This document shows positions 1 through 64,000 of a DNA stretch of 64,000 nucleotides, piece by piece; positions within the stretch are counted from its first letter, which is position 1; each line of letters begins with the position of its first letter. The stretch is taken from positions 99,903,319-99,967,318 of the forward strand of contig CP136066.1 in assembly GCA_032622095.1 (NCBI GenBank), written 5' to 3'. The notes under the pieces were generated by a model. The model was not told the DNA's origin. It made no database searches and worked only from the letters and a program-made list of their open reading frames with translations. This DNA comes from Siphonodentalium dalli (Eukaryota; Mollusca; Scaphopoda; Gadilida; Siphonodentaliidae). The translations under genes were made by a program, and so were the position numbers.

Positions 1-343
1 AAGATAAAGATCTGCATTGAATTTGAGATGAACTGTTATTCTTGCTTTCACACTGCCCATAATTTTGACAGCAGTTGTACCTCACAGACATTAACTATCA
101 GGTATATTATGATCAATATGGCAACTTGTATATACGCGTGTTGAGCGTGAAAAAAAAAGATAAAATATGGAACTAATGGAATTGGTACTGAACATAGAAA
201 ATTAGAAATCGAATAGTGTGCCTTGTGTATGGTGAATATTTTAACAATCACTAGTATATCCTGAACATTTATATTTATTTGGTCACTCACATACAATTGT
301 CATGGTTTAGTACAGTTTGAGTAACACTTCCACTAAATTTCAG

Positions 344-462
344 GAGATGAAGTTATCAGAGCCTATGACAGTTTAAAAAGAATTTGCTGCGAAATCAAAC
401 TGAAGCATCCAGAGAAGATCACGTCAGTGAATTTGAGAAAATATATGGCCATAATCACACAG
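344..462 (+). CDS. Exon with LRK box of recombinase-like protein
   Basis: The exon is bounded by a TTTCAG acceptor and a GTGAGC donor, and is open for 39 full codons after two bases that complete a split codon. The peptide contains AYDSLKR and, near its end, NLRKYMAIITQ. In the family this LRK(Y/H)xAT segment aligns with the HxxR catalytic box of tyrosine recombinases; here the His is replaced but the Arg is kept. It ends in phase 0, which matches the next exon. Confidence 0.65.
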
Positions 463-615
463 GTGAGCAATACAATTTGTTTTAATTCTAAGACATGATC
501 AATTTAATTGTTTGTTTTTACTAGGATAACTGATTATGAAACAAGTATTTGTTTATCTATTGTAAATACTTGAGTAAATCTAATATACTCAATCGCCCTA
601 TCCATTATTTTTCAG

Positions 616-778
616 GCATTTTATCTGAGTCATCAACAACAGTCATGGATTACCAACTACCTGAGCCATTCAATGGACATTCACAAGATACATTACCGCA
701 TGACATATAAAAAATGATGCTTCTACAGGAATTCAACCTCGTTGGAAAGTATGCGGGAAAGAAACTAGATGATATCAG
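616..778 (+). CDS. Exon with H...Y box, frameshifted
   Basis: After a TTTTTCAG acceptor the phase-0 frame reads AFYLSHQQQSWITNYLSHSM, then DIHKIHYRM, which aligns with the family pattern of a conserved GH followed by H..YY, the His/Tyr end of a tyrosine-recombinase core. The frame stops at TGA right after a run of six A (704-709). The next segment, MMLLQEFNLVGKYAGKK, belongs to the same family but lies in another frame; one further A would restore continuity. The exon probably ends at a GTTTAA or nearby GTAATA donor. A real deletion or a homopolymer sequencing error are both possible. Confidence 0.6.
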
Positions 779-968
779 GTTTAATGGTTCGTAATAAGTT
801 AATGTTTTATCAAGCTTTTTATAGAATACTACTACCTCAATTGTTACCGAGATATCGGTACTGATATTGAACCTGAGAAATGAAATTTCCTTGTATGATT
901 GATTCGACGGTCAAACTAAAACAGTTAGAAAGTTGGAAAGTATGTAGGAAAGAAACTAGAATATATAT

Positions 969-1128
969 GCCATCAACGTCGTTTTTCGGTTGATCTATGA
1001 GCCTATAGATCGATCAGTAGACGAATAACATACAGTATAATTCCGCAAAGTGGATTATACTAAGTATGTTATTCGTCTACTAATCGATCTTTTGGCTCAT
1101 AGATAAACCGATAAACGACGTTGATGGC
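969..1128. mobile_element. Hairpin MITE, 160 bp
   Basis: The element starts GCCATCAACGTCGTTT and ends with its near-exact inverted complement, AAACGACGTTGATGGC. The arms are about 75 bp each with a very short loop around 1045, so nearly the whole element can fold into one stem. Flanks are AT-rich with TATA on both sides, which could be the target duplication but is too common here to be decisive. There is no coding capacity. Confidence 0.8.
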
Positions 1129-1129
1129 T

Positions 1130-2130
1130 TATAATTACAACGATAACACTTTATTTCAACTATCTACTATTAATCCATCTCAGAAAAATTAATTGCCAAA
1201 ACATGATTTTCCGTTGGACGATCTCCGAATTTGGTTGATGGTCCGAAAATAAATTGGCCGAAATTGTCAACGCGCAACTACACCAAGCAAACTTTCAGAA
1301 AATAAATATTTACACCTCAACTTCAATTTTCAGCAATAAACTATCCATGATAACAAAAATTACTTGTTTGGCTACGATTTAAGTTTAAAATGAGTCAATA
1401 ACAACCCAACAATTATCAACACACACAGAGTCGAATCCGAAGCGATTGGATAGCGATCTCCGGTACAATTATTAACTCCAGACTCCACTCTCCAGCCCGA
1501 TGGCCGATGTAATTTGTAAACAAATGCCATGACCACATCTAATGTTCTCGTGACAAATGCCATGTCATTACCATTGTTACGAAGCAGATAAATGTTAATT
1601 GGGTTGTAATCGGGTAACGCATTTTACTTATTTCCAATAAGATTATCCATGTTCATCAACCTGTTGATCACTCTGATTCATGATAATTTGTGTTCACAGT
1701 AACTATAACGTTGTCATGGACTCTCTTTCGAAAATTGGACAAATGAAAAACGCGGCACGAACTTTTAGTGTTCAGTCGAGCGTTACAAAAACATGAATAC
1801 GGCTGAAATGAACAGACATAAGTATAGTATAGTGTCCGCAAGAAGCCGAAACATGCAATATAGACATCAAATACTTTTTCAAATGTTTCTAGCATTGAGT
1901 TTTCGAGTTTTTTTTTTTCACTGAAATTCTTATGAAATTATCGTTCCGCGCTTTCACGTCATCCGGGGACGTCGTGAGGGGCGACGGCTATAGACTCGCC
2001 CATTTTTCTTAAAGTATCACTACGTCGTCTACTGCAACGTCTATGCACTGATATATCAGGTCACGCGCTAGCCTATCGACCAATCAAATGCCCGTATTTC
2101 GACGAAAACGAAAGTAGTTGTAATTATATT
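1130..2130. other. Intronic sequence without recognised content
   Basis: I see no exon, RNA gene or strong repeat here. The stretch 1960-2060 is more GC-rich and CpG-containing than its surroundings. The whole segment interrupts the second copy of a local tandem duplication. Confidence 0.4.
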
Positions 2131-2953
2131 ACTCTGAATGGTTCATAATATGTTAATGTATTATCAAGCTTGTCATAGAATACTACCTAAATTGTTACCG
2201 AGGTACCGGTACTCATATTGAACCTCAGAAATGCAATTTCCTTGTATGATTGATTCGACGATCAAACTAAAACGGTTATTATAATTCCATCGCAAATAAA
2301 CTACTACCGATCTTTGTGGCTATAACTATGCTTTGATTAAGATAATAATGCAGAAAATCCTTCGTTTGAACATGAGTCTTTCAAAAACAACACCACACAT
2401 CATGATATATATATTTTTAGAACTGGTATTTGATGCTGAAGGACAGATCAGTCCAGGGTCGGACAAGGAGTAAGTTCCCTTTTTGCTTATACACATGGAA
2501 ACTGATTGCTTCCTGAAAAAGCATGGAAGTCCACCCATTGACTCATGTCTTAACAATTTCTTCAAATGACATATACAACTTCACAGGGCCGATCAGGATA
2601 ATGGTGGCTGTGAGAGCCTTTCTGGGACCTATTGACCATCAAATAGAATAATATCAATAAATAGGCATTTCATATCATAACCGAACAATTGCGGAAAATG
2701 CCGTTTTTAGAGTTTTATTTGAAAACGGCTCTACATACACCCCAAAACATGTGGGGTTAGTTGTGTTGGGATCAAAAAGCACTTTCGAATAGTATATAAT
2801 GTCAAAAATGCACATTTTGTGGCCACAAGCACTTAGTGCCATTTTAAAGGTTGATTCTCTTTTCTAAATAACTGAAAACTTCTGCAATGATCAGCTTTAA
2901 AACAAAACATGATTCGCCCGGTTCCAATTTAAAAAAAAATCAGTTTCTTGCAG

Positions 2954-3026
2954 TTGGCAGGGACAACAACATATGTAAGCTGGAGAATGTTGGAAGACGA
3001 AGATTTCCAACCAGGTTTTGATGATG
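2954..3026 (+). CDS. Acidic linker exon
   Basis: The exon runs between a TTTCTTGCAG acceptor and a GATGATG/GTGAGT donor and reads LAGTTTYVSWRMLEDEDF followed by QPGFDD. It ends one base into a codon, which is exactly what the exon at 10385 needs. The acidic character fits the linker between the recombinase core and the terminal domain in this family. Its phase-0 start does not match the phase-2 end of the exon at 616-778. Confidence 0.5.
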
Positions 3027-3067
3027 GTGAGTCTAAACATGGTTATAAATTTACTTTTAATATATTA

Positions 3068-3250
3068 AAGCCACATGGCGGTTTGCGCTCCAAAATACAC
3101 AAAATAATATTCGCTTTTGAAATTTTCCCGGTATCAAAATAGGTAGATAAATGCCCAAACTACCTGTCTACGACCAATATATATCCCAAAAAGACGCAAT
3201 CAAGTCATGAAAATTACAACAAAATCATATTGTTTGGTCCCAAAACAAAC
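3068..3250 (+). repeat. Dispersed repeat, second copy at 40.5 kb
   Basis: The segment begins AAGCCACATGGCGGTTTGCG and is closely matched at 40533-40740, including CAAAATAGGTAGATAAAT versus CGAAATAGGTCGATAAAT and the AAAAAGACGCA motif. The two copies diverge at their right ends. This is a non-coding interspersed family of unknown type. Confidence 0.75.
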
Positions 3251-3559
3251 CAGCCATTTTGGATGATGCAACCACCGACAACAGCCGAGGATTTCCGGGT
3301 GTATTCGTATATAAGCTTCCCCCGCGTCTCTATAATTTTCGGTACGCGATAAAGGGGTTTCAGTTGATCGTATGTGACCCTGCCAGATCAATGGTCTCTG
3401 TTGACAAGAATTTAATGATAGGACGGTCATTCTGCATTTATCAGAGACGTGGCGATGCTGCGATTTGTGGGAGGGGGTTCAGAAAGGATCATAATATTAC
3501 TTATATAATAAGTAATTATGTTGAGATTTATTTGTATTTAAATTTCAACCCAACATCAT

Positions 3560-5170
3560 TATCGTAGTAAATTGCATGACTTGCAGTATATGTTGAATAT
3601 ATTTCTTTCTTATAGAATATAGTAATGAGTTGCCAAGTATTATATCATGTCACGAATTTATACTCTGGCTATCGTAGAGATCATATTCAACCCGTTAAAA
3701 ATATGGGAACGTTTTAATATTCTGACGGAGAACTTTATAGCATTGAACAAACACAGTGACTATATATATATTTCTTTGTTAATACTTGTTTCTTAATAAT
3801 ATATTTAACAATAGGGGTGGTCACAACTCCAGATTGCATGATTTGTCTGTGACTTTTGTGAGTCGACATCGAAATAAACATTGAATTGATTACCCATGAT
3901 AAATTTCATAATTGTGAAGGATGCCAATCAAACACGACTCAACAAAGTGACATATTTCATGCAACATCGAGCTGGGATCTTCGTGACCTACATACACTGG
4001 AATACAGTATTTACCGAGGAACGACATTAACGAAGACAATATTAGTTGCACTGTTTTTTTTAATTGTTTATAAACTTCCCTATCTGAACATGAAAATATT
4101 CACATTATTTGAACTGTGTAGAATTATCTCTATGGGCGTATATAGTCAGGGTATATATATCATGATATGATCTAGCTATTAAAGTATATATCCATATAGT
4201 TTTTCACAATTTACGTAGATCCGTCCATTGCATGTGTATATGTTGAAATCAACTGGAAACAAGATAGACAGGTGGAGAGAGTGTACACACACACGTCACA
4301 TCGGAACGGTGTTAATTATTTACTTGGATGAACGGTTTTGACTATCTATTTTTTAACGCACGGAAAAATTAGATATCAAATGAAAGTAGAACATGTGAGC
4401 TGTATGATTTGCACTGCTCTATAATTTGAAAGTTGTGCCATGGGAACGGCGTGTAAACAATGTAGACACATTTTGAGGAAATATTTAAAAACAAATTTAA
4501 TCCTATTCTACTGCTGAAACCGATGGTGAAGATGCTGTTTTGGGTGTTATTTGTCATGTCTATTTTCTAACTTTTCAAATATAAAATGAGGTAACAGGTG
4601 TGATATGGCCATTTTGGGACAGACAATCTACATAATTATATGGTTTACGACTACAAAGCATTGTTTGTGTATATTTCATTTTATTACTAACATGGCAATA
4701 GTTGGTGCACATAATGCCACCTATCACATAAAATCAGCATTTTTCAATACTGATTGTCATGACGGATGCCATTTTCAATAGAAAATTTTGCTCTAAGCGG
4801 ATTTATCGGATTTTGGATATGTTATAGAGGATATGATTATTATTCCTCTTCAAAATGGAATAAAAACCAACTTAGTCCAAGTATTTTCTAGGTCAAAACT
4901 TTTATCGACAAGACCTGGATGTCTTACCATTTTGCCCTTTTCCCACATTTTGTCTTGTAACTCAGAGGCATGTGGTTTTAATTAAACTGAGATGGTAAAA
5001 TAAAATAAACAAATTTTGAGTACCCCAAGCATCTTATATGTACTGGTTGTCCCTATATATAGACTATAAACTCAACATAGACGCCAGTGTGCACCAGGGA
5101 AGTGACAGTTATCAATATCGTTCCTTTTTATTAGAGGTAGAAGCATATTTTCCAAATTTTCATTTCGGTC
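3560..5170. other. Intron with no recognised feature
   Basis: AT-rich intronic DNA with scattered short open frames and no splice-bounded coding exon, RNA gene or obvious repeat that I can support. Confidence 0.4.
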
Positions 5171-5171
5171 C

Positions 5172-5450
5172 TAAATTTGTGTTTCTCTGGCTTCGGGGGT
5201 TAACACAATATTTGATTTGAGTCGAGGACCCCGCCCATCAAAGCTCAGAGTTATTAGATATCGATTTTTAATATCTTTTATTTTTAATATCTTTTATTTT
5301 TAATATCTTTTATTTTTATTTTATTTTTCATCGGTACTCAATCCGATCAGACGCTCCTAAATTACTATTTCTTTGGTTTCGGGGTAAACATTATTTGATT
5401 CGAGTCGAGGAACCCACACGTCAAAGCTTAGAGTGATCGATTTTTGAAGT
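5172..5450 (+). repeat. Local ~95-bp direct duplication with TTTTTAATATC minisatellite
   Basis: The segment around 5172-5270 (TTGATTTGAGTCGAGGACCC, then TCAAAGCTCAGAG) recurs at 5356-5450 with about ten changes. Between them, 5262-5325 is a short tandem run of TTTTATTTTTAATATC units. Confidence 0.7.
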
Positions 5451-5459
5451 TTGTTATTT

Positions 5460-6470
5460 CTCGAGATGTGTAATAACATGTGGTCAAATGGAGGGTCTCG
5501 GAAAAATTTCTGGATGAAGATGGATAACTCTAAATTCAAGTGATACTTTAGTGATAATATGGCCATATTTTGTTGAACAAAATGTTGATATAAAACAAGT
5601 TTTGGGAAATTCGATACCATAGTTGACACAGTGATTAGCATTAATGTGTTGTAATAAATCGATTCTGGTAACTAAAGCGTATTTTGAAGAAATGTTGTTG
5701 TTGTTGTTGTATCTTGTTGGTATGGGGACCGTCTAATCGGATTGAGTACCTTTAAAAAGAACTACGGATTTGAACTAACTGCAGTTTATCGACCAAACAT
5801 ATATATAGTGCCACTTTCAACTGAAAATTATTTACTATACAAAATTGCGATTAGAGTATATTTGAGAAAAATGAATGTGTTCCAAGGATCAATGTAAATG
5901 ACTAAAATTCATGTTGACATTGTGTAACAAACTGGAAAACCGTTCTATCAGTACATCCTTGTCAACAGAGGCTATTATTCTCGCATGGATAAATAAGATC
6001 CAACGGAAACACATTATCGCGTACCGATGTGGGGAACCTTGGAAAATGAAATATGTCACAAACATGGCGGTATCGAGAATGCATTATTTCCGAAAACACA
6101 TGAGCGCTGCCGGCATAACTCGGGAAGATTGGCTGATTAGAAAACTTTAACCAGAACAGAGAAACGATAACAAATTTACGCAAAAATATAACTAATAAAA
6201 CGCGGTTTTAGCGCTATATCGACGAATTAGCTCGGGAATAGTTTGCATATATATGTATGTTTTGAGACACCTGTTCTCGAATTACGTATACATAAATTTT
6301 AGGGTGCGAATGAGCCATGTCCGTTTGATAAACATATAACAAGTGCTATCTATCTGGTATTAGTTTTTAGCTTAACTTGACAAAAAATCAGTTCAGTGTA
6401 TTTCATCCATGGGAAACGGTCAAATGATTTTTGTTACCATAATATCTATATTTGGGAACCCATTTAGTTA
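5460..6470. other. Intron with no recognised feature
   Basis: No convincing exon. One 79-residue open frame at 5911-6150 has no splice support and no family resemblance that I recognise. Confidence 0.35.
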
Positions 6471-6477
6471 TATGTTT

Positions 6478-7569
6478 TTAGCTCAACTTTACTTTGTAAA
6501 GTTTGAGCTATTGCCATGGCTTGGTATCCGTCGTCCGTGTGTACTAATACATTTAGACCGGAACGATTCATTTTGGGGTCATTCAGAAAAAAAACATAGC
6601 CGCTATCAGCCATCTTGGATTTCAAAATTCAATCTATTAGCACGAGCTACAGATTTCAGTCTGATCATCATGAAATTTGTCATGGATGTTAATATTGACT
6701 TGTAGATGGGAAGGAGTCATTTTAGGTCATTCGGCCAAAAAACATGGCCGCCAGCATTTTTACTCTTTGCATGACTAGATCGTTTGGCACGGGCCACAGG
6801 TCGTACCTTTGGTCGGATCATTGTGAAATTTGTCATGACTGTTGACATGTAGATGGGATAGAGTCATTTTGGGGTCATTCGGCAAAAAAACATGACCGCC
6901 AGCGGCCATCTTGGATTTCAAAATTCAATCCATTAGCACGGGCTACATGTCGTACTGTCGTCTGATCATCATGAAATTTGTCATGGATGTTAATATTGAC
7001 ATGTAGATGGGAAAGAGTAATTTTTAGGTCATTCGGCCAAAAACATGGCCGCCAGCATTTTTACACTTTGCATGACTAAATCCTTTAGCACGGGCTACAG
7101 GTCGTACCTTTAGTCGGATCATTATGAAATTAGTTAGGACTATTGACATGTAGATTGGAACTAGTCATTTTGGGGTCATTCGACCAAATAACATGGCCAC
7201 CAGCAGCCATCTTGGATTTTATTCTTCGCAAGACTAAATCCTTTGGCACGGGCTACATGTCGTACATTTGGTCTGATCATCATCATGAAATTTGTCATGG
7301 CTGTTGACATTGGGATGTATATATGAACGAGTCATTTTGGGGTCATTCGGCCTTAAAACGTGTCCACTGGCACTCTGGCAGCCATCTTGGATTTTACTCT
7401 TTGCACGACTAAATCCTTTGGCACACCCTAGAGTCCACTTCCCTCATCTGATCATCTCCAGACTTCATATTAATCTTGATATTGATCTTACTAGATGGAA
7501 GCTATCAAATGTTTTTGAATTTCATTGGAAAACATACACATGTAGCCGCCAGAACCATTTTGGATTTTA

Positions 7570-7570
<1 letters not shown>
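6478..7570 (+). repeat. ~150-bp tandem array headed by a hairpin
   Basis: The array opens with a hairpin (AGCTCAACTTTACTTTG then TAAAGTTTGAGCT). About five degenerate units follow. The marker TGTAGATGGGA occurs near 6705, 6848, 7000 and 7148, giving periods of roughly 145-152 bp. Units share TCATTTTGGGGTCATTCGGC, ACATGGCCGCC and GCCATCTTGGATTT. A matching right end (CAAGTTGAGCTACAG) appears at 10301, so the element was probably split by the later insertions at 7.57-10.2 kb. A shorter relative lies at 11239-11803. Confidence 0.75.

Positions 7571-7571
<1 letters not shown>

Positions 7572-7604
<33 letters not shown>
7572..7604. repeat. (TA)n microsatellite
   Basis: A run of about 16 TA units immediately precedes the Helitron-like array and probably belongs to the insertion junction. 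Confidence 0.9.
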
Positions 7605-9110
7605 TAGCCGATGAGCCCGACGTTGTCCGGGCTATTCAAAAACCAAATTTCAAGTCGATAGCTCCACCCGTTTCCGAGATCTGGTCTGCGCATGCGCGAA
7701 GCTGGCGTCGCACGAGCTCGGCGACCCGATAAAATTCGTATCCGGGGCGAGATACATTCACATAACAATTTTCAAGTCGATAGCTTCCCCCGTTTCCGAG
7801 ATCTCGTCTGCGCATGCGCGAAGCTGGCGTCGCACGGGCTCGGCGACCCGATAAAATTCGTATCCGGGGCAAGATACATTCACATAGCAAATTTCAAGTC
7901 GATAGCTCCACCCGTTTCCGAGATCTCGTCTGCGCATGCGCTGCACGGGCGTCGCACGGGCTCGCCAACGACGACCGCCTGGTCAAACTACACACACGTA
8001 CCAAGTTTCGTCCCGATCGGTCGAGAATCGTAGATTTGTATTAATGACAGACAGACAGACAGACAGAGGTCTTCAAAATATATATGAGACTAGCTGATGT
8101 GCCCGACGTTGTCCGGGCTATTCAAAATATATATAAGAAATATTTGTACCCGGTAGCTCCACCCGTTTCAATAAGAAAAAATTATACCCGGTAGCTCCAC
8201 CCGTTTCCGAGATCTGGTCTGCGCATGCGCGAGGCTGCATGGTGTCGCACGGGCTCGGCGACCCGATACAATTTGTACCCGGCGCAAGATACATTCACAT
8301 AGCGAATTTCAAGTCGATAGCTCCACCCGTTTCCGAGATCTCGTCTGCGCATGCGCTGCACGGGTGTCGCACGGACTCGCCAATACGACAACGACCACCG
8401 CCTGGTCAAACTACACACACGTACCAAGTTTCGTCCCGATCGGTGGAGAATCGTAGATTTGTATAAAGGACAGACAGACAGACAAACAGACAGACAGATT
8501 GTATCAAAATATATAAGAGACTAGCAGGTTAGCCCGCCACCGGCGGCTTGTCCGAAACATGACATTTTTATATATATTTTTTTAATTTTTAGCTCCACGC
8601 GTTTCAATAAGAAAAATTTGTACCCGGTAGCTCCACCAGTTTCCGAGATCTGGTCTGCGCATGAAAATATGTACCCGGTGCAAGATACATTCACATGCCA
8701 AATTTCAAGTCGATAGCTCCACCCGTTTCCGAGATCTCGTCTGCGCATGCGCTGCACGGGCGTCGCACGGGCTCGGCGACCCGATAAAATTTGTACCCGG
8801 CGCAAGATACATTCACATAGCAAATTTCAAGTCGATAGCTCCACCCGTTTCCGAGATCTCGTCTGCGCATGCGCTGCACGGGCGTCGCACGGACTCGGCG
8901 ACCCGATAAAATTTGTACCCGGCGCAAGATACATTCACATAGCAAATTTCAAGTCGATAGCTCCACCCGTTTCCGAGATCTCGTCTGCGCATGCGCTACA
9001 CGGGCGTCGCACGGGCTCGCCAATACGACAACGACCACCGCCTGGTCAAACTACACACACGTACCAAGTTTCGTCACGATCGGTCGAGAATCGTAGATTT
9101 GTATGAAGTA
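7603..9110 (+). mobile_element. Helitron/Helentron-like elements with 122-bp units
   Basis: Three successive elements start ACTAG(C/A)(C/T)GATG..GCCCG (about 7603, 8091, 8520). They contain one to three copies of a 122-bp CpG-rich unit and end in CAAACTACACACACGTACCA followed by a (GACA)n or (ACAC)n microsatellite. In each unit the order is TCAAGTCGATAGCTCCACCC, GTTTCCGAGATCTCGTCTGC, GCGCATGCGC, then GGCGACCCGATAAAATT. This layout of central tandem units followed by a microsatellite is known from non-autonomous Helitron-like elements of bivalves and insects. There is no protein; the open frames here are shadows of the repeated units. The elements are nested or arrayed head to tail. Confidence 0.75.
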
Positions 9111-9359
9111 CAACACACACACAAACATAAATATATAAGAGAGATATGTAAATTAGATAGATTGTATCAAAATATATAGGAGAGATATGTAAATGATCTA
9201 CACACCATTACTGGTGTTTCTCAAAGTTTAGTGGGGTATATCAATACTCATTCACGATCATATCATTGAGGTCCGGAGGGTGTGGGCTATCTCTCGAATA
9301 CAAGGAGTTCTCAAAATATATAGAAGAGATATATATCTATCTATTATTTTTTTTGGAAG

Positions 9360-10145
9360 ATCTGTTTGTGTGTGTGTGTGTGTGTGTGTGTCTGTGTGAT
9401 CGCGATGAACTCGAAAACGGCCGACCCGATTTCGATGAAACTTCGTATGTGAGGATACTATCGGTCGGGAAGTGGCATAGGCATATTAATGTTCAGATCC
9501 GAGGTAAACTTTTCACGTGCTGAGGTCAAATCTGTTTTTACGCTGTGTTACGGGACTTTCATTTGAGTTCGGTGCTTACAAATCGATTCGAAACAGCGCG
9601 AATAATAAAATGCCAGTCATAATAATGACACTGTGAGAATCTTTCGTGTTTCCTCTTTCCAACGATATATAATGCGTATGTATCCGTTTTAGTTATCTGC
9701 CTCAATTATCAAGAAGAAGTGGTACTATCTTCCATCAGGATAAAAACAATGCGTAACTTCTATGACGTCGTTAGAGGTCATGACGTTAGATCACGTTAAC
9801 GTTTAACCGGCCGATGCATTTTGACTGTTTCAGACGTCTTGGCGATATCTCGGGCACCGATGGTAATTTATCTTTACGTTGAAACTTGATAATTAATGAG
9901 CGTGTGTATATATGAGGCGCGTTTATATACTTGAGTGGAAATCAAATCGGGTTAAACTGGCGGATTTTTACGGACGAAATTTTATGCATAGGGTATCTCG
10001 GTATCCGCTGGGCCGATTTCCCGGTATCCGCTGGGCCGATTTCCACCATTTTTGGGTTGTTGGTGTTTGATCCCACCTGACCTTGACCTTCAAAATGGTC
10101 AATTCAAGGTCAAAGCCCGGACGAAGTCGGGTCACCTTCTAGTAT
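9360..10145 (+). mobile_element. Second non-autonomous element, (GT)n start and CCCGGACGAAGTCGGG end
   Basis: A (GT)n tract at 9368-9392 is followed by GATCGCGATGAACTCGAAAA and a moderately GC-rich body. The right end reads AAAGCCCGGACGAAGTCGGG, then TCACCTTCTAGT, next to a long (TA)n. The CCCGGAC..GTCGGG hairpin just before a CTAG-type end resembles a Helitron 3' end, but the usual CTRR terminus is not certain. No coding capacity. Confidence 0.5.
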
Positions 10146-10165
10146 ATATATATATATATATATAG

Positions 10166-10203
<38 letters not shown>
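10143..10203. repeat. (TA)n microsatellite
   Basis: A nearly pure TA tract of about 60 bp, interrupted once by GC, directly after the Helitron-like right end. Confidence 0.9.
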
Positions 10204-10205
<2 letters not shown>

Positions 10206-10300
10206 ATCTTCATGTTGATAATCTAGTATTACTTAGAAATTTCAACTTTCTGCATTCCTAATCGCTCCATTGACTGTAACACATGAAATTATTTCCTTTC

Positions 10301-10340
10301 CAAGTTGAGCTACAGTGTCTTTGACACTTTCATTTAATAT
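10301..10340 (+). repeat. Orphan right end of the 6.5-kb foldback family
   Basis: CAAGTTGAGCTACAGTGTCT followed by TTGACACTTTCATTT matches the end of the element at 11769-11803. It pairs with the AGCTCAACTT hairpin at 6480. It is probably the displaced right end of the element interrupted at 7.57 kb. Confidence 0.55.
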
Positions 10341-10384
10341 TACATTGTCAACTTATATATCTATAAAATAAATATTGTTTCCAG

Positions 10385-10508
10385 TTCAAGGCCGTGACGA
10401 TTACAAGTTTGACGAAGAGGATGAAGGAGATGCACCCAATGTGTCACTGAAAAATGGGTTGTATATGATCTCTGCGAAGTATTCTGTTCACACTTTTATG
10501 GGAAATAC
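10385..10508 (+). CDS. Acidic exon of the recombinase-like gene
   Basis: The exon follows a TGTTTCCAG acceptor. With the one base carried from exon 2954-3026 it reads VQGRDDYKFDEEDEGDAP, then NVSLKNGL, a strongly acidic linker. The donor is uncertain: GTTGTA, GTATAT, GTATTC or GTAAAT all give phase 2, which suits the next exon. The end given is the latest possible one. Confidence 0.5.
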
Positions 10509-10509
10509 G

Positions 10510-11235
10510 TAAATTTAAAAGTTAAATTGACTTATGAAATCATCAGTTTAACTGACAGATCAATTATAGTTACTGATATCCATCGTGTACTTTATTGAAC
10601 CATTCAAAGACATCCAATTCAAATAAATGTAACTGGTGCTGCACAGGGACAAAAGAAACAATGTTCGAAACAAGAATAATATATATTATTTATATTGATT
10701 ATTCCAGTGGTGCGCATCGCTATGAAAGAATAAATTTGCGTAATAAATAGTCTTAGTGTTTTTTGGAAGTTTTATTAGCATGTCAAAAATTGTGAAGAAA
10801 AAATACAACAAAAAAGCTTTTTTGGGACTTTGGATAGCTTGATATATTGTGGTTCTATTTTTTATTCCACATAAAGTCATTTGAGGCATTATCATATGGT
10901 CTTAGCTACTTTGTGAATATAATATTCTTTTAGAAACATTCCGCAATGTTTCAGGCTTTCCTATTGCATGATCATGACACACAGATAGAGACCTGTGTTT
11001 TATTATTTAGTTATTACTTCTATGTCATAATACTGCTGACATAGGTGGTTGAGGCTATCAATGCAATGACATGGGAATGACTTTGTGATGTTACATTTAA
11101 GAAAAGTACATTGCGCTTGAAGCCAATATTACTCCTATACACATTAGCCACAATTGCTTCGTTGCGGTGTAATATTATGCAACTGTTCCAGGCTTTGTCA
11201 ATATAACCCACTGTCATATTGCCCTCGTTGGTTAT
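10510..11235. other. Intron with no recognised feature
   Basis: AT-rich intronic sequence. I see no exon or defined repeat. Confidence 0.4.
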
Positions 11236-11238
11236 TAT

Positions 11239-11803
11239 TAGCTTAACTTGACGAAGTCAAGATAAGCTATTGCCATCGTGCAGCGTCTCTGCATCTGTTA
11301 ACATTTCCTTCAACACGGGCTACAGTCCACATCTTTCGTCCAATTTTCTTGAAATTGACATTGACACGTACATGGGAACAAGTTATTGTGGCCACGCCCA
11401 TTTAAAAAACATGGCCGTCGGCCGCCATCTTGGATTTTGCCCTTAAATCCTTTAGCACTGGCTACAGCCCACATTTTTCATCCAATTTGATTGAAATTTG
11501 CTGTGTATATTGACATGTAGATGGGAACGTGTGATTTTGGCCACACCCATTTAAAAACATGGCCACTGTCGGCCATCTTGGATTTTGCACTGAAATCGTT
11601 TGGCATGGGCTACACTCCAGATTTTTCATCCAATCTTCTTGAAATTTGCTGTGTACATTGACATTGACACGTATATGCGAACAAGTGATTTTGGCACACC
11701 AAAAGGCATTTAGCCCAGGTATCCTCACTATCTTCTGATTACAGTTATCAGTAGTTATGCATTAAGAGCAAGTTAAGCTACAGTGTCCTTGACACTTTCA
11801 TTT
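11239..11803 (+). mobile_element. Foldback element with 12-bp inverted ends
   Basis: The left end TAGCTTAACTTG (11239-11250) and the right end CAAGTTAAGCTA (11769-11780) are perfect inverted repeats. The left end carries a hairpin (CTTGACGAAGTCAAG) and the right end another (TGTCCTTGACA). The body has about three ~140-bp degenerate units with GGGCTACA, ATGGCCGCC-like and GCCATCTTGGATTT motifs, shared with the array at 6478-7570. It ends about 25 bp before the polypyrimidine tract of the terminal exon. Confidence 0.65.
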
Positions 11804-11839
11804 GCTAAATGTACTGGTGTTTTTTTCAGCTTTTATCAG

Positions 11840-12014
11840 ACAGATGTGGAGTGCCAAAGAGATGGCTGAAATTATAATTCTCTTTAAAGAAAATCTCGAG
11901 ACATCCATAACTCCTGGACAAAAAGAATGTTTGAAAGCGATGACGATAAGTGAAAAACAACATGGACACATTTATAAACGACCCAACTGGGAGACAATAA
12001 AGGAAAAAGTGTAG
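11840..12014 (+). CDS. Terminal exon, Trp-containing C-terminal domain
   Basis: The acceptor TTTTATCAG/A gives the phase required by the previous exon. The frame reads QMWSAKEMAEIIILFKE, then ...SITPGQKECLKAM... and RPNWETIKEKV before TAG. In the family this C-terminal domain has the pattern W....E...hh..F......P....C....., then R.W..hK..V. It may be a Myb-like DNA-binding fold, but that is an inference. An alternative acceptor ten bases upstream would break the phase. A partial copy lies about 1 kb downstream. Confidence 0.65.
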
Positions 12015-12154
12015 AACGAAATAAAAAAGATATGAAATTAATGTTAACAAATGGCTGAAATAATGTTGCATTATCAGATTGCTCCTTTTATCATTCCTAT
12101 TTTCTATTTGAAGTGGAGTTTCAAAGAGTTGACTGAAATTAAAATTCTCTTTAA

Positions 12155-12928
12155 CTGGTTCAGTGCTGAAAGCCCATATCTGGACCCTATGTGAAAGTGC
12201 TGGAAGCCCAGATATGGGCTTTGGCAATGACTCTGTCTTGTTTAGTCAACTCTTGTTTAGTTTAATAATTTAAATAGCGTTTGTCAGGTAATATTTCAAA
12301 AATATTGTTACATATATAATTAAATTGGGACATTGTGAAGTTCTAATGGATGCCGACCAATAAAATTGTCAGAAAAGGTACTTATATCGCGAAAAGTTTG
12401 AGAAAAATTACAAATGTTTTGCCATAAGGGCGGCCGGCAGCCAAGCTCATAACCATAACCTAATCAGAAATCCAGGCTCATATCGATAACCTACTTTGAA
12501 AAACAGACAACCAGGCTATTAACCATAGCCTAATGAGACATACATGCCCATAACCATTGCCTAATGAGACATCCAGACTCATAATCATTGCCTAATGAGA
12601 CATCCAGACCCATAACCATAGTCTAATGAGACACCAAATCTCATAACCATAGCCTAATGAGACATCCAGGCCCGTAGGCATAGCCATAGCCTAATGAGAC
12701 ATCCAGACTCATAACCATAGCCTATTGAGACACCCAAGCTCATAACCATAGCCTAGTGAGACATCCAGGCTCACAACATAATTACAAATGCATATATTTC
12801 GGGGTCAAATTTGAGAAAAGAGTGCAAATTATCAACTCCGAGCATAAAATTCAATAATTATTTTCTGTTTGTTGAAATATATATACGCATTTTATTACGT
12901 ATATGTAGGATATTTTGCAGCGAACCAG
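12155..12928. mobile_element. 774-bp TTAA-flanked non-autonomous DNA transposon
   Basis: The ends are CTGGTTCAGTGC and the inverted CTGGTTCGCTGC. The element is flanked by TTAA on both sides (12151-12154 and 12929-12932), while the related exon at 11840 has a single TTAA. A TTAA duplication is typical of piggyBac and Kolobok families; the ends do not settle which. No transposase. A minisatellite fills its middle. Confidence 0.8.
12438..12778 (+). repeat. ~32-bp minisatellite
   Basis: About ten imperfect units of the type CATAACCATAGCCTAATGAG, then ACATCCAGGCT. The central units are the most uniform and the edges the most degenerate. It lies wholly inside the TTAA element. Confidence 0.92.
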
Positions 12929-13053
12929 TTAAAGAAAATCTCGAGACATCCATAACTCCTGGACAAAAAGAATGTTTGAAAGCGATGAAAATAAGTGAAA
13001 AACAACATGGACACATTTATAAATGACCTAACTGGGAGACAATAAAGAAAAAA

Positions 13054-13500
13054 GTTGCCTGATATTGATTAGCAGTTTATGGGGAGGGTGATATAAGTAA
13101 AGAAAACACATGTATAAATGACAACTGACAGATGTTAAGATGCTTGGCTTAACTGTATTCAGCAGGGTGTGTATTGCTTGAAAATATTTTATTAGCGGTT
13201 ATTTTCAGCGCAATGTAATTGGTTAGCAGTTGCTTGATATTGATTAGCAATTTATGGGGAGGGTGATTTAAGGAAATAAAACACATGTATAAATGACAAC
13301 TGACCTATGTTGAGCAAGATGCTTAGTTTAATTTGCAGGGTGTGTATTGTTTGAAAATATTTTATTAGCAGTTATTTTCAGCCCAAGGTAATTGGTTAGC
13401 AGTTGCCTGATATTGAATAGCAGTTTATGGGGAGGGTGATTTAAGTAAAGAAAACAGATGTATAAATGACAACTGACAGATGTTGAGCAAGTACATGTAA
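13054..13500 (+). repeat. ~175-bp tandem repeat, three units
   Basis: Units start near 13054, 13225 and 13403 with TTGCCTGATATTGATTAGCA, then GTTTATGGGGAGGGTGAT. They share AAAACACATGTATAAATGAC and GTGTGTATTG.TTGAAAATAT. The first unit starts immediately after the exon-derived sequence. Confidence 0.85.
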
Positions 13501-13816
13501 TGTACATTCAACAATACGCAAAATAAACATAAACAACTGTTTAATATTGAATAATTGAATTTGATTATCTTTGTCATTGTTTATTTATGAACTCATCACT
13601 ACTGTCATTCATTAATAAACTTGTATCACCATGCTGCGTGTTGTTTCTTTGTTCTTGGCCCATATGGCTTCACATTTGGATGCCTCCATTTAGAGAAAAT
13701 AAATTCGACAACAATGGATCTGGCATGTTTTTGTATAAGATCCATGCGACTACAAAGCGGTGAATGACGCAAATCAGATAATGTATATATGTAACAATAG
13801 GTTGATGACATAGACA

Positions 13817-13974
13817 GTACACAACGCGCATCTTAATCGAGACTCTTTTATCGAATGAGTTTCGGATGGCGCAAGGATATATTTCGCGAAAGCGTAACTC
13901 GAGCGAAATATAACTTTGCGCCGTCCACAACGAATTCGATAAAAGATTCGAGATTATGATGCAAGTTGTGTTCT
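13817..13974. mobile_element. Hairpin MITE
   Basis: An inverted repeat of about 75-bp arms, with ACAACGCGCATCTTAATCGA at one side and TCGAGATTATGATGCAAGTT at the other, and a centre of TTTCGCGAAAGCG..CGCTCGAG type near 13885-13905. The body includes GAATTCGATAAAAGATTCGA opposite GACTCTTTTATCGAATGAG. No target duplication could be fixed. Confidence 0.7.
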
Positions 13975-14099
13975 GTATTTATTCTACACCGTTCAGTCAG
14001 ATAAGTTCAATCCACGAATGTCACCTCCATTGTTACTATAGCTACCTTTATTGTGATTAAATCTGACAAATAACCAGTAATTATGGGGGGGGGGGTTCA

Positions 14100-14720
14100 C
14101 CAGAAGCGGATGATCGACGTAATGTACGTCATCTTTCTTGTCGTTAACGTCAACAAGAATAGTTCCGGCTTGTATTCCACTAGAGGTATACACTAATATG
14201 TATTCAATGGCTGTGATTCCGTTGAATATATGTGCCTCACGTAAATGGGCGTGGAATAAAATTTAGGTAATTACTTCTGTCCGCCGCTGACCAGTTGCAT
14301 GGTTTGTTATTGTTGACAATTTCAGCCAGTTCGTAACTTTATCTGTAGATTGAGTATGGATACGAGATTTACGAGATAGCACCGGTTTCAATAGACTGGT
14401 TCCCATAAAAAACTTTATTATATACCAGTCAGGATCAATTGTTCATTTTCCACTCAACCAAGTACCCATTTTACGTTTGGGTGCGACAAGATAAGTGCGG
14501 ACTTAGAATATTATCCAATGATTCTACACAGCTTGCTGATTAGTTATTGGCTGCTAGTAGTGGGTCACCCAAGCAAGTACTAACCACTCTCAAATTTTGC
14601 TTAACGTCATGCTGATCTGACGAATACTGAAGCACAGCTGGCATCCTTTAAATATATCATGCAATGGATTGTCCATAGACAATGTTACAAATCTGTCCAT
14701 GGAAGGTTGGTTCAGTACAC
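14100..14720. other. No recognised feature
   Basis: Apart from a run of 12 G at 14085-14096 just before it, I see no gene or structured repeat in this stretch. Confidence 0.4.
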
Positions 14721-14723
14721 AAC

Positions 14724-15100
14724 AATGATCAGATTACCCAACAAAGGTTCTTGGACACATCCAGACACATACTCATTAACTGACCTTTTGTAAGAACTGT
14801 TTTTAAGTAACCAAGGTTTTTTTTGGACTACCTAACAAATGTTCAAATGTAGGTGATCAGATTACCCAACAAAGGTTCTTGGACACATCCAAATACCAAA
14901 TGGTTTAAAGTAACCAACAGTGTTAATCAGACTACCCAATAAATGCTCAATCGTATGTTGTCCGGACAACAACCCATCAAGTGTGCTATTGTAAGAAATT
15001 CAAATGGACTAATACCCAATAAAACCTGGACGGACACATACCCAATAACTGACCTTTCGTAAGAACTGTTTTAAGTACCCAACAGTAAGTAACCAACATG
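14724..15100 (+). repeat. Degenerate ~130-bp tandem units (ACCCAACAAAGG)
   Basis: The phrase GATCAGATTACCCAACAAAG, then GTTCTTGGACACATCCA, occurs at 14729 and 14854. Weaker versions follow at 14930 and 15010, together with repeats of TAAGAACTGTTTTAAGTA and GTAACCAAC. Confidence 0.65.
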
Positions 15101-15109
15101 TTTTCGTGA

Positions 15110-16590
15110 AACTTGGCACATACATCAACCACCATGGAAACCTGTGCACCTGCGATTATGACGTCTGTCGGACTTTTTTTGGTGGAGTTATCCCCCCTTT
15201 TTCGACTTAGAATTTTTTTTGCAACATGCACAATTTTGTCCAAGCTTTTATTCCTACATTTATAGGTCAATGTTTTTTAATCTTGGCACTGATATTTAGT
15301 ACCATGGGAACCTGTGCACCTGTGATTATGACATCTGTCCGACATTTTTTGGTGGAGTTATCCCCATTTTTCGACTTATAATTTTTTTGCAACATCCATA
15401 ATTTTGTCGAAGCTTTTATTCCTACATGTACAGGTCAATAGGTTTAAGATTAGGGTTAGGGTTGTGCGCCTGCAATGGGAACTGTTAGTTTATTATTTTA
15501 ACTAAATGTTTACTGACATGTGAAACATCTTAGTATTTTAAAAAACACGGGGGGTATCCTTAGTCCCATTGGGACAGTCACACCTCTAGTTGTTGATTGT
15601 TATTCAACACCATCTCCCAAAGTTAAACCTGGAAGGGAAACTTTCATGCAAAGCAGGAACATCAGTCGGTTTTGGCGCTCTACTGGGTCATCAGCTGAAA
15701 TAATTATAATAGGCCTTTGACCGTGATGAGTCAGTTTGCATAACACTCATTACATGTAATACAAATGATTAAGAACATGATAATCTGAGAAAGGACCACA
15801 ATATTATCCTCTGAGATACCGGATAAAAAGGAACTTTTTTGATAGTCTGTTACCTCAGTAGGGTTTGACCACTACTGGATCGTCAGCTGAAAATTCGTAC
15901 TTGGCCTCCGAGATAGATACTCATGTGCTGCCTATCTACAGCAACTGTTTGATGCTTATGTCACTACATCAAACTGATATGGTGAGACTCGGCCACTACA
16001 ACCATTTGAAGAATTCAAAAACTAGAGATGTGACTGTCCCAATGGGACTACGGATACCCCCCTGTTTTTAAAATACTAAGATGTTTCACATGTCAGTGAA
16101 CATTTAGTTAAAATATTAAAATAACAGTTCCCATTGCAGGTGTACAACCATAACCCTAATCTTAAACATATTGACCGATAAATGTAGCAATAAAGCTTGG
16201 ACAAAATTATGCATGTTGCGAAAATATTTCTAAGTAGAAAAAGGAGGATAACTCCACCAAAAAATGTCAGACAGACGTCATAATCGCAGGTGCACAAGAT
16301 CCCACGGTACTAAATATATGTGCCACGTTTTAAAACAATTGACCTAAAAATGTAGGAATAAAAGCTCAGACAAAAGTATACATGTTGCGAAAGGGGGATA
16401 CTCCACCAAAAAGGTCCGACAGACGTCATAATCGCAGGTGCACAGGTTCCCATGGTGGTTGATGTTTGTGCCAAATTTCAAGGAAATTGATCAAAAAACG
16501 ACTGAGAACAACTACGGACAAATTTGTGTCCATGGACGGACGGACAAGCTGACTCCAGTATACCCCCTAACTTCGTTGCGGGGTGTATAA
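15110..16590. repeat. Large inverted repeat, arms ~470 bp
   Basis: The left arm (15110-15595) runs from CGTGAAACTTGGCACA through two tandem sub-units (CCTGTGCACCTG.GATTATGAC, then TTTTTGGTGGAGTTATCC) to GGTATCCTTAGTCCCATTGG, then GACAGTCACACCTCTAG. The right arm (16021-16500) is its inverted counterpart, and the outer right end adds AGTATACCCCCTAACTTCG, then TTGCGGGG. The spacer is ~430 bp. Related single arms occur at 18390-18950, 48360-48935 and 38990-39690. This is a dispersed non-coding family; a two-arm copy like this could fold as a whole. Confidence 0.8.
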
Positions 16591-16599
16591 TTATTCAAA

Positions 16600-17780
16600 A
16601 CAGACAACATCGGCTGTGCCATTTCGTAAAACAAAAAGTATAACTATATAGGAATATAAGCAAACAGTTATCCATTTGCCTTGAACAAATCACCAATATA
16701 CAAACAAGAATGATTTCGCCAAAAAAACACTACCTGTTTTATTTATATGAAAGAATGGTGTGACGTGCTGGCAATTTTGACTGTTTACTGAAATACCGGG
16801 TACAAGCGGTGATCAAGTTTATTTGGCATGAGCCACAGCAGTGTTTCAAATAACCAAATTGGACAGAAATAACTTGTAATTTGTTTGAAAAAGTCAGCAA
16901 TCAAGAATGGATGATGACATGTTGGTCAGGCCAGAATAGAATAATCAGGAACACGGAAATTCAAGTAACATCTGACGTCCAGGGATGTTAATCTGAAAGA
17001 TTGTTTTATATAGAAATAGGTTAAAGCGACTCAAAATCTTCGTGTATACCTACTAATGTATCATGCCTTGTGATAAAAATATGACGATAAAGCACGAAAC
17101 ACTAATAGACAGATTATACACTTTTTAAGGACTTGCCAAAGCCATAAAAATATTTTCAATTTGTCCACAAAAGGATGCAAACATTATTTCTACCATATAT
17201 AGAAAGGATTCACACAGAATGCTTTTTATTGTTCCAAGTTGAAGAAAAGAAGGGATCGGTTTTTTTTTCGTCTGATATAATAATGAACAATATGTAAATG
17301 CTGAAGATATGAGTCACTATAGTGACAATGCATTAAATAAAGTATTGCAAAGCCATTTGGCAGATGGTCTCGTATCTTTCTTGGAAACGGTTTCGCATGT
17401 TGTGTGAAACTATTCTCTACACGGTCTGCAGTCGATCTTGTCAGAACTCCGATTCATTGTATGATATCCTGTAATGGCAGTAGATCGGGATAGGCAACAT
17501 ATCTTCGAGTACGGAAATGTTATTATCCCTTGTTGAAAACAGGCTGTTATGTGGTTTCTGAAGTTAGAACTGTTAAAACAACTTTTTTTCTTCGCATTTT
17601 GCTTGTGAAATAAGTGCGTAGCATACACCGCGACATATAACGCGGAATTAGAAATGTTACATTTCCGGTGCACATCTTTAAAAAAAAAGTAATAGTGTAT
17701 GAATTTGTTAAAATTTATTTTGCTTAATTAGTATAGTTTTTATGATTCCTTTCCTGAGAGTTCCCAAAGTGGAGGCACGA
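16600..17780. other. No recognised feature
   Basis: AT-rich sequence. The 87-codon minus-strand open frame at 17410-17673 shows no family pattern or splice border that I recognise. Confidence 0.35.
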
Positions 17781-17797
17781 GCCCACTGGTCACTCAC

Positions 17798-18382
17798 CGA
17801 TATTTCCACAAATTCATCTACATTGACATTAATATCTGGAAATTTTGACTCGAGCATGGATTTACATATATACAATATTTTGGCATTGATCAGATGACCG
17901 GAGGATTTCTTTTCTCCATGTGTGAGAATGTGGTTGTTGATTCAAGGAGAATCTCACTGCTGAAATCTGTCACATTTTCCCGACTTTTAGCTGCGTCTTC
18001 TCGCTCATCAAAACATCCACGACCTGTTCAACTTAATCTAAATATTCTACCTTCTCTGCATCCTCTCTGTAATCCAGACAGTCTAAAAATACCTCACATG
18101 GGACGTTTATCGGCACTGGGCTGGTTGTTGCTTCGGTGTAGCAATTATCCTCCTTATTTTTTATGGTGAGCTTTTCATGCTTATTTCTTTTCTGAGCTTT
18201 CGGCATTCTCCATACATATAACTGTTTCTTGTTCTTGTCTCATTTATTCTTGGTGCTAGTAGCAGGCCATCTTTTTGGGCGCACTTATCTCCGAGGGTGA
18301 TGAAGTAGATGGCTTGAATGTTACGGTTTGCCTCTTTCAGTGCATCCTTATCTTCAATTATATATGTTAAATCTTGTGTCAT
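17798..18382 (-). pseudogene. Broken minus-strand coding sequence, unknown family
   Basis: Reading leftward, the peptide DKDALKEANRNIQAIYFITL, then GDKCAQKDGLLLAPRIN, is open at 18382-18161. A separate stretch reads DEREDAAKSRENVTDFSSEI, then LLESTTTFSHMEKRNPP. After a shift comes HLINAKILYICKSMLES, then KFPDINVNVDEFVEIS, ending at a good GTGAGT donor (17796-17797). The residue make-up looks like real protein, but stops and frame changes separate the parts. The first part extends into the duplicated block and recurs, more decayed, at 48236-48350. Family unknown. Confidence 0.4.
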
Positions 18383-18389
18383 ACACCCG

Positions 18390-18950
18390 CAACAAAATCA
18401 TGGGGGTATACTGGAATTCGCTTGTCCATCCGTCCATGTACATATTTGTCCGGAGTTTTTCTCCATCATTTTAAATCATTTTCCGTGAAACTTGGCAGAC
18501 ATCAACTACCATGGGAACCTGCGCACCTGCCATTTTATGTCGGTCAGACTTATTTTCGCAGTTTTTGGCCTTCTAGACTTATTGTATCAGTAATATTTGT
18601 TTACCAATTATTTGCTGTGAAGATGATCTCTCATTTTAACTATATCCTAAGTTAACTAAGTATTTTACTGTTGATATCTAACCTACCACCAGATCATGTC
18701 TGTTGAATGCATGTCACCTATATTTCCATAACTGACTGACATGAAAAACCCTCTGACTACCATGTCATGTTATCCTTGCTACAATCTGGAATGCAGGTCC
18801 GTCCGTGGACAAGCTTTGTCCGGAGTTTTGCTCAGTCATTTCTGAATTGTGCACCTGCAATGGGAATCTGTTATTTTATTATTTTAACTTAATGCTTACT
18901 GACATGTAAAACATCTTGGTATCCTTAGTCCCATTGGGACAGTCAGACCT
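18390..18950 (+). repeat. CCCCCGCAACAAAATC dispersed repeat
   Basis: The left end ACCCGCAACAAAATCATGGG, then GGTATACTGG, forms an imperfect palindrome. The right end is GGTATCCTTAGTCCCATTGG, then GACAGTCAGACCTCTAG. It is the same family as the arms of the 15.1-16.6 kb inverted repeat and is present again at 48360-48935 in the second duplicated block. Confidence 0.8.
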
Positions 18951-19465
18951 CTAGTTATTTTTAATTCTTCCCACAACCTACCCACATTGATCGAATATGG
19001 CTCATTTACATTCTAATTTCCTCTAAAACCGTTTCAACTGATGCAACCACTTCAATTGCTCCTCCACTCAACACTTCGTCGCCAGTTGATTCTTCGTTCA
19101 TTGTTGCTGATGGGTTATGTGTTGCTGGGTGGCACATGTTATTCAGTTGGAACTAGGGCGAGCTTATGTATTCTGCTCCTGCAATGCGTGGAATGCCAGG
19201 TGTACCAGCCATCTCTGTATCCGCTGCCTGGACCAAAATACAAGATTCCTTAACACCGCCTTAATAAAATATTTTCATTTACAACATTGATATTACTTCC
19301 GTGTAACACACACAAATTACATGATATATCACGTGATCGATAGCTTGGATAACTTCGCAGCTGGAGACATCACAGCGTCTGCTTTCATATTGCTTGGACG
19401 TAACTTTCAACGACCTATGAAAATAACGTTGGGACTGGATGATAAATCTTCTTTAAGACAAGGAA

Positions 19466-19775
19466 TTGGTGTTGATTTTGTTGCATGTATTGTCTCAGCA
19501 AAATTACAGTGCTTCGCAAAGTATGGCAGTTATTGGTCACAAGTCCGTGTCATCCCTAGCGGTATATCAACGTGTATATCTGACGAAGGATGGAGATGGG
19601 CCGGCCAATAGCCGCCAAATTGATCCCAAATGGACCCCCGATCACAAGTTCTAATCATACAGTCAGTGTGAACCCAGATAATGAAATCGCTGGCGCAACG
19701 CTAAATGCAAACAACACATTGGGAAGTGGAATGAACCGATGTGTGAACGGATGGCGAAACGACAGCGAATACTGA
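19466..19775 (+). pseudogene. Tyrosine-recombinase C-terminal fragment
   Basis: The frame at 19466-19654 reads LSQQNYSASQSMAVIGHKSV, then SSLAVYQRV. This is the classic end of a phage-integrase-type tyrosine recombinase: the His of GHKS and the nucleophile Tyr in AVYQR with the usual spacing. Upstream, the HxxR box is not found in frame. After YQRV the expected continuation (MEMGRPIAAKLIPNGPPI) lies in another frame from 19590. It is therefore a broken remnant of a Crypton/DIRS-like or domesticated recombinase, distinct from the two other recombinase loci in the window. Copy 2 (49455-49700) has a further one-base deletion. Confidence 0.7.
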
Positions 19776-19830
19776 CAAATGTATGTTCATAATCCAGTAT
19801 TTCATCATAATACACATGCAATCCATTAAT

Positions 19831-19980
19831 CTAATCATGACAATGGCACTAGACCAGAAAAGTGCATCAATGTCATCATCCAAAAACAAGTGCACTGGTA
19901 ACTTCAACATAGCAAGTTTCTTGAAAGAACTATTTGAGGAAGAGCTCACAATCCCGGCGAATGTATCATTGGACAAGTAA
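19831..19980 (+). CDS. Short ORF after the recombinase fragment
   Basis: An open frame reads MALDQKSASMSSSKNKCTGN, then FNIASFLKELFEEELTIPAN, before TAA. It is preserved in copy 2 (49791-49940) with three amino-acid changes (K to N, L to M, N to I). The residue make-up looks protein-like. It could be a further exon or 3' segment of the same mobile-element gene. Function unknown. Confidence 0.4.
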   Translation, partial: LIMTMALDQKSASMSSSKNKCTGNFNIASFLKELFEEELTIPANVSLDK

Positions 19981-20333
19981 ACATAATTCTGAAAAACTTA
20001 CTCAGGAAAACATCGCCGTCACCGAAAGCAAGAATTCTATTGGATAGTGGACACTTTTGTCATTGAGTGTGTTATTAATAGAATTAAAATTCCTGTTGCT
20101 CAAATGCGCCCAATTCAACCACCCGTCTCGACGGGGCATGCTAGTAGTACAACGTAATCCGAATCGCACGCTTAAATCTTTACGCGAATGACGTCAACTA
20201 TCGCCCAACATACAAATTGGCTCGGAAAAATGATCACATTACGGTTGCTATGGAAATGATGGTAAATTGGGAAAAAAATCGTTATCTTCGGGAACATACC
20301 GAATGTATCTGAATGTCTTTTTGAACAGACATT

Positions 20334-20464
20334 CAAAATCTACATCCAAGTATTAAATCTCCATATACCCCCGATGTTGCAGAAGATAACTAATGAACAT
20401 AAAAATCGATATCCAAGTATTAAATCTCCAAACACCCCCGATGTTACTGAATATAACTAATGAA
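20334..20464 (+). repeat. 65-bp tandem pair
   Basis: Two units of CATCCAAGTATTAAATCTCC, then (A)(T/A)A.ACCCCCGATGTT, lie head to tail. The pair is also present in copy 2 at 50293-50428, so it predates the duplication. Confidence 0.85.
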
Positions 20465-20659
20465 CATAATCTCGCGCAAATACGCACATAATCGACATAT
20501 AATGTGAAATAGATACATAATGTGATTATTTGATTATAATGGATTCATACCCGTTATTTAGTTTTATGTCGCGGGCCAAAGTGAAAACTCATGTTAAAGA
20601 GCGAACACATGAAAAGTCTTGAGTTGGCTTACTTGTGTCATTGTCCGCACATAATCTGC

Positions 20660-20662
20660 TTA
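20660..20662 (+). other. Empty target site TTA for the 11.7-kb element
   Basis: CTGC-TTA-TGATCGTCTC here is the uninterrupted version of the site occupied in copy 2, where TTA is present at both ends of the insertion (50630-50632 and 62330-62332). Confidence 0.85.
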
Positions 20663-21033
20663 TGATCGTCTCATTAGGAGTCGATAATGTGACTATAACG
20701 CTACAAGGTACAGTGCTTTCTGTTAGGAGATTATATAACTGATTAGTTTCTTATTGTCGTGTGAAATATATCAAAGACTATCATAATTGATCAACGAAAT
20801 GATACCCATCATGGTACACTAAATTAGTGGTTTCAAATGGTTCACAATATACTGGTATACATTCATTCTTTGAACTAATCCCATTCATGGACTATAAACT
20901 AGATATGCACGCACCCAATCTGCGTGGGTTTTATTTATCCTAAAAACCCCTACATCACGATACACTAAAGTAGTGGTTTCAAATATATAGATATGGACGC
21001 ACCCAATCTGCGCTGGGTTTCTTTCATTCTACT

Positions 21034-21216
21034 TTCAACCCGGAGTATGTCATGGATACAAGTTACGTCAAGACAGTTCTCGATACATCAGACAAGATTG
21101 ATTCACGTTCATTGCTCTTAGCAGGGGAGATTCAGATGCTGGCTGGTAAATACAATGGTGTTGCACAAGTGAACGCCAATCTGAAGGCCATATTCGCTAT
21201 GGTTTGCCACTGTTGA
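21034..21216 (+). CDS. Conserved terminal coding exon, unknown protein
   Basis: The frame reads FNPEYVMDTSYVKTVLDTSD, then KIDSRSLLLAGEIQMLAG and KYNGVAQVNANLKAIFAMVC before TGA. Copy 2 (62713-62895) keeps it open with only four or so residue changes (P to R, R to S, N to S, H to P). A polyadenylation hexamer AATAAA lies 139 bp after the stop (21355-21360) but is lost in copy 2. No start or acceptor is certain: ATG at 21052 is possible, or this is the last exon of a longer gene. I do not recognise the family. Confidence 0.45.
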   Translation, partial: FNPEYVMDTSYVKTVLDTSDKIDSRSLLLAGEIQMLAGKYNGVAQVNANLKAIFAMVCHC

Positions 21217-21398
21217 AAACAATTAAATGACAATTTGGTCCAATGTGACCTTGTTTACGTTTCGACATTCGGCCCATATTTCTAGAATATTTCATCGACA
21301 TTCACGACAGGTGATCGATGTAGCGTGCCCACAATGTTGTGCAACTTTCAAGTAAATAAATGTACAGTTTTATTGAAACACATAAGAATGCCAGTTCC

Positions 21399-21776
21399 CA
21401 TAACTGAAAAGAGTTATTTTATTGAGAAATAGCTGTCATAGTGTTGTCGACAAGTTTGGTTTATTTGAGTAAAGCTCCGCCCATTACTCAGAAGCGGCAC
21501 CAATATATTTGTAAACGTACAACACGTGATCGTCGGTGTCAGACTGCCTTCAATCTGACATTTTTCTGTTTTTACCTTACACTGGGCTACATTATAGTTA
21601 TTGCAGCCATGTTGACCTCCAGTTATAACATATACAATATAATTTAACATATAACATCTGCTTTGTTCTGTTGAAAGCAATAATGACATGTAAACTGGAC
21701 CGATAAATACCAAAGAATATAATTTTGTTATTGAAAAATTAACTATTTATTTTTAGTGTCCCTCTCAATCATCGGA
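21399..21776 (+). repeat. 378-bp near-identical block shared by both duplicates
   Basis: It matches 63076-63453 with the same length and a single difference (A at 21452, C at 63129). Flanking parts of the duplication differ by roughly 5-10%. It has no convincing coding frame; it contains CTCCGCCCATTACTCAG and CACGTGATCG. Confidence 0.9.
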
Positions 21777-21842
21777 TATGTATGAAATAAATGCATATCA
21801 TATTCAATATCGAACAAAATAACATATTTCTTGTAGCACGTG

Positions 21843-23971
21843 CAGGGGAGTGTGGGGGTGAAAAATAATTACACATATAGGGCCCAAACAGTTTTTTTCC
21901 GACCCCGAGGGACCCACCACCCCAAAAAATATTTTTTTCCTCCAAAATTTTGGGACCCACCCCTCCCCCTTTCTCATGTTTTTATCAAAATTTCAGAGGT
22001 ATTTTTTAGGCGTTCTTCAATAACTGTGTTCACTACCTTTCAATCCCATTCCACTATCCTTTTTTGGTGCAAACTCTTGCTGCGTACCATTAAGACTCAA
22101 GCAATAACATGCTTAATTGATAAACACATCAGAATAACGAAAAATAAACTGAATTTCCAGGTGTTTTCAGTATCTAACAACAATAATAAAGCATTGTGTA
22201 GGTACACTATATGTCACAAATCACCCTAGACCCCAGTATAGCCTAATTTATCGAGTGTGTTGTGTCTGATAGAGAACACTGGCCAGTGTAAATAATGGTA
22301 AACAGGTCAGGGGTTCCACAATTATTTGTGCATGACCAAAAAACTCTTTAGTCTTATACACCGGGTGGGGAGGTATTAGTCAGCGGGTATATAGTTGATG
22401 CCTCGAGCCGTCCGTCCGTATGAACATTTTGCATTATAACTCAAGAGTCTGTTGTTATATTTAGATGCCCTATGGCATCACTGTGCACAATTCATCAAGT
22501 TCAGTATGAAGACTGTCGATGTATCAAAACCAAGAGCTCCTTGCACTAACATGCCATACGCATGTCCAGCATGTGATGTCGTATAATGGACATATTTCGT
22601 TGAAACTCATTATCGGTTGAAACACCCGGGTTTCAGTTGTCCCGTGAAAGTTCTTGATTCCGAGAAAGACAGAATGGTCAAACACTAACCATCAGAATAT
22701 TTTTAATTCATAAAAACTGAATCTCCACTATATCAACTCATGATCAACATTGTCTACTTTGTAGGCCTGGCTTAATTGTATTTGGTTTTCCACAAAATTA
22801 GATATAATTTTATCTGTTGCATTGTATGCACCACCCTTATCATAATTCAGCAATAGCTTGGTCAGTATACTAGTTGCAGTGCAACTAGTACAGATCATTT
22901 AGATGACTTTATAACCATAATGCCAATTTTAACAATATTACATATATCTAGTGAAATCCATTGTGGCTCACAACGTGACTGCTTTTGACTAACCATATCA
23001 GTAAAGGCAAATAGAATGTGTCTTCCTAAATGTTATCAAATGTTCAAGAACTGTGGAGCTTCAGTGGCTATGGATTTTAAATATTTGTATGTACATTTAT
23101 GAACTAGAGTCTGCAGTATAGTCTGTCAGATTTTATTCTTGATTTTACTTTTAGTTTGAACTTTGAAGACATTGAAGAATGTCATTTCTCAATGTATCTG
23201 AATGCATCACATTATTTCAGTTCATCTATCTGTAAGTGATAATAGTATACAATTAGTATTTTAGTTTAGTCTTGTTGAGCAGTAAAGCACCAAGATGAAG
23301 TTCGGAAATTCAATGAGAATAGCGTCACCTTCAGTTTGGATTGTCTGAGCAGTAAACAGTAATGGTCATTAACCATAACCAGTTTAATTGGATAATTGTT
23401 GCAAATTAACATTACTTGCAATCATTCAAGATGAGAAATAACCAGAAGGAATGAATTTGATTACATGCCAGAACAAGACAGTATTTCAGACATTGTAAAT
23501 TTATGAGATACCCTTTTCAATTTCATGTTATGCAACAATCAGATTAATGATATCTAGTCATCATTGAGTATTCACCATGTAGTATCCAATTTGTGATACA
23601 GTTTTTTTGTTTTATTACTTTTATTCAGGTAATACAACTGGGTAATATATTAATTTTGTTACTAAATATTTCTTCCGTTGATCATAAGTTTCCTGAACAC
23701 AATTACGGTGGTCCACTGTGAAGTGGGCCGGGATCCTGTGAAATCCAGAATGTTGCTAAATCTTAAGCTAAAGAGTCACTATAGCTGCCTATATAGCTCT
23801 ATAGCAACAAGCATGGTACTAACATGATTACAAACAACATTACATGGTCAGTACTAGTAAATTGTTTGGAAAAAAAAACATTTTGGAAACAATTTACAAG
23901 CACGATTATTTCGGCCTCTGGACCACCCACCCCGACCCTATATACGGATTTTTTTTGCAGACCCCCCCTGA
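21843..23971. mobile_element. 2.1-kb insertion with CACGTG target duplication
   Basis: Copy 2 has an uninterrupted site (ACCACGTGTTAG, 63514-63519 for CACGTG). Here CACGTG occurs at both edges (21837-21842 and 23972-23977), with ends CAGGGG...CCCCTGA. The inner ends share weaker similarity (ATATAGGG, GACCCACC/GGTGGGTGG). CAGGG ends recall hAT elements, but a 6-bp duplication is short for hAT. No transposase; the interior is AT-rich with no recognised gene. Confidence 0.82.
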
Positions 23972-24340
23972 CACGTGTTAGTTTTATACAATAGAATCTA
24001 AATAAAACATAAAATAGGGTTTTTTTAAACATTGGTTTGGAAGCCTGAATACATCTTTAGAACTAGAACAATTTATTTACACACATAAAATTAAAAATAG
24101 GACATTTTGAGATTGTTTTTTTAATAATTTCAATAAATCAATGTCAGGCGGAATGTGCCTGGACTAATAATCGTCCTCTTACTAACTGTCGTTACTAGCA
24201 TTAGATATACTAATGAATAAACTACAAGTATATACATTGTAGTAGATATTCACATTTAGATGTGAAGTGTTGAATATCAACTGACAGGTGAACACAATTT
24301 TCATGAGTACCGGTAATATATTAATATATATATATATTAA

Positions 24341-24834
24341 AGGTACGGTTGGCCTTGACGGTGGGTATCCTGTGAAAATATTTCCACCCGTCAAAAACCG
24401 ACACAAACAGAAAGAACAACAAAATGTAGACAGACTTTGTCCGTATACAAATAAGAAATATCGCATAAACAGTATGGTATTGTCATATCTTTGACCATTG
24501 TTATGTAAACAAAGCCATAAAAAGTTACTTTTCTGGTGTTTGTTTATATTATGATGGTAAACATAAAGAGCGTTCTTTGTTGGTGAATTCCTGATATGGA
24601 ACGAATAAAGAGCGTTTATGCAATTTGTGTGTGATTAGCCAGCAGCATTGTGTTGTCTTCTGTAACACAATCAGGCTCTTGCTTAGGTAAAATATAGTAA
24701 ATCTTTATGATAACATGCTGTTAACGCGATGGTCATGGTATATATGAACGAAACTGTATGCGTTTTAATGTTTTTCTGTTTACGGTGATTGGAACAAATA
24801 TGAATATTTTCGACAATTAAGGCCTCACGTGCCT
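24341..24834. mobile_element. 494-bp TTAA-flanked element
   Basis: Absent from copy 2, where ATATTAATCTTAAGG is continuous (about 63880). Here TTAA flanks both ends (24337-24340, 24835-24838). The inverted ends are AGGTACGGTTGGCC and AGGCACGTGAGGCC. The interior holds AATAAAGAGCGTTT, also seen near 40780. A TTAA target suggests a piggyBac- or Kolobok-type non-autonomous element. Confidence 0.82.
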
Positions 24835-24939
24835 TTAATCTTAAGGTTGACAAACATACATTTATTAGTTCCCATGCAAATATTTGGTATTCAAATGTTA
24901 TGTCAAAAATCAACCCAAATTAAATAGGGTGTACCAACG

Positions 24940-26650
24940 AATGGACTTATAAACAATAAACGTAAATCAAAGGTAGTCCAAACTAGACAGGTGCATGCCA
25001 GAAAAAAACTAAAAAACTTTAGTGTCAAACTTTTGGGTGTTGTTGATAGTTTAGACATATATGTTGAGAATAAAATCTCGGGCCACCCTGCAAAAGTCCC
25101 TGTATTGAAAATAAATAGCGAAGTTCAAATTCAAATATGTTTATTCTCATTAAACCATATATACAATACAGTATTTGAGAAAAAATAATAAAGTGAAATA
25201 CATGTAATGAAATATATATACATAATACCCGACGTGTTATAGGTATCTCGAGGTGTATGGTGATTTTTCGTCATTTGGCTGCATAACATTATCCTTATTA
25301 TACATTGAGAGAGACTGTAAAAGTGACACATCAAGCCATTCTGATCCTAATATGGGAGAAACTTTTGATATAATATATATATATATATGGTCATATATGT
25401 TTGACGTGCACAGGTCTGAGACAATCTCATCACATTTCCTCTTTAGTGTAATTAATGCATGGATCAGTTTTGACACAGAACTCTGTTGTATATAGGAATG
25501 TACACGTATGATTCAGGGGAGAAGCTCATATCGAACATGTTGACAACACCTGGATGTTTGAATTGACCCATTAGTCGAGATTCCACAAAACTTATTGTTA
25601 ATGCTTAGTTCTAGAAATTAGATCTTCCAAGAATACAATATATATTGTTGTGTAGTTTATATACATATATATATAATTCATAAGTATGTGATTAATGTCG
25701 ATCGGGTACTTTGTGATACAAATAAGGCGAACGGGTCTATTGTGTCACTTTAACTGGTCAATCATCCTTTCACAACTGGATGGTCTCGCCGAGCGAGCAT
25801 CCAGTCATCAAAGGTTTACGTGATTGATAACGGATAACTATATTATACAGCCTATCGGGATGACACCACTCACCGAGACACACAATCACATCAGGCTGGG
25901 CGGGGGCATATGCAGGCAATCTATCGCTCTCATCGCATCGATGATTCAGACAGCTATAAACGCACGATTTAGTCGAATTTTCACGGGGTTATTTCGGTCG
26001 GTGTGTGATCTCTCGGGGCCGGGTCTTTCGGTTTTCGGTAATCGTCGATTGCAGTCTGTGCTGAAAGCCGATGGACACGCTTGGTTATTGGTGAGTGAGT
26101 GAATTTTAAAAGTATAAATCTTTAAACCAATAACGTATACGACTTTATTTTGGATACTCTTATCACCATGGACTGTTGTATATATACTGTCTCTGGGAAT
26201 TGTATTATATAATGATGTCTTTATGGTTACTGTATTATAAGCTTGGTTCCCGGAGAGATCACAATATTAAATGCACATGTATACATGGACCATTTTTTTC
26301 AATGTAGCCGTATACAATCGAGGCAGTGATTAAAGTGACACGACATGGTATTATGTAAAATTAAATCATAGTCTTCGGTTCAAGTTCAAGTGTATATTGT
26401 CTCATATAATCTTCAAAAAGGAATCACGTCAGCTATATGCCACTTTAACATTCTACCTGCCTTACTTACACCGATTTATGCGGTGCGAGTTCACCACTAC
26501 CTGCAGGTTTGCACCGATGGTGCGGGTACATCTCTGTAAACTCACGCGGACCGTCCGATGGTCCATTTCCCACATTGGGCACTCAGTATATTTGTGGGGT
26601 TGGGGGGGGGGGGGTGTATGGGTCTCATTTGGTGACTAATCAAATAAAGG
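24940..26650. other. No recognised gene; short microsatellites
   Basis: AT-rich sequence with small TA tracts, a slightly GC-richer patch at 25860-26100 without exon signals, and a run of 12 G at 26603-26614. Confidence 0.4.
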
Positions 26651-26655
26651 AATGT

Positions 26656-28931
26656 CGATATACATCTATACTATACTATACTGCTGGTCATTATTTTTTC
26701 ATTTATTAATTTTATGAAACGATAGACATTGTGCAGCACCTGAGATTTATTGTTTTTCATAAGTGAGATGAGTTTATCGTCATTTGGGTGTGTATAATAG
26801 TATCGCGGAATAAATTTAACCCTGGTATCGTTGAGACTCTCACATATCAGTAGTGTGTGGTATTCGCTTCCAATAGACTTTCCACATAACGTGCACGTGT
26901 TACTGGTGGGAAAGTTTTTCCAACTTGACGTTTCAATTGCCAATCGATGATTTCGCGTGCGGAATCGCAACAACGATAATGCTTCGTTTGTTGGGAGCTT
27001 TAGAAGGTAAATTTCTTCTTCAAATTCGTTTTTGATCATTCTATAGAATTGGTATTTGTCAGAGGAATTAATTATGGTTTGCCATTCCTGTATATATTCA
27101 TCTCTTAGCTTCACTTTGATTGTCTGACGAAACCAGTTTTCCCTTATAATATTATGGGACAACCAGATATGCGACAATCCGATATAATTGAGTGTAGTTT
27201 GTATATAGCGGATCCAACCGAGACCAGTTTTGTGTCGGTTTATCATGTTGTGTATAGTGGCATACAAGATATAAGATATTTTAGTTTGATTTCCGCTCAC
27301 TAGTCGTGACCAATAGTTTAATATTCTACTTTTAATTTTACTCGTTATCGGTAGTAAGCCTGTTTCTCCATAAATCATCGCCGTCGGTGTTGATTTTTTA
27401 AGTTTTAATACAAATTTGAGGAACCATAATTCAGTGCGCTTAATTATTTCATTGTTGGCCACTCCCCACACTTCACAGCCGTATGTCAATATTGGTATAA
27501 CCGTTTTTTCATAGAGTTCGATAATACACGTCAAAGGGAGCTTCCATTTTCTAGCTTTGGAAATAATAGAAAACATAGCATGTTTGGCTTCATCACATCT
27601 CCTTTTCTTTTCGGCTACAAAAGAACCATTATTTGAAAAGATCACACCTAGATATCTATATTCTTTTTTTACTTCAATTGGTTGATCATTAATTGTGAAA
27701 TTGATTTTGGAATTTCTATCGTGACCGAATATCACAATATTGCTTTTGCTGTTATTTATTGTCAGCTTCCATTTTTCACAGTAAGCGGCATATGCATTTA
27801 ACATATTTTGCAATTCCTTTGGGCTATCAGCCAGTAGGACGGTGTCGTCGGCATACAACAGGCACATTATTTTGATATGTTCATGAAATGTGGTTTCATT
27901 TAGGTCAGCTAACGCAATACCCTTCTGGTCCATGTCATATAAATATGTTTCAAGGTCATTGAGGTAGATCGAGAACAGTATTGGTGATAGGTTCTCTCCT
28001 TGCCTTACACCCATTTCACATGAGAAGGAAGGAGAGCACCTACCCCCAAGAGATACACACGATTTTATTCCATTATACATGTTCATTATTAGGTGGAGGA
28101 CCCGTCCTTTAATTCCTATTTCTAAAAGTTTTCTCCATAGTCCAACTCTCCAGACGCTATCAAAGGCTTTAGACAGGTCGATAAAAGCACAATATAAACT
28201 CATTTTTTTCTTAATTTTTGTCATTTCAATTAGGCTATGTAATGAGAAAATATGATCTACTGTTGAGTAATCTTTTCTGAACCCAGCTTGGTTTTCTGAT
28301 AATAATTCGTTTATTTGTAGGAATGTATATATACGATTACTTAGGATTGCTGTAAATAATTTCGCCACACAGCTAACTAGTGTAATGGGTCTGTAGTTGT
28401 CAGGATTTTTAGGATCTTTGGATTTAAAAATTGGGTGGATAACGCCTATTCCCCATTCATCAGGTATGAAGCCAGTTCGCAAAATCAGATTGAATAGTCG
28501 AAAGTACAGTGGTTTCATCTGTTCGAAAGTAGCTTTTATATATTCACATCGTATATTATCAACTCCCGGTGATTTTCCAAGTTTCAGATTCCTCACCACA
28601 TCCTCAATTTCCGTTAAAGTAAAATCAACGTCGAGTGAAGATGTTTCAAACTCATGCTTAAAATCGTCCCCGGTATCGGAGGTGCATACATTCTTTTCTT
28701 TGAAATATTCATAGAACTCTGTTAAAGATGGGGTTGTTTCAGTTAGTTTACTATTTTTATTTTGGTTGAGCAATTTCCAATATTCCCTGGGGTTATCAGA
28801 TTTCATTTTTCTTAATTTTGCATTAAAATCAACATCGTATTTTCGTTTGCCAAGTCGCAGTGCATGTTTATATTTATTCCTAGCATCTACCATTTCTCGC
28901 TGTAGTTTTGCGGTTTGGTGTTCAAATGTTC
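26656..28931 (-). mobile_element. 5'-truncated LINE with (TATAG)n tail
   Basis: The element holds one long reverse-transcriptase frame and ends in a short tail of TATAG units (about 26656-26690 on the plus strand). The tail is so close that the TAG stop lies inside it. Upstream of 28931 an in-frame TGA precedes TFEHQTAKLQRE; no endonuclease domain is seen, so the copy is truncated at its 5' end as usual for target-primed reverse transcription. No target duplication could be fixed. Confidence 0.9.
26671..28893 (-). CDS. LINE ORF2 fragment: reverse transcriptase, 740 aa
   Basis: The protein copies element RNA into DNA at the target site. The reverse-transcriptase motifs are all in order: NYRPI (166-170), NQAGFRK (201-207), FIDLSKAFD (237-245), GVRQGENLSP (295-304), YADD catalytic site (347-350) and YRYLG (412-416), then YGCE (471-474). 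A C-terminal Cys/His cluster CTLC...H....C (667-684) follows RTRNHRLAIE, as in many LINE ORF2 proteins. The N-terminal endonuclease is missing. No internal stop was found over 740 codons, which suggests a fairly young copy. The clade is not assigned. A paralogous C-terminus lies at 54029-54523. Confidence 0.96.
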   Translation of the reverse strand: MVDARNKYKHALRLGKRKYDVDFNAKLRKMKSDNPREYWKLLNQNKNSKLTETTPSLTEFYEYFKEKNVCTSDTGDDFKHEFETSSLDVDFTLTEIEDVVRNLKLGKSPGVDNIRCEYIKATFEQMKPLYFRLFNLILRTGFIPDEWGIGVIHPIFKSKDPKNPDNYRPITLVSCVAKLFTAILSNRIYTFLQINELLSENQAGFRKDYSTVDHIFSLHSLIEMTKIKKKMSLYCAFIDLSKAFDSVWRVGLWRKLLEIGIKGRVLHLIMNMYNGIKSCVSLGGRCSPSFSCEMGVRQGENLSPILFSIYLNDLETYLYDMDQKGIALADLNETTFHEHIKIMCLLYADDTVLLADSPKELQNMLNAYAAYCEKWKLTINNSKSNIVIFGHDRNSKINFTINDQPIEVKKEYRYLGVIFSNNGSFVAEKKRRCDEAKHAMFSIISKARKWKLPLTCIIELYEKTVIPILTYGCEVWGVANNEIIKRTELWFLKFVLKLKKSTPTAMIYGETGLLPITSKIKSRILNYWSRLVSGNQTKISYILYATIHNMINRHKTGLGWIRYIQTTLNYIGLSHIWLSHNIIRENWFRQTIKVKLRDEYIQEWQTIINSSDKYQFYRMIKNEFEEEIYLLKLPTNEALSLLRFRTRNHRLAIETSSWKNFPTSNTCTLCGKSIGSEYHTLLICESLNDTRVKFIPRYYYTHPNDDKLISLMKNNKSQVLHNVYRFIKLINEKIMTSSIV

Positions 28932-28989
28932 ATAATTTCCAATCACTCGACGCACCATACTCCATTTTGTTAGAAGGGATATAACTCTA

Positions 28990-29620
28990 AAGCAAACATT
29001 AACTCGATTTCGTCTGACCAATTGCAGATGCGATTATGTAATCAATTAATATTAAGTGAATATTAATCATCAAATGGACAGTTTGAACAAAATATTAAGA
29101 AACGGTAATTTTAATGAACATTCCATGAACACAGCGACCCACAGTAAAGAGCAGAACCCTGATTGTTTAAAACATTTATGACCTTGGTTTTACGGCAACA
29201 GTGACAACACTGTTTTGTGTTTACAAATTTACACAAAATTGCACGATTCTAGCGATCTAACTGTAATAAACGTACAGTTGCGCGTGCTGCTGCGCGGATG
29301 GACACATAATTTAAATAATTGTGACGAAACGATATCGATTGCCATAATTATTTTCATTGACTTCGGCGCGATTCATTTTTTAAAGTTTCGGAAATTACAG
29401 GATATTTCAGTCAAAATTGTGTTTATTCTGACCAAAAAAGCATGACACTTGGAACGGAATGTTGTCAAGATTCTGTTGGTATGTGTAAATAGTGTTGGTT
29501 CATACAGGAAATGTTTGGAAATCGTTCTAAAAGTAGAAAACTTAATTTCGAAGTGACGATATATTTTTATTGTCGTAAACAAACACTTGGAGAGGAACAC
29601 GTGGAAGTTCAGCTCGGATC
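28990..29620. other. No recognised feature
   Basis: AT-rich sequence between the LINE and the recombinase locus. No exon or structured repeat seen. Confidence 0.4.
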
Positions 29621-29625
29621 TGGAA

Positions 29626-31028
29626 TTATTTACTGTTCACATGGAATTTCCATAGCTCATTCGACTGGAATATGCCGTCATGCTCATCATCTGAGTCGAT
29701 AATTGGTAATATTCTTCTTCGTTTTACTGGTTTATTTACAACTCCTTCCACATAATCGTTGGCAAGTCCTTTTTGTTGCTCGACTTCAACCATGTTTGAT
29801 CCGTAGAAATTGAAGTGGAATGTGCAGTCCCTGTTATCTCTTATCACGACTTTCTTGTTAGAGCCCATGCCTGATTTTGTTACTGTCATTGACTTTTGGG
29901 AAGAGGCGACAAAGTGTGTGTCCAGTTCAAAGTTTTGGTTATTTGTTGACACCGATGATGTTGAAATACATGTGGAATCATAATTCATTTCATGTTGAGC
30001 TTGATGATTCATACTAGTAACAGTAGAACATGAAGCAGAAGCATGATTCTGAGATACTGGTTTTGGTGCCGTTGAATGTCGATACGGAAAACCGCATAAC
30101 TCTCTTGACTCCAGGGGGCGCATTAGAGAAGTTTTTATCGCTTTCTGTTGCTTTTCATTCAACTTACTGTAATTATTGGCACTGCCTACATTCCTGTGTC
30201 CACTTATTTGGATAGTACAATTAGCAGGCAGTCCCATATCGTTACATTTCTGCATCATATGTTTGCGTACACTGTGATTTGTTATTTTCCCCGCATCTTC
30301 TTTCTGCATTATTTCATCACATTTTGATTTCATTTTCTTTACTAGACCGTAAATATGGTTCACTCCCATATAGGAAGTTTTTGAACCAAGGTAGATTGGG
30401 ATTTTTCGTATAGTTTATCTCAAGGAAGAATGGCGAGTCAGGTGTACACAAGGCAGGAGTTCTTTTGTCTCTATATATTTTGTAAGCCCGTACTGGACAG
30501 CGTTGCATATCTTCCATATAGTGCCATGCCCTTGGTTTAAATTTCCTAATATTTGTTGGATCTGTGCCTGTTCCGAGTTTTAGTTTGCCGCTCGCGTACA
30601 TGCTCCAAATATTCATCACAATCCTCATCTGTAGAAAGGCTTATGTCACCCCATGTTAGGCTACGGTGTTCTCTGCTACCGCGCATTCCAAGAACCACTG
30701 AGAATGTTACATGAAGGAAATTCACTATCTGGTTGGGTGTGTCGGTTCCCATCTGACCTGTCTTGAAGAAGTATTCAATGTCTTCATCAGTCAATTCATC
30801 CGATTCATTCGGTTTATTACCACGACCAAGAGATTTTAGATATTTCATCTTCGCAACAGCCTTGTTACTGTGTCGAATCAGAGGGTTCTTATTGACGGTG
30901 TGGGGATAGTGCTGTGGACGTAAATAACGCTCCAAACTGGACACACACCCTCGAATAGTGGAAGGTTCATAATCGTCCCCATTGGTTTTTTTCACAACAC
31001 TGAGGAAATTCCCTTTATCACTTTTCAA
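29626..31028 (-). pseudogene. Crypton/KIAA1958-like tyrosine recombinase, two frameshifts
   Basis: Three overlapping minus-strand frames (31028-30546, 30628-30317, 30369-29626) together give one protein of the family that includes Crypton transposases and the domesticated KIAA1958, ZMYM and QRICH1 domains. Visible in order: an N-terminal SAM-like part (STIRGCVSSLERYLRPQHYP), the first catalytic Arg region (GMRGSREHRSLTWGDI), GTDPTNIRKFKP, PWFKN, the HxxR box (TNHSVRKHM), and the His/Tyr end (ISGHRN...NNYSKLNEKQQ). A low-complexity Ser/His/Gln-rich tail with KPVKRRR follows. All catalytic positions survive, but shifts near 30580 and 30365 break the frame. An intron at one break is possible but no clear splice sites were seen. 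Confidence 0.85.
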
Positions 31029-31029
31029 T

Positions 31030-31570
31030 TCAATTCAACAAGAAATCCTTATAAATCACGGCTAAGTGTGTAATTAAAATACATAATTTCTATTGATATA
31101 TACGAAATGGTCGACAAGGAAGGCTGAATACAACGACAACACACTGTTGAATTATCGTTTATTTTTCATTGTTACCCGTTATTTGGTTATTGTTAAAACT
31201 GTTCTGTTCAGCTGCAGGTGGGTATCTTATCTTTTGCCCATCGTTTTGATTCTTGGTTCGATACGTGTTTGGTTTGTATATTGTTTCATTTTAAATTATT
31301 ATTCGGGAGTTTCCATTTGCATTTTCTGGTTATGTTGTTTGGTAATTGACGTTACATTTCGGTGTTAGCTACATATCAAACATTTCAAGTCTTTTTGAGT
31401 TTTTCTGTTTCCAATTCTTGTTAGAAGGTTGCTAAAGTTGCTCTTGTTCTGTTAGTTATGTTAGATGTAGTTGACATAGTCCTAGTGTTCTATACCGCAT
31501 GTTGGTTACATTATTGCTTCTGTTTTCTAAATCGTTCTCTCGTATCCTGACTCTGGCTTTGGTTCTAATT
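31030..31570. other. Divergent intergenic region
   Basis: T-rich sequence between the minus-strand recombinase and the plus-strand Cys/His-rich frame. No exon is supported. It could hold the shared promoter if both belong to one element. Confidence 0.35.
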
Positions 31571-31574
31571 CCAG

Positions 31575-32590
31575 AGAGGTCAAGAAGCCCTTCCTATCAT
31601 CTCTTGGTGATGGCAGTAAAAGAATTTTAAGGTGTACTTTATGTGACAAGACATTCGACAACGCGTGGGATTTGCAAAGATGCCCCATACGATGCATTCA
31701 GAAAGTGCGAAGAGTCGCCTCCAACACGATTTCGAGAGTTCGATATATGTGCATGAATCGTGCAGAATATATCATTTCTTACACGGATACGACGGAAGGG
31801 GGGTAAAACACTTGATTCCCATATCGAAGGAACACAGGACGAGGAATCAGCTTCAAATACATCAATGTCAAAACAAGAAGAAATTCGTTTGTTTTTGTGT
31901 GATGATCTTTGTACAATCGACCATCAGCCATATAATGAAGGTGGATTTGTCGGTGTTCAGAAGTGCGTTCTGCAAACAAACTGCTTGAACAAATGCGCGA
32001 AAAGTTACCGAAGTCTGACGATAAATTACTCGCCGCCGCTAAAAGACTAGACATTTTATTAAGTGGTGCCTCTTATGACATTTTCGCCGCCGACGTGTAC
32101 TACCACAAGATATGTTACAGCTGGTTTATGTATAGGTATATTCCCATTGGCGGTGAGCTTGATCACGTTGAACGCGACGCCGTAGTTGATGAGTTTCTGG
32201 AGATGGTAGAGACTCGTGTTGTGCGAGACAAGGATGCCATTCTTCTGACGGAGCTTCTTAAAGATGCGGACGAGATAGCAGATAAACATGCTGTGCAGAT
32301 CCCATGTAAATTGAAATACACCAACAGACTTAAGGATACAATTCAACGCAAGTTCGGATGTCTGGTGGACTTCCTGACCATCGGCATACATGTTGTTTTA
32401 TTTCGAAGGATGTAAACCCTCCACTAACAACGAGGCTGTCAGCACTTTCGTCCGGCAAAAATACGGTCTACGATCAAGGATAAACAGCACATCGACTGGA
32501 AAATCTGTTGATGGATTTTATCAGCAAAAGACTGAGACACCGGAGATGAAAGACAAAGTATTTTTGCCACAATATCCAAACCAAAAATAA
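31575..32590 (+). pseudogene. Cys/His-rich invertebrate repeat-family ORF, several frameshifts
   Basis: Pieces in three frames make up a known but unnamed invertebrate family. They run: ILRCTLCDKTFDNAWDLQ (zinc-finger-like), then HDFESSIYVHESCRIYHF, SMSKQEEIRLFLCDDLCTID, KSDDKLLAAAKRLDILLSG with YYHKICYSWFMYRYIPIG, VDEFLEMVETRVVRDKDAI, and finally FEGCKPSTNNEAVSTFVRQK. The 150-codon frame 31963-32415 is the longest intact part. In other genomes such proteins are long, multi-copy and often adjoin mobile elements. Frame changes near 31680, 31960 and 32385 make this copy non-functional. Function unknown. Confidence 0.6.
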
Positions 32591-32839
32591 AGACCGGTTT
32601 GGAAAAGAGGAAGAACGATTCAAAAGTGATTTATATACTGAAAGACAGGCAGGCATTCGGTACACTAGTCGGTAAGGCTGTGTCTTCAGAGGAGGCCCAT
32701 TCCTATCCGCTGACATCGATATCACTGGCTTTGGCAACACCTGAATGCCACCTGAATGCGATCTTAGGCAAAGTTTTTTTTACTAATTCATAATCTAAGA
32801 ACACCATTGTGTTATGTTAATAAGTCTAACTTTCAGTCA

Positions 32840-33600
32840 TAGCAACATTACACATGATAGGAAAATTTACCATATGGCGGTCATTTTGGATTTTGGCCGC
32901 CGTTTTTAGATATCATTCATCAGTAATGTTGACAATTTATTAGTTTTATTGTTAATGCATCATCAAGAACAATTAAGACACAAATACATCAATTGTCCGT
33001 ACTGATAAGATTAATCTTCAGACCCAGAAATATTACACATGATAGGAAAATTGACCATATGGCGGCCATTTTGGATTTTGGCGGCCATTTTGAAACATCA
33101 ATCATCATCGTGGTCAATTTATTAGTTTTGTTATTAATACATCATTAAGAACAATTAAGACACATACATCAAAGGTCCGAGCTGATAAGACTAACGTTCA
33201 GTCCCAGAAACATTTGACATATAATAGGAAAATTGACCATATGGCGGCCATTTTGGATTTTAGAGGCCATTTTTAAATGACATTGACCATTAATGTGGTC
33301 AATTTATTATTTAGTTTTATTATTTCATCACCTAAGAACAATTAAGACGTACATACATCAATGATTCAGTCCCAACAACATTATACATGATAGGAAAATT
33401 GGCCATTTTGCATTCAAATTATCATGAATAAGGTTGGTTTATATCAAGTCATCATCTAACAATAGATTAGTCGGGCATATATCAATGTTTCATGCTGATA
33501 AAACTAAATTTCAGCACTAACAATGTGACATAAGATAGGAAAATTGGCCAAATGGCGGCCATCTTGGATTCAAGGACATTTTCAAGGTGGCCCAATTTTT
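32840..33600 (+). repeat. ~180-bp tandem array with ATGGCGGCCATTTTGGAT
   Basis: ACATGATAGGAAAATT-type markers occur at about 32850, 33036, 33218, 33385 and 33533. Units share ACCATATGGCGGCCATTTTG, then GATTTT, and AAGAACAATTAAGACACA. The last two units are shorter and more decayed. Confidence 0.9.
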
Positions 33601-33609
33601 TATTTTGAA

Positions 33610-34860
33610 GAGTAATAATCATTCTATTCAAAAACATCCTCAAAAGTTTGACAGAATTTTTTTTTAGTTTGTTCTTGAAAGCACCAGTCTATAACGTCCT
33701 TGATGTTAGATTTTAACAGGCTGCATAGCCAAATAGTTGATAAAACTTGCATTATGAGCAATACATTTTGTGGGAAAACAAATGAATCTTATGTCCTGAA
33801 CACTATCACATTGTAATTATTACTAATAATATATTTTCCCATGCTAACAAATTATCAAATACAAATTCTATTCCCTCAAAGAATTTATAATAACTCCAGC
33901 AAGTCTGAAGAAATCTGCTAGGATCAAATAGGCAAAATACTCTTAAGAAAAAACGCCGAATAGAATTACTTTTACTTCAAAATGATCCCGAACCCTGTTC
34001 GCCAAAGCCGCAACGTCAACAACTACATGTATGTGCAAAAAAATTTATATTTAATTTATGTTCAATATCAATTAGCTACGTATGGTGTACTCACATGAAC
34101 CATTATAGCACTGACCAGCCACTGGAATAATACACAGATGAGCAAATAAATACTGTGGCAACTAGATTGTGTGTTGTTGCAATTGCAGGTATGGATACAT
34201 GTCTAAACTACCTATCTATTATATCTAATTGTGTTTGAACAACAACTGCATTGAACTGATTTCTCTACCGTTCAGAGTTATGAATGCAACGGTTTTCCAC
34301 AGTTAAATGGATGTCCTTGACCTTATGATTTCCTTTGATTTTATTTTATAAAATGGCGTATAATCTTAATACTGCACATGCACGTAATATACGTGTTCGC
34401 AACATGGGGGAAAACCCCAATCAATTTTAATCGATTACTTCGATCATAAAATTGATTATTTTTATAATCGTGATTATCTATTTTAAAAGTAATTGAATGT
34501 TAAATGTTCAACTTTTATAAATGGAGTGCAACACATAGAAATAGGATACTGAATTATATGTCATATGAGATTTTGCGCAGCAAGGTAGGCATTATAACAT
34601 TTAGTAACTATTATTTTCTTTTTCAAGTTTCGTAAACCAGTCCTGATTGAAGCTGACAAGATATATTCCGAGCCGCTGTGTACTGCAGAAGTGGTTCAGT
34701 AGTTGGCAAGCATATACAGAGGCATACCGACTGTAAATGTACTGCAGAGGTAGTTCAGCAGTTGGCAAGCATATGCAGATCATATCGCCTGTAAGTGATT
34801 ATGTGAGTTAAGCGATTATCTCAGTTTCCATTTCATATGCAGATAAAGATGAGTGTCGAG
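33610..34860. other. No recognised feature
   Basis: AT-rich sequence. A local 60-bp direct repeat (TGCAGA.GTGGTTCAG, TTGGCAAGCATAT.CAGA) lies at 34684-34780; otherwise nothing I can support. Confidence 0.4.
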
Positions 34861-34872
34861 TATTCACATCAG

Positions 34873-35236
34873 ATGGCCCACTTCTGGTCAGCTTACCAAA
34901 GTCAGAAACTGATAAACTTCAACGTATGATGAACATTGCTGCTCGTATGATTCTTAAGAAGCCTAAATTTTCTGACCTGACACTAATGTTCAAATAACTG
35001 AACTGGCTACCATTTCGAGCCCGTATTGACTATAAAATTGCAGTCTTATGTTGTAAGAAATTTGACTGTCTCTCACCTCTCCCTGCATATATTGAATATC
35101 TTCTTTCGTGCTATGTACCTGGTAAACCAGGCTTAAGTTCTACCGATAAGATGTTACTTGCTGTCCCCAAATGTGACCTAGTTAATTATGGTCGTCGAAA
35201 TATCACAAAGATGCTCCTATCGTTGGACCTTTTGTG
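34873..35236 (+). pseudogene. LINE C-terminal fragment (second family)
   Basis: The frame reads DKLQRMMNIAARMILKKPKF, a stop at 34995-34997, then LNWLPFRARIDYKIAVLCCK, LPAYIEYLL..YVPGKPGLSS and YGRRNITKMLL. This is the region after the reverse transcriptase in LINEs whose usual pattern is LHWLPV..RI.YK...........P.YL..LL..Y.P, then an LRS..., YG.R... end. It is a short dead fragment of a different family from the 26.7-kb LINE. Confidence 0.75.
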
Positions 35237-35635
35237 AAGTGATCTTATAAGTACATTCAGTTTCAGTTCAAGGGTGAGATGGCCAAGAGAGTGTGGATCA
35301 AAGCTGAGAGTATGGTTCTCGTTGATTATATTTCTTTCAGAGTTGTACTCGTTAGTGAGTCATGAACTTTTGAAGTGTTTTCCTTCACCAAGAGAGGTGG
35401 TAATGCCGCAGCTGTAAGGGAAGGTTGGCGGTCACACACCCTTTAATTATAGAAAATATAGTTTTTTGAATAAGTAATTAACTAAATCGTCTATAAAATA
35501 ACCTTGTTATCTCGATATCAAATACCATTTATTATAGATATCAGGTTAGGCTGTGAGGTGAGGTTGGAGGCCACATAAATATTGTCTTTTTTGTTGTTGC
35601 AATAAAATTTATTGTCATTAAATAAGGAAACAGAC

Positions 35636-36965
35636 ATGATCCAAACAATTACAGGCCAATTGCTCTGAGTAGTAATGTTGGAAAACTGTTCAATAAAATT
35701 ATTAACTCTAGAATCGACAACTTTTTTAGAAACAAACAAACTTATAAGCGATAATCAATTCGGATTTAGAAAAAATCGCAGTACAATCGACAGAGCGTTA
35801 GTCTTGCGTACGTTATTGAATAAGAAAAAGAGCAGAAACGACCTCTATATACTGCTTTTGTAGACTTCCAGAAATCATTCGATTCCGTTGATAGATCTAT
35901 TTTATTTACAAAACTTCAAGGTATTGGTGTTAACGGGTAGGTATGTAAATGTAAATTGTTTGACAAATTAATAATGCCTATTCTGTTGTATGGTTGCGAA
36001 ATATGGGCTGCTGAATTGAAATTTCCGTTTGTTGATAAATACCCTCTTGAGCAGACACATTTAAAATTCTGTAAAAATATACTACAACTCAACAGAAAAG
36101 CGTCAAACCATGCTTCGAGGGCTGAACTAGGTCGATACCCCATAGCAATTAATGCCATCGGGAATATGTTCAAATATCTAAATAAACTAAACAACCGGGA
36201 AATATAATACATGATTCGTTCACATAATCTATATTATGTAATCTTCCAACGTGGGACACACATCTTGCAAAAAGCGGTATCAATATATCAGTCTAATAAA
36301 ACGATAGGATACACCGACAAACTTATAATTGAGAGACTAAAATCAGAACTTGTAAATAATTTCAAAAAAACCAAGAATGGTGCTAATAAACTACGAACAT
36401 ATAGAACGTTCAAAGACAAATATGAAATAGAACCATACATCAAACACGTCCGATAACCAACGGCAAGAGAAATGTTCACCGACTGCGTGTAAGCAATCAT
36501 ATATTAGCTATAGAAAAGGGCCGACACACACACAGCCAAAATACAGAATTTGTCTCATGTGTGATGGGGAAAAAAGTTGAAACTGAAAAACATTTCATAA
36601 TGGAATGCAGTGCGTACACTGTCCTCAGGAAAGAATTATTTGATGTTGCTAACACTAATAACATACACTTTACAAACATGAACGATGATGATAAATTCAT
36701 TTTTATAATGAAAAATAAAGATAAAGTAATTATGAATTCCGAGTGCAACATTATCCGGTTATTCTTCCAAAGGAGAACAAATATATATATGGGGAAATGA
36801 AAATTATGGGAAATTTATATTTCATTAAGAATCATATGTAGGATATAGTTATAGGTCTGTTTACTGTTATATGCACATATATTATGTATTAAATTACTTG
36901 TACTTTATGTTATTTGCAACTGCCTGCACTGGTGTATTGTAATAAACTATCTTATCTTATCTTGA
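35636..36965 (+). pseudogene. LINE with the catalytic core deleted
   Basis: Reverse-transcriptase pieces follow element order: NNYRPIALSSNVGKLF, NQFGFRKNRSTID, then DFQKSFDSVDRSILF, an abrupt jump to LFDKLIMPILLYGCEIWAAE, and C-terminal parts ending in HFIMECSAYTVLRKEL. The middle, including the YADD site, is missing, apparently by an internal deletion near 35940. Several stops and shifts follow. The 3' end is well preserved with a (TATCT)n tail at about 36948-36962. Confidence 0.85.
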
Positions 36966-36969
36966 ATTA

Positions 36970-38050
36970 GCTCTTGATCTTATTTCTTATGTTGCACACT
37001 CTGCATTCAAATTGAACAAGGGTCCCCTTCTGACCTATGTCGCAGGTATTTGACTCTTTAGCATAAGATAGCCTTAAAATTCATTCGTAAGAGCACTCTT
37101 TAGATGGACACACTACAGAGCGGTACGGATAACGTTACGTTGGCACATTGCGTAACATATGGCAACGCACGTACCGCTCATCCAACATGGACGAGGAAGA
37201 ATTAAGCATTCCTCAAATCGGAAAACAATTTGTGTATAGACTTATATGCAGAAGCCACACTGCTGCCTGTGGAAGACATAGGGCCGGCTATGTGCAACAA
37301 AACGAGTAAACAGCGTCCTCGATCAACATAATGAACTTCTCTATCACTCCGTTAAATTTTCCTGGATTAACGGAGAACGCAGATTCAAAACCAGAAGTAG
37401 CGGCAAAAGATATTCATCGTAAGATATATAGAATCGTGAAGTTATTTTTGAGTAGGTCTTCTTTTATTGGGGCAACTTTCCGGACGTGTTGTGTTCAGAA
37501 ATCAGAGTGAAAAATTATGAATTTGTTTTCAGAAAAAACATTGGTTGGGGGACTGGTAGTACAGCCTTAATAAATGTTGAACTTGAAGATTACGAAAATA
37601 CCCAGCTCAGAATATTTCCTGGCCAGTTTTATTCGCCAGCTGATTACGCATTGATTTGCGAGACAATATGGTTACAATTTTACATAAAGTCATATTATGA
37701 AGAGCCAAGTTTGACCAAGTCCATGTTATGGAACACGCATATCAACGCATATTTGTTTTCGTTTTCGGCCATATAGGTATGAAAAAATTAGTGAAAGACA
37801 CAAAACTATTCTATATTTAAACAAAATGATTTACCCTAAGATCTACTTTTTAGCCAATTTTGAAAATATGTCGAAATATGAAAAAAGACCCATTTTTTAG
37901 GTAAAGATGTCCATAATTATTTTTCTTTCACGAGAAAGCATTTTTTGGTTATGTGACCAGCATGGTGAGATCTACAAAATAGTATTTAAAAACTTAGACC
38001 AATTGAAATGTTCATGAACATCCCTAATATAATTGCATATTTAAAGAATC
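36970..38050. other. No recognised gene
   Basis: Contains a small inverted repeat GAGCGGTACG/CGTACCGCTC around 37115-37160 and a 96-codon plus-strand frame (37486-37776) that I cannot assign. No splice support. Confidence 0.35.
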
Positions 38051-38079
38051 AACGACATGGAATGATGCATTTAAAACAA

Positions 38080-39690
38080 GAGCATTGCTAGGGCGTGGTA
38101 ACATATGCCCTTTAGCCATTTCGAATTGTACTGCAGCAAAATAAAATAATAATTTGAGTTTACAAAGTGTATCTGATATACCCCTAATTTAATTTCAATG
38201 CCAAAATGCGGTCAAAAAATGGCCGTAACTCATGTGAAAATAATTGGACATAACCTATATTCGAACTTGGCTTGAAATCTTAGCTGGCAAATACACATAC
38301 CAACTTTGGTTCAGATCAAATAATCCAAACTGGAGTTATCAATCGGAAACCATAACTGTTAACGGACGAAGAATTTGATAATCTGTTTTTCTTCTGTCAC
38401 CAGTGCGTGTATTTCTAGTTATGAAACATATATAGGCTCTCGTTCTGGTTATGTATATTATTGGAAATCATGCAAGGTTTTGTGGAGAAATTACCATTAT
38501 TGTTCATCGGAATGAATCCAAATTTGGTATATTACTTTCTCCCACCAAAACACAGGTCAAGTTCGAACTTGGGTTCTGTCCGACCATGTTTGGCAGAGTT
38601 ATGCCCCTTTTTCGACTCAGAAAATTCAGTTTTTCTTATGTTTTTTTGTTTCCGGATGATAACTCGATTTTGGAATGTTTATACGCAAAACCCGTTTTTT
38701 TGTGGATTACATATATCGAAATACAAGTCCGAATTTCGTTTTAATCCGAATTTTTTTGCGAGAGTTATGGCCCCTTTTTTGACGTAATTTGACTTAGAAA
38801 ATCCCTGAAATTTGTTGTCCGGATGATAACTTTACTAGAGCTTATCGGATTCAATGATAATTTGGTATATTACTTTCTCCCACCAAAATCCAAGTCAAGT
38901 TCGAATTTGGGTTCCATCCGCCAATTTTCCCCAGAGAGGGCGTATTTTGCACGCCCAGCGTAGCTCTTGTTCGACTTAGAAATTGTTTTGCAACATGCAT
39001 AATTTTGTCCGAGCTTTTATGCCTAAATTGTTAGGTCAATGATTTTTAATCTTGGCACTGATATTTAGTACCATGGGGTCGTTCATATCAAAATACATGT
39101 CAAGTTCGAATTTGAGTTGGATCCAATGATTTTTCCCAGAGTTATGGGCCTTTCGACTTTGAAAAACATTTTTTATAATTTTCTGTATGAGGGTACCTTC
39201 ATTGTGTAATCAACTCCTCCTACAGTTTTGATCGTAGCTATTTGAAACTTCAGAGTATTGTTACCCACATATTGGAGATGTGCAACATGTATATAGATGA
39301 CGGAAAATTATTTCTTTACGGAATTATTAACCCTTTCGACAGAACATTTCAACATTTTTTTTAATTTCTTTAACAAAGAGGCGTCGACTTGCCACGTTTT
39401 CGGGGTACACTGTGGTCGGCTGACCCTTATTATTTCTGGAGTTAGTCCCCTTTTTCGACTTAGAACATTTTTGCAACATGCATGATTTTGTCCGAGCTTT
39501 TATTCCTACATTTTTCGGTCAATGGGGTTAAGATTAGGGTTAGGGTTGTGCAGCTGCAATGGGAACTGTTATTTTTATTATTTTAACTAAATGTTTACTG
39601 ACATGTGAAACATCTTAGTATTTTATAAACACGGGGGGGGGGGGGGGTATCCTTAGTCCCATTGGGACAGTCACACCTCTAGTACAAAAT
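38080..39690 (+). repeat. Composite of dispersed repeats
   Basis: Starts with AACAAGAGCATTGCTAGGGC. It continues with units of AAGTTCGAA(C/T)TTGGGTT, GAGTTATG.CCCTTTTTCGAC and CCGGATGATAACT, shared with 43.8-44.5 kb. It ends with the CCCATTGGGACAGTCACACC arm type of the 15-kb inverted repeat, after a G run at 39634-39647. No coding content. Confidence 0.7.
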
Positions 39691-39699
39691 ATCATTTAA

Positions 39700-40530
39700 T
39701 GACATGAATCTAGTATTTCTTCGGTGGCCTTGTGTTATTGCCCAATTTGACATCGAACTAGTTGTGATACATATAATCTGATTGTTTACCACATTGTAAG
39801 GTAATGTGGAGAATCATTATTGTTCACCGTATTGAATCTGATCGTGGACCAAGCGCCTAAAATATTATGCATTGTAAATTGTTTTCTCCCCAACATATTT
39901 TGAAGTAATCATTGAGAAACGCTCTTTATCTTAACCGTATTTGGGTATGTTAGTAAATAAATGCTCTTTATACATTTATAGGTCGATCTGATCTCAACGG
40001 GTAGATCTCGACAATCGAAACTACAATATATATAAAAGATTGTACGTGAGAAACAATGTCACTTGATAATAACACATTTTTTTGCCATGATGTCGATGTA
40101 CAGTTTTCTAACTTGCAGTTGAAAAATAAAGTTCTCATGAGCTACTGTTATGTTACAAATGTGCCATTGAAGGAGCTTTCCTCAAAATATGGTACCATAA
40201 TCTTGTGTATCGGTGAGTGGATGACTAGATGATCGCTACAGGCATTTAAAGCATCAACTCACATCGATGTTATCGATTGGCAGGTTGCGTAATTTACATG
40301 TACTAGGCCTAATTATCATTTAACCAAAAGACGTGCGTACTCCTATTATAATATGATGATTAAAATTAATGATTACCTGATACACTACCTGGTGAACTTC
40401 CTCCAGACAAACACAATATTTGACATTGAATTTGTGGAAAAGAAGTTAATTCTATTTTATCATAGTATGGAAATAATTTGGAGTATTTGTATGGGAAATA
40501 GTTGCTAGGATATAATATTGATGTTGAGAA
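39700..40530. other. No recognised feature
   Basis: AT-rich sequence without a supported exon or repeat. Confidence 0.4.
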
Positions 40531-40532
40531 TG

Positions 40533-40800
40533 TTAAAGCCACATGGCGGTTTGCGCTCCAAAATACAAATACTATTATTATTAGCTTATGAATTTTTCCG
40601 GTAACGAAATAGGTCGATAAATATATTCACTATCTTTCTACGAGGATTATGTAACCCAAAAAGACGCACTGAAGTAATGGAAAATGCAACTATGAACAAG
40701 GTGTTTGGGTTCCAAAAAAAAAGGCATTTTCACGACATGGAACAGAAATTAGCGTTCCTTGTTATTCTATTCCTGATATGGTAGCAATAAAGAGCGTTTG
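40533..40800 (+). repeat. Dispersed repeat, copy of the 3.07-kb family
   Basis: Begins AAAGCCACATGGCGGTTTGC and aligns with 3068-3250 for about 180 bp. It then continues into CCTGATATGGTAGCAATAAA and GAGCGTTT, a motif also found inside the 24.3-kb TTAA element. Confidence 0.72.
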
Positions 40801-41128
40801 TCTGACTTTGGACGAAAAATTGAAAACGGCTGTGACTTCGGCAAGTGTTTTTTCAAAACATATGAAGCCGGCAATCAATATTTCGTGTATTTATCGACCC
40901 ATCGTATCCGTCCCTCCATATTACGTAGACAAAATTTTGAGGTTCGAAGGAGCCATGTCCGTTTAAATGTTCTCATGTGCCTTGTCCAATCAGTATAGCC
41001 ATGATCATAACTTATGAACTGGAACAGCAGCCAAAATAAAATGCGTTCTAAGAAATTGGATTTATAAATTACACGTGGCCACAAGAATTTATCCTTTGTT
41101 AATTGTTGTAATATTATAAACTGGTGGA

Positions 41129-41815
41129 TTATTTCAAATTTGTAATGAATTTAGCAACTGACCTTTGCAGCAGGTGTTGGTCTGATGTCTGTTTGGTTTC
41201 CTTGCACTGTTGTCGTATATCGGATATGAGCAGTTGGGGACCATCGTCAACATCAGCTGGCCTGGTGTTGTGTAACATGTCTTCAGTGGGGTCATGGTGA
41301 TGGACCAAAGCCTCCCACAAATCTGCATCACTCGCTTCCCATTCTGCTTCCCAATCATTATTAATGGTGACATCTTTGTAGAAGTGGTTCTGCCCCTTCA
41401 GCCACATTAAAGCTGCCACTATTCTTTCTGGACTGATATACTGGTATAAATAGTGCCCTTTATAATGCAGCTTTCTATTCAACGTCAGATGCACAACTTG
41501 AGCTACTGATGGTATTCTCGGCAGGATGGTACAGATCTGCTTCAGTGATGTCGGTATGTTGATGGCCGGTCCTATAATCTTCCTTTGCTTGCATCTAGCA
41601 AGAGCGACCATCTTCTTAAAAGGTATATGCTGCGTTATCAGTCTTGTTTCCAGGCTATTCAAACCCAGTAACTCGTCTGGAATTAATTTTTATTGCAAAT
41701 TATTTGCAATAGCCTGGCATGGTAATTTACCTCTTTTGAGTGTAGCGCAGCAGGTACGACAAATCCACTCATCTCTATTGTCTGTTCTGTTTTCGAGAAC
41801 TGCCTCTGTTTGAGT
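41129..41815 (-). pseudogene. Helitron protein fragment (DUF6570 region)
   Basis: The minus-strand frame reads EWICRTCCATLKRGKLPCQA, IANNLQ, a TAA stop at 41690-41692, IPDELLGLNSLETRLITQHI, PFKKMVALARC, GPAINIPTSLKQICTILPR, LNRKLHYKGHYLYQYI and ERIVAALMWLKGQNHFYKDV. This is the domain just ahead of the Helitron replication-initiator (Rep) part in autonomous Helitrons. No Rep or helicase motif follows in the window, so it is a truncated relic. It shows that Helitrons are or were active in this genome, the likely source of enzymes for the non-autonomous elements at 7.6-10.1 kb. Confidence 0.85.
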
Positions 41816-41829
41816 AGAAAAATCATTTC

Positions 41830-42180
41830 TCTTCAACGAAGCGAATCACAGATTTTTTGTAGAGAAGGCGATGCCAGCATGTACATGTGTAAATTGGACC
41901 TTCTCTCACCTCCTCTCAGAACTTCACTGTCATGCTTCTATTTGATTGGTTTCCGGACCTCTCACTGAAAAGAGGAATAAACATATTCAGTTGGGTTTTA
42001 ACCAACCTATACTGTTTAGAAAGTAAATAAATAATAGGACACTGTCCGGCAATTGTTTTTATGGAGTTTTGCCCAATTTTTTGCTTGGAATTAACAATGT
42101 TTGCGTTCCCTGCATTATAACGTGAAGGATATTCAAGAGAATTTCATAATATTTGGTATGTGATTAACATTTGATAAAAC
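41830..42180. other. No recognised feature
   Basis: Sequence upstream of the Helitron fragment. No continuation of its frame is visible. Confidence 0.35.
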
Positions 42181-42184
42181 ATTT

Positions 42185-42390
42185 GATAAAGGCCGCATCT
42201 CTCATCCGATCATAACCAAACTTCATATGGATCTTCGGGCGAACCTCTGCAACATGAGGCATGATTAGGATCACCTCTAAATGAGAGCTATCAAATTTGA
42301 ACAATTTTCACTGAAAAACATGGCTGCCGGCAGCCATCTTGTATTTAATTTTTGCATGACTAAATCCTTAGGCACACCTTATATAGTTAA
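42185..42390 (+). repeat. Fragment of the 6.5-kb tandem family
   Basis: GCATCTCTCATCCGATCATA, AACATGGCTGCC, GGCAGCCATCTTGTATTT and TGCATGACTAAATCCTTAGG match single units of the 6478-7570 array. Confidence 0.6.
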
Positions 42391-42399
42391 ATAGTTGAT

Positions 42400-43780
42400 T
42401 GTTTAGAGCATTAACTTGCCAACCAGTTAGCAAAGAGATTTCCGGAGGGTAATGACTTGTACTGTTAGGACATCCAGTTTAGTGGTCTTGATGTCCAAAT
42501 CTGCCAAAATTTTGTATCATGAACCATTGAAAAATGTAAATGGACTACCTATACTTTTTTGAGTTCTTTTCAGCTATTATCTATGCTGCTTCATTGTGGA
42601 AAGTCTTGTTGAAAGCTGACTTGAGTGTAAATAGAAGCAATGGATGTAAATTTTGTTGCATTTCTGTTGAGTATGGATGCAAGTTGGTTTGACATTTACA
42701 CAAAATGTCAGACCATCTTTTATCCTTACTATAGAGATCACAACAAAATCAACATCCATTGCTTAACATTTATTTGATACTAAAGAATATTGACTGGAGA
42801 TGTGTAACACACAACGTTCACCACTTCCGCTTGCCTGTGCGCTTCTGTCTTTCATTCTCAACTTGATAGAAAATGTGTATTGTAGATGCATCAATTTATT
42901 GGTTTTACAACCGCCGTAGAATGAGGAAACAACACAATAGTGTGACTCGGCTTATAAACAATTCAGCGTGCTTTTTGTCATAAAGCACTAAAAATTGAAA
43001 AGTTTTGCGAGAATCATTACGAGATTCAATTCGGTGATTCTCGACGAATCTTAAGACCTGCTTTACTTGCATTTTCTCTGACACAAAGGGTGTTTTGTGA
43101 ATAATATCGCATCCATATCATTATTATGCTATACTTTATATTCTTGAGGAAATTACTAGTAGAATAATTTGATCAATGTTATTTCTAAATTATAACCTAC
43201 AACGAAGGCTGCCCGTACCTTTAAAGTGATGTGAAACACTCCGGTGGAGTGATCAGATAGAAATGGAGACTATCTTGCTCAAAATAGTTATTTTTTACAA
43301 TGATCATATCCAAGTTGACAACACACGCCGTCATTCTTGTATATTAATTAAATGCTGTGACTCTTTATGGCGACACCGTTTTTTGTTAGTTTATCACCAA
43401 TAGTTGCGTCCCGAATCGAGAAGTAAATATTTACAATTGAGCGTAGTTCAGACTTATGTTTTCTATGGAGTGGAACGGTCGATTTGCTTGAAATTTTCGT
43501 CGATGTTAGTATAATGCTACATTCCTCCAGTTAACATATCCCCTGAATACTAACTGCTCGGTTTCACGTACCCGAATAAGTCCATAATATGTCTTTAAAG
43601 GGGTACTGTACCATCTCATGTTGTACTCAACAGAATATATACAACAAATGAATGAATTTGAGCCATGGATGAGCGAGTACAAAATACATTCACGTGCTCT
43701 ATGAACGATGCAAACAACATGGTAATGATAATGAAAATAATTTATGAATGGACTCATACATTCATTTTTGTCCCCTGAAA
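42400..43780. other. No recognised feature
   Basis: AT-rich sequence. No splice-bounded exon, RNA gene or clear repeat. Confidence 0.4.
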
Positions 43781-43789
43781 AAAACATTT

Positions 43790-44515
43790 CGGGGGACTAT
43801 TAAAATAGCCGGTGTCCGTCGGACCATCCGTCCGGAAATGGTTTCCGGGTGATAACTTTAGTTTAGGTTATTAGATCAAAAGCAAATTTCATAGGTGAGT
43901 TTATCAGACCAAAATACAGATAAAGTTCGAATATGTGTTTGCTCCGCTCGTTCTTGCGAGAGTTATGGCCCTTTTTTTTTTACTTAGAATCTTGTAATTA
44001 TCTGGTTTCCGGATGATAACTTTAGTTTTTGTGATCATATCTGAACCAAATTTGGTATGTGAGTTTATCAGCCCAATATACAGGTCAAGTTCGAATATGG
44101 GTTTTTTGCGAGAGTTTTGGCCCTTTTTCGACTTGGAATCCTGTAAATTTCTGGTTTCCGGATGATAACTTTAGTTTGTATGATCATATCTGAATTAAAT
44201 TTAGTATATTTTATCATCCCAAAATACAGGTCAGGTTCGAATATGGGTTTGCTCTGCCCATTTGTGTGATAGTTATGGCCCTTTTACGACTTAGAATCCT
44301 GTCAATTTCTGGTTTCCGGATGATAACTTTAGTTTGTGTGATCATATCTGAATCAAATTTGGTATATGAGTTTACCAGACCGATATACAGATCAAGTTCG
44401 AATATGGGTACGATCCACCCATTTTTGTCAGGTTGCTTCGGATTTAGGGTCCTTGTTATTTTTTTCAGAAAAGCTGATGCCCCAAAGAAGCCACGTTTTC
44501 GGGGGACACTGACCG
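43790..44515 (+). repeat. ~155-bp tandem array, four units
   Basis: GGTTTCCGGATGATAACTTT recurs near 43840, 44004, 44153 and 44311. Units share TTTATCA.ACC..AATACAG, GTTCGAATATGGGTT and GTTATGGCCC. The array lies between GGGGGACTATTAAAATAGCC at the left and CGGGGGACACTGACCGGACG at the right. Related sequence recurs at 38450-39250 and 60380-60790. Confidence 0.85.
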
Positions 44516-44742
44516 GACGGCCTTTTTCATTATAATAACCCTGTTTTTCCTCATTCATAGAGCACATACAAAGTGTATTTTGCACTATTTCATGGCTCCA
44601 AGTTGTTGCATATATTCTGTTGAGTATCAAAGGAGATTTCCCAAAAATAGTAGGATTTAGGGTACAGTCCCCCGTCACAGAACATCATAAGAATATGTAT
44701 TATTCATTAAACTCAAACATATAAACTGTATAAGTTACTCAC

Positions 44743-44811
44743 TCGTTTTTTCGTTTTCTCGCTCTTCCTAGTCTCATTGATCTGGAGCGTGGTGATTCTG
44801 ATTGAATATTT
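44743..44811 (-). CDS. Small repeated exon IV
   Basis: A minus-strand exon between a TATTGCAG acceptor and a GTGAGT donor, 69 bp, phase 2 at both ends. It reads NIQSESPRSRSMRLGRARKR, then KNE. It is the farthest downstream member of a four-exon series with the core (S/T)PxS(R/K)SxRL. Confidence 0.55.
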
Positions 44812-44819
44812 CTGCAATA

Positions 44820-46020
44820 CTGCAATACAGGAGAACAGTAAGTATTTATTTGTTTATATAGATTTTTAGCACAAAACATATATTGGTGTTCCTCTAATCA
44901 ATCACTAGATATATACTGAACTGTTCCATAACCATTAGAGATGGGCGGTATTGAAATTTCGATCTCGGTATCGGTATATTTTCGTTGATATACATCAGTA
45001 ACGGTACGGTAAGCGGTATTGGTTTTTATTTATAATACCAGATTAGAGATTCCCGGTAAATAGTGGTAATCCAAGTAATTGTGTCCACGGATTTACTACA
45101 TTTGTGACTACAGCTAAATTACACAACAAATGACCTACACAATTAAGTGATATTCACACATCTCTTTGATGATTTACATGCACACCGTCGCAATACTTTT
45201 GAAAAGAATGAGATAATGCATCAATGAATGACTGCAGAATATATACAAGTAAATTTCGTCACTTGACATTTTCGTAAATGAATAAAATTGTGAGTAGTAA
45301 TCAGTGATTACAATTCACAAATCGCAATAAATGGTCCCAACGGCGAAATAAATCCGCCATGCAAACAGAGCATTATGAATTTGAGCAAAACATGTTGTAT
45401 AAAAGAATTCCTAAATCATTTGATGGATCTGTTCTATTTTTAGAAAGTGAAAGTAGATTTCAGGGAAATTCAGACCCCGTACTCCCATGGATTATTTAGA
45501 ATATTGGGCATGTGCGAAATGCAGACTTTGTACCAATCAACATTATTTGCTACATCATAACTGAGTATTGAGTTAAAACATGATTACTTATTATCACTTT
45601 TCTGCGAGATTCCCTGTCATGCTCGATCAAATTAGGACCATGAAGCCACTGCTCCATCTTTAACTATTCAAAAGCCATGTGTAATAGACTTGGAACATAT
45701 TTAGGTTCGTAAAATCTTTGTGGGCGAAAAATCACTTAGACCAGGCAAAAGTTGTGCAATAGCACGATGCCGATGGTCAATTAATAGAAAGGTACCGACA
45801 TAGCATGCTATAAATATATCATACGCAATTAGGGAGTGTTTACTGATAAACTTTACTCAATATAAACTTATAAAGACATTTTTGTGTTATGATTTATGTT
45901 TTCCTGGTAAAATCAAACATTGCTTGATCGCTACGATATGCCTGCAGTCAAATCGTGAGAAAGTGCAGTGAGCCCTCCATCTGCTCACACCTGCATCGTA
46001 TGCGGTGGCACTAATGTTAT
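44820..46020. other. Intron of the small-exon gene
   Basis: No further copy of the repeated exon or other recognised feature was found between exons III and IV. Confidence 0.4.
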
Positions 46021-46030
46021 CATTACTTAC

Positions 46031-46096
46031 TCCTTTCGTTTCTTGTCTCTTTCCAGCCTCGTTGATCTGGAGCGAGGAGTCTCTGAGTCTCTAGTT
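46031..46096 (-). CDS. Small repeated exon III
   Basis: A minus-strand exon between a TTCTGCAG acceptor and a GTAAGT donor, 66 bp, phase 2 at both ends. It reads TRDSETPRSRSTRLERDKKR, then KE. It is the best match to the series consensus and has perfect splice sites. A 37-bp local direct repeat (GTCAATACAAGAATCAGGTA) lies just upstream at 46108-46180. Confidence 0.6.
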
Positions 46097-46612
46097 CTGC
46101 AGAAGTGTAAGTCAATACAAGAATCAGGTATTTGCTCAAGAAGTGGAAGTCAATACAAGAATCAGGTATTTGCTCAAAATACATGCAATTAAATAGTATT
46201 CAATAATGATTGTAGTGACAAGAAGTGTGTACCATGTGCATCAGAGCCCATCCTACCATCCATTACATAAAGGGTTTAAGTATCATTCGCCTTATGTCCA
46301 GTTATATGCATATATAGTTTTTCTTAGGCAACCTGTGGACAGACTCTTGCGTAAAGTTCTGATATTTAGCAGAGTTATTGGTTTCTAAGAATTAATGGTT
46401 GAGTCGTGTAACAAACTCGACCTGTGGTGTGATGAATGACAGTGGACGTCATGTCACAACATAAGCACAATCAATTCAAGAATATTATTTGGATTTTTAC
46501 CTAATATCAGCATGTGCTATGCGTACCTTTTGTGTACAGTAGTTTATTCAAACTTAGCACATATATATGACAGCGTGATAAAAATGCTGTAATTGTGATC
46601 ATTATTACTCAC

Positions 46613-46678
46613 TCTTTCATTAGCTTTTTTGCTGTTTCAAGTCTCACTGATTTGGATTGTGGTGTCTCTTCGATAGAT
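46613..46678 (-). CDS. Small repeated exon II
   Basis: A minus-strand exon after a CTCATTCAG acceptor, ending at GTGAGT, 66 bp, phase 2 at both ends. It reads SIEETPQSKSVRLETAKKLM, then KE. It is nearly identical to exon I, pointing to a recent exon duplication with flanking intron. Confidence 0.6.
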
Positions 46679-46877
46679 CTGAATGAGAGAATAACAAAAA
46701 ATAAAAGTAATTTGTTGAGAATACATGAAGAGTAATCAATTGGTTTCGATGATTACATGAACTAATTCACGAGGGGAGCCGGCCCTGGTAAAACCAGAGA
46801 TATATTTCATATCAAATTTATTATGACACACCCCTGACATGTATTGTTGGTGTCATTTGGTTGATAAATTTATTCAC

Positions 46878-46934
46878 TTTTTTGCTGTTTCAAGTCTCAC
46901 TGATTTGGATTGTGGTGTCTCTTCTTCGATAGTT
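46878..46934 (-). CDS. Small repeated exon I
   Basis: A minus-strand exon after a CTCATTAAG acceptor, ending at GTGAAT, 57 bp, phase 2 at both ends. It reads TIEEETPQSKSVRLETAK. The donor is the weakest of the four. The peptide type is basic, Ser/Thr-Pro containing and nuclear-looking. The host protein is not recognised. Confidence 0.5.
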
Positions 46935-46949
46935 CTTAATGAGATAACT

Positions 46950-47840
46950 TAATAATATAAGATATTTGTTCAGAATACTTGAATTTGTTACACAATTCGC
47001 CGCAATTTGTATGGATTTCTTGATGAATTAAAAGTGATAATGTCACACCTGTGAATTGATTTCAAGCGTTCGCTTCAATGTAAATACTAATCGTTTGTTG
47101 CATTTTTAGTTTTTTAAGGCCATCCTTAAAATATTTTGTGTTTGTCCTCTCCCTACCAAACATTTTCAGACTGGGTAGGTAGGTAGGCAAAATATTGTAT
47201 TCTTTAAATAACTTTATATATGGATCGTTTGGAGAATATCGAAGAATGTTCAATGAAAGATAAAATTTTATTATAAATTTAATAATTGAACAATTCAACA
47301 AACAATGCAACAACTAACAAAGTAAACAAACATCATTGAAAGGATTATATTTCCACTGCTTAGTATTGACCTTCTCTGTGAAATCAATATGATCTCAGAA
47401 ATCTACTGGTATGCACTGAGTTGACTTCATTACGAGTGATGTTGCTAAGTGTTAACTGACAAGTGTAAACCAAACTGATGTTTGCATTTTCGTACTCCAT
47501 AAGACAACAGAGTTGTCATGCAAAATGTGTATTTATATAATGCCTTTATTTGAATACTAGTATGATGCATGGACATATAAGGATTGACTGATAATTGTTT
47601 GACATACATTGGGTCATGGAGCCATAATTTGGTCAGTCGCAAATCTACCCAGGACCTGGCACTTTGTTGTTCATCGGATTTGCTTCTGATGCCATGGCTT
47701 CATGACCCAATGGAAACCCCCTTTCAATCGTCAAATATATTAGACATGTATTAAACTTTTATATTGAAAGCCTCAATATACTGAAAGATTCAAATGTTTA
47801 TTTAGTTTTAGGGTTTCTTTTGGGGACCTCCTTGCCAGTA
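46950..47840. other. No recognised feature
   Basis: Probable intron upstream of exon I on the minus strand. No supported exon. Confidence 0.35.
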
Positions 47841-47924
47841 TTTAAACAGTCACCACACACAGACAGGACCACCCTGTACTGGTTTCCTACCTTCAACACC
47901 AGTTTTGACAACCTTCACGCAGAG

Positions 47925-48065
47925 CGTAACTTTTATTTCCGCATTGTCCGAAGCCGAGACATCCGTTTGCGCAGTCGGAGTGTCTAATTTAGCTATTTTT
48001 GTAGCGGGCCCAATTAAAAAATCGTCTGCAGTCGACATATTTGAAACGACCTTCACATCGATCAT
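47925..48065 (-). CDS. Candidate first exon
   Basis: A minus-strand frame from ATG at 48063-48065 (or the inner ATG near 48039) reads MSTADDFLIGPATKIAKLDT, PTAQTDVSASDNAEIKVTLC, with protein-like composition and higher GC than its surroundings. Possible donors follow, at AAG/GTTGTC near 47925 or GAAG/GTAGGA further on, but neither gives the phase 2 needed by exon I at 46934. It may therefore belong to the small-exon gene through another exon, or to a different gene. Family not recognised. Confidence 0.35.
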
Positions 48066-48359
48066 AACATCTGACGGAGTTTGCCAAATGCGCTACGGAA
48101 AACGGCGGAATATATGTCAGCGAGACACACTAAAACGTTTCGTATCACAGTCGAAGAAAATGTGTAAACGAGAATTATTATGATAGCACAATCATCATCG
48201 CCATATTCCAGACATGACTGCACCAGTGTTGTGTTATATTTATTTCTTGGTGCTAGTAGCAGGTCATCTTTTTGGGCGCACTTATCTCCGAGGGTGAAGT
48301 AGATGCTTGAATGTTACGGTGCATCCTTATCTTCAAGTATATATGTTAAATCTTGTGTT

Positions 48360-48935
48360 ATACCCCCGCAACAAAATCGTGGGGGTATACTGGAATCGGA
48401 TTGTCCGTCCGTCCATGGACAAATTTGTCCGGAGTTTTTCTCCATTTTAAATCATTTTTTCCGTGAAACTTGGCAGACATCAACTACCATGGGAACCTGT
48501 GCACCTGCCATTTTATGTCGGTCAGACTTATTTTCGCAGATTTTGGCCTTCTAGACTTATTTTCTCAGTAATGTTTTTTTTTACCAATTATTTGCTGTGA
48601 AGATGATCTCTCATTTTAACTATATCCTAAGTTAACTAAGTATTTTACTGTTAATATCTAACTTGCCACCAGATCATGTCTGTTGAATACATGTCACCTA
48701 TATTTTTATAACTGACTGACATGAAAAACCCTCTGACTACCATGTCATGTTATCCTTGCTACAATCTGGAATGCAGGTCCGTCCGTGGACAAGCTTTATC
48801 CGGAGTTTTGCTCAGTCATTTCTGAATTGTGCACCTGGAATGGGAATATGTTATTTTATTATTTTAACTTAATGCTTACTGACATGTGAAACATCTTGGT
48901 ATCCTTAGTCCTATTGGGACAGTCAGACCTCTAGT
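48360..48935 (+). repeat. CCCCCGCAACAAAATC dispersed repeat, copy 2
   Basis: Same element as 18390-18950 with ACCCCCGCAACAAAATCGTG, then GGGGTATACTGG at the left and CAGTCAGACCTCTAG at the right. It was carried along by the duplication. Confidence 0.8.
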
Positions 48936-49454
48936 TATTTTTAATTCCTCCCACAACCTACCCACACATTGATCGAATATGGCTCATTTACATTATAATT
49001 TCCTCTAAAACCGTTTCAACTGATGCAACCACTTCAATTGCTCATCCACTCAACACTTCGTCATCAGTTGATCATTCGTTCATTGGTGCTGATGGGTGGC
49101 ACATGTTATTCAGTTGGAACAAGGGCGAGCTTATGTATTCTGCTCCTGCAATGCGTGGAATGCCAGGTGTACCAGCCATATCTGTATCCGCTGCCTGGAC
49201 CAAAATACAAGATTCCTTAACACCGCCTTAATAAAATATTTTCAATTACAACATTGATATTACTTCCGTGTAATACACACAAATTACATGCTATATCACG
49301 TGATCGATAGCTTGGATAACTTCGCAGATGGATACATCACAGCGTCTGCTTTCATATTGATTGGAAATAACTTTCCACGACCTATGAAAATAACGTTGGA
49401 ACTGGATGATAAATCTTCTTTAAGATAAGGAATTGGTGTTGATTTTGTTGCATG

Positions 49455-49700
49455 TATTATCTCAGCAAAATTACAGTGCTACGCAAAGTATGGCAGTTAT
49501 TGGTCACAAGTCCGTGTCATCCTAGCGGTATATCAACGTGTTTCTGACGAAGGATGGAGATGGGCCGGCCAATAGCCGCCAAATTGATCCCAAATGGACC
49601 CCCGATCACAAGTTCTAATAATACAGTCAGTGTGAACCCAGATAATGAAATCGCTGGCGCAACGCTAAATGCACACAACACATTGGGGAAGTGAAATTAT
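49455..49700 (+). pseudogene. Tyrosine-recombinase fragment, copy 2
   Basis: LSQQNYSATQSMAVIGHKSV, then SS, is broken by a one-base loss (TCCCTAG becomes TCCTAG). The Tyr segment YQRVSDEG continues in the next frame. Decay is independent of copy 1, so neither copy is under selection for this protein. Confidence 0.7.
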
Positions 49701-49790
49701 GTATGAACCGATGGCGAAACGACAGCGAATACTCACAAATGTATGTTCATAATCCAGTATTTCATCAGAATACACATGCAATCCATTAAT

Positions 49791-49940
49791 CTAATCTTGA
49801 CAGTGGCACTAGACCAGAAAAATGCATCAATGTCATCATCAAAAAACAAGTGCACTGGTAACTTCAACATAGCAAGTTTCATGAAAGAACTATTTGAGGA
49901 AGAGCTCACAATCCCGGCGATTGTATCATTAGACAAGTAA
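49791..49940 (+). CDS. Short ORF, copy 2 of 19831-19980
   Basis: Reads from a valine-led start region into ALDQKNASMSSSKNKCTGNF, then NIASFMKELFEEELTIPAI, before TAA. Open in both duplicates. Function unknown. Confidence 0.35.
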   Translation, partial: LILTVALDQKNASMSSSKNKCTGNFNIASFMKELFEEELTIPAIVSLDK

Positions 49941-50753
49941 TCATAATTTTGAAAAGCTTACTCAGGAAAACATGGCCGTCACCGAAAGCAAGAATTATAT
50001 TGGATATTGGACACTTTTGTCATTGAGTGTGTTATTAATAGAATTATAATTACTGTTGCTCAAATGCGCCCAATTCAATCACACGTCTCGACGGGGCATG
50101 CTAGTAGTACAACGTAATCCGAATAGCACGCTTAAATCTTTACGCGAATGACGTCAACTATCGCCCAACATACAAATTGGCTCGGAAAAATGATCACATT
50201 ACGGTTGCTATGGAAACTATGGTAAATTGGGAACAAAATCGTTATCTTCAGGGAACATACCGAATGTATCTGAATGTCTTTTTGAACAGACATTCAAAAT
50301 CGACATCCAAGTATTAAATCTCCATATACCCCCGATGTTGCTGAAGATAACTAATGAACATAAAAATCGACATCCAAGTATTAAATCTCCATATACCCCC
50401 GATGTTGCTGAAGATAACTAATGGACATAATCTCGCGCAAATACGCACATATATCGACATATAATGTGAAATAGATACATAATGTGATTATTTGATTTTA
50501 AAATAAGCAGGTAATGGATTCATACATTTAGTTCTATGGCGCGGGCCAAAGTGAAAACACATGTTAAAGAGCGTACACATGAAAAGTCTTGAGTTGGCTT
50601 ACTTGTGTCATTGCCCGCACATAATCTGCTTATAGTGGGGCGGATAGATGACACAATCGTGCATTTTATGGTAAAAGCACCAAACTTGACACGCATGTAC
50701 TACATATAAAAATAAGACATTTTTGATATCATGCCAAGCTGGAGAATGGCCAT

Positions 50754-50769
50754 GGTTGCCATGGCAACC
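50754..50769. promoter_or_regulatory. Perfect RFX X-box palindrome, left end
   Basis: GGTTGCCATGGCAACC is a perfect 16-bp palindrome matching the X-box consensus bound by RFX factors (GTTGCCATGGCAAC). A counterpart lies at the mirrored place of the other end. Function in the host is inferred only from the motif. Confidence 0.5.
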
Positions 50770-50969
50770 GTTTTGACAACAACTCTTGTTTTTCTCTCAA
50801 TCCCAACAAGTATGCATCGTTATGACTCAGTTTCTGATCGAAAAACAATGTTTTATGTACCTATTTGTACTGAAAAGGGATCAGGCTATATATCCATTGA
50901 CTCATGTGTCCGTTATAGTTGGGTAGAATCAAAATGGCGGATAAAATGGCCGCCATTTGTTTGAAAGTC

Positions 50970-51870
50970 CCTATTATTGGCTGCGTGTATCGACATTTTA
51001 TTGAGATGTGTGTATATTTTTTATTATAAAATGTACTTTGACAAGAAAATATAAACTGATAAATCACTCTGTATATATATAACAATTCTAAGGAGTGCAA
51101 AAGAAAAATTATAGGCCAGAAGATGATGGAGTAGCGTAAATATAATGCAAAAATAAACAATGGGTTGTTTGTTTTGATTACTATAATTGATGGTTACAAT
51201 GACACGAGAAGCATTTCTATGATATAAAACTATCTGAAAGTTGATTATGACAATCTACCGCGTTAACTTTATATCATATCATTTTAGCGAGTGTGTGTGG
51301 ACAATATTGGTCTGGTACAAAACTGCTTGGCAACCGTTGCTATGGAGCTACCCGATTACGTTTGTGCAGCTATAATAACACTTACTCACAATTTGACAAG
51401 CTGCTAATCATTGTTGTATTATATACGCAACATACAAGTACCGCAAAGTTTACATATTTATGATATTAGCTATAATTCTTCAAAATAGAGGTAAGCAAAT
51501 GTTTTTATTACGAGCGTAGGTGCGAATTATGTGCGACAATGTATGATATGAATTGCTTACATTTACAATAGCAATATCGTGAGATATATGTAATTCCCTA
51601 TATAGTTGTTACACAACTTAAGTGTGCTAAACAAATTGATTCTAATATATTATGAGAATCAATCATGCAATAACTCGTGGCATTTCGCCGCTCCAATATA
51701 GGATAAAACAGTCGAAGACACTCATTCTGCGATAAGTGGCATTCAATAATGTGCAATGGATAGTCAAGTATGAATAATTCATGACAAATCGCCAGTCAAT
51801 TCTGCTAGTTGTGTTAACGCACCCTAAAGAGTTAGAAAAACTTGCATACATGTCACTTTTGGCAACACTT
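50970..51870. other. Interior of the 11.7-kb element, no gene recognised
   Basis: AT-rich. It contains GGCAACCGTTGCTATGG near 51331, which resembles paired RFX half-sites; otherwise nothing I can support. Confidence 0.35.
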
Positions 51871-51871
51871 G

Positions 51872-52027
51872 CAGTAACGCCTTAAGTAATCGACATCCTA
51901 ACCACAGCAGAATTATGGGTAACTTTCAGGATTTAGTCGGAAATATGGAAATTTATTTCCGACTAAATCCTGAAAATTACCCATAATTCTGATGTGGTTA
52001 AGGGGTCGATTACTTAGGGCATTACTG
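51872..52027. mobile_element. Hairpin MITE, 156 bp
   Basis: CAGTAACGCCTTAAGTAATC at the left is mirrored by GATTACTTAGGGCATTACTG at the right. The inner arms GGATTTAGTCGGAAATA.., / TTTCCGACTAAATCC are near perfect, leaving a loop of a few bases near 51950. No clear target duplication. Non-coding. Confidence 0.82.
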
Positions 52028-52140
52028 TATTTGCAATTGCAACTGCATAGAGCAGTACAGCGTAATGATGCCCTCGAAAATTTGCAATTGTTTTTGCATC
52101 CATTCTTGCAACCACGTCGCAATAGTTCTTGGCAACCTTT

Positions 52141-52476
52141 GGATGCTCCAGGATTGATTGATTGATTGATTGGGGTTTATTGTCGCTTTAGCAACTAAGG
52201 CCATATCACGACATTGCCAGTTTTAGTGGTGGAGGAAATCCGCACACTTGCGACTAATCTAACAGTGATTTCAATGGCTGATAAACTCGTCAACCATGCG
52301 CCGCAAACCACCGGCCATCGGCGAGTAACTGGTAACTCCACCAGATAACGATTTCGAGCTACAAAGTCCACGACGGAAACATGAGGATTTGAACCCTTAT
52401 CGCCAGCGCTGGAGGGCGAAACGGCTTGGAGTTGTACCCCTAACCGATTGAGCCACCGAGGCCCCGGATGCTCCAG
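52141..52476 (-). mobile_element. tRNA-derived SINE with 11-bp target duplication
   Basis: The SINE runs right to left from 52465 to about 52152. Its head holds an RNA polymerase III box A (TGGCTCAATCGG, 52444-52455) and box B (GGTTCAAATCC, 52385-52395). A conserved central domain (CCACCACTAAAACTGGCAAT, then GTCGTGATATGG) follows, and a tail of (CAAT)n (52151-52171). The target duplication GGATGCTCCAG is perfect on both sides (52141-52151 and 52466-52476). The tail and central domain are of the kind common in mollusc genomes. The copy looks young; mobility would need a partner LINE. Confidence 0.93.
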
Positions 52477-52479
52477 AAA

Positions 52480-53070
52480 GATCGGTCCATGTCACACTCC
52501 AACTTTCTTCATAGTAGCCTGTCATTTGTATAAAAAAAATGGGTTTCGTAAACAAAATTGGGGATTTCGTGCAATGTAGTTAATCGTAAATCCCATATAC
52601 TGGAGACATTGGAAACCATTGTTGATAAGCTTCTTATCGATTAGTAGCCTAAAAAATGGCATAACCATAGCAACAGTATGTGGTTTCTGAGAATTCTGGA
52701 AAATGATCATATGTGAATTAGTTTAGTGACAACGGTGGACTTGTTGGTGGATATGGTTATATAATAATACTTGCATGCATACATTCTCCAAGACGAACCT
52801 CCAGCACTGATCTCAAGAGTCAAGGTGACTATGAAAGGTCAAGTGTTTTATCACTTCATGTGCTATTATTTGTCTTTATGAGGAACCTTTCTCAATTTAT
52901 TGCATCATATTGATATTCTGTTACATTCTGGAGATCATAGCCTTTATTTTTAGACACATATCTTATCCATATGCTGATTATTACTTGTGTGAGAGATTTT
53001 ACGAAACATGTGACCAGGCCAATTGGCGACCCTTAAACTTAGAAATTGCTGTTCCCGATAGACAATGGCC
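52480..53070. other. Interior of the 11.7-kb element, no gene recognised
   Basis: No exon, RNA gene or structured repeat seen. Confidence 0.35.
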
Positions 53071-53077
53071 ACACCAT

Positions 53078-53330
53078 TAGTTGGGTGGAAAGAGGACACA
53101 ATCGTCAATTTTAAGGGGATAAAATATGATCCGAATAACGTACACCGTTGGCATGGCAACCATTTTGGTGAATCACCTGTTGTTTGTCATACTCTATCCA
53201 TTATGTATTGCTAATGACCAGAAACCTCATAAAAATTGTTCGCTGTGCATCTATTTTGATTGGGTCATATACTTGTAAGAACATATAAATTTTATATATG
53301 GGTAGATTCAAAATGCTATCCCCAACAGTA
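53078..53330 (+). repeat. Decayed internal copy of the element's left end
   Basis: GACACAATCGTCAATTTTAA, then CCGTTGGCATGGCAACC and finally ATGGGTAGATTCAAAATG, follow in order the left-end sequence at 50650-50945 (GACACAATCGTGCATTTTAT, CATGGCAACCG, TTGGGTAGAATCAAAATGG). Similarity is weak but collinear over ~250 bp. Confidence 0.5.
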
Positions 53331-53339
53331 TGGTAATAG

Positions 53340-54020
53340 GACGCTTGTACGCCAATAAAAATAATAATATATATTTAACAACAGTTGAGCATCGATGTTT
53401 TTATTTATTTCCAGATATTGTCGTAGAACAGGGATAAGTTTAGTTGAAGTGCTTTAAAGTTGTCGGCCTGGGATTACTCAAGTACACAATTTAAAATCCA
53501 TATCTCAGGTAAAACATCCGCTTTGCGAGAACGACCGAGATGTTGCTATGAAAAATCCGTTTATCAACTATACATCAAATCGGTCGACGTTTGTTCAAGT
53601 TATATATCGCGATAACGACATTGGCAATGGGCCTTTTGTTTCTGATTTACTGCTTTGAAAAATTCGACTGACTGAACACTGGGAAAGGATAGTTGAACAC
53701 TATTTCAATAGAACACAAACAGTATATGTAAGACAGACGTAGAGAGAGAGAGATAATATAGAGTGAAAGACAAGGTATATAGATGGAGAATGGAGAGAGA
53801 GCGCGGGAAGGGAAAGATGCTTCTTTTATATTTATATTTTGCCTGATAGATATATAGGGTTATTGTTATTAATTTCGGCGTAATGGTTGCGTGTTCGGTC
53901 AATGGATATGGATTTTGAATGGTTTAAGTGATTAAGCCTCAAGATGAATCAGATTGTATTACTTGTTGTGCTTATCAAATAAGCCCATCTGCAGCCATAA
54001 ACTATTGTATTGGTGTTGGG
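53340..54020. other. Interior of the 11.7-kb element, no gene recognised
   Basis: AT-rich with a GAGA-rich patch (53740-53810). No coding signal. Confidence 0.35.
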
Positions 54021-54028
54021 GTCCTTCT

Positions 54029-54523
54029 TCATAAAATGTTGGTACATGTGTAAGAAACAAGTATATTATAACGGTATATTTTGAAGGGGGTTACATGTTT
54101 GTCCGAAAATGTAGCCTCAAGAGTTCCGAAATATATCAATGACCTTTTTTTTATAAAAACTGAGAGATTCTTGGTAATTCTTCTGTTGTGGTTATTGAAT
54201 AGTGCTGCTAACTTGTTAGCGTTTGGTCTCCGATAATAGTATGGTCCCAGGTATTGTACGCGTATGTCTTGGGGTTCAATACATTTAAGGATTACATGAT
54301 ACTCGTCGCATATTTCTGAGTTGCAGAGGGCACATAATCTATCCGAATATGGGGCACTGGTCCACGTGCCATATTCTATTGAGAGTCTATGGTTCCTCGT
54401 TCGGAAAAGAAGGATGCTTTGCATGACTCTGTGGTTTGTTATTGATAGGTAACTTTCTCGTTCAAATGAGGTCTTGATAATACGATAAGATGCGAATTTA
54501 CTGGATGTTGCTATCGATGACAA
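54029..54523 (-). pseudogene. LINE ORF2 C-terminal fragment
   Basis: The frame reads SILLFRTRNHRLSIEYGTW, then LCALCNSEICDEYHVILKC and YLGPYYYRRPNANKLAALFN. It aligns with residues 639-715 of the LINE protein at 26671-28893, including the Cys/His cluster. No reverse-transcriptase part precedes it. A short dead copy from the same LINE group. Confidence 0.88.
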
Positions 54524-54805
54524 CTAATTGTGCTTGGCATGCTCATCGATACTCATTCTCATGATAGCATTATGTATTCAAGCAAGTGTACTAGTCATCA
54601 TAATTATAAACCTGTGGATATATATACATAATCATAATATTTAATGAACATTGAAGTCACTTCCGACATATATATTAGCTTACCACTAAATCCGTTTTAT
54701 GTTAATGTTCTAATTGGACGCTAGGCCATTGGAAATGCATACATGGATGCTCATGCAGTTCCATATTCGTCAAATGTGTTAGCGTTCATGAATAACTCGT
54801 TCGGA

Positions 54806-55690
54806 CGTTAGAACGATCAACCAATTAGTTTGTAAAAGTGGTCAATATTAGCCAGTTTCTTTGCTAAAGACGTAAGCCTACATCCTTCTCGAAATTTGAA
54901 TGCCATTGTGCGAAAATTTCACCGTTTAATCTTCTAGTCTATTCCAGACAAAGCAATTTTCCAAGTAGATTTGGAGAGCTTCTATGAGTACAATGGCCTT
55001 TCCTATAGAACGTTAATGTCAATAGAACGTTGTTTGATAAACCAACGGCTAATTATGGACCCCTCTACAATTCTGATCTCTCATGATAATCCAGCGACAA
55101 AAAGGGCACCAGTCTCATAAGAGACATATACAACATCACAAAACAACAGGTATGTATTGGACAGTAAACGCCCTTTGTGCTTGTCGTGTTTAGTAACTCA
55201 TTCAACGTTCTTTTTAAATATTTTAGAGTTTGCGAGTTGTTAGTCTTGGATCTGATGTTAGAATAATGAACCAATTAGTGTGTAAAAGTGGTCAATATCA
55301 GCCAGTTTCTTTGCAAAAGACATAAAGGTTACATCCTTCTAGAAAATTTAATTGTCATTGTGTTTCGCAAATTTAACGGTTTATTGTTCTAGTTTATTCT
55401 AAGCAAAGTCATTATCAAGGTAGACCTGGAGAGCTTCGATAGGCATTATGGTATTTCCCATAGAAATTTAATTTCAATAGAACGTTGTTTGATAAACTAA
55501 AGGCTAATTTTGGACCACTCTCCAAATCTGACCTTTCACGATAATCGAGCCATAACAAAAGGCCACCAACCTCATATGAGCGATATACAACATCACAGCA
55601 CAACAGGTGTGTCTTGGAGGTAGTAAGCGCCCTTTGTGTTTGTCGTGTCGAGTTATTCATTCAAAGTTTTTCAATTAAACATTAAAAGTT
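54806..55690 (+). repeat. Two-copy ~445-bp tandem repeat
   Basis: GTTAGAACGATCAACCAATT... (54806) and GTTAGAATAATGAACCAATT... (55257) start two units at about 85% identity by eye, each with GCCAGTTTCTTTGC.AAAGAC, ATAGAACGTTGTTTGATAAA and AACAACAGGT.. . A further inverted fragment of the same family lies at about 60005-60085. Confidence 0.85.
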
Positions 55691-55699
55691 CTCTTCCTG

Positions 55700-57180
55700 C
55701 TGGATCGGTAAAAAGCGACATTAGCCAGTCAATATAGGTGATCGTGAATATGTGGCAGTGAGGCTCAAATTGCCTCTACTCCTATCGTTAAGGCTACATA
55801 CACATACAGACAATACGTTTACAACTTAAAGTCTGAAAGTAACGGTATGACATGTTCAGACTAAAACCGGACCATTGTCATGTGCACATAAATTATAAGT
55901 ACTTGTAATAGCGTGTGTACCCCTCCCTTCTCACACCCCTGAATCGAACGGAAATTTGATGGAAACAATTTGATGGCGACAAAATGTTTCACCAAATGTT
56001 TGGTTGGTATCCGTGGTGCATGTCATATATATATATATATACCAGCCAGATAAACATGTATCACTTAACATGGCCTATGAATAAACCCACTTGTATGACA
56101 TGTTATAATCGATATATATACAATCAAATACATACAACTGAGCAGTATTTGTTACGTGCTTCATTTTGTACGTATGCATATAAATTGTATACTAGCAGTT
56201 ATTATGTATATATGCAAAATTATTATGTTGGGTTTTATGTTTGAACATATAGGCCGGAGTCATCATCTCCAGTTTAAACATCCGAGTTAAACCTGGTTTT
56301 AGACCTACATTGGTGGTCAAAGGGCGCATCTTGTCGTTCAGTTGTCATTTAGTTGATAACTCTATTCGATGGTATGAACATGCAGTCAAACTACCTTGTT
56401 ACCAATCAGAACAATGTGCAGGCCGATAAAACGCTTATTGACACGCCATAAATTATCGCGAGCGATATGTATTCATTGAGAAACAAGTATCGCTCATGGA
56501 CCACTAATCCATTCTTATTCTGCGTTTAAACAAATCTGCCAAAGGGCATGTCTCTCGACGCGAGTTTCACCACTTTGTTTGTGGTTTTCCGCAAGATGCT
56601 TTACCCGAAAAGACAAAAGTTGGTGTGTTTACATGTATGTTTATATAGACATAGTATGAGATCTGTCTATCTATCCGTCCGTCCGTTCGCAATTTGTCGT
56701 CCTAACCCCAGAACCGCTGTTGTGGGTTAAGTAACTAGATAGAACAAGTTGTAACGAGCACATTTGTTTATTGTTTTGTGTCTACTGATCGCCGCCAAAA
56801 GAGTAGCCGTTAACGTGTCACTTGCAACACTTAGGAAACAGCCGTCCACACCATAGTATCGAACGTGTTTTTATTTTTGAAAACAATGAAAACTGGTTCA
56901 GCCAGTTACAGAGGTGTGTTGACGATTTAAATGCAGACGGGGAACCACAGTGCAGTTATATTTGTCGTTAACTTCCTGTTGATCTCTCCAAGACAAAATC
57001 CATACATGGGAATGACATGACCACCATCCGATTTTAAATGTGTGGAATCGAATAACTTTATTCTCAATACTTGGATGCCATATGAGTTTGTTATTTTGTG
57101 CATAATATTAGATAATCCTTTAATCAAAAACAATCATTTTTAGAACTGGAATTGCAAACAAATATCTTCGATCTGAATTG
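55700..57180. other. Interior of the 11.7-kb element, no gene recognised
   Basis: Short TA tract at 56027-56042 and a possible local repeat GTGGGTTGGCG-type at 57180-57400. No exon supported. Confidence 0.35.
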
Positions 57181-57430
57181 GGTGGGGGTGGCGAATAACT
57201 GTATTCTTCAAACTTGGGGTGGCGAATAACATTGGTCTTTAAACTCCGACGTAGATACGTTTCTAACTTTTTGTATTTGATTAGACGATCCTTCATTCAT
57301 AAACAATCATTTCATAGAACTGGAAGTCGAATTGAGAATAAAAATCTGCGATCTGAAATTATGTATTGGTTGGTGGGTTGGCGGGGTGGTGAATAACTTT
57401 ATTCTTAATACTTGGATATCAGATAAGTTT
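57000..57430 (+). repeat. ~180-bp degenerate direct repeats (GGCGAATAACTTTATTCT)
   Basis: GAATAACTTTATTCTCAATA, then CTTGGAT, occurs at 57050 and, as GAATAACTTTATTCTTAATA, at 57390. AAAACAATCATTTTTAGAAC at 57126 is echoed by AAACAATCATTTCATAGAAC at 57300. Confidence 0.6.
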
Positions 57431-57497
57431 CTTATGCTGTACATTACATTAGTCGATTGACAATAGAGCCCAATTATTTAGCACAACCCATCCTGAT

Positions 57498-58325
57498 GTT
57501 GAAAATGAACATGCCATGCTGCTACTAAGAAAAGTATACAAGGAACCAGTTTTTGAACAGTTGCCCCCACACTAGTGAAATCTATTTCATTCCTTGTATT
57601 GTCTTTAAGGTGTTTGATGAATGTTAATTAACCATAGAGTTAGAGATAGAACAAAATTTATTAAGGTTAACGAGCCATACAGCTCTAACGGCAAAATGAA
57701 CAATGACCGTTTTCAACTATATCGGGTCTTGCGTACAATGTTATAAATCTATATTTTATCTGACAACCATAGACGTCACGTGACATTAAACCACATTAAA
57801 TCACACCAACATCATAGTGAAATCTATTTCATTCCTTGTATTGTCTTTAAGGTGTTTGATGAATGTCAATTAACCATAGAGTTAGAACAAAATTGATGAA
57901 GGTTAACTAGCCATACAGCTATAACGGCAAAATGAACAATGACCGTTTTCAACTATATCGGGTCTTGCGTACAATGTTATAAATCTATATTTTGTCTGAG
58001 TTAAACAACCCACAATGTTAACTCCAACCTTCCTGAGCACATCTGCTGTTTCGACTGAACCAGTAAACAATAAAGGCAAGTGAACCGGATGATTTGGGGA
58101 TATATGGCGGCTATTTGGGGTAGATTTGGTCAAAAACATGCACAAAAATCCTCGAAAATATCCTGATTTTTGCTTAAGATGGCAGCCATCTTGGATTTGG
58201 AGATCACGTGACATTAAAACATTGGAATAGAGTGCAATTTCGATGTTGAAAATATGCATGCCATGCTTCTACTAAAAAGTATACAAGGAACCAGTTTTTG
58301 AACAGTTGCCCCAACCCTAGTAAAT
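57498..58325 (+). repeat. Nested direct repeats (~175 and ~75 bp)
   Basis: TAGTGAAATCTATTTCATTC starts two nearly identical ~175-bp units at about 57576 and 57815. GTTGAAAATGAACATGCCAT, then GC..CTACTAA, at 57498 recurs at 58240, each followed by AAGTATACAAGGAACCAGTT, then TTTGAACAGTTGCCCC. Confidence 0.88.
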
Positions 58326-58387
58326 GTCCCGTAGTAATATGGAAATCATTATTAATTTTGTTTAACCCCAACGGTTTCGTGATCATT

Positions 58388-59112
58388 TTACCTTAATAAA
58401 AATATGATATATGTATCGCGCATGGACCTCAACATTGCACTTTTTGTTGCTAAATCGGCTGCGTGGTCAGCACCATGGCAGTCACAAGGGACTGAATTCT
58501 CGTGCGGTGCCGCACAGCGGGCATCTATATAGGACAGGGAGGCAACCATATAACCCGTTCCATATTTTCGAAAATAGGGCTGAAGTCGTGCATGGAGTGT
58601 CAAAATAGCCCCTTTTGATACTAAATCGGCTGCGTGGCCAGATCCATGGCGGCCACCCGGGAATTCTTGCATTTTCGTGCGGTGCCACCCAGCGGGCATC
58701 TATAGGACAGGGACGTGACTATATAGCCCCTTCAAAATATTCGAAAATTGGTCTGAAGTCGTGCATGGAGACCAAATAGCACGTTTTGTTACTAAATCGG
58801 CTGCGTAGCCAGAACCATGGCGGCCACCCTGGAATCCTGGCATTGCCGTGCGGTGCCACCGAGCGGGCATCTTATATATGACAGGGGCACGACCATATAT
58901 ATACACGGAAGGATTCCCTTGTGACTGCAATGGTTCTGGCCACGCAGCCGATTTAGCAACAAAAATTGCAATGTTGAGCTCCGTGCACAACTTCAGCCCA
59001 ATTATCGAACATTTGGAAGGGGTTATATGGTTGCGTCCCTGTCCCGTTGACGCCCACCGAGTGGCACCGCATGCAAATGCAAGGATTCCCGGGAGGCCGC
59101 CATGCTTCTAGC
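58388..59112. repeat. ~171-bp tandem units followed by an inverted unit
   Basis: CTAAATCGGCTGCGTGG-type starts occur at 58451, 58621 and 58794. Units share CCATGGCGGCCACC, TGCGGTGCCACC.AGCGGGCA and TCGAAAAT.GG.CTGAAGTC. From about 58905 to 59110 the sequence runs backwards (CACGCAGCCGATTTAGCAAC), giving a foldback structure. More GC-rich than its surroundings. Confidence 0.88.
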
Positions 59113-59119
59113 TACGTAA

Positions 59120-61030
59120 TCATGTTTATGGGCTGCGAAACGGTTTTCAAAAACATTTCTTTGTTTTTTTGTGACATCTCCCAGTCTGTTGTTGAAAATA
59201 CGTAAGAGTTTTAGGTCCTGATGGATCTGGGTTTTCTCTATCCATATTGTCGATTTAATTGTTTAAATACCAGAGGAGCAGATGGTGGCGATTTTCTGCT
59301 ATGTCTATATAGTGGTATAAACGATACGACGTCACGATATCGGGAAGAGAAGTCCCAGAACCCAAGATACTGGCAGGTATACCACGATGAGATCAGTGAA
59401 ACCCACTTGAAATCCTAAACGCTCTGTATAGTCACACCGACTATCGACCCATTGGCCAAAGCCGGGACTATAGCCTATAGTACATGTATGAGGTGGCGCG
59501 GCTTTTCCAAATTAATTGTCAACACACCTCATCCCACACGGACAACATCTTCATGTATACGGTATTTTTATTTGTTTATATCTGCATTAAGTATACACTA
59601 ATACTATAAAACAAGTTGATTATACGGTGACAGTCTTGATTTCTTGTTTACACTCAGACAGGATGTCATCCGGAAAACTAGCAATTTATTTGTGCCTAAT
59701 ATTCAGCCAACTTAAGTCGGACAACGATTCCAACATTTATAACCAAAATATGCAATATATGTATATAGTCATTCTCCAAGACAATGCCAATTTGTATTGT
59801 AATAATCAATCGGATAGGAATTTCATGAAAGCATTGTCATTCTGTGTACGTAGCATCAATTATAAGACTGGAGCTATATTTCAGCCTTTTCTATACATGC
59901 CCAGCGATACCTATATCGATTGGCATGTGTCCCTCGTCAAAGTTTCAACAGGAAGGGGATCCGGATGTTGAAATGTAAACCGTTGAAAGAAGCACTCAAT
60001 GTGATAACTACAAAAGGCTTTTACCACCCAAGGCGCACCTGTTATTCTGGAAATCCATATATTAATCTTATGAGACTGGTGGCAGCGAACAGAATTGGAG
60101 AGGTGATTAAAAATAACTCTATAGATACTGACACACAATGTTCTGTTGAAATGAATCTCCTAATTGAAAATACCGCTAGGTTTATCGACGCTCCGTGGGT
60201 CTACTTGGATAGATCTTGAAACTTATGATGCAGAATAGCTTTTACCTCCCTATAACTCAATTGGAAATTAATTGATTAATCTTGGCATATATCACAAAGA
60301 AATGGGTTCATCGTCCAAACCATGACTAAAACGCACACTGCCAAACATATTTAATATAAAACATTTTTGACATAGCATCATACATCCTGGGACCCAACTT
60401 TAGCCCGAGCCTGTGTACATATTCCGTCATTTTCTAGTCATTTTTTTTTTAATTTGGCACAGATATTAAACATCGTTGGAACCTGCAATTCTGAGTTTGG
60501 TTGGACACATTTTTGTCGAGTTCTTGTCATTTTTGCCGACTTTTCTAGCTCGTTAGCGCAATAACTTGAACAAATATTAACCGATTTTAACAATGTTTTG
60601 CGTAAGAGCTATTTAAAAAAAATTCGAAAACCAGACTTATCCGATCTTTTCTACCGCAATTATGGCCCCTAGTTTGACGAATTTTCTTGATTTTCAACAT
60701 TTGAGGTTTCCGGATGATGACATTTATTCCGGACATATCCAATCCTTCAGTTAGCCACCGTCTCCAGGGACATTGTGGTCGGTCGACCTTTTATTTAATA
60801 TGATTTGGTGTATCATTTCTAGATGAAGACAATCCAACTCGACCACCCATCGGACACTTGAATTATTCTAAACCACACAACTATCGGCATTGCCGCGCCG
60901 TATATATCAGTACCCGATTCCTAGATTATATCCACACTACTTTCCCACCCATCGGAAACATGAATTATCAAAAAAATGCTCTTCATTGTTCGGTCCACAA
61001 AATTTTAGGAGACAACGATACGATTAGGTG
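59120..61030. other. Interior of the 11.7-kb element, weak ORFs only
   Basis: A 114-codon frame (59627-59971) holding MSSGKLAIYLCLIFSQLKSD, and an overlapping frame to 60219, look somewhat protein-like. They overlap a repeat also found at 55.1 kb and have no family match that I know. A dispersed repeat of the GTTTCCGGATGATGACAT type lies at 60380-60790. Confidence 0.3.
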
Positions 61031-61041
61031 CCATTAACTTA

Positions 61042-61400
61042 GGCTGAATAGGTCACTCTCACCGGTTTTCTGTGATAAAGTTACCCAGGTTCCTAATTTT
61101 GTGATAAAGTTACCCAGGTTGGTGAGAATTGTGATAAAGTTACCCAGGTTAAGCAAATCTCACAATATCAACTCGATTTAAAAGTGACAGAGGGGAATAT
61201 TGTTCAGTTTTGGCAAGTAATAGCCCTTATCAAGCATAAATTAAGACATATCACAAAAATCAATAATTTGTTGCTAAACATGAACTATTATTAACCTGGG
61301 TAACTTTATCACATTCTTCTCCAACCTGGGTAACTTTATCACAATTTCAGGAACCTGGGTAACTTTGTCACAGAAAACCGATGAGAGTGACCTATTCAGC
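61042..61400. mobile_element. Hairpin MITE with 8-bp duplication and triple iterons
   Basis: The element GGCTGAATAGGTCACTCTC...GAGAGTGACCTATTCAGC is flanked by TTAACTTA on both sides (61034-61041 and 61401-61408). Each arm holds three copies of GTGATAAAGTTACCCAGGTT (left 61072, 61101, 61131; right, inverted, 61292, 61323, 61351). An 8-bp duplication is typical of hAT elements. Non-coding. Confidence 0.9.
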
Positions 61401-61409
61401 TTAACTTAG

Positions 61410-61890
61410 CAGGTATAATTCCATGCGCATTAAGATTCGTCGACTAAGATTGTTACAAGTAACACCACCAGGGAGATACAGCTGCACCTATGTAGCCTCT
61501 GATGTCTACATATATAGAGTACGGTACATGCAGTTTGCATTGGTGTGTGGCACCGTGGTACGGTATATATCATCTCATTCAAAACCAGCTAAATAATCTT
61601 TTAATTCTTATTTTTTTTTAAACACAGATTCACCCATATTAGCATTGCACTGTATCAACCCAATTCATTGTGCTGTAATGCCGTTGAAGGTTTTTTGTGA
61701 GTTTGTCAGTAGCTTCATATCTGCCCTTACACAAGTTCCATGAATTCCGTTACTAGTTCCCAGACCAACCCCAGTTTCTAGTTCCCAGTTCTCATAATAT
61801 GATAACAATCGTTACTGAATCGCCCACATGTATGTATGCGTAATCACAGCAGCTACGGTGTCATCCTTTCTGGATTCTTCTTGTGCCGCG
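61410..61890. other. Interior of the 11.7-kb element, no gene recognised
   Basis: Short local repeat CTAGTTCCCAG (61753, 61778). No gene seen. Confidence 0.35.
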
Positions 61891-61896
61891 ACTAGT

Positions 61897-62130
61897 CCAT
61901 GAGGAATCTAATGGTGTGGTTTATAGACGTCAATAGTGGCGCCATTTGAGTCAGGGATGCATTGAAGGGGAGAGGTGCACAATAATTAATTAACCTGTTT
62001 AGCGCCGATTTCCACAAAGTTGATACACATTCTTCTCTATGAAACGAGGAATCTAATCGTGTGCTTTCAAGATGGCAAAAGTGGCGCTATTTGAGTCAGG
62101 GGTGCAGTGCAGGGAGAGGGATACCAAAAT
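61897..62130 (+). repeat. Subterminal 149-bp direct repeat
   Basis: GAGGAATCTAATGGTGTG...GTGGCGCCATTTGAGTCAGG at 61900 recurs as GAGGAATCTAATCGTGTG...GTGGCGCTATTTGAGTCAGG at 62049, just inside the right end of the 11.7-kb element. Confidence 0.8.
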
Positions 62131-62182
62131 CGCACTTCCGCAAAAAGCCAATTTGGCATTTTTGGCGGATATGTTTTTCGGT

Positions 62183-62198
62183 GGTTACCATGGCAACC
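62183..62198. promoter_or_regulatory. RFX X-box-like palindrome, right end
   Basis: GGTTACCATGGCAACC, one base from a perfect palindrome, fits the RFX X-box consensus and mirrors the site at 50754-50769 in the other inverted end. Confidence 0.45.
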
Positions 62199-62712
62199 AT
62201 GGGCTTTCTCTAGCATGGCATGATATCCAAATCCACAAGATATCACCTCAGGATATTGTATACAAAGTTTGTTGCTTTTACCTTAAAATGCACGATTCAC
62301 CCTTTTTTTGACACGGAGCCGCCCTACTATTATGGTCGCCTCATTATGAGTCGGTAATGTGACTAAACCGCTACAAGACACAGTGTTTTATGTTAGGAGA
62401 TTATATCACTGATTAGTTTCTTAGTGTCGTGTGAGATATATCAAAGACTACCAGAATTGATCAACGAAATGATACGCATCATGGTACACTAAATTAGTGG
62501 TTTCAAATGGTTCACAATATACTGGTATACATTCATTCTTTGTTTTGAACTAATCCCTTTCATGGATTATAAACTATATATATACACGCACCCAATCTGC
62601 GTGGGTTTTTTCATCCTACTAACAACCCCGACATCACGATACACTAATTTAGTGGTTTCAAATATATAGATATGCACGCACCCAATCTGTGCTGGGTTTC
62701 TTTTATTCTACT

Positions 62713-62895
62713 TTCAACCGGGAGTATGTCATGGATACAAGTTACGTCAAGACAGTTCTCGACACATCAGACAAGATTGATTCAAGTTCATTGCTCTTAG
62801 CAGGGGAGATTCAGATGCTGGCTGGTAAATACAATGGCGTTGCACAAGTGAGCGCCAATTTGAAGGCCATATTCGCTATGGTTTGCCCCTGTTGA
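62713..62895 (+). CDS. Conserved terminal coding exon, copy 2
   Basis: Reads FNREYVMDTSYVKTVLDTSD, then KIDSSSLLLAGEIQMLAGKY and NGVAQVSANLKAIFAMVCP before TGA. Open in both duplicates, unlike the recombinase fragment. The polyadenylation hexamer seen in copy 1 is changed to AATAAC here. Confidence 0.45.
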   Translation, partial: FNREYVMDTSYVKTVLDTSDKIDSSSLLLAGEIQMLAGKYNGVAQVSANLKAIFAMVCPC

Positions 62896-63075
62896 AAACA
62901 ATTAAATGACAATTTGGTCCAATGTGACCTTGTTTACGTTTCTACTTTCGGCCCATATTCCTAGAATATTTAATCGACATTCACGACAGGTGATCGATGT
63001 AGCGTGCCCACAATGTTGTGCAACTTTCAAGTAAATAACAGTAGTTTCATTGAAACACATAAGAATGCGAGTTCA

Positions 63076-63453
63076 CATAACTGAAAAGAGTTATTTTATT
63101 GAGAAATAGCTGTCATAGTGTTGTCGACCAGTTTGGTTTATTTGAGTAAAGCTCCGCCCATTACTCAGAAGCGGCACCAATATATTTGTAAACGTACAAC
63201 ACGTGATCGTCGGTGTCAGACTGCCTTCAATCTGACATTTTTCTGTTTTTACCTTACACTGGGCTACATTATAGTTATTGCAGCCATGTTGACCTCCAGT
63301 TATAACATATACAATATAATTTAACATATAACATCTGCTTTGTTCTGTTGAAAGCAATAATGACATGTAAACTGGACCGATAAATACCAAAGAATATAAT
63401 TTTGTTATTGAAAAATTAACTATTTATTTTTAGTGTCCCTCTCAATCATCGGA
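63076..63453 (+). repeat. 378-bp near-identical block, copy 2
   Basis: Counterpart of 21399-21776 with one substitution and no gaps, embedded in a more diverged duplication. Confidence 0.9.
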
Positions 63454-64000
63454 AATATATGAAATAAATGCATAGCAAATTCAATATCGAACAAAATAGC
63501 ATCTTTCTTGTACCACGTGTTAGTTTTATACAATAGAATCTAATTAAAACATAACATGGGTTTTTTAAGCATTGGTTTGGAAGCCTGAATACATCTTTAG
63601 AACAATTTATTGACACATTTAAAATTAAAAATGACATTTTTAGATTTTGTTTTATTATTATTAATTTCAATAAATCAATGTCAGGCGGAATGTGCCTCAA
63701 CTAATAATCTTCCTCTCACTACCTGTCGTTACTAGCATTAGATATACTAATGAATAAACTACAATATACACATTGTAGTAGATATTTGCGCATTATCCAC
63801 ATTTAAAAGTGAAGAGTTGAATATCAACTCACAGGTGAAAACAATTTCATGAGTACCGGTAATATATTAATATATATATTAATCTTAAGGTTGACTAACA
63901 TATACATTTATTAGTTCCCATGCACTAAACAGTCAGTAAAAATATGACTGAAAGATTTGATATTCAAATGCTATGTCAAAAAGCAATCCAAATTAAATAG

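Follow-up and report, generated by a model that had tools for sequence, protein, structure and literature searches.

The window (the whole 64,000-nt stretch of Siphonodentalium dalli DNA analysed here) contains a mobile element of 11,697 bp at positions 50633..62329 (+ strand), which carries no recognised coding domain and is defined by an empty site and by other genomic copies with both ends and the interior. It is bordered by a TTA target duplication (left copy, 50630..50632; right copy, 62330..62332; both placed by comparison with the empty site). The unoccupied TTA lies at 20660..20662, within a segmental duplicate at 18242-21842. In a self-alignment of the window, the left flank (48238-50633) matched 18242-20663 at 93.2%, and the right flank (62330-63519) matched 20660-21842 at 94.6%. 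The empty site reads CTGC[TTA]TGATCG, and the filled site reads CTGC[TTA]TAGTGGGGCGG...CCGCCCTACTA[TTA]TGGTCG. A sequence-only reading had described an 11.7-kb insertion placed to the base with TTA duplicated and had proposed aligning the duplicates in the window; that alignment confirmed it, with a clean joint at TTA near 20.66 kb.

The left terminal region (50633..50769, +; starting TAGTGGGGCGG) is partly inverted-repeat with the right terminal region (62183..62329, −; reverse complement starting TAGTAGGGCGGCTCCGTGTCA), as delimited by inverted-arm comparison. Arms of 33 nt (94%; 50655-50687 and 62265-62297) and 49 nt (88%; 50721-50769 and 62183-62231) pair, so the match between the ends is partial, as had been stated. 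The window has two occurrences of the motif TAGTRGGGCGG (up to one mismatch allowed), each of them perfect and placed exactly at an end of the element; shuffled windows held a mean of 0.54 occurrences, and 8 of 100 shuffles reached two.

Three stretches of the interior align with a coding relative (L113): 51542..51870 (+; 75% identical to L113:125-442), 52018..52153 (+; 85%, L113:433-567), and, beyond a SINE-like insertion, 52466..52511 (+; 87%, L113:555-600). At 51872..52027 lies a hairpin (74-nt arms, 91%), where about 147 bp have no counterpart in the coding relative. Next to it is a relic of the cysteine-rich C-terminal tail of a transposase (52033..52152, −; 40 aligned residues, borders approximate), with an alignment score of 174 against 61 for the best of 500 shuffles. 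Inside this relic is the SINE-like insertion (52152..52465, −), which has an ATTG-repeat tail, is flanked by 11-bp repeats (GGATGCTCCAG), and has its empty site in a sister copy (L092) that lacks it; its head looks tRNA-like by eye, and ARAGORN found no tRNA in the window. Farther on, 53078..53116 (+) is an old remnant of a related left end (82% over 39 bp). The LINE relic at 54029..54523 (−) aligned to the tail of the reverse-transcriptase frame of a LINE in the window (26671-28929) with a score of 247 (best of 200 shuffles, 70). Further repeats are two direct copies (80%) of a repeat of about 430 bp (54801..55683; window self-comparison), a 171-bp tandem repeat that is also a foldback (58416..59116; arms 58633-58775 and 58974-59116), and a foldback with 118-nt arms (61035..61408; 91%; fold search). 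The SINE, LINE relic, hairpin, and foldbacks had all been named from the sequence alone and were recovered here. An Rfam scan found nothing. Pfam gave a single sub-threshold match in nine frames of the element and no domain in its six frames with X at stops; the earlier claim that no transposase is present thus holds for domains and fails for the short tail relic.

The element is one member of a multi-copy repeat family. Ten other copies were read over 20 kb, eight of which were full length and had a common interior, while the remaining two ended at assembly gaps. Of 20 further tiles, 19 carried the interior of the window element (92.4-99.7% identity) and one (near C9:23214136) did not match it. 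Ten aligned copies, those with the best-matching left ends, diverged by 0.24-1.83%; their first 100 bp at the left end showed zero differences, this being the very end by which they were chosen. The right-end pattern had 120 matches genome-wide; pairing used 110 right-end places, made up of 100 listed for this pattern and 10 found separately. Among the matches listed, 33 of 40 left ends faced a right end at most 40 kb away, 26 of them at 11.0-15.2 kb, and seven had no partner, which answers the proposed tally of paired ends in favour of a recurring unit. Left ends with a one-base variant were paired in 23 of 99 cases among the 100 matches listed (leaving out C2:55775283, a main copy). Pairs more than 30 kb apart are possibly mispaired, except for a 37-kb copy whose duplication matches. 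Three copies hold a reversed left-type end internally, and in certain shorter units a right end is partnered by a variant left end. The copies at C7:127738531 and C2:55775283 form one pair with common flanks. We conclude that the window element is a real, recently copied mobile DNA element without its own transposase.

Three long copies were considered as drivers and rejected. The 37-kb copy (C2:34571338-34608505) is a window-type element into which a CACTA-type unit of 25.3 kb has nested. This unit holds a CACTA-type transposase, ends in CCCAGTAAACATTG, and is flanked by a TA duplication of 2 bp. In an 18-kb copy, sampled as 600-bp tiles, two of three tiles matched the window element and the third was LINE-like by eye; in a 23-kb copy, also judged from tiles, two of six matched the element, three were tandem-type repeats by eye, and one was unexplained.

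Coding relatives were reached through a left-end pattern that shares 29 of 30 bases with the window element. Behind this one-base variant, three of 20 tiles were mutually 98.6-99.7% alike, and the one translated was open throughout. Another four resembled neither the three coding tiles nor the window element; for two of them, DNA with 79% and 89% likeness to the coding gene is less than 3 kb away, and the other two were unexplained. Two coding elements were delimited: C2:113649215-113656653 (7,439 bp; containing one of the three coding tiles; right-end sequence TAGTAGGGCGGCTCCGTGTCA; duplication CAA/CAA) and C3:197363622-197370048 (6,427 bp; duplication ATA/ATA), the second place having 97% protein identity to the coding relative. 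The first 20 and last 20 bases of the window element are identical to those of both. Reading covered 5 kb of one coding copy plus its 20 terminal bases (about 1.07 kb on the left and 1.33 kb on the right lay outside) and gave split stop-to-stop frames of 556, 203, and 207 amino acids. Relatives of the coding protein in the same genome, 41-48% identical, have open frames of more than 1500 and up to 1534 amino acids. DNA at least 90% like the coding gene occurs at 13 places; among the matches listed, five have the variant left end and two of these five also the right end. The transposase and Myb-like domains that had been expected in a full-length relative did not appear in the frames read (about 5 kb, with about 2.4 kb outside), where Pfam named nothing above cut-off.

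The identical termini on the coding elements and the 40-residue cysteine-rich-tail relic indicate that the window element is a large non-autonomous derivative. This agrees with one of the two origins first suggested for it, and with its paired ends, its target duplication, the lack of a recognised transposase domain, and the multiple copies. The 7,439- and 6,427-bp coding elements are its likely driver, judging by the shared ends. We consider it very probable that the window element is a large non-autonomous cut-and-paste DNA transposon which arose from a coding element with the same ends, is most likely moved in trans, and probably belongs with Academ (AcademX). The window element would derive from a coding ancestor some 6.4-7.4 kb long that lost the transposase core and kept both termini and, on the left side, the tail relic. 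Nested insertions would then have enlarged the middle to 11.7 kb, and to about 15 kb in other copies: the SINE and the hairpin stand out as insertions against relatives, and the LINE relic and the tandem and foldback repeats were presumably acquired likewise. Part of the internal length could be rearrangement instead of insertion. The transposase of the coding element, supplied in trans, would most likely bind the common ends, excise the unit, and insert it with a 3-bp staggered cut.

Exact 3-bp target duplications flanked 18 of 19 copies of the window family, and the other copy had a one-base mismatch. The TTA at the window copy had pointed the sequence-only reading to PIF/Harbinger, whose target duplication is TTA/TAA, with the expectation of the same triplet at other copies. 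The length of 3 bp proved constant; TTA or TAA, however, was found at only 7 of 18 independent sites, and PIF/Harbinger is unsupported for that reason. The other 11 independent copies had ATA (four) or TCA, AGT, TAT, CTA, GTA, AAG, and YTG (one each), CAA and ATA flanked the two coding elements, whose terminal bases are identical to those of the window element, and Pfam gave no Harbinger transposase match in the coding-relative frames read. That the element is a non-autonomous PIF/Harbinger element is thus very improbable. Spread by segmental duplication instead of transposition would fit the flanks common to the C7:127738531 and C2:55775283 copies and the segmental duplicate within the window, but 18 copies differ in their flanks and each has a 3-bp duplication of its own (with the one-base mismatch in a single case); these copies and the clean empty site leave it with practically no probability. 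A compound unit, in which two related elements mobilise everything between their outer ends, had also been suggested and would account for the unlike left and right ends, the old relic end at 53078, and the reversed left-type ends inside three copies. Parts may at one time have been mobile by themselves, since variant left ends face a right end in some shorter units. Against this, the two coding elements show the same two unlike ends, and unequal ends are therefore normal in the family; the inner ends also lack a common duplication (CAT versus TTT). As a moving unit the compound is unsupported because the eight full copies read have one interior; as history it is possible. Overall we regard it as improbable.

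The Academ superfamily and its AcademX lineage are reportedly treated by Kapitonov and Jurka (2010) and by Kojima (2020; AcademH). The frames of the coding partner contain EEAD, TVDSDVVVL, and GCDTVSGFSGRGKKTA, which look like XPG-type nuclease motifs. Together with the 3-bp duplication, these motifs suggest that the partner is an Academ (AcademX) element. The name rests on motifs and duplication length because no Pfam model scored above cut-off in the coding-relative frames read (sub-threshold matches were unrelated) and the nine genome-wide XPG_I matches all lay elsewhere than at the coding-relative places. Of two coding-relative pieces searched against PDB sequences, one gave six matches at E values of 1.4-1.7 and the second gave no match, so that the nuclease reading gained no confirmation from PDB or from Pfam. 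Passages of PMC10045372 give AcademX duplications of 3 or 4 bp, such as those found at 18 of 19 window-family copies and at both coding copies read, and separate AcademX from AcademH by the encoded enzyme (helicase against nuclease). In a passage of PMC4455052, the Repbase rule for one DNA superfamily is an equal duplication length and termini aligned over positions 1-11 with at most one mismatch. The window element and the coding copies agree to this degree, which links the element to its partner; the superfamily of the partner we infer.

With the mechanism unchanged, the coding partner could instead come from some other superfamily that makes 3-bp duplications (CACTA/EnSpm, Zator, or one so far undescribed), its Academ likeness being superficial. 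We hold this to be rather unlikely; it concerns the name and overlaps with the explanation that we prefer. No curated model confirmed the family of the coding relative, and a CACTA-type transposase is present, nested in one copy. Its unit, however, has different ends and a 2-bp TA duplication, and the XPG-type-looking motifs in the frames of the coding partner also speak against it. CACTA/EnSpm elements can make duplications of roughly 3 bp, and the window family resembles them in this length and differs from them in its termini.

Assigned to Academ (AcademX), the window element would share with that lineage its 3-bp duplications and a coding partner with XPG-type-looking motifs and a cysteine-rich tail; it differs in lacking a recognised coding domain and in exceeding the measured coding partners in length (11.7 kb against 6.4 and 7.4 kb). 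Curated bivalve Academ elements average 5,565 bp according to a passage of PMC10294476, below the length of the window element. With MITEs and other internally deleted transposons it has in common the shared ends, the lack of a transposase, and, probably, movement in trans, but it is larger than its coding partners, whereas most non-autonomous DNA transposons are short deletion derivatives of the elements that drive them. A literature search over titles, abstract openings, and passages turned up no large non-autonomous Academ element described before, which does not prove absence. To our knowledge, Academ-type transposases have received little bench study.

The passenger is 1.6-1.8 times the size of the two measured coding partners and has recently spread. 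We tentatively raise the possibility that an Academ-type transposase moves 11-15 kb of cargo efficiently and that a gene-less passenger outgrew, and outnumbers, its driver. If true, cargo size would hardly limit an Academ-type enzyme, which might then be a possible vector for very large inserts. With a likely driver, a passenger, their ends, and an empty site in one genome, the family offers a natural case of how cargo length limits cut-and-paste transposition.

The window lies at C6:99903319-99967318 of a 2.23-Gb genome in nine contigs (G000), and the element occupies 50633-62329 with TTA on both flanks. The 11.7-kb insertion proposed in a sequence-only reading was borne out to the base by an unoccupied TTA site at 20660-20662, inside a segmental duplicate (93-95% identical). 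The element begins TAGTGGGGCGG and ends CCGCCCTACTA, and its inverted ends match in part, as proposed, with arms of 33 nt at 94% and 49 nt at 88%. The patterns GTTNCCATGGCAAC, GTTGCCATGGNAAC, and GTTGGCATGGCAAC (the last picked post hoc, after being seen) had three matches in the 64-kb window (plus-strand scan), at 50755, 53147, and 62184, close to the left end, the relic inner end, and the right end, respectively; this palindrome resembles the RFX X-box and may be a transposase or host-factor site.

The element belongs to a multi-copy genomic family. The left 158 bp and right 160 bp gave 763 and 494 first-look genome candidates (loose counts), respectively, with 98-100% identity in the 40 scored for each. 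A tally of paired ends, in the spirit of the copy count that the sequence-only reading had proposed, matched 33 of 40 left ends with a facing right end (nearest, within 40 kb) among the matches listed, 26 of these 33 pairs at a spacing of 11.0-15.2 kb. When 20 kb was read inward from each of ten left ends (the window's own excluded), eight copies held a complete element, right end included; for C9b and C8a, the element match ended at an assembly gap, with no right end in the remainder read. Twenty more tiles were sampled, 13 lying behind a left end and 7 in front of a right end, and 19 of them had the element's interior at 92.4-99.7%. Ten copies were aligned (the window's and nine of those read, C8a omitted) and differed pairwise by 0.24-1.83%, a divergence low enough to mark the copying as recent; because the copies were chosen by best-matching left ends, this dates the family's young part. 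The first 100 bp showed zero differences, a figure biased by the same choice. At element position 6222 (about 56854), ~146 bp absent from the window copy was present in nine of the ten others read, the tenth being unreadable there.

An exact 3-bp duplication flanked 18 of the 19 copies with both flanks read (window included; expected chance match, ~0.019 per site from window base composition), and the remaining copy had a single-base mismatch (TTG/CTG). Two copies (C7:127738531 and C2:55775283) share flanks, so the independent sites number 18. TTA or TAA occurred at 7 of these, and ATA (4), TCA, AGT, TAT, CTA, GTA, AAG, and YTG at the other 11. The TTA/TAA duplication anticipated at other copies was thus upheld in its 3-bp length and failed in its sequence; constant length with variable sequence argues against PIF/Harbinger, toward which the TTA target had seemed to lean.

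Rfam found zero families in the element. The SINE, LINE relic, and foldback repeats described earlier were seen, the SINE-like insertion and the relic by comparison: the former (52152-52465) is flanked by 11-bp repeats and missing from L092, a sister copy on C7, and the latter (54029-54523, minus strand) can be aligned with a LINE frame in the window itself. Tandem and foldback repeats occupy further stretches, a hairpin lies at 51872-52027 (~147 bp of it missing from the coding relative), an old relic end is present at 53078, and three copies have a reversed left-type end in their interior. Elsewhere in the window, the relative of the LINE relic is an open 752-aa reverse-transcriptase-like frame, apparently LINE (26671-28929, minus strand), and two open frames at 29626-31034 (minus strand) carry letters (NHSVRKHM..., QISGHRN) that recall a Crypton-type tyrosine recombinase, a candidate assignment.

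Position 22 is A, G, or T in a left-end variant that matches the genome exactly at 120 places; 100 of these are listed, and the counts that follow are among the matches listed. Tiles of 300 bp, sampled 1.8 kb inward from 20 variant left ends, comprised 13 with the window element's interior (92.7-98.0%), 3 of a coding type, from three chromosomes and mutually 98.6-99.7% alike (one was translated and was open over its full length), and 4 unlike both, two of which have DNA resembling the coding gene (79% and 89%) less than 3 kb away. In one coding copy, 5 kb of sequence contain minus-strand frames of 556, 203, and 207 aa, measured from stop to stop. With the right-end pattern (120 genome matches, 100 listed), a right end among the matches listed lay 7,439 bp from the left end of that copy (C2:113649215-113656653) and 6,427 bp in a second (C3:197363622-197370048). 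Their flank duplications are CAA/CAA and ATA/ATA, and the 20 terminal bases read at each end are identical between both copies and the window element. A 201-bp coding-gene piece had 23 genome matches, 13 of them at 90-100%; among the matches listed, a variant left end lay ~2 kb from five of the 13 (with a right end within 40 kb for two) and none accompanied seven, while one was on C9, outside the range covered by the listed left ends. Same-facing variant left ends also occur 7,399 bp apart (C7:197904042 and 197911441) and 7,393 bp apart (C3:151851500 and 151858893); the C7 pair, read in L092, encloses an inverted minisatellite and the greater part of the left half of the element.

The window element was compared with 5 kb of the coding copy plus 20-30 terminal bases (~1.07 kb and 1.33 kb of the copy fall outside), its own first 909 bp and the stretch just inward of its right end entering over 20-30 terminal bases only. 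Window 51542-51870, 52018-52153, and 52466-52511 aligned at 75%, 85%, and 87%, respectively, and a fourth alignment was 29 bp, reversed. At about 52033-52152 (minus strand), 40 residues align as a relic of the cysteine-rich tail of the coding protein (alignment score, 174, versus a best of 61 in 500 shuffles), with the SINE-like insertion situated inside the tail relic. The earlier statement that no transposase is recognizable stands for domains (Pfam on six frames, stops as X, found zero in the element) and gives way at this relic of the transposase tail. Past 52511, the 5 kb read gave no additional alignment except that of 29 bp; the element has lost the transposase core, and other sequence occupies its place.

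The coding element is likely the driver of the window element. Very long copies were inspected as candidate drivers, and a 37-kb copy (C2:34571338-34608505; matching ATA/ATA flank duplication) was rejected, as it is a window-type element with a nested 25.3-kb CACTA/EnSpm-type transposon (reads L069-L071, C2:34579600-34608599). This nested unit has a 700-aa open frame, Tnp2 and DUF4218 matches under Pfam cut-offs, ends CCCAGTAAACATTG, and a 2-bp TA duplication. The coding element itself carries EEAD, TVDSDVVVL, and GCDTVSGFSGRGKKTA, which we take to be motifs of an XPG-type nuclease. In these motifs with a cysteine-rich tail, and in duplication length, it looks like Academ, AcademX lineage, a putative assignment. 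A passage of PMC10045372 puts AcademX duplications at 3-4 bp and those of AcademH at 9-10 bp. Against this assignment, Pfam returned no match over cut-offs for the coding relative, PDB sequence searches with it gave no convincing match, and the nine genome matches of the XPG_I profile all lie away from it. The partnership of the window element with the coding element is independent of the Academ name.

The window element is non-autonomous, and we infer that it is moved in trans by its coding relative; the large non-autonomous element suggested earlier agrees with a multi-copy family that lacks recognized domains and has coding relatives with identical terminal bases. The passenger is 1.6-1.8 times the length of the two measured coding partners, and its copies outnumber theirs among the matches listed. 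The principle, a non-autonomous element that a coding relative moves, is ordinary; its form, an oversized and recently copied passenger, is unusual.
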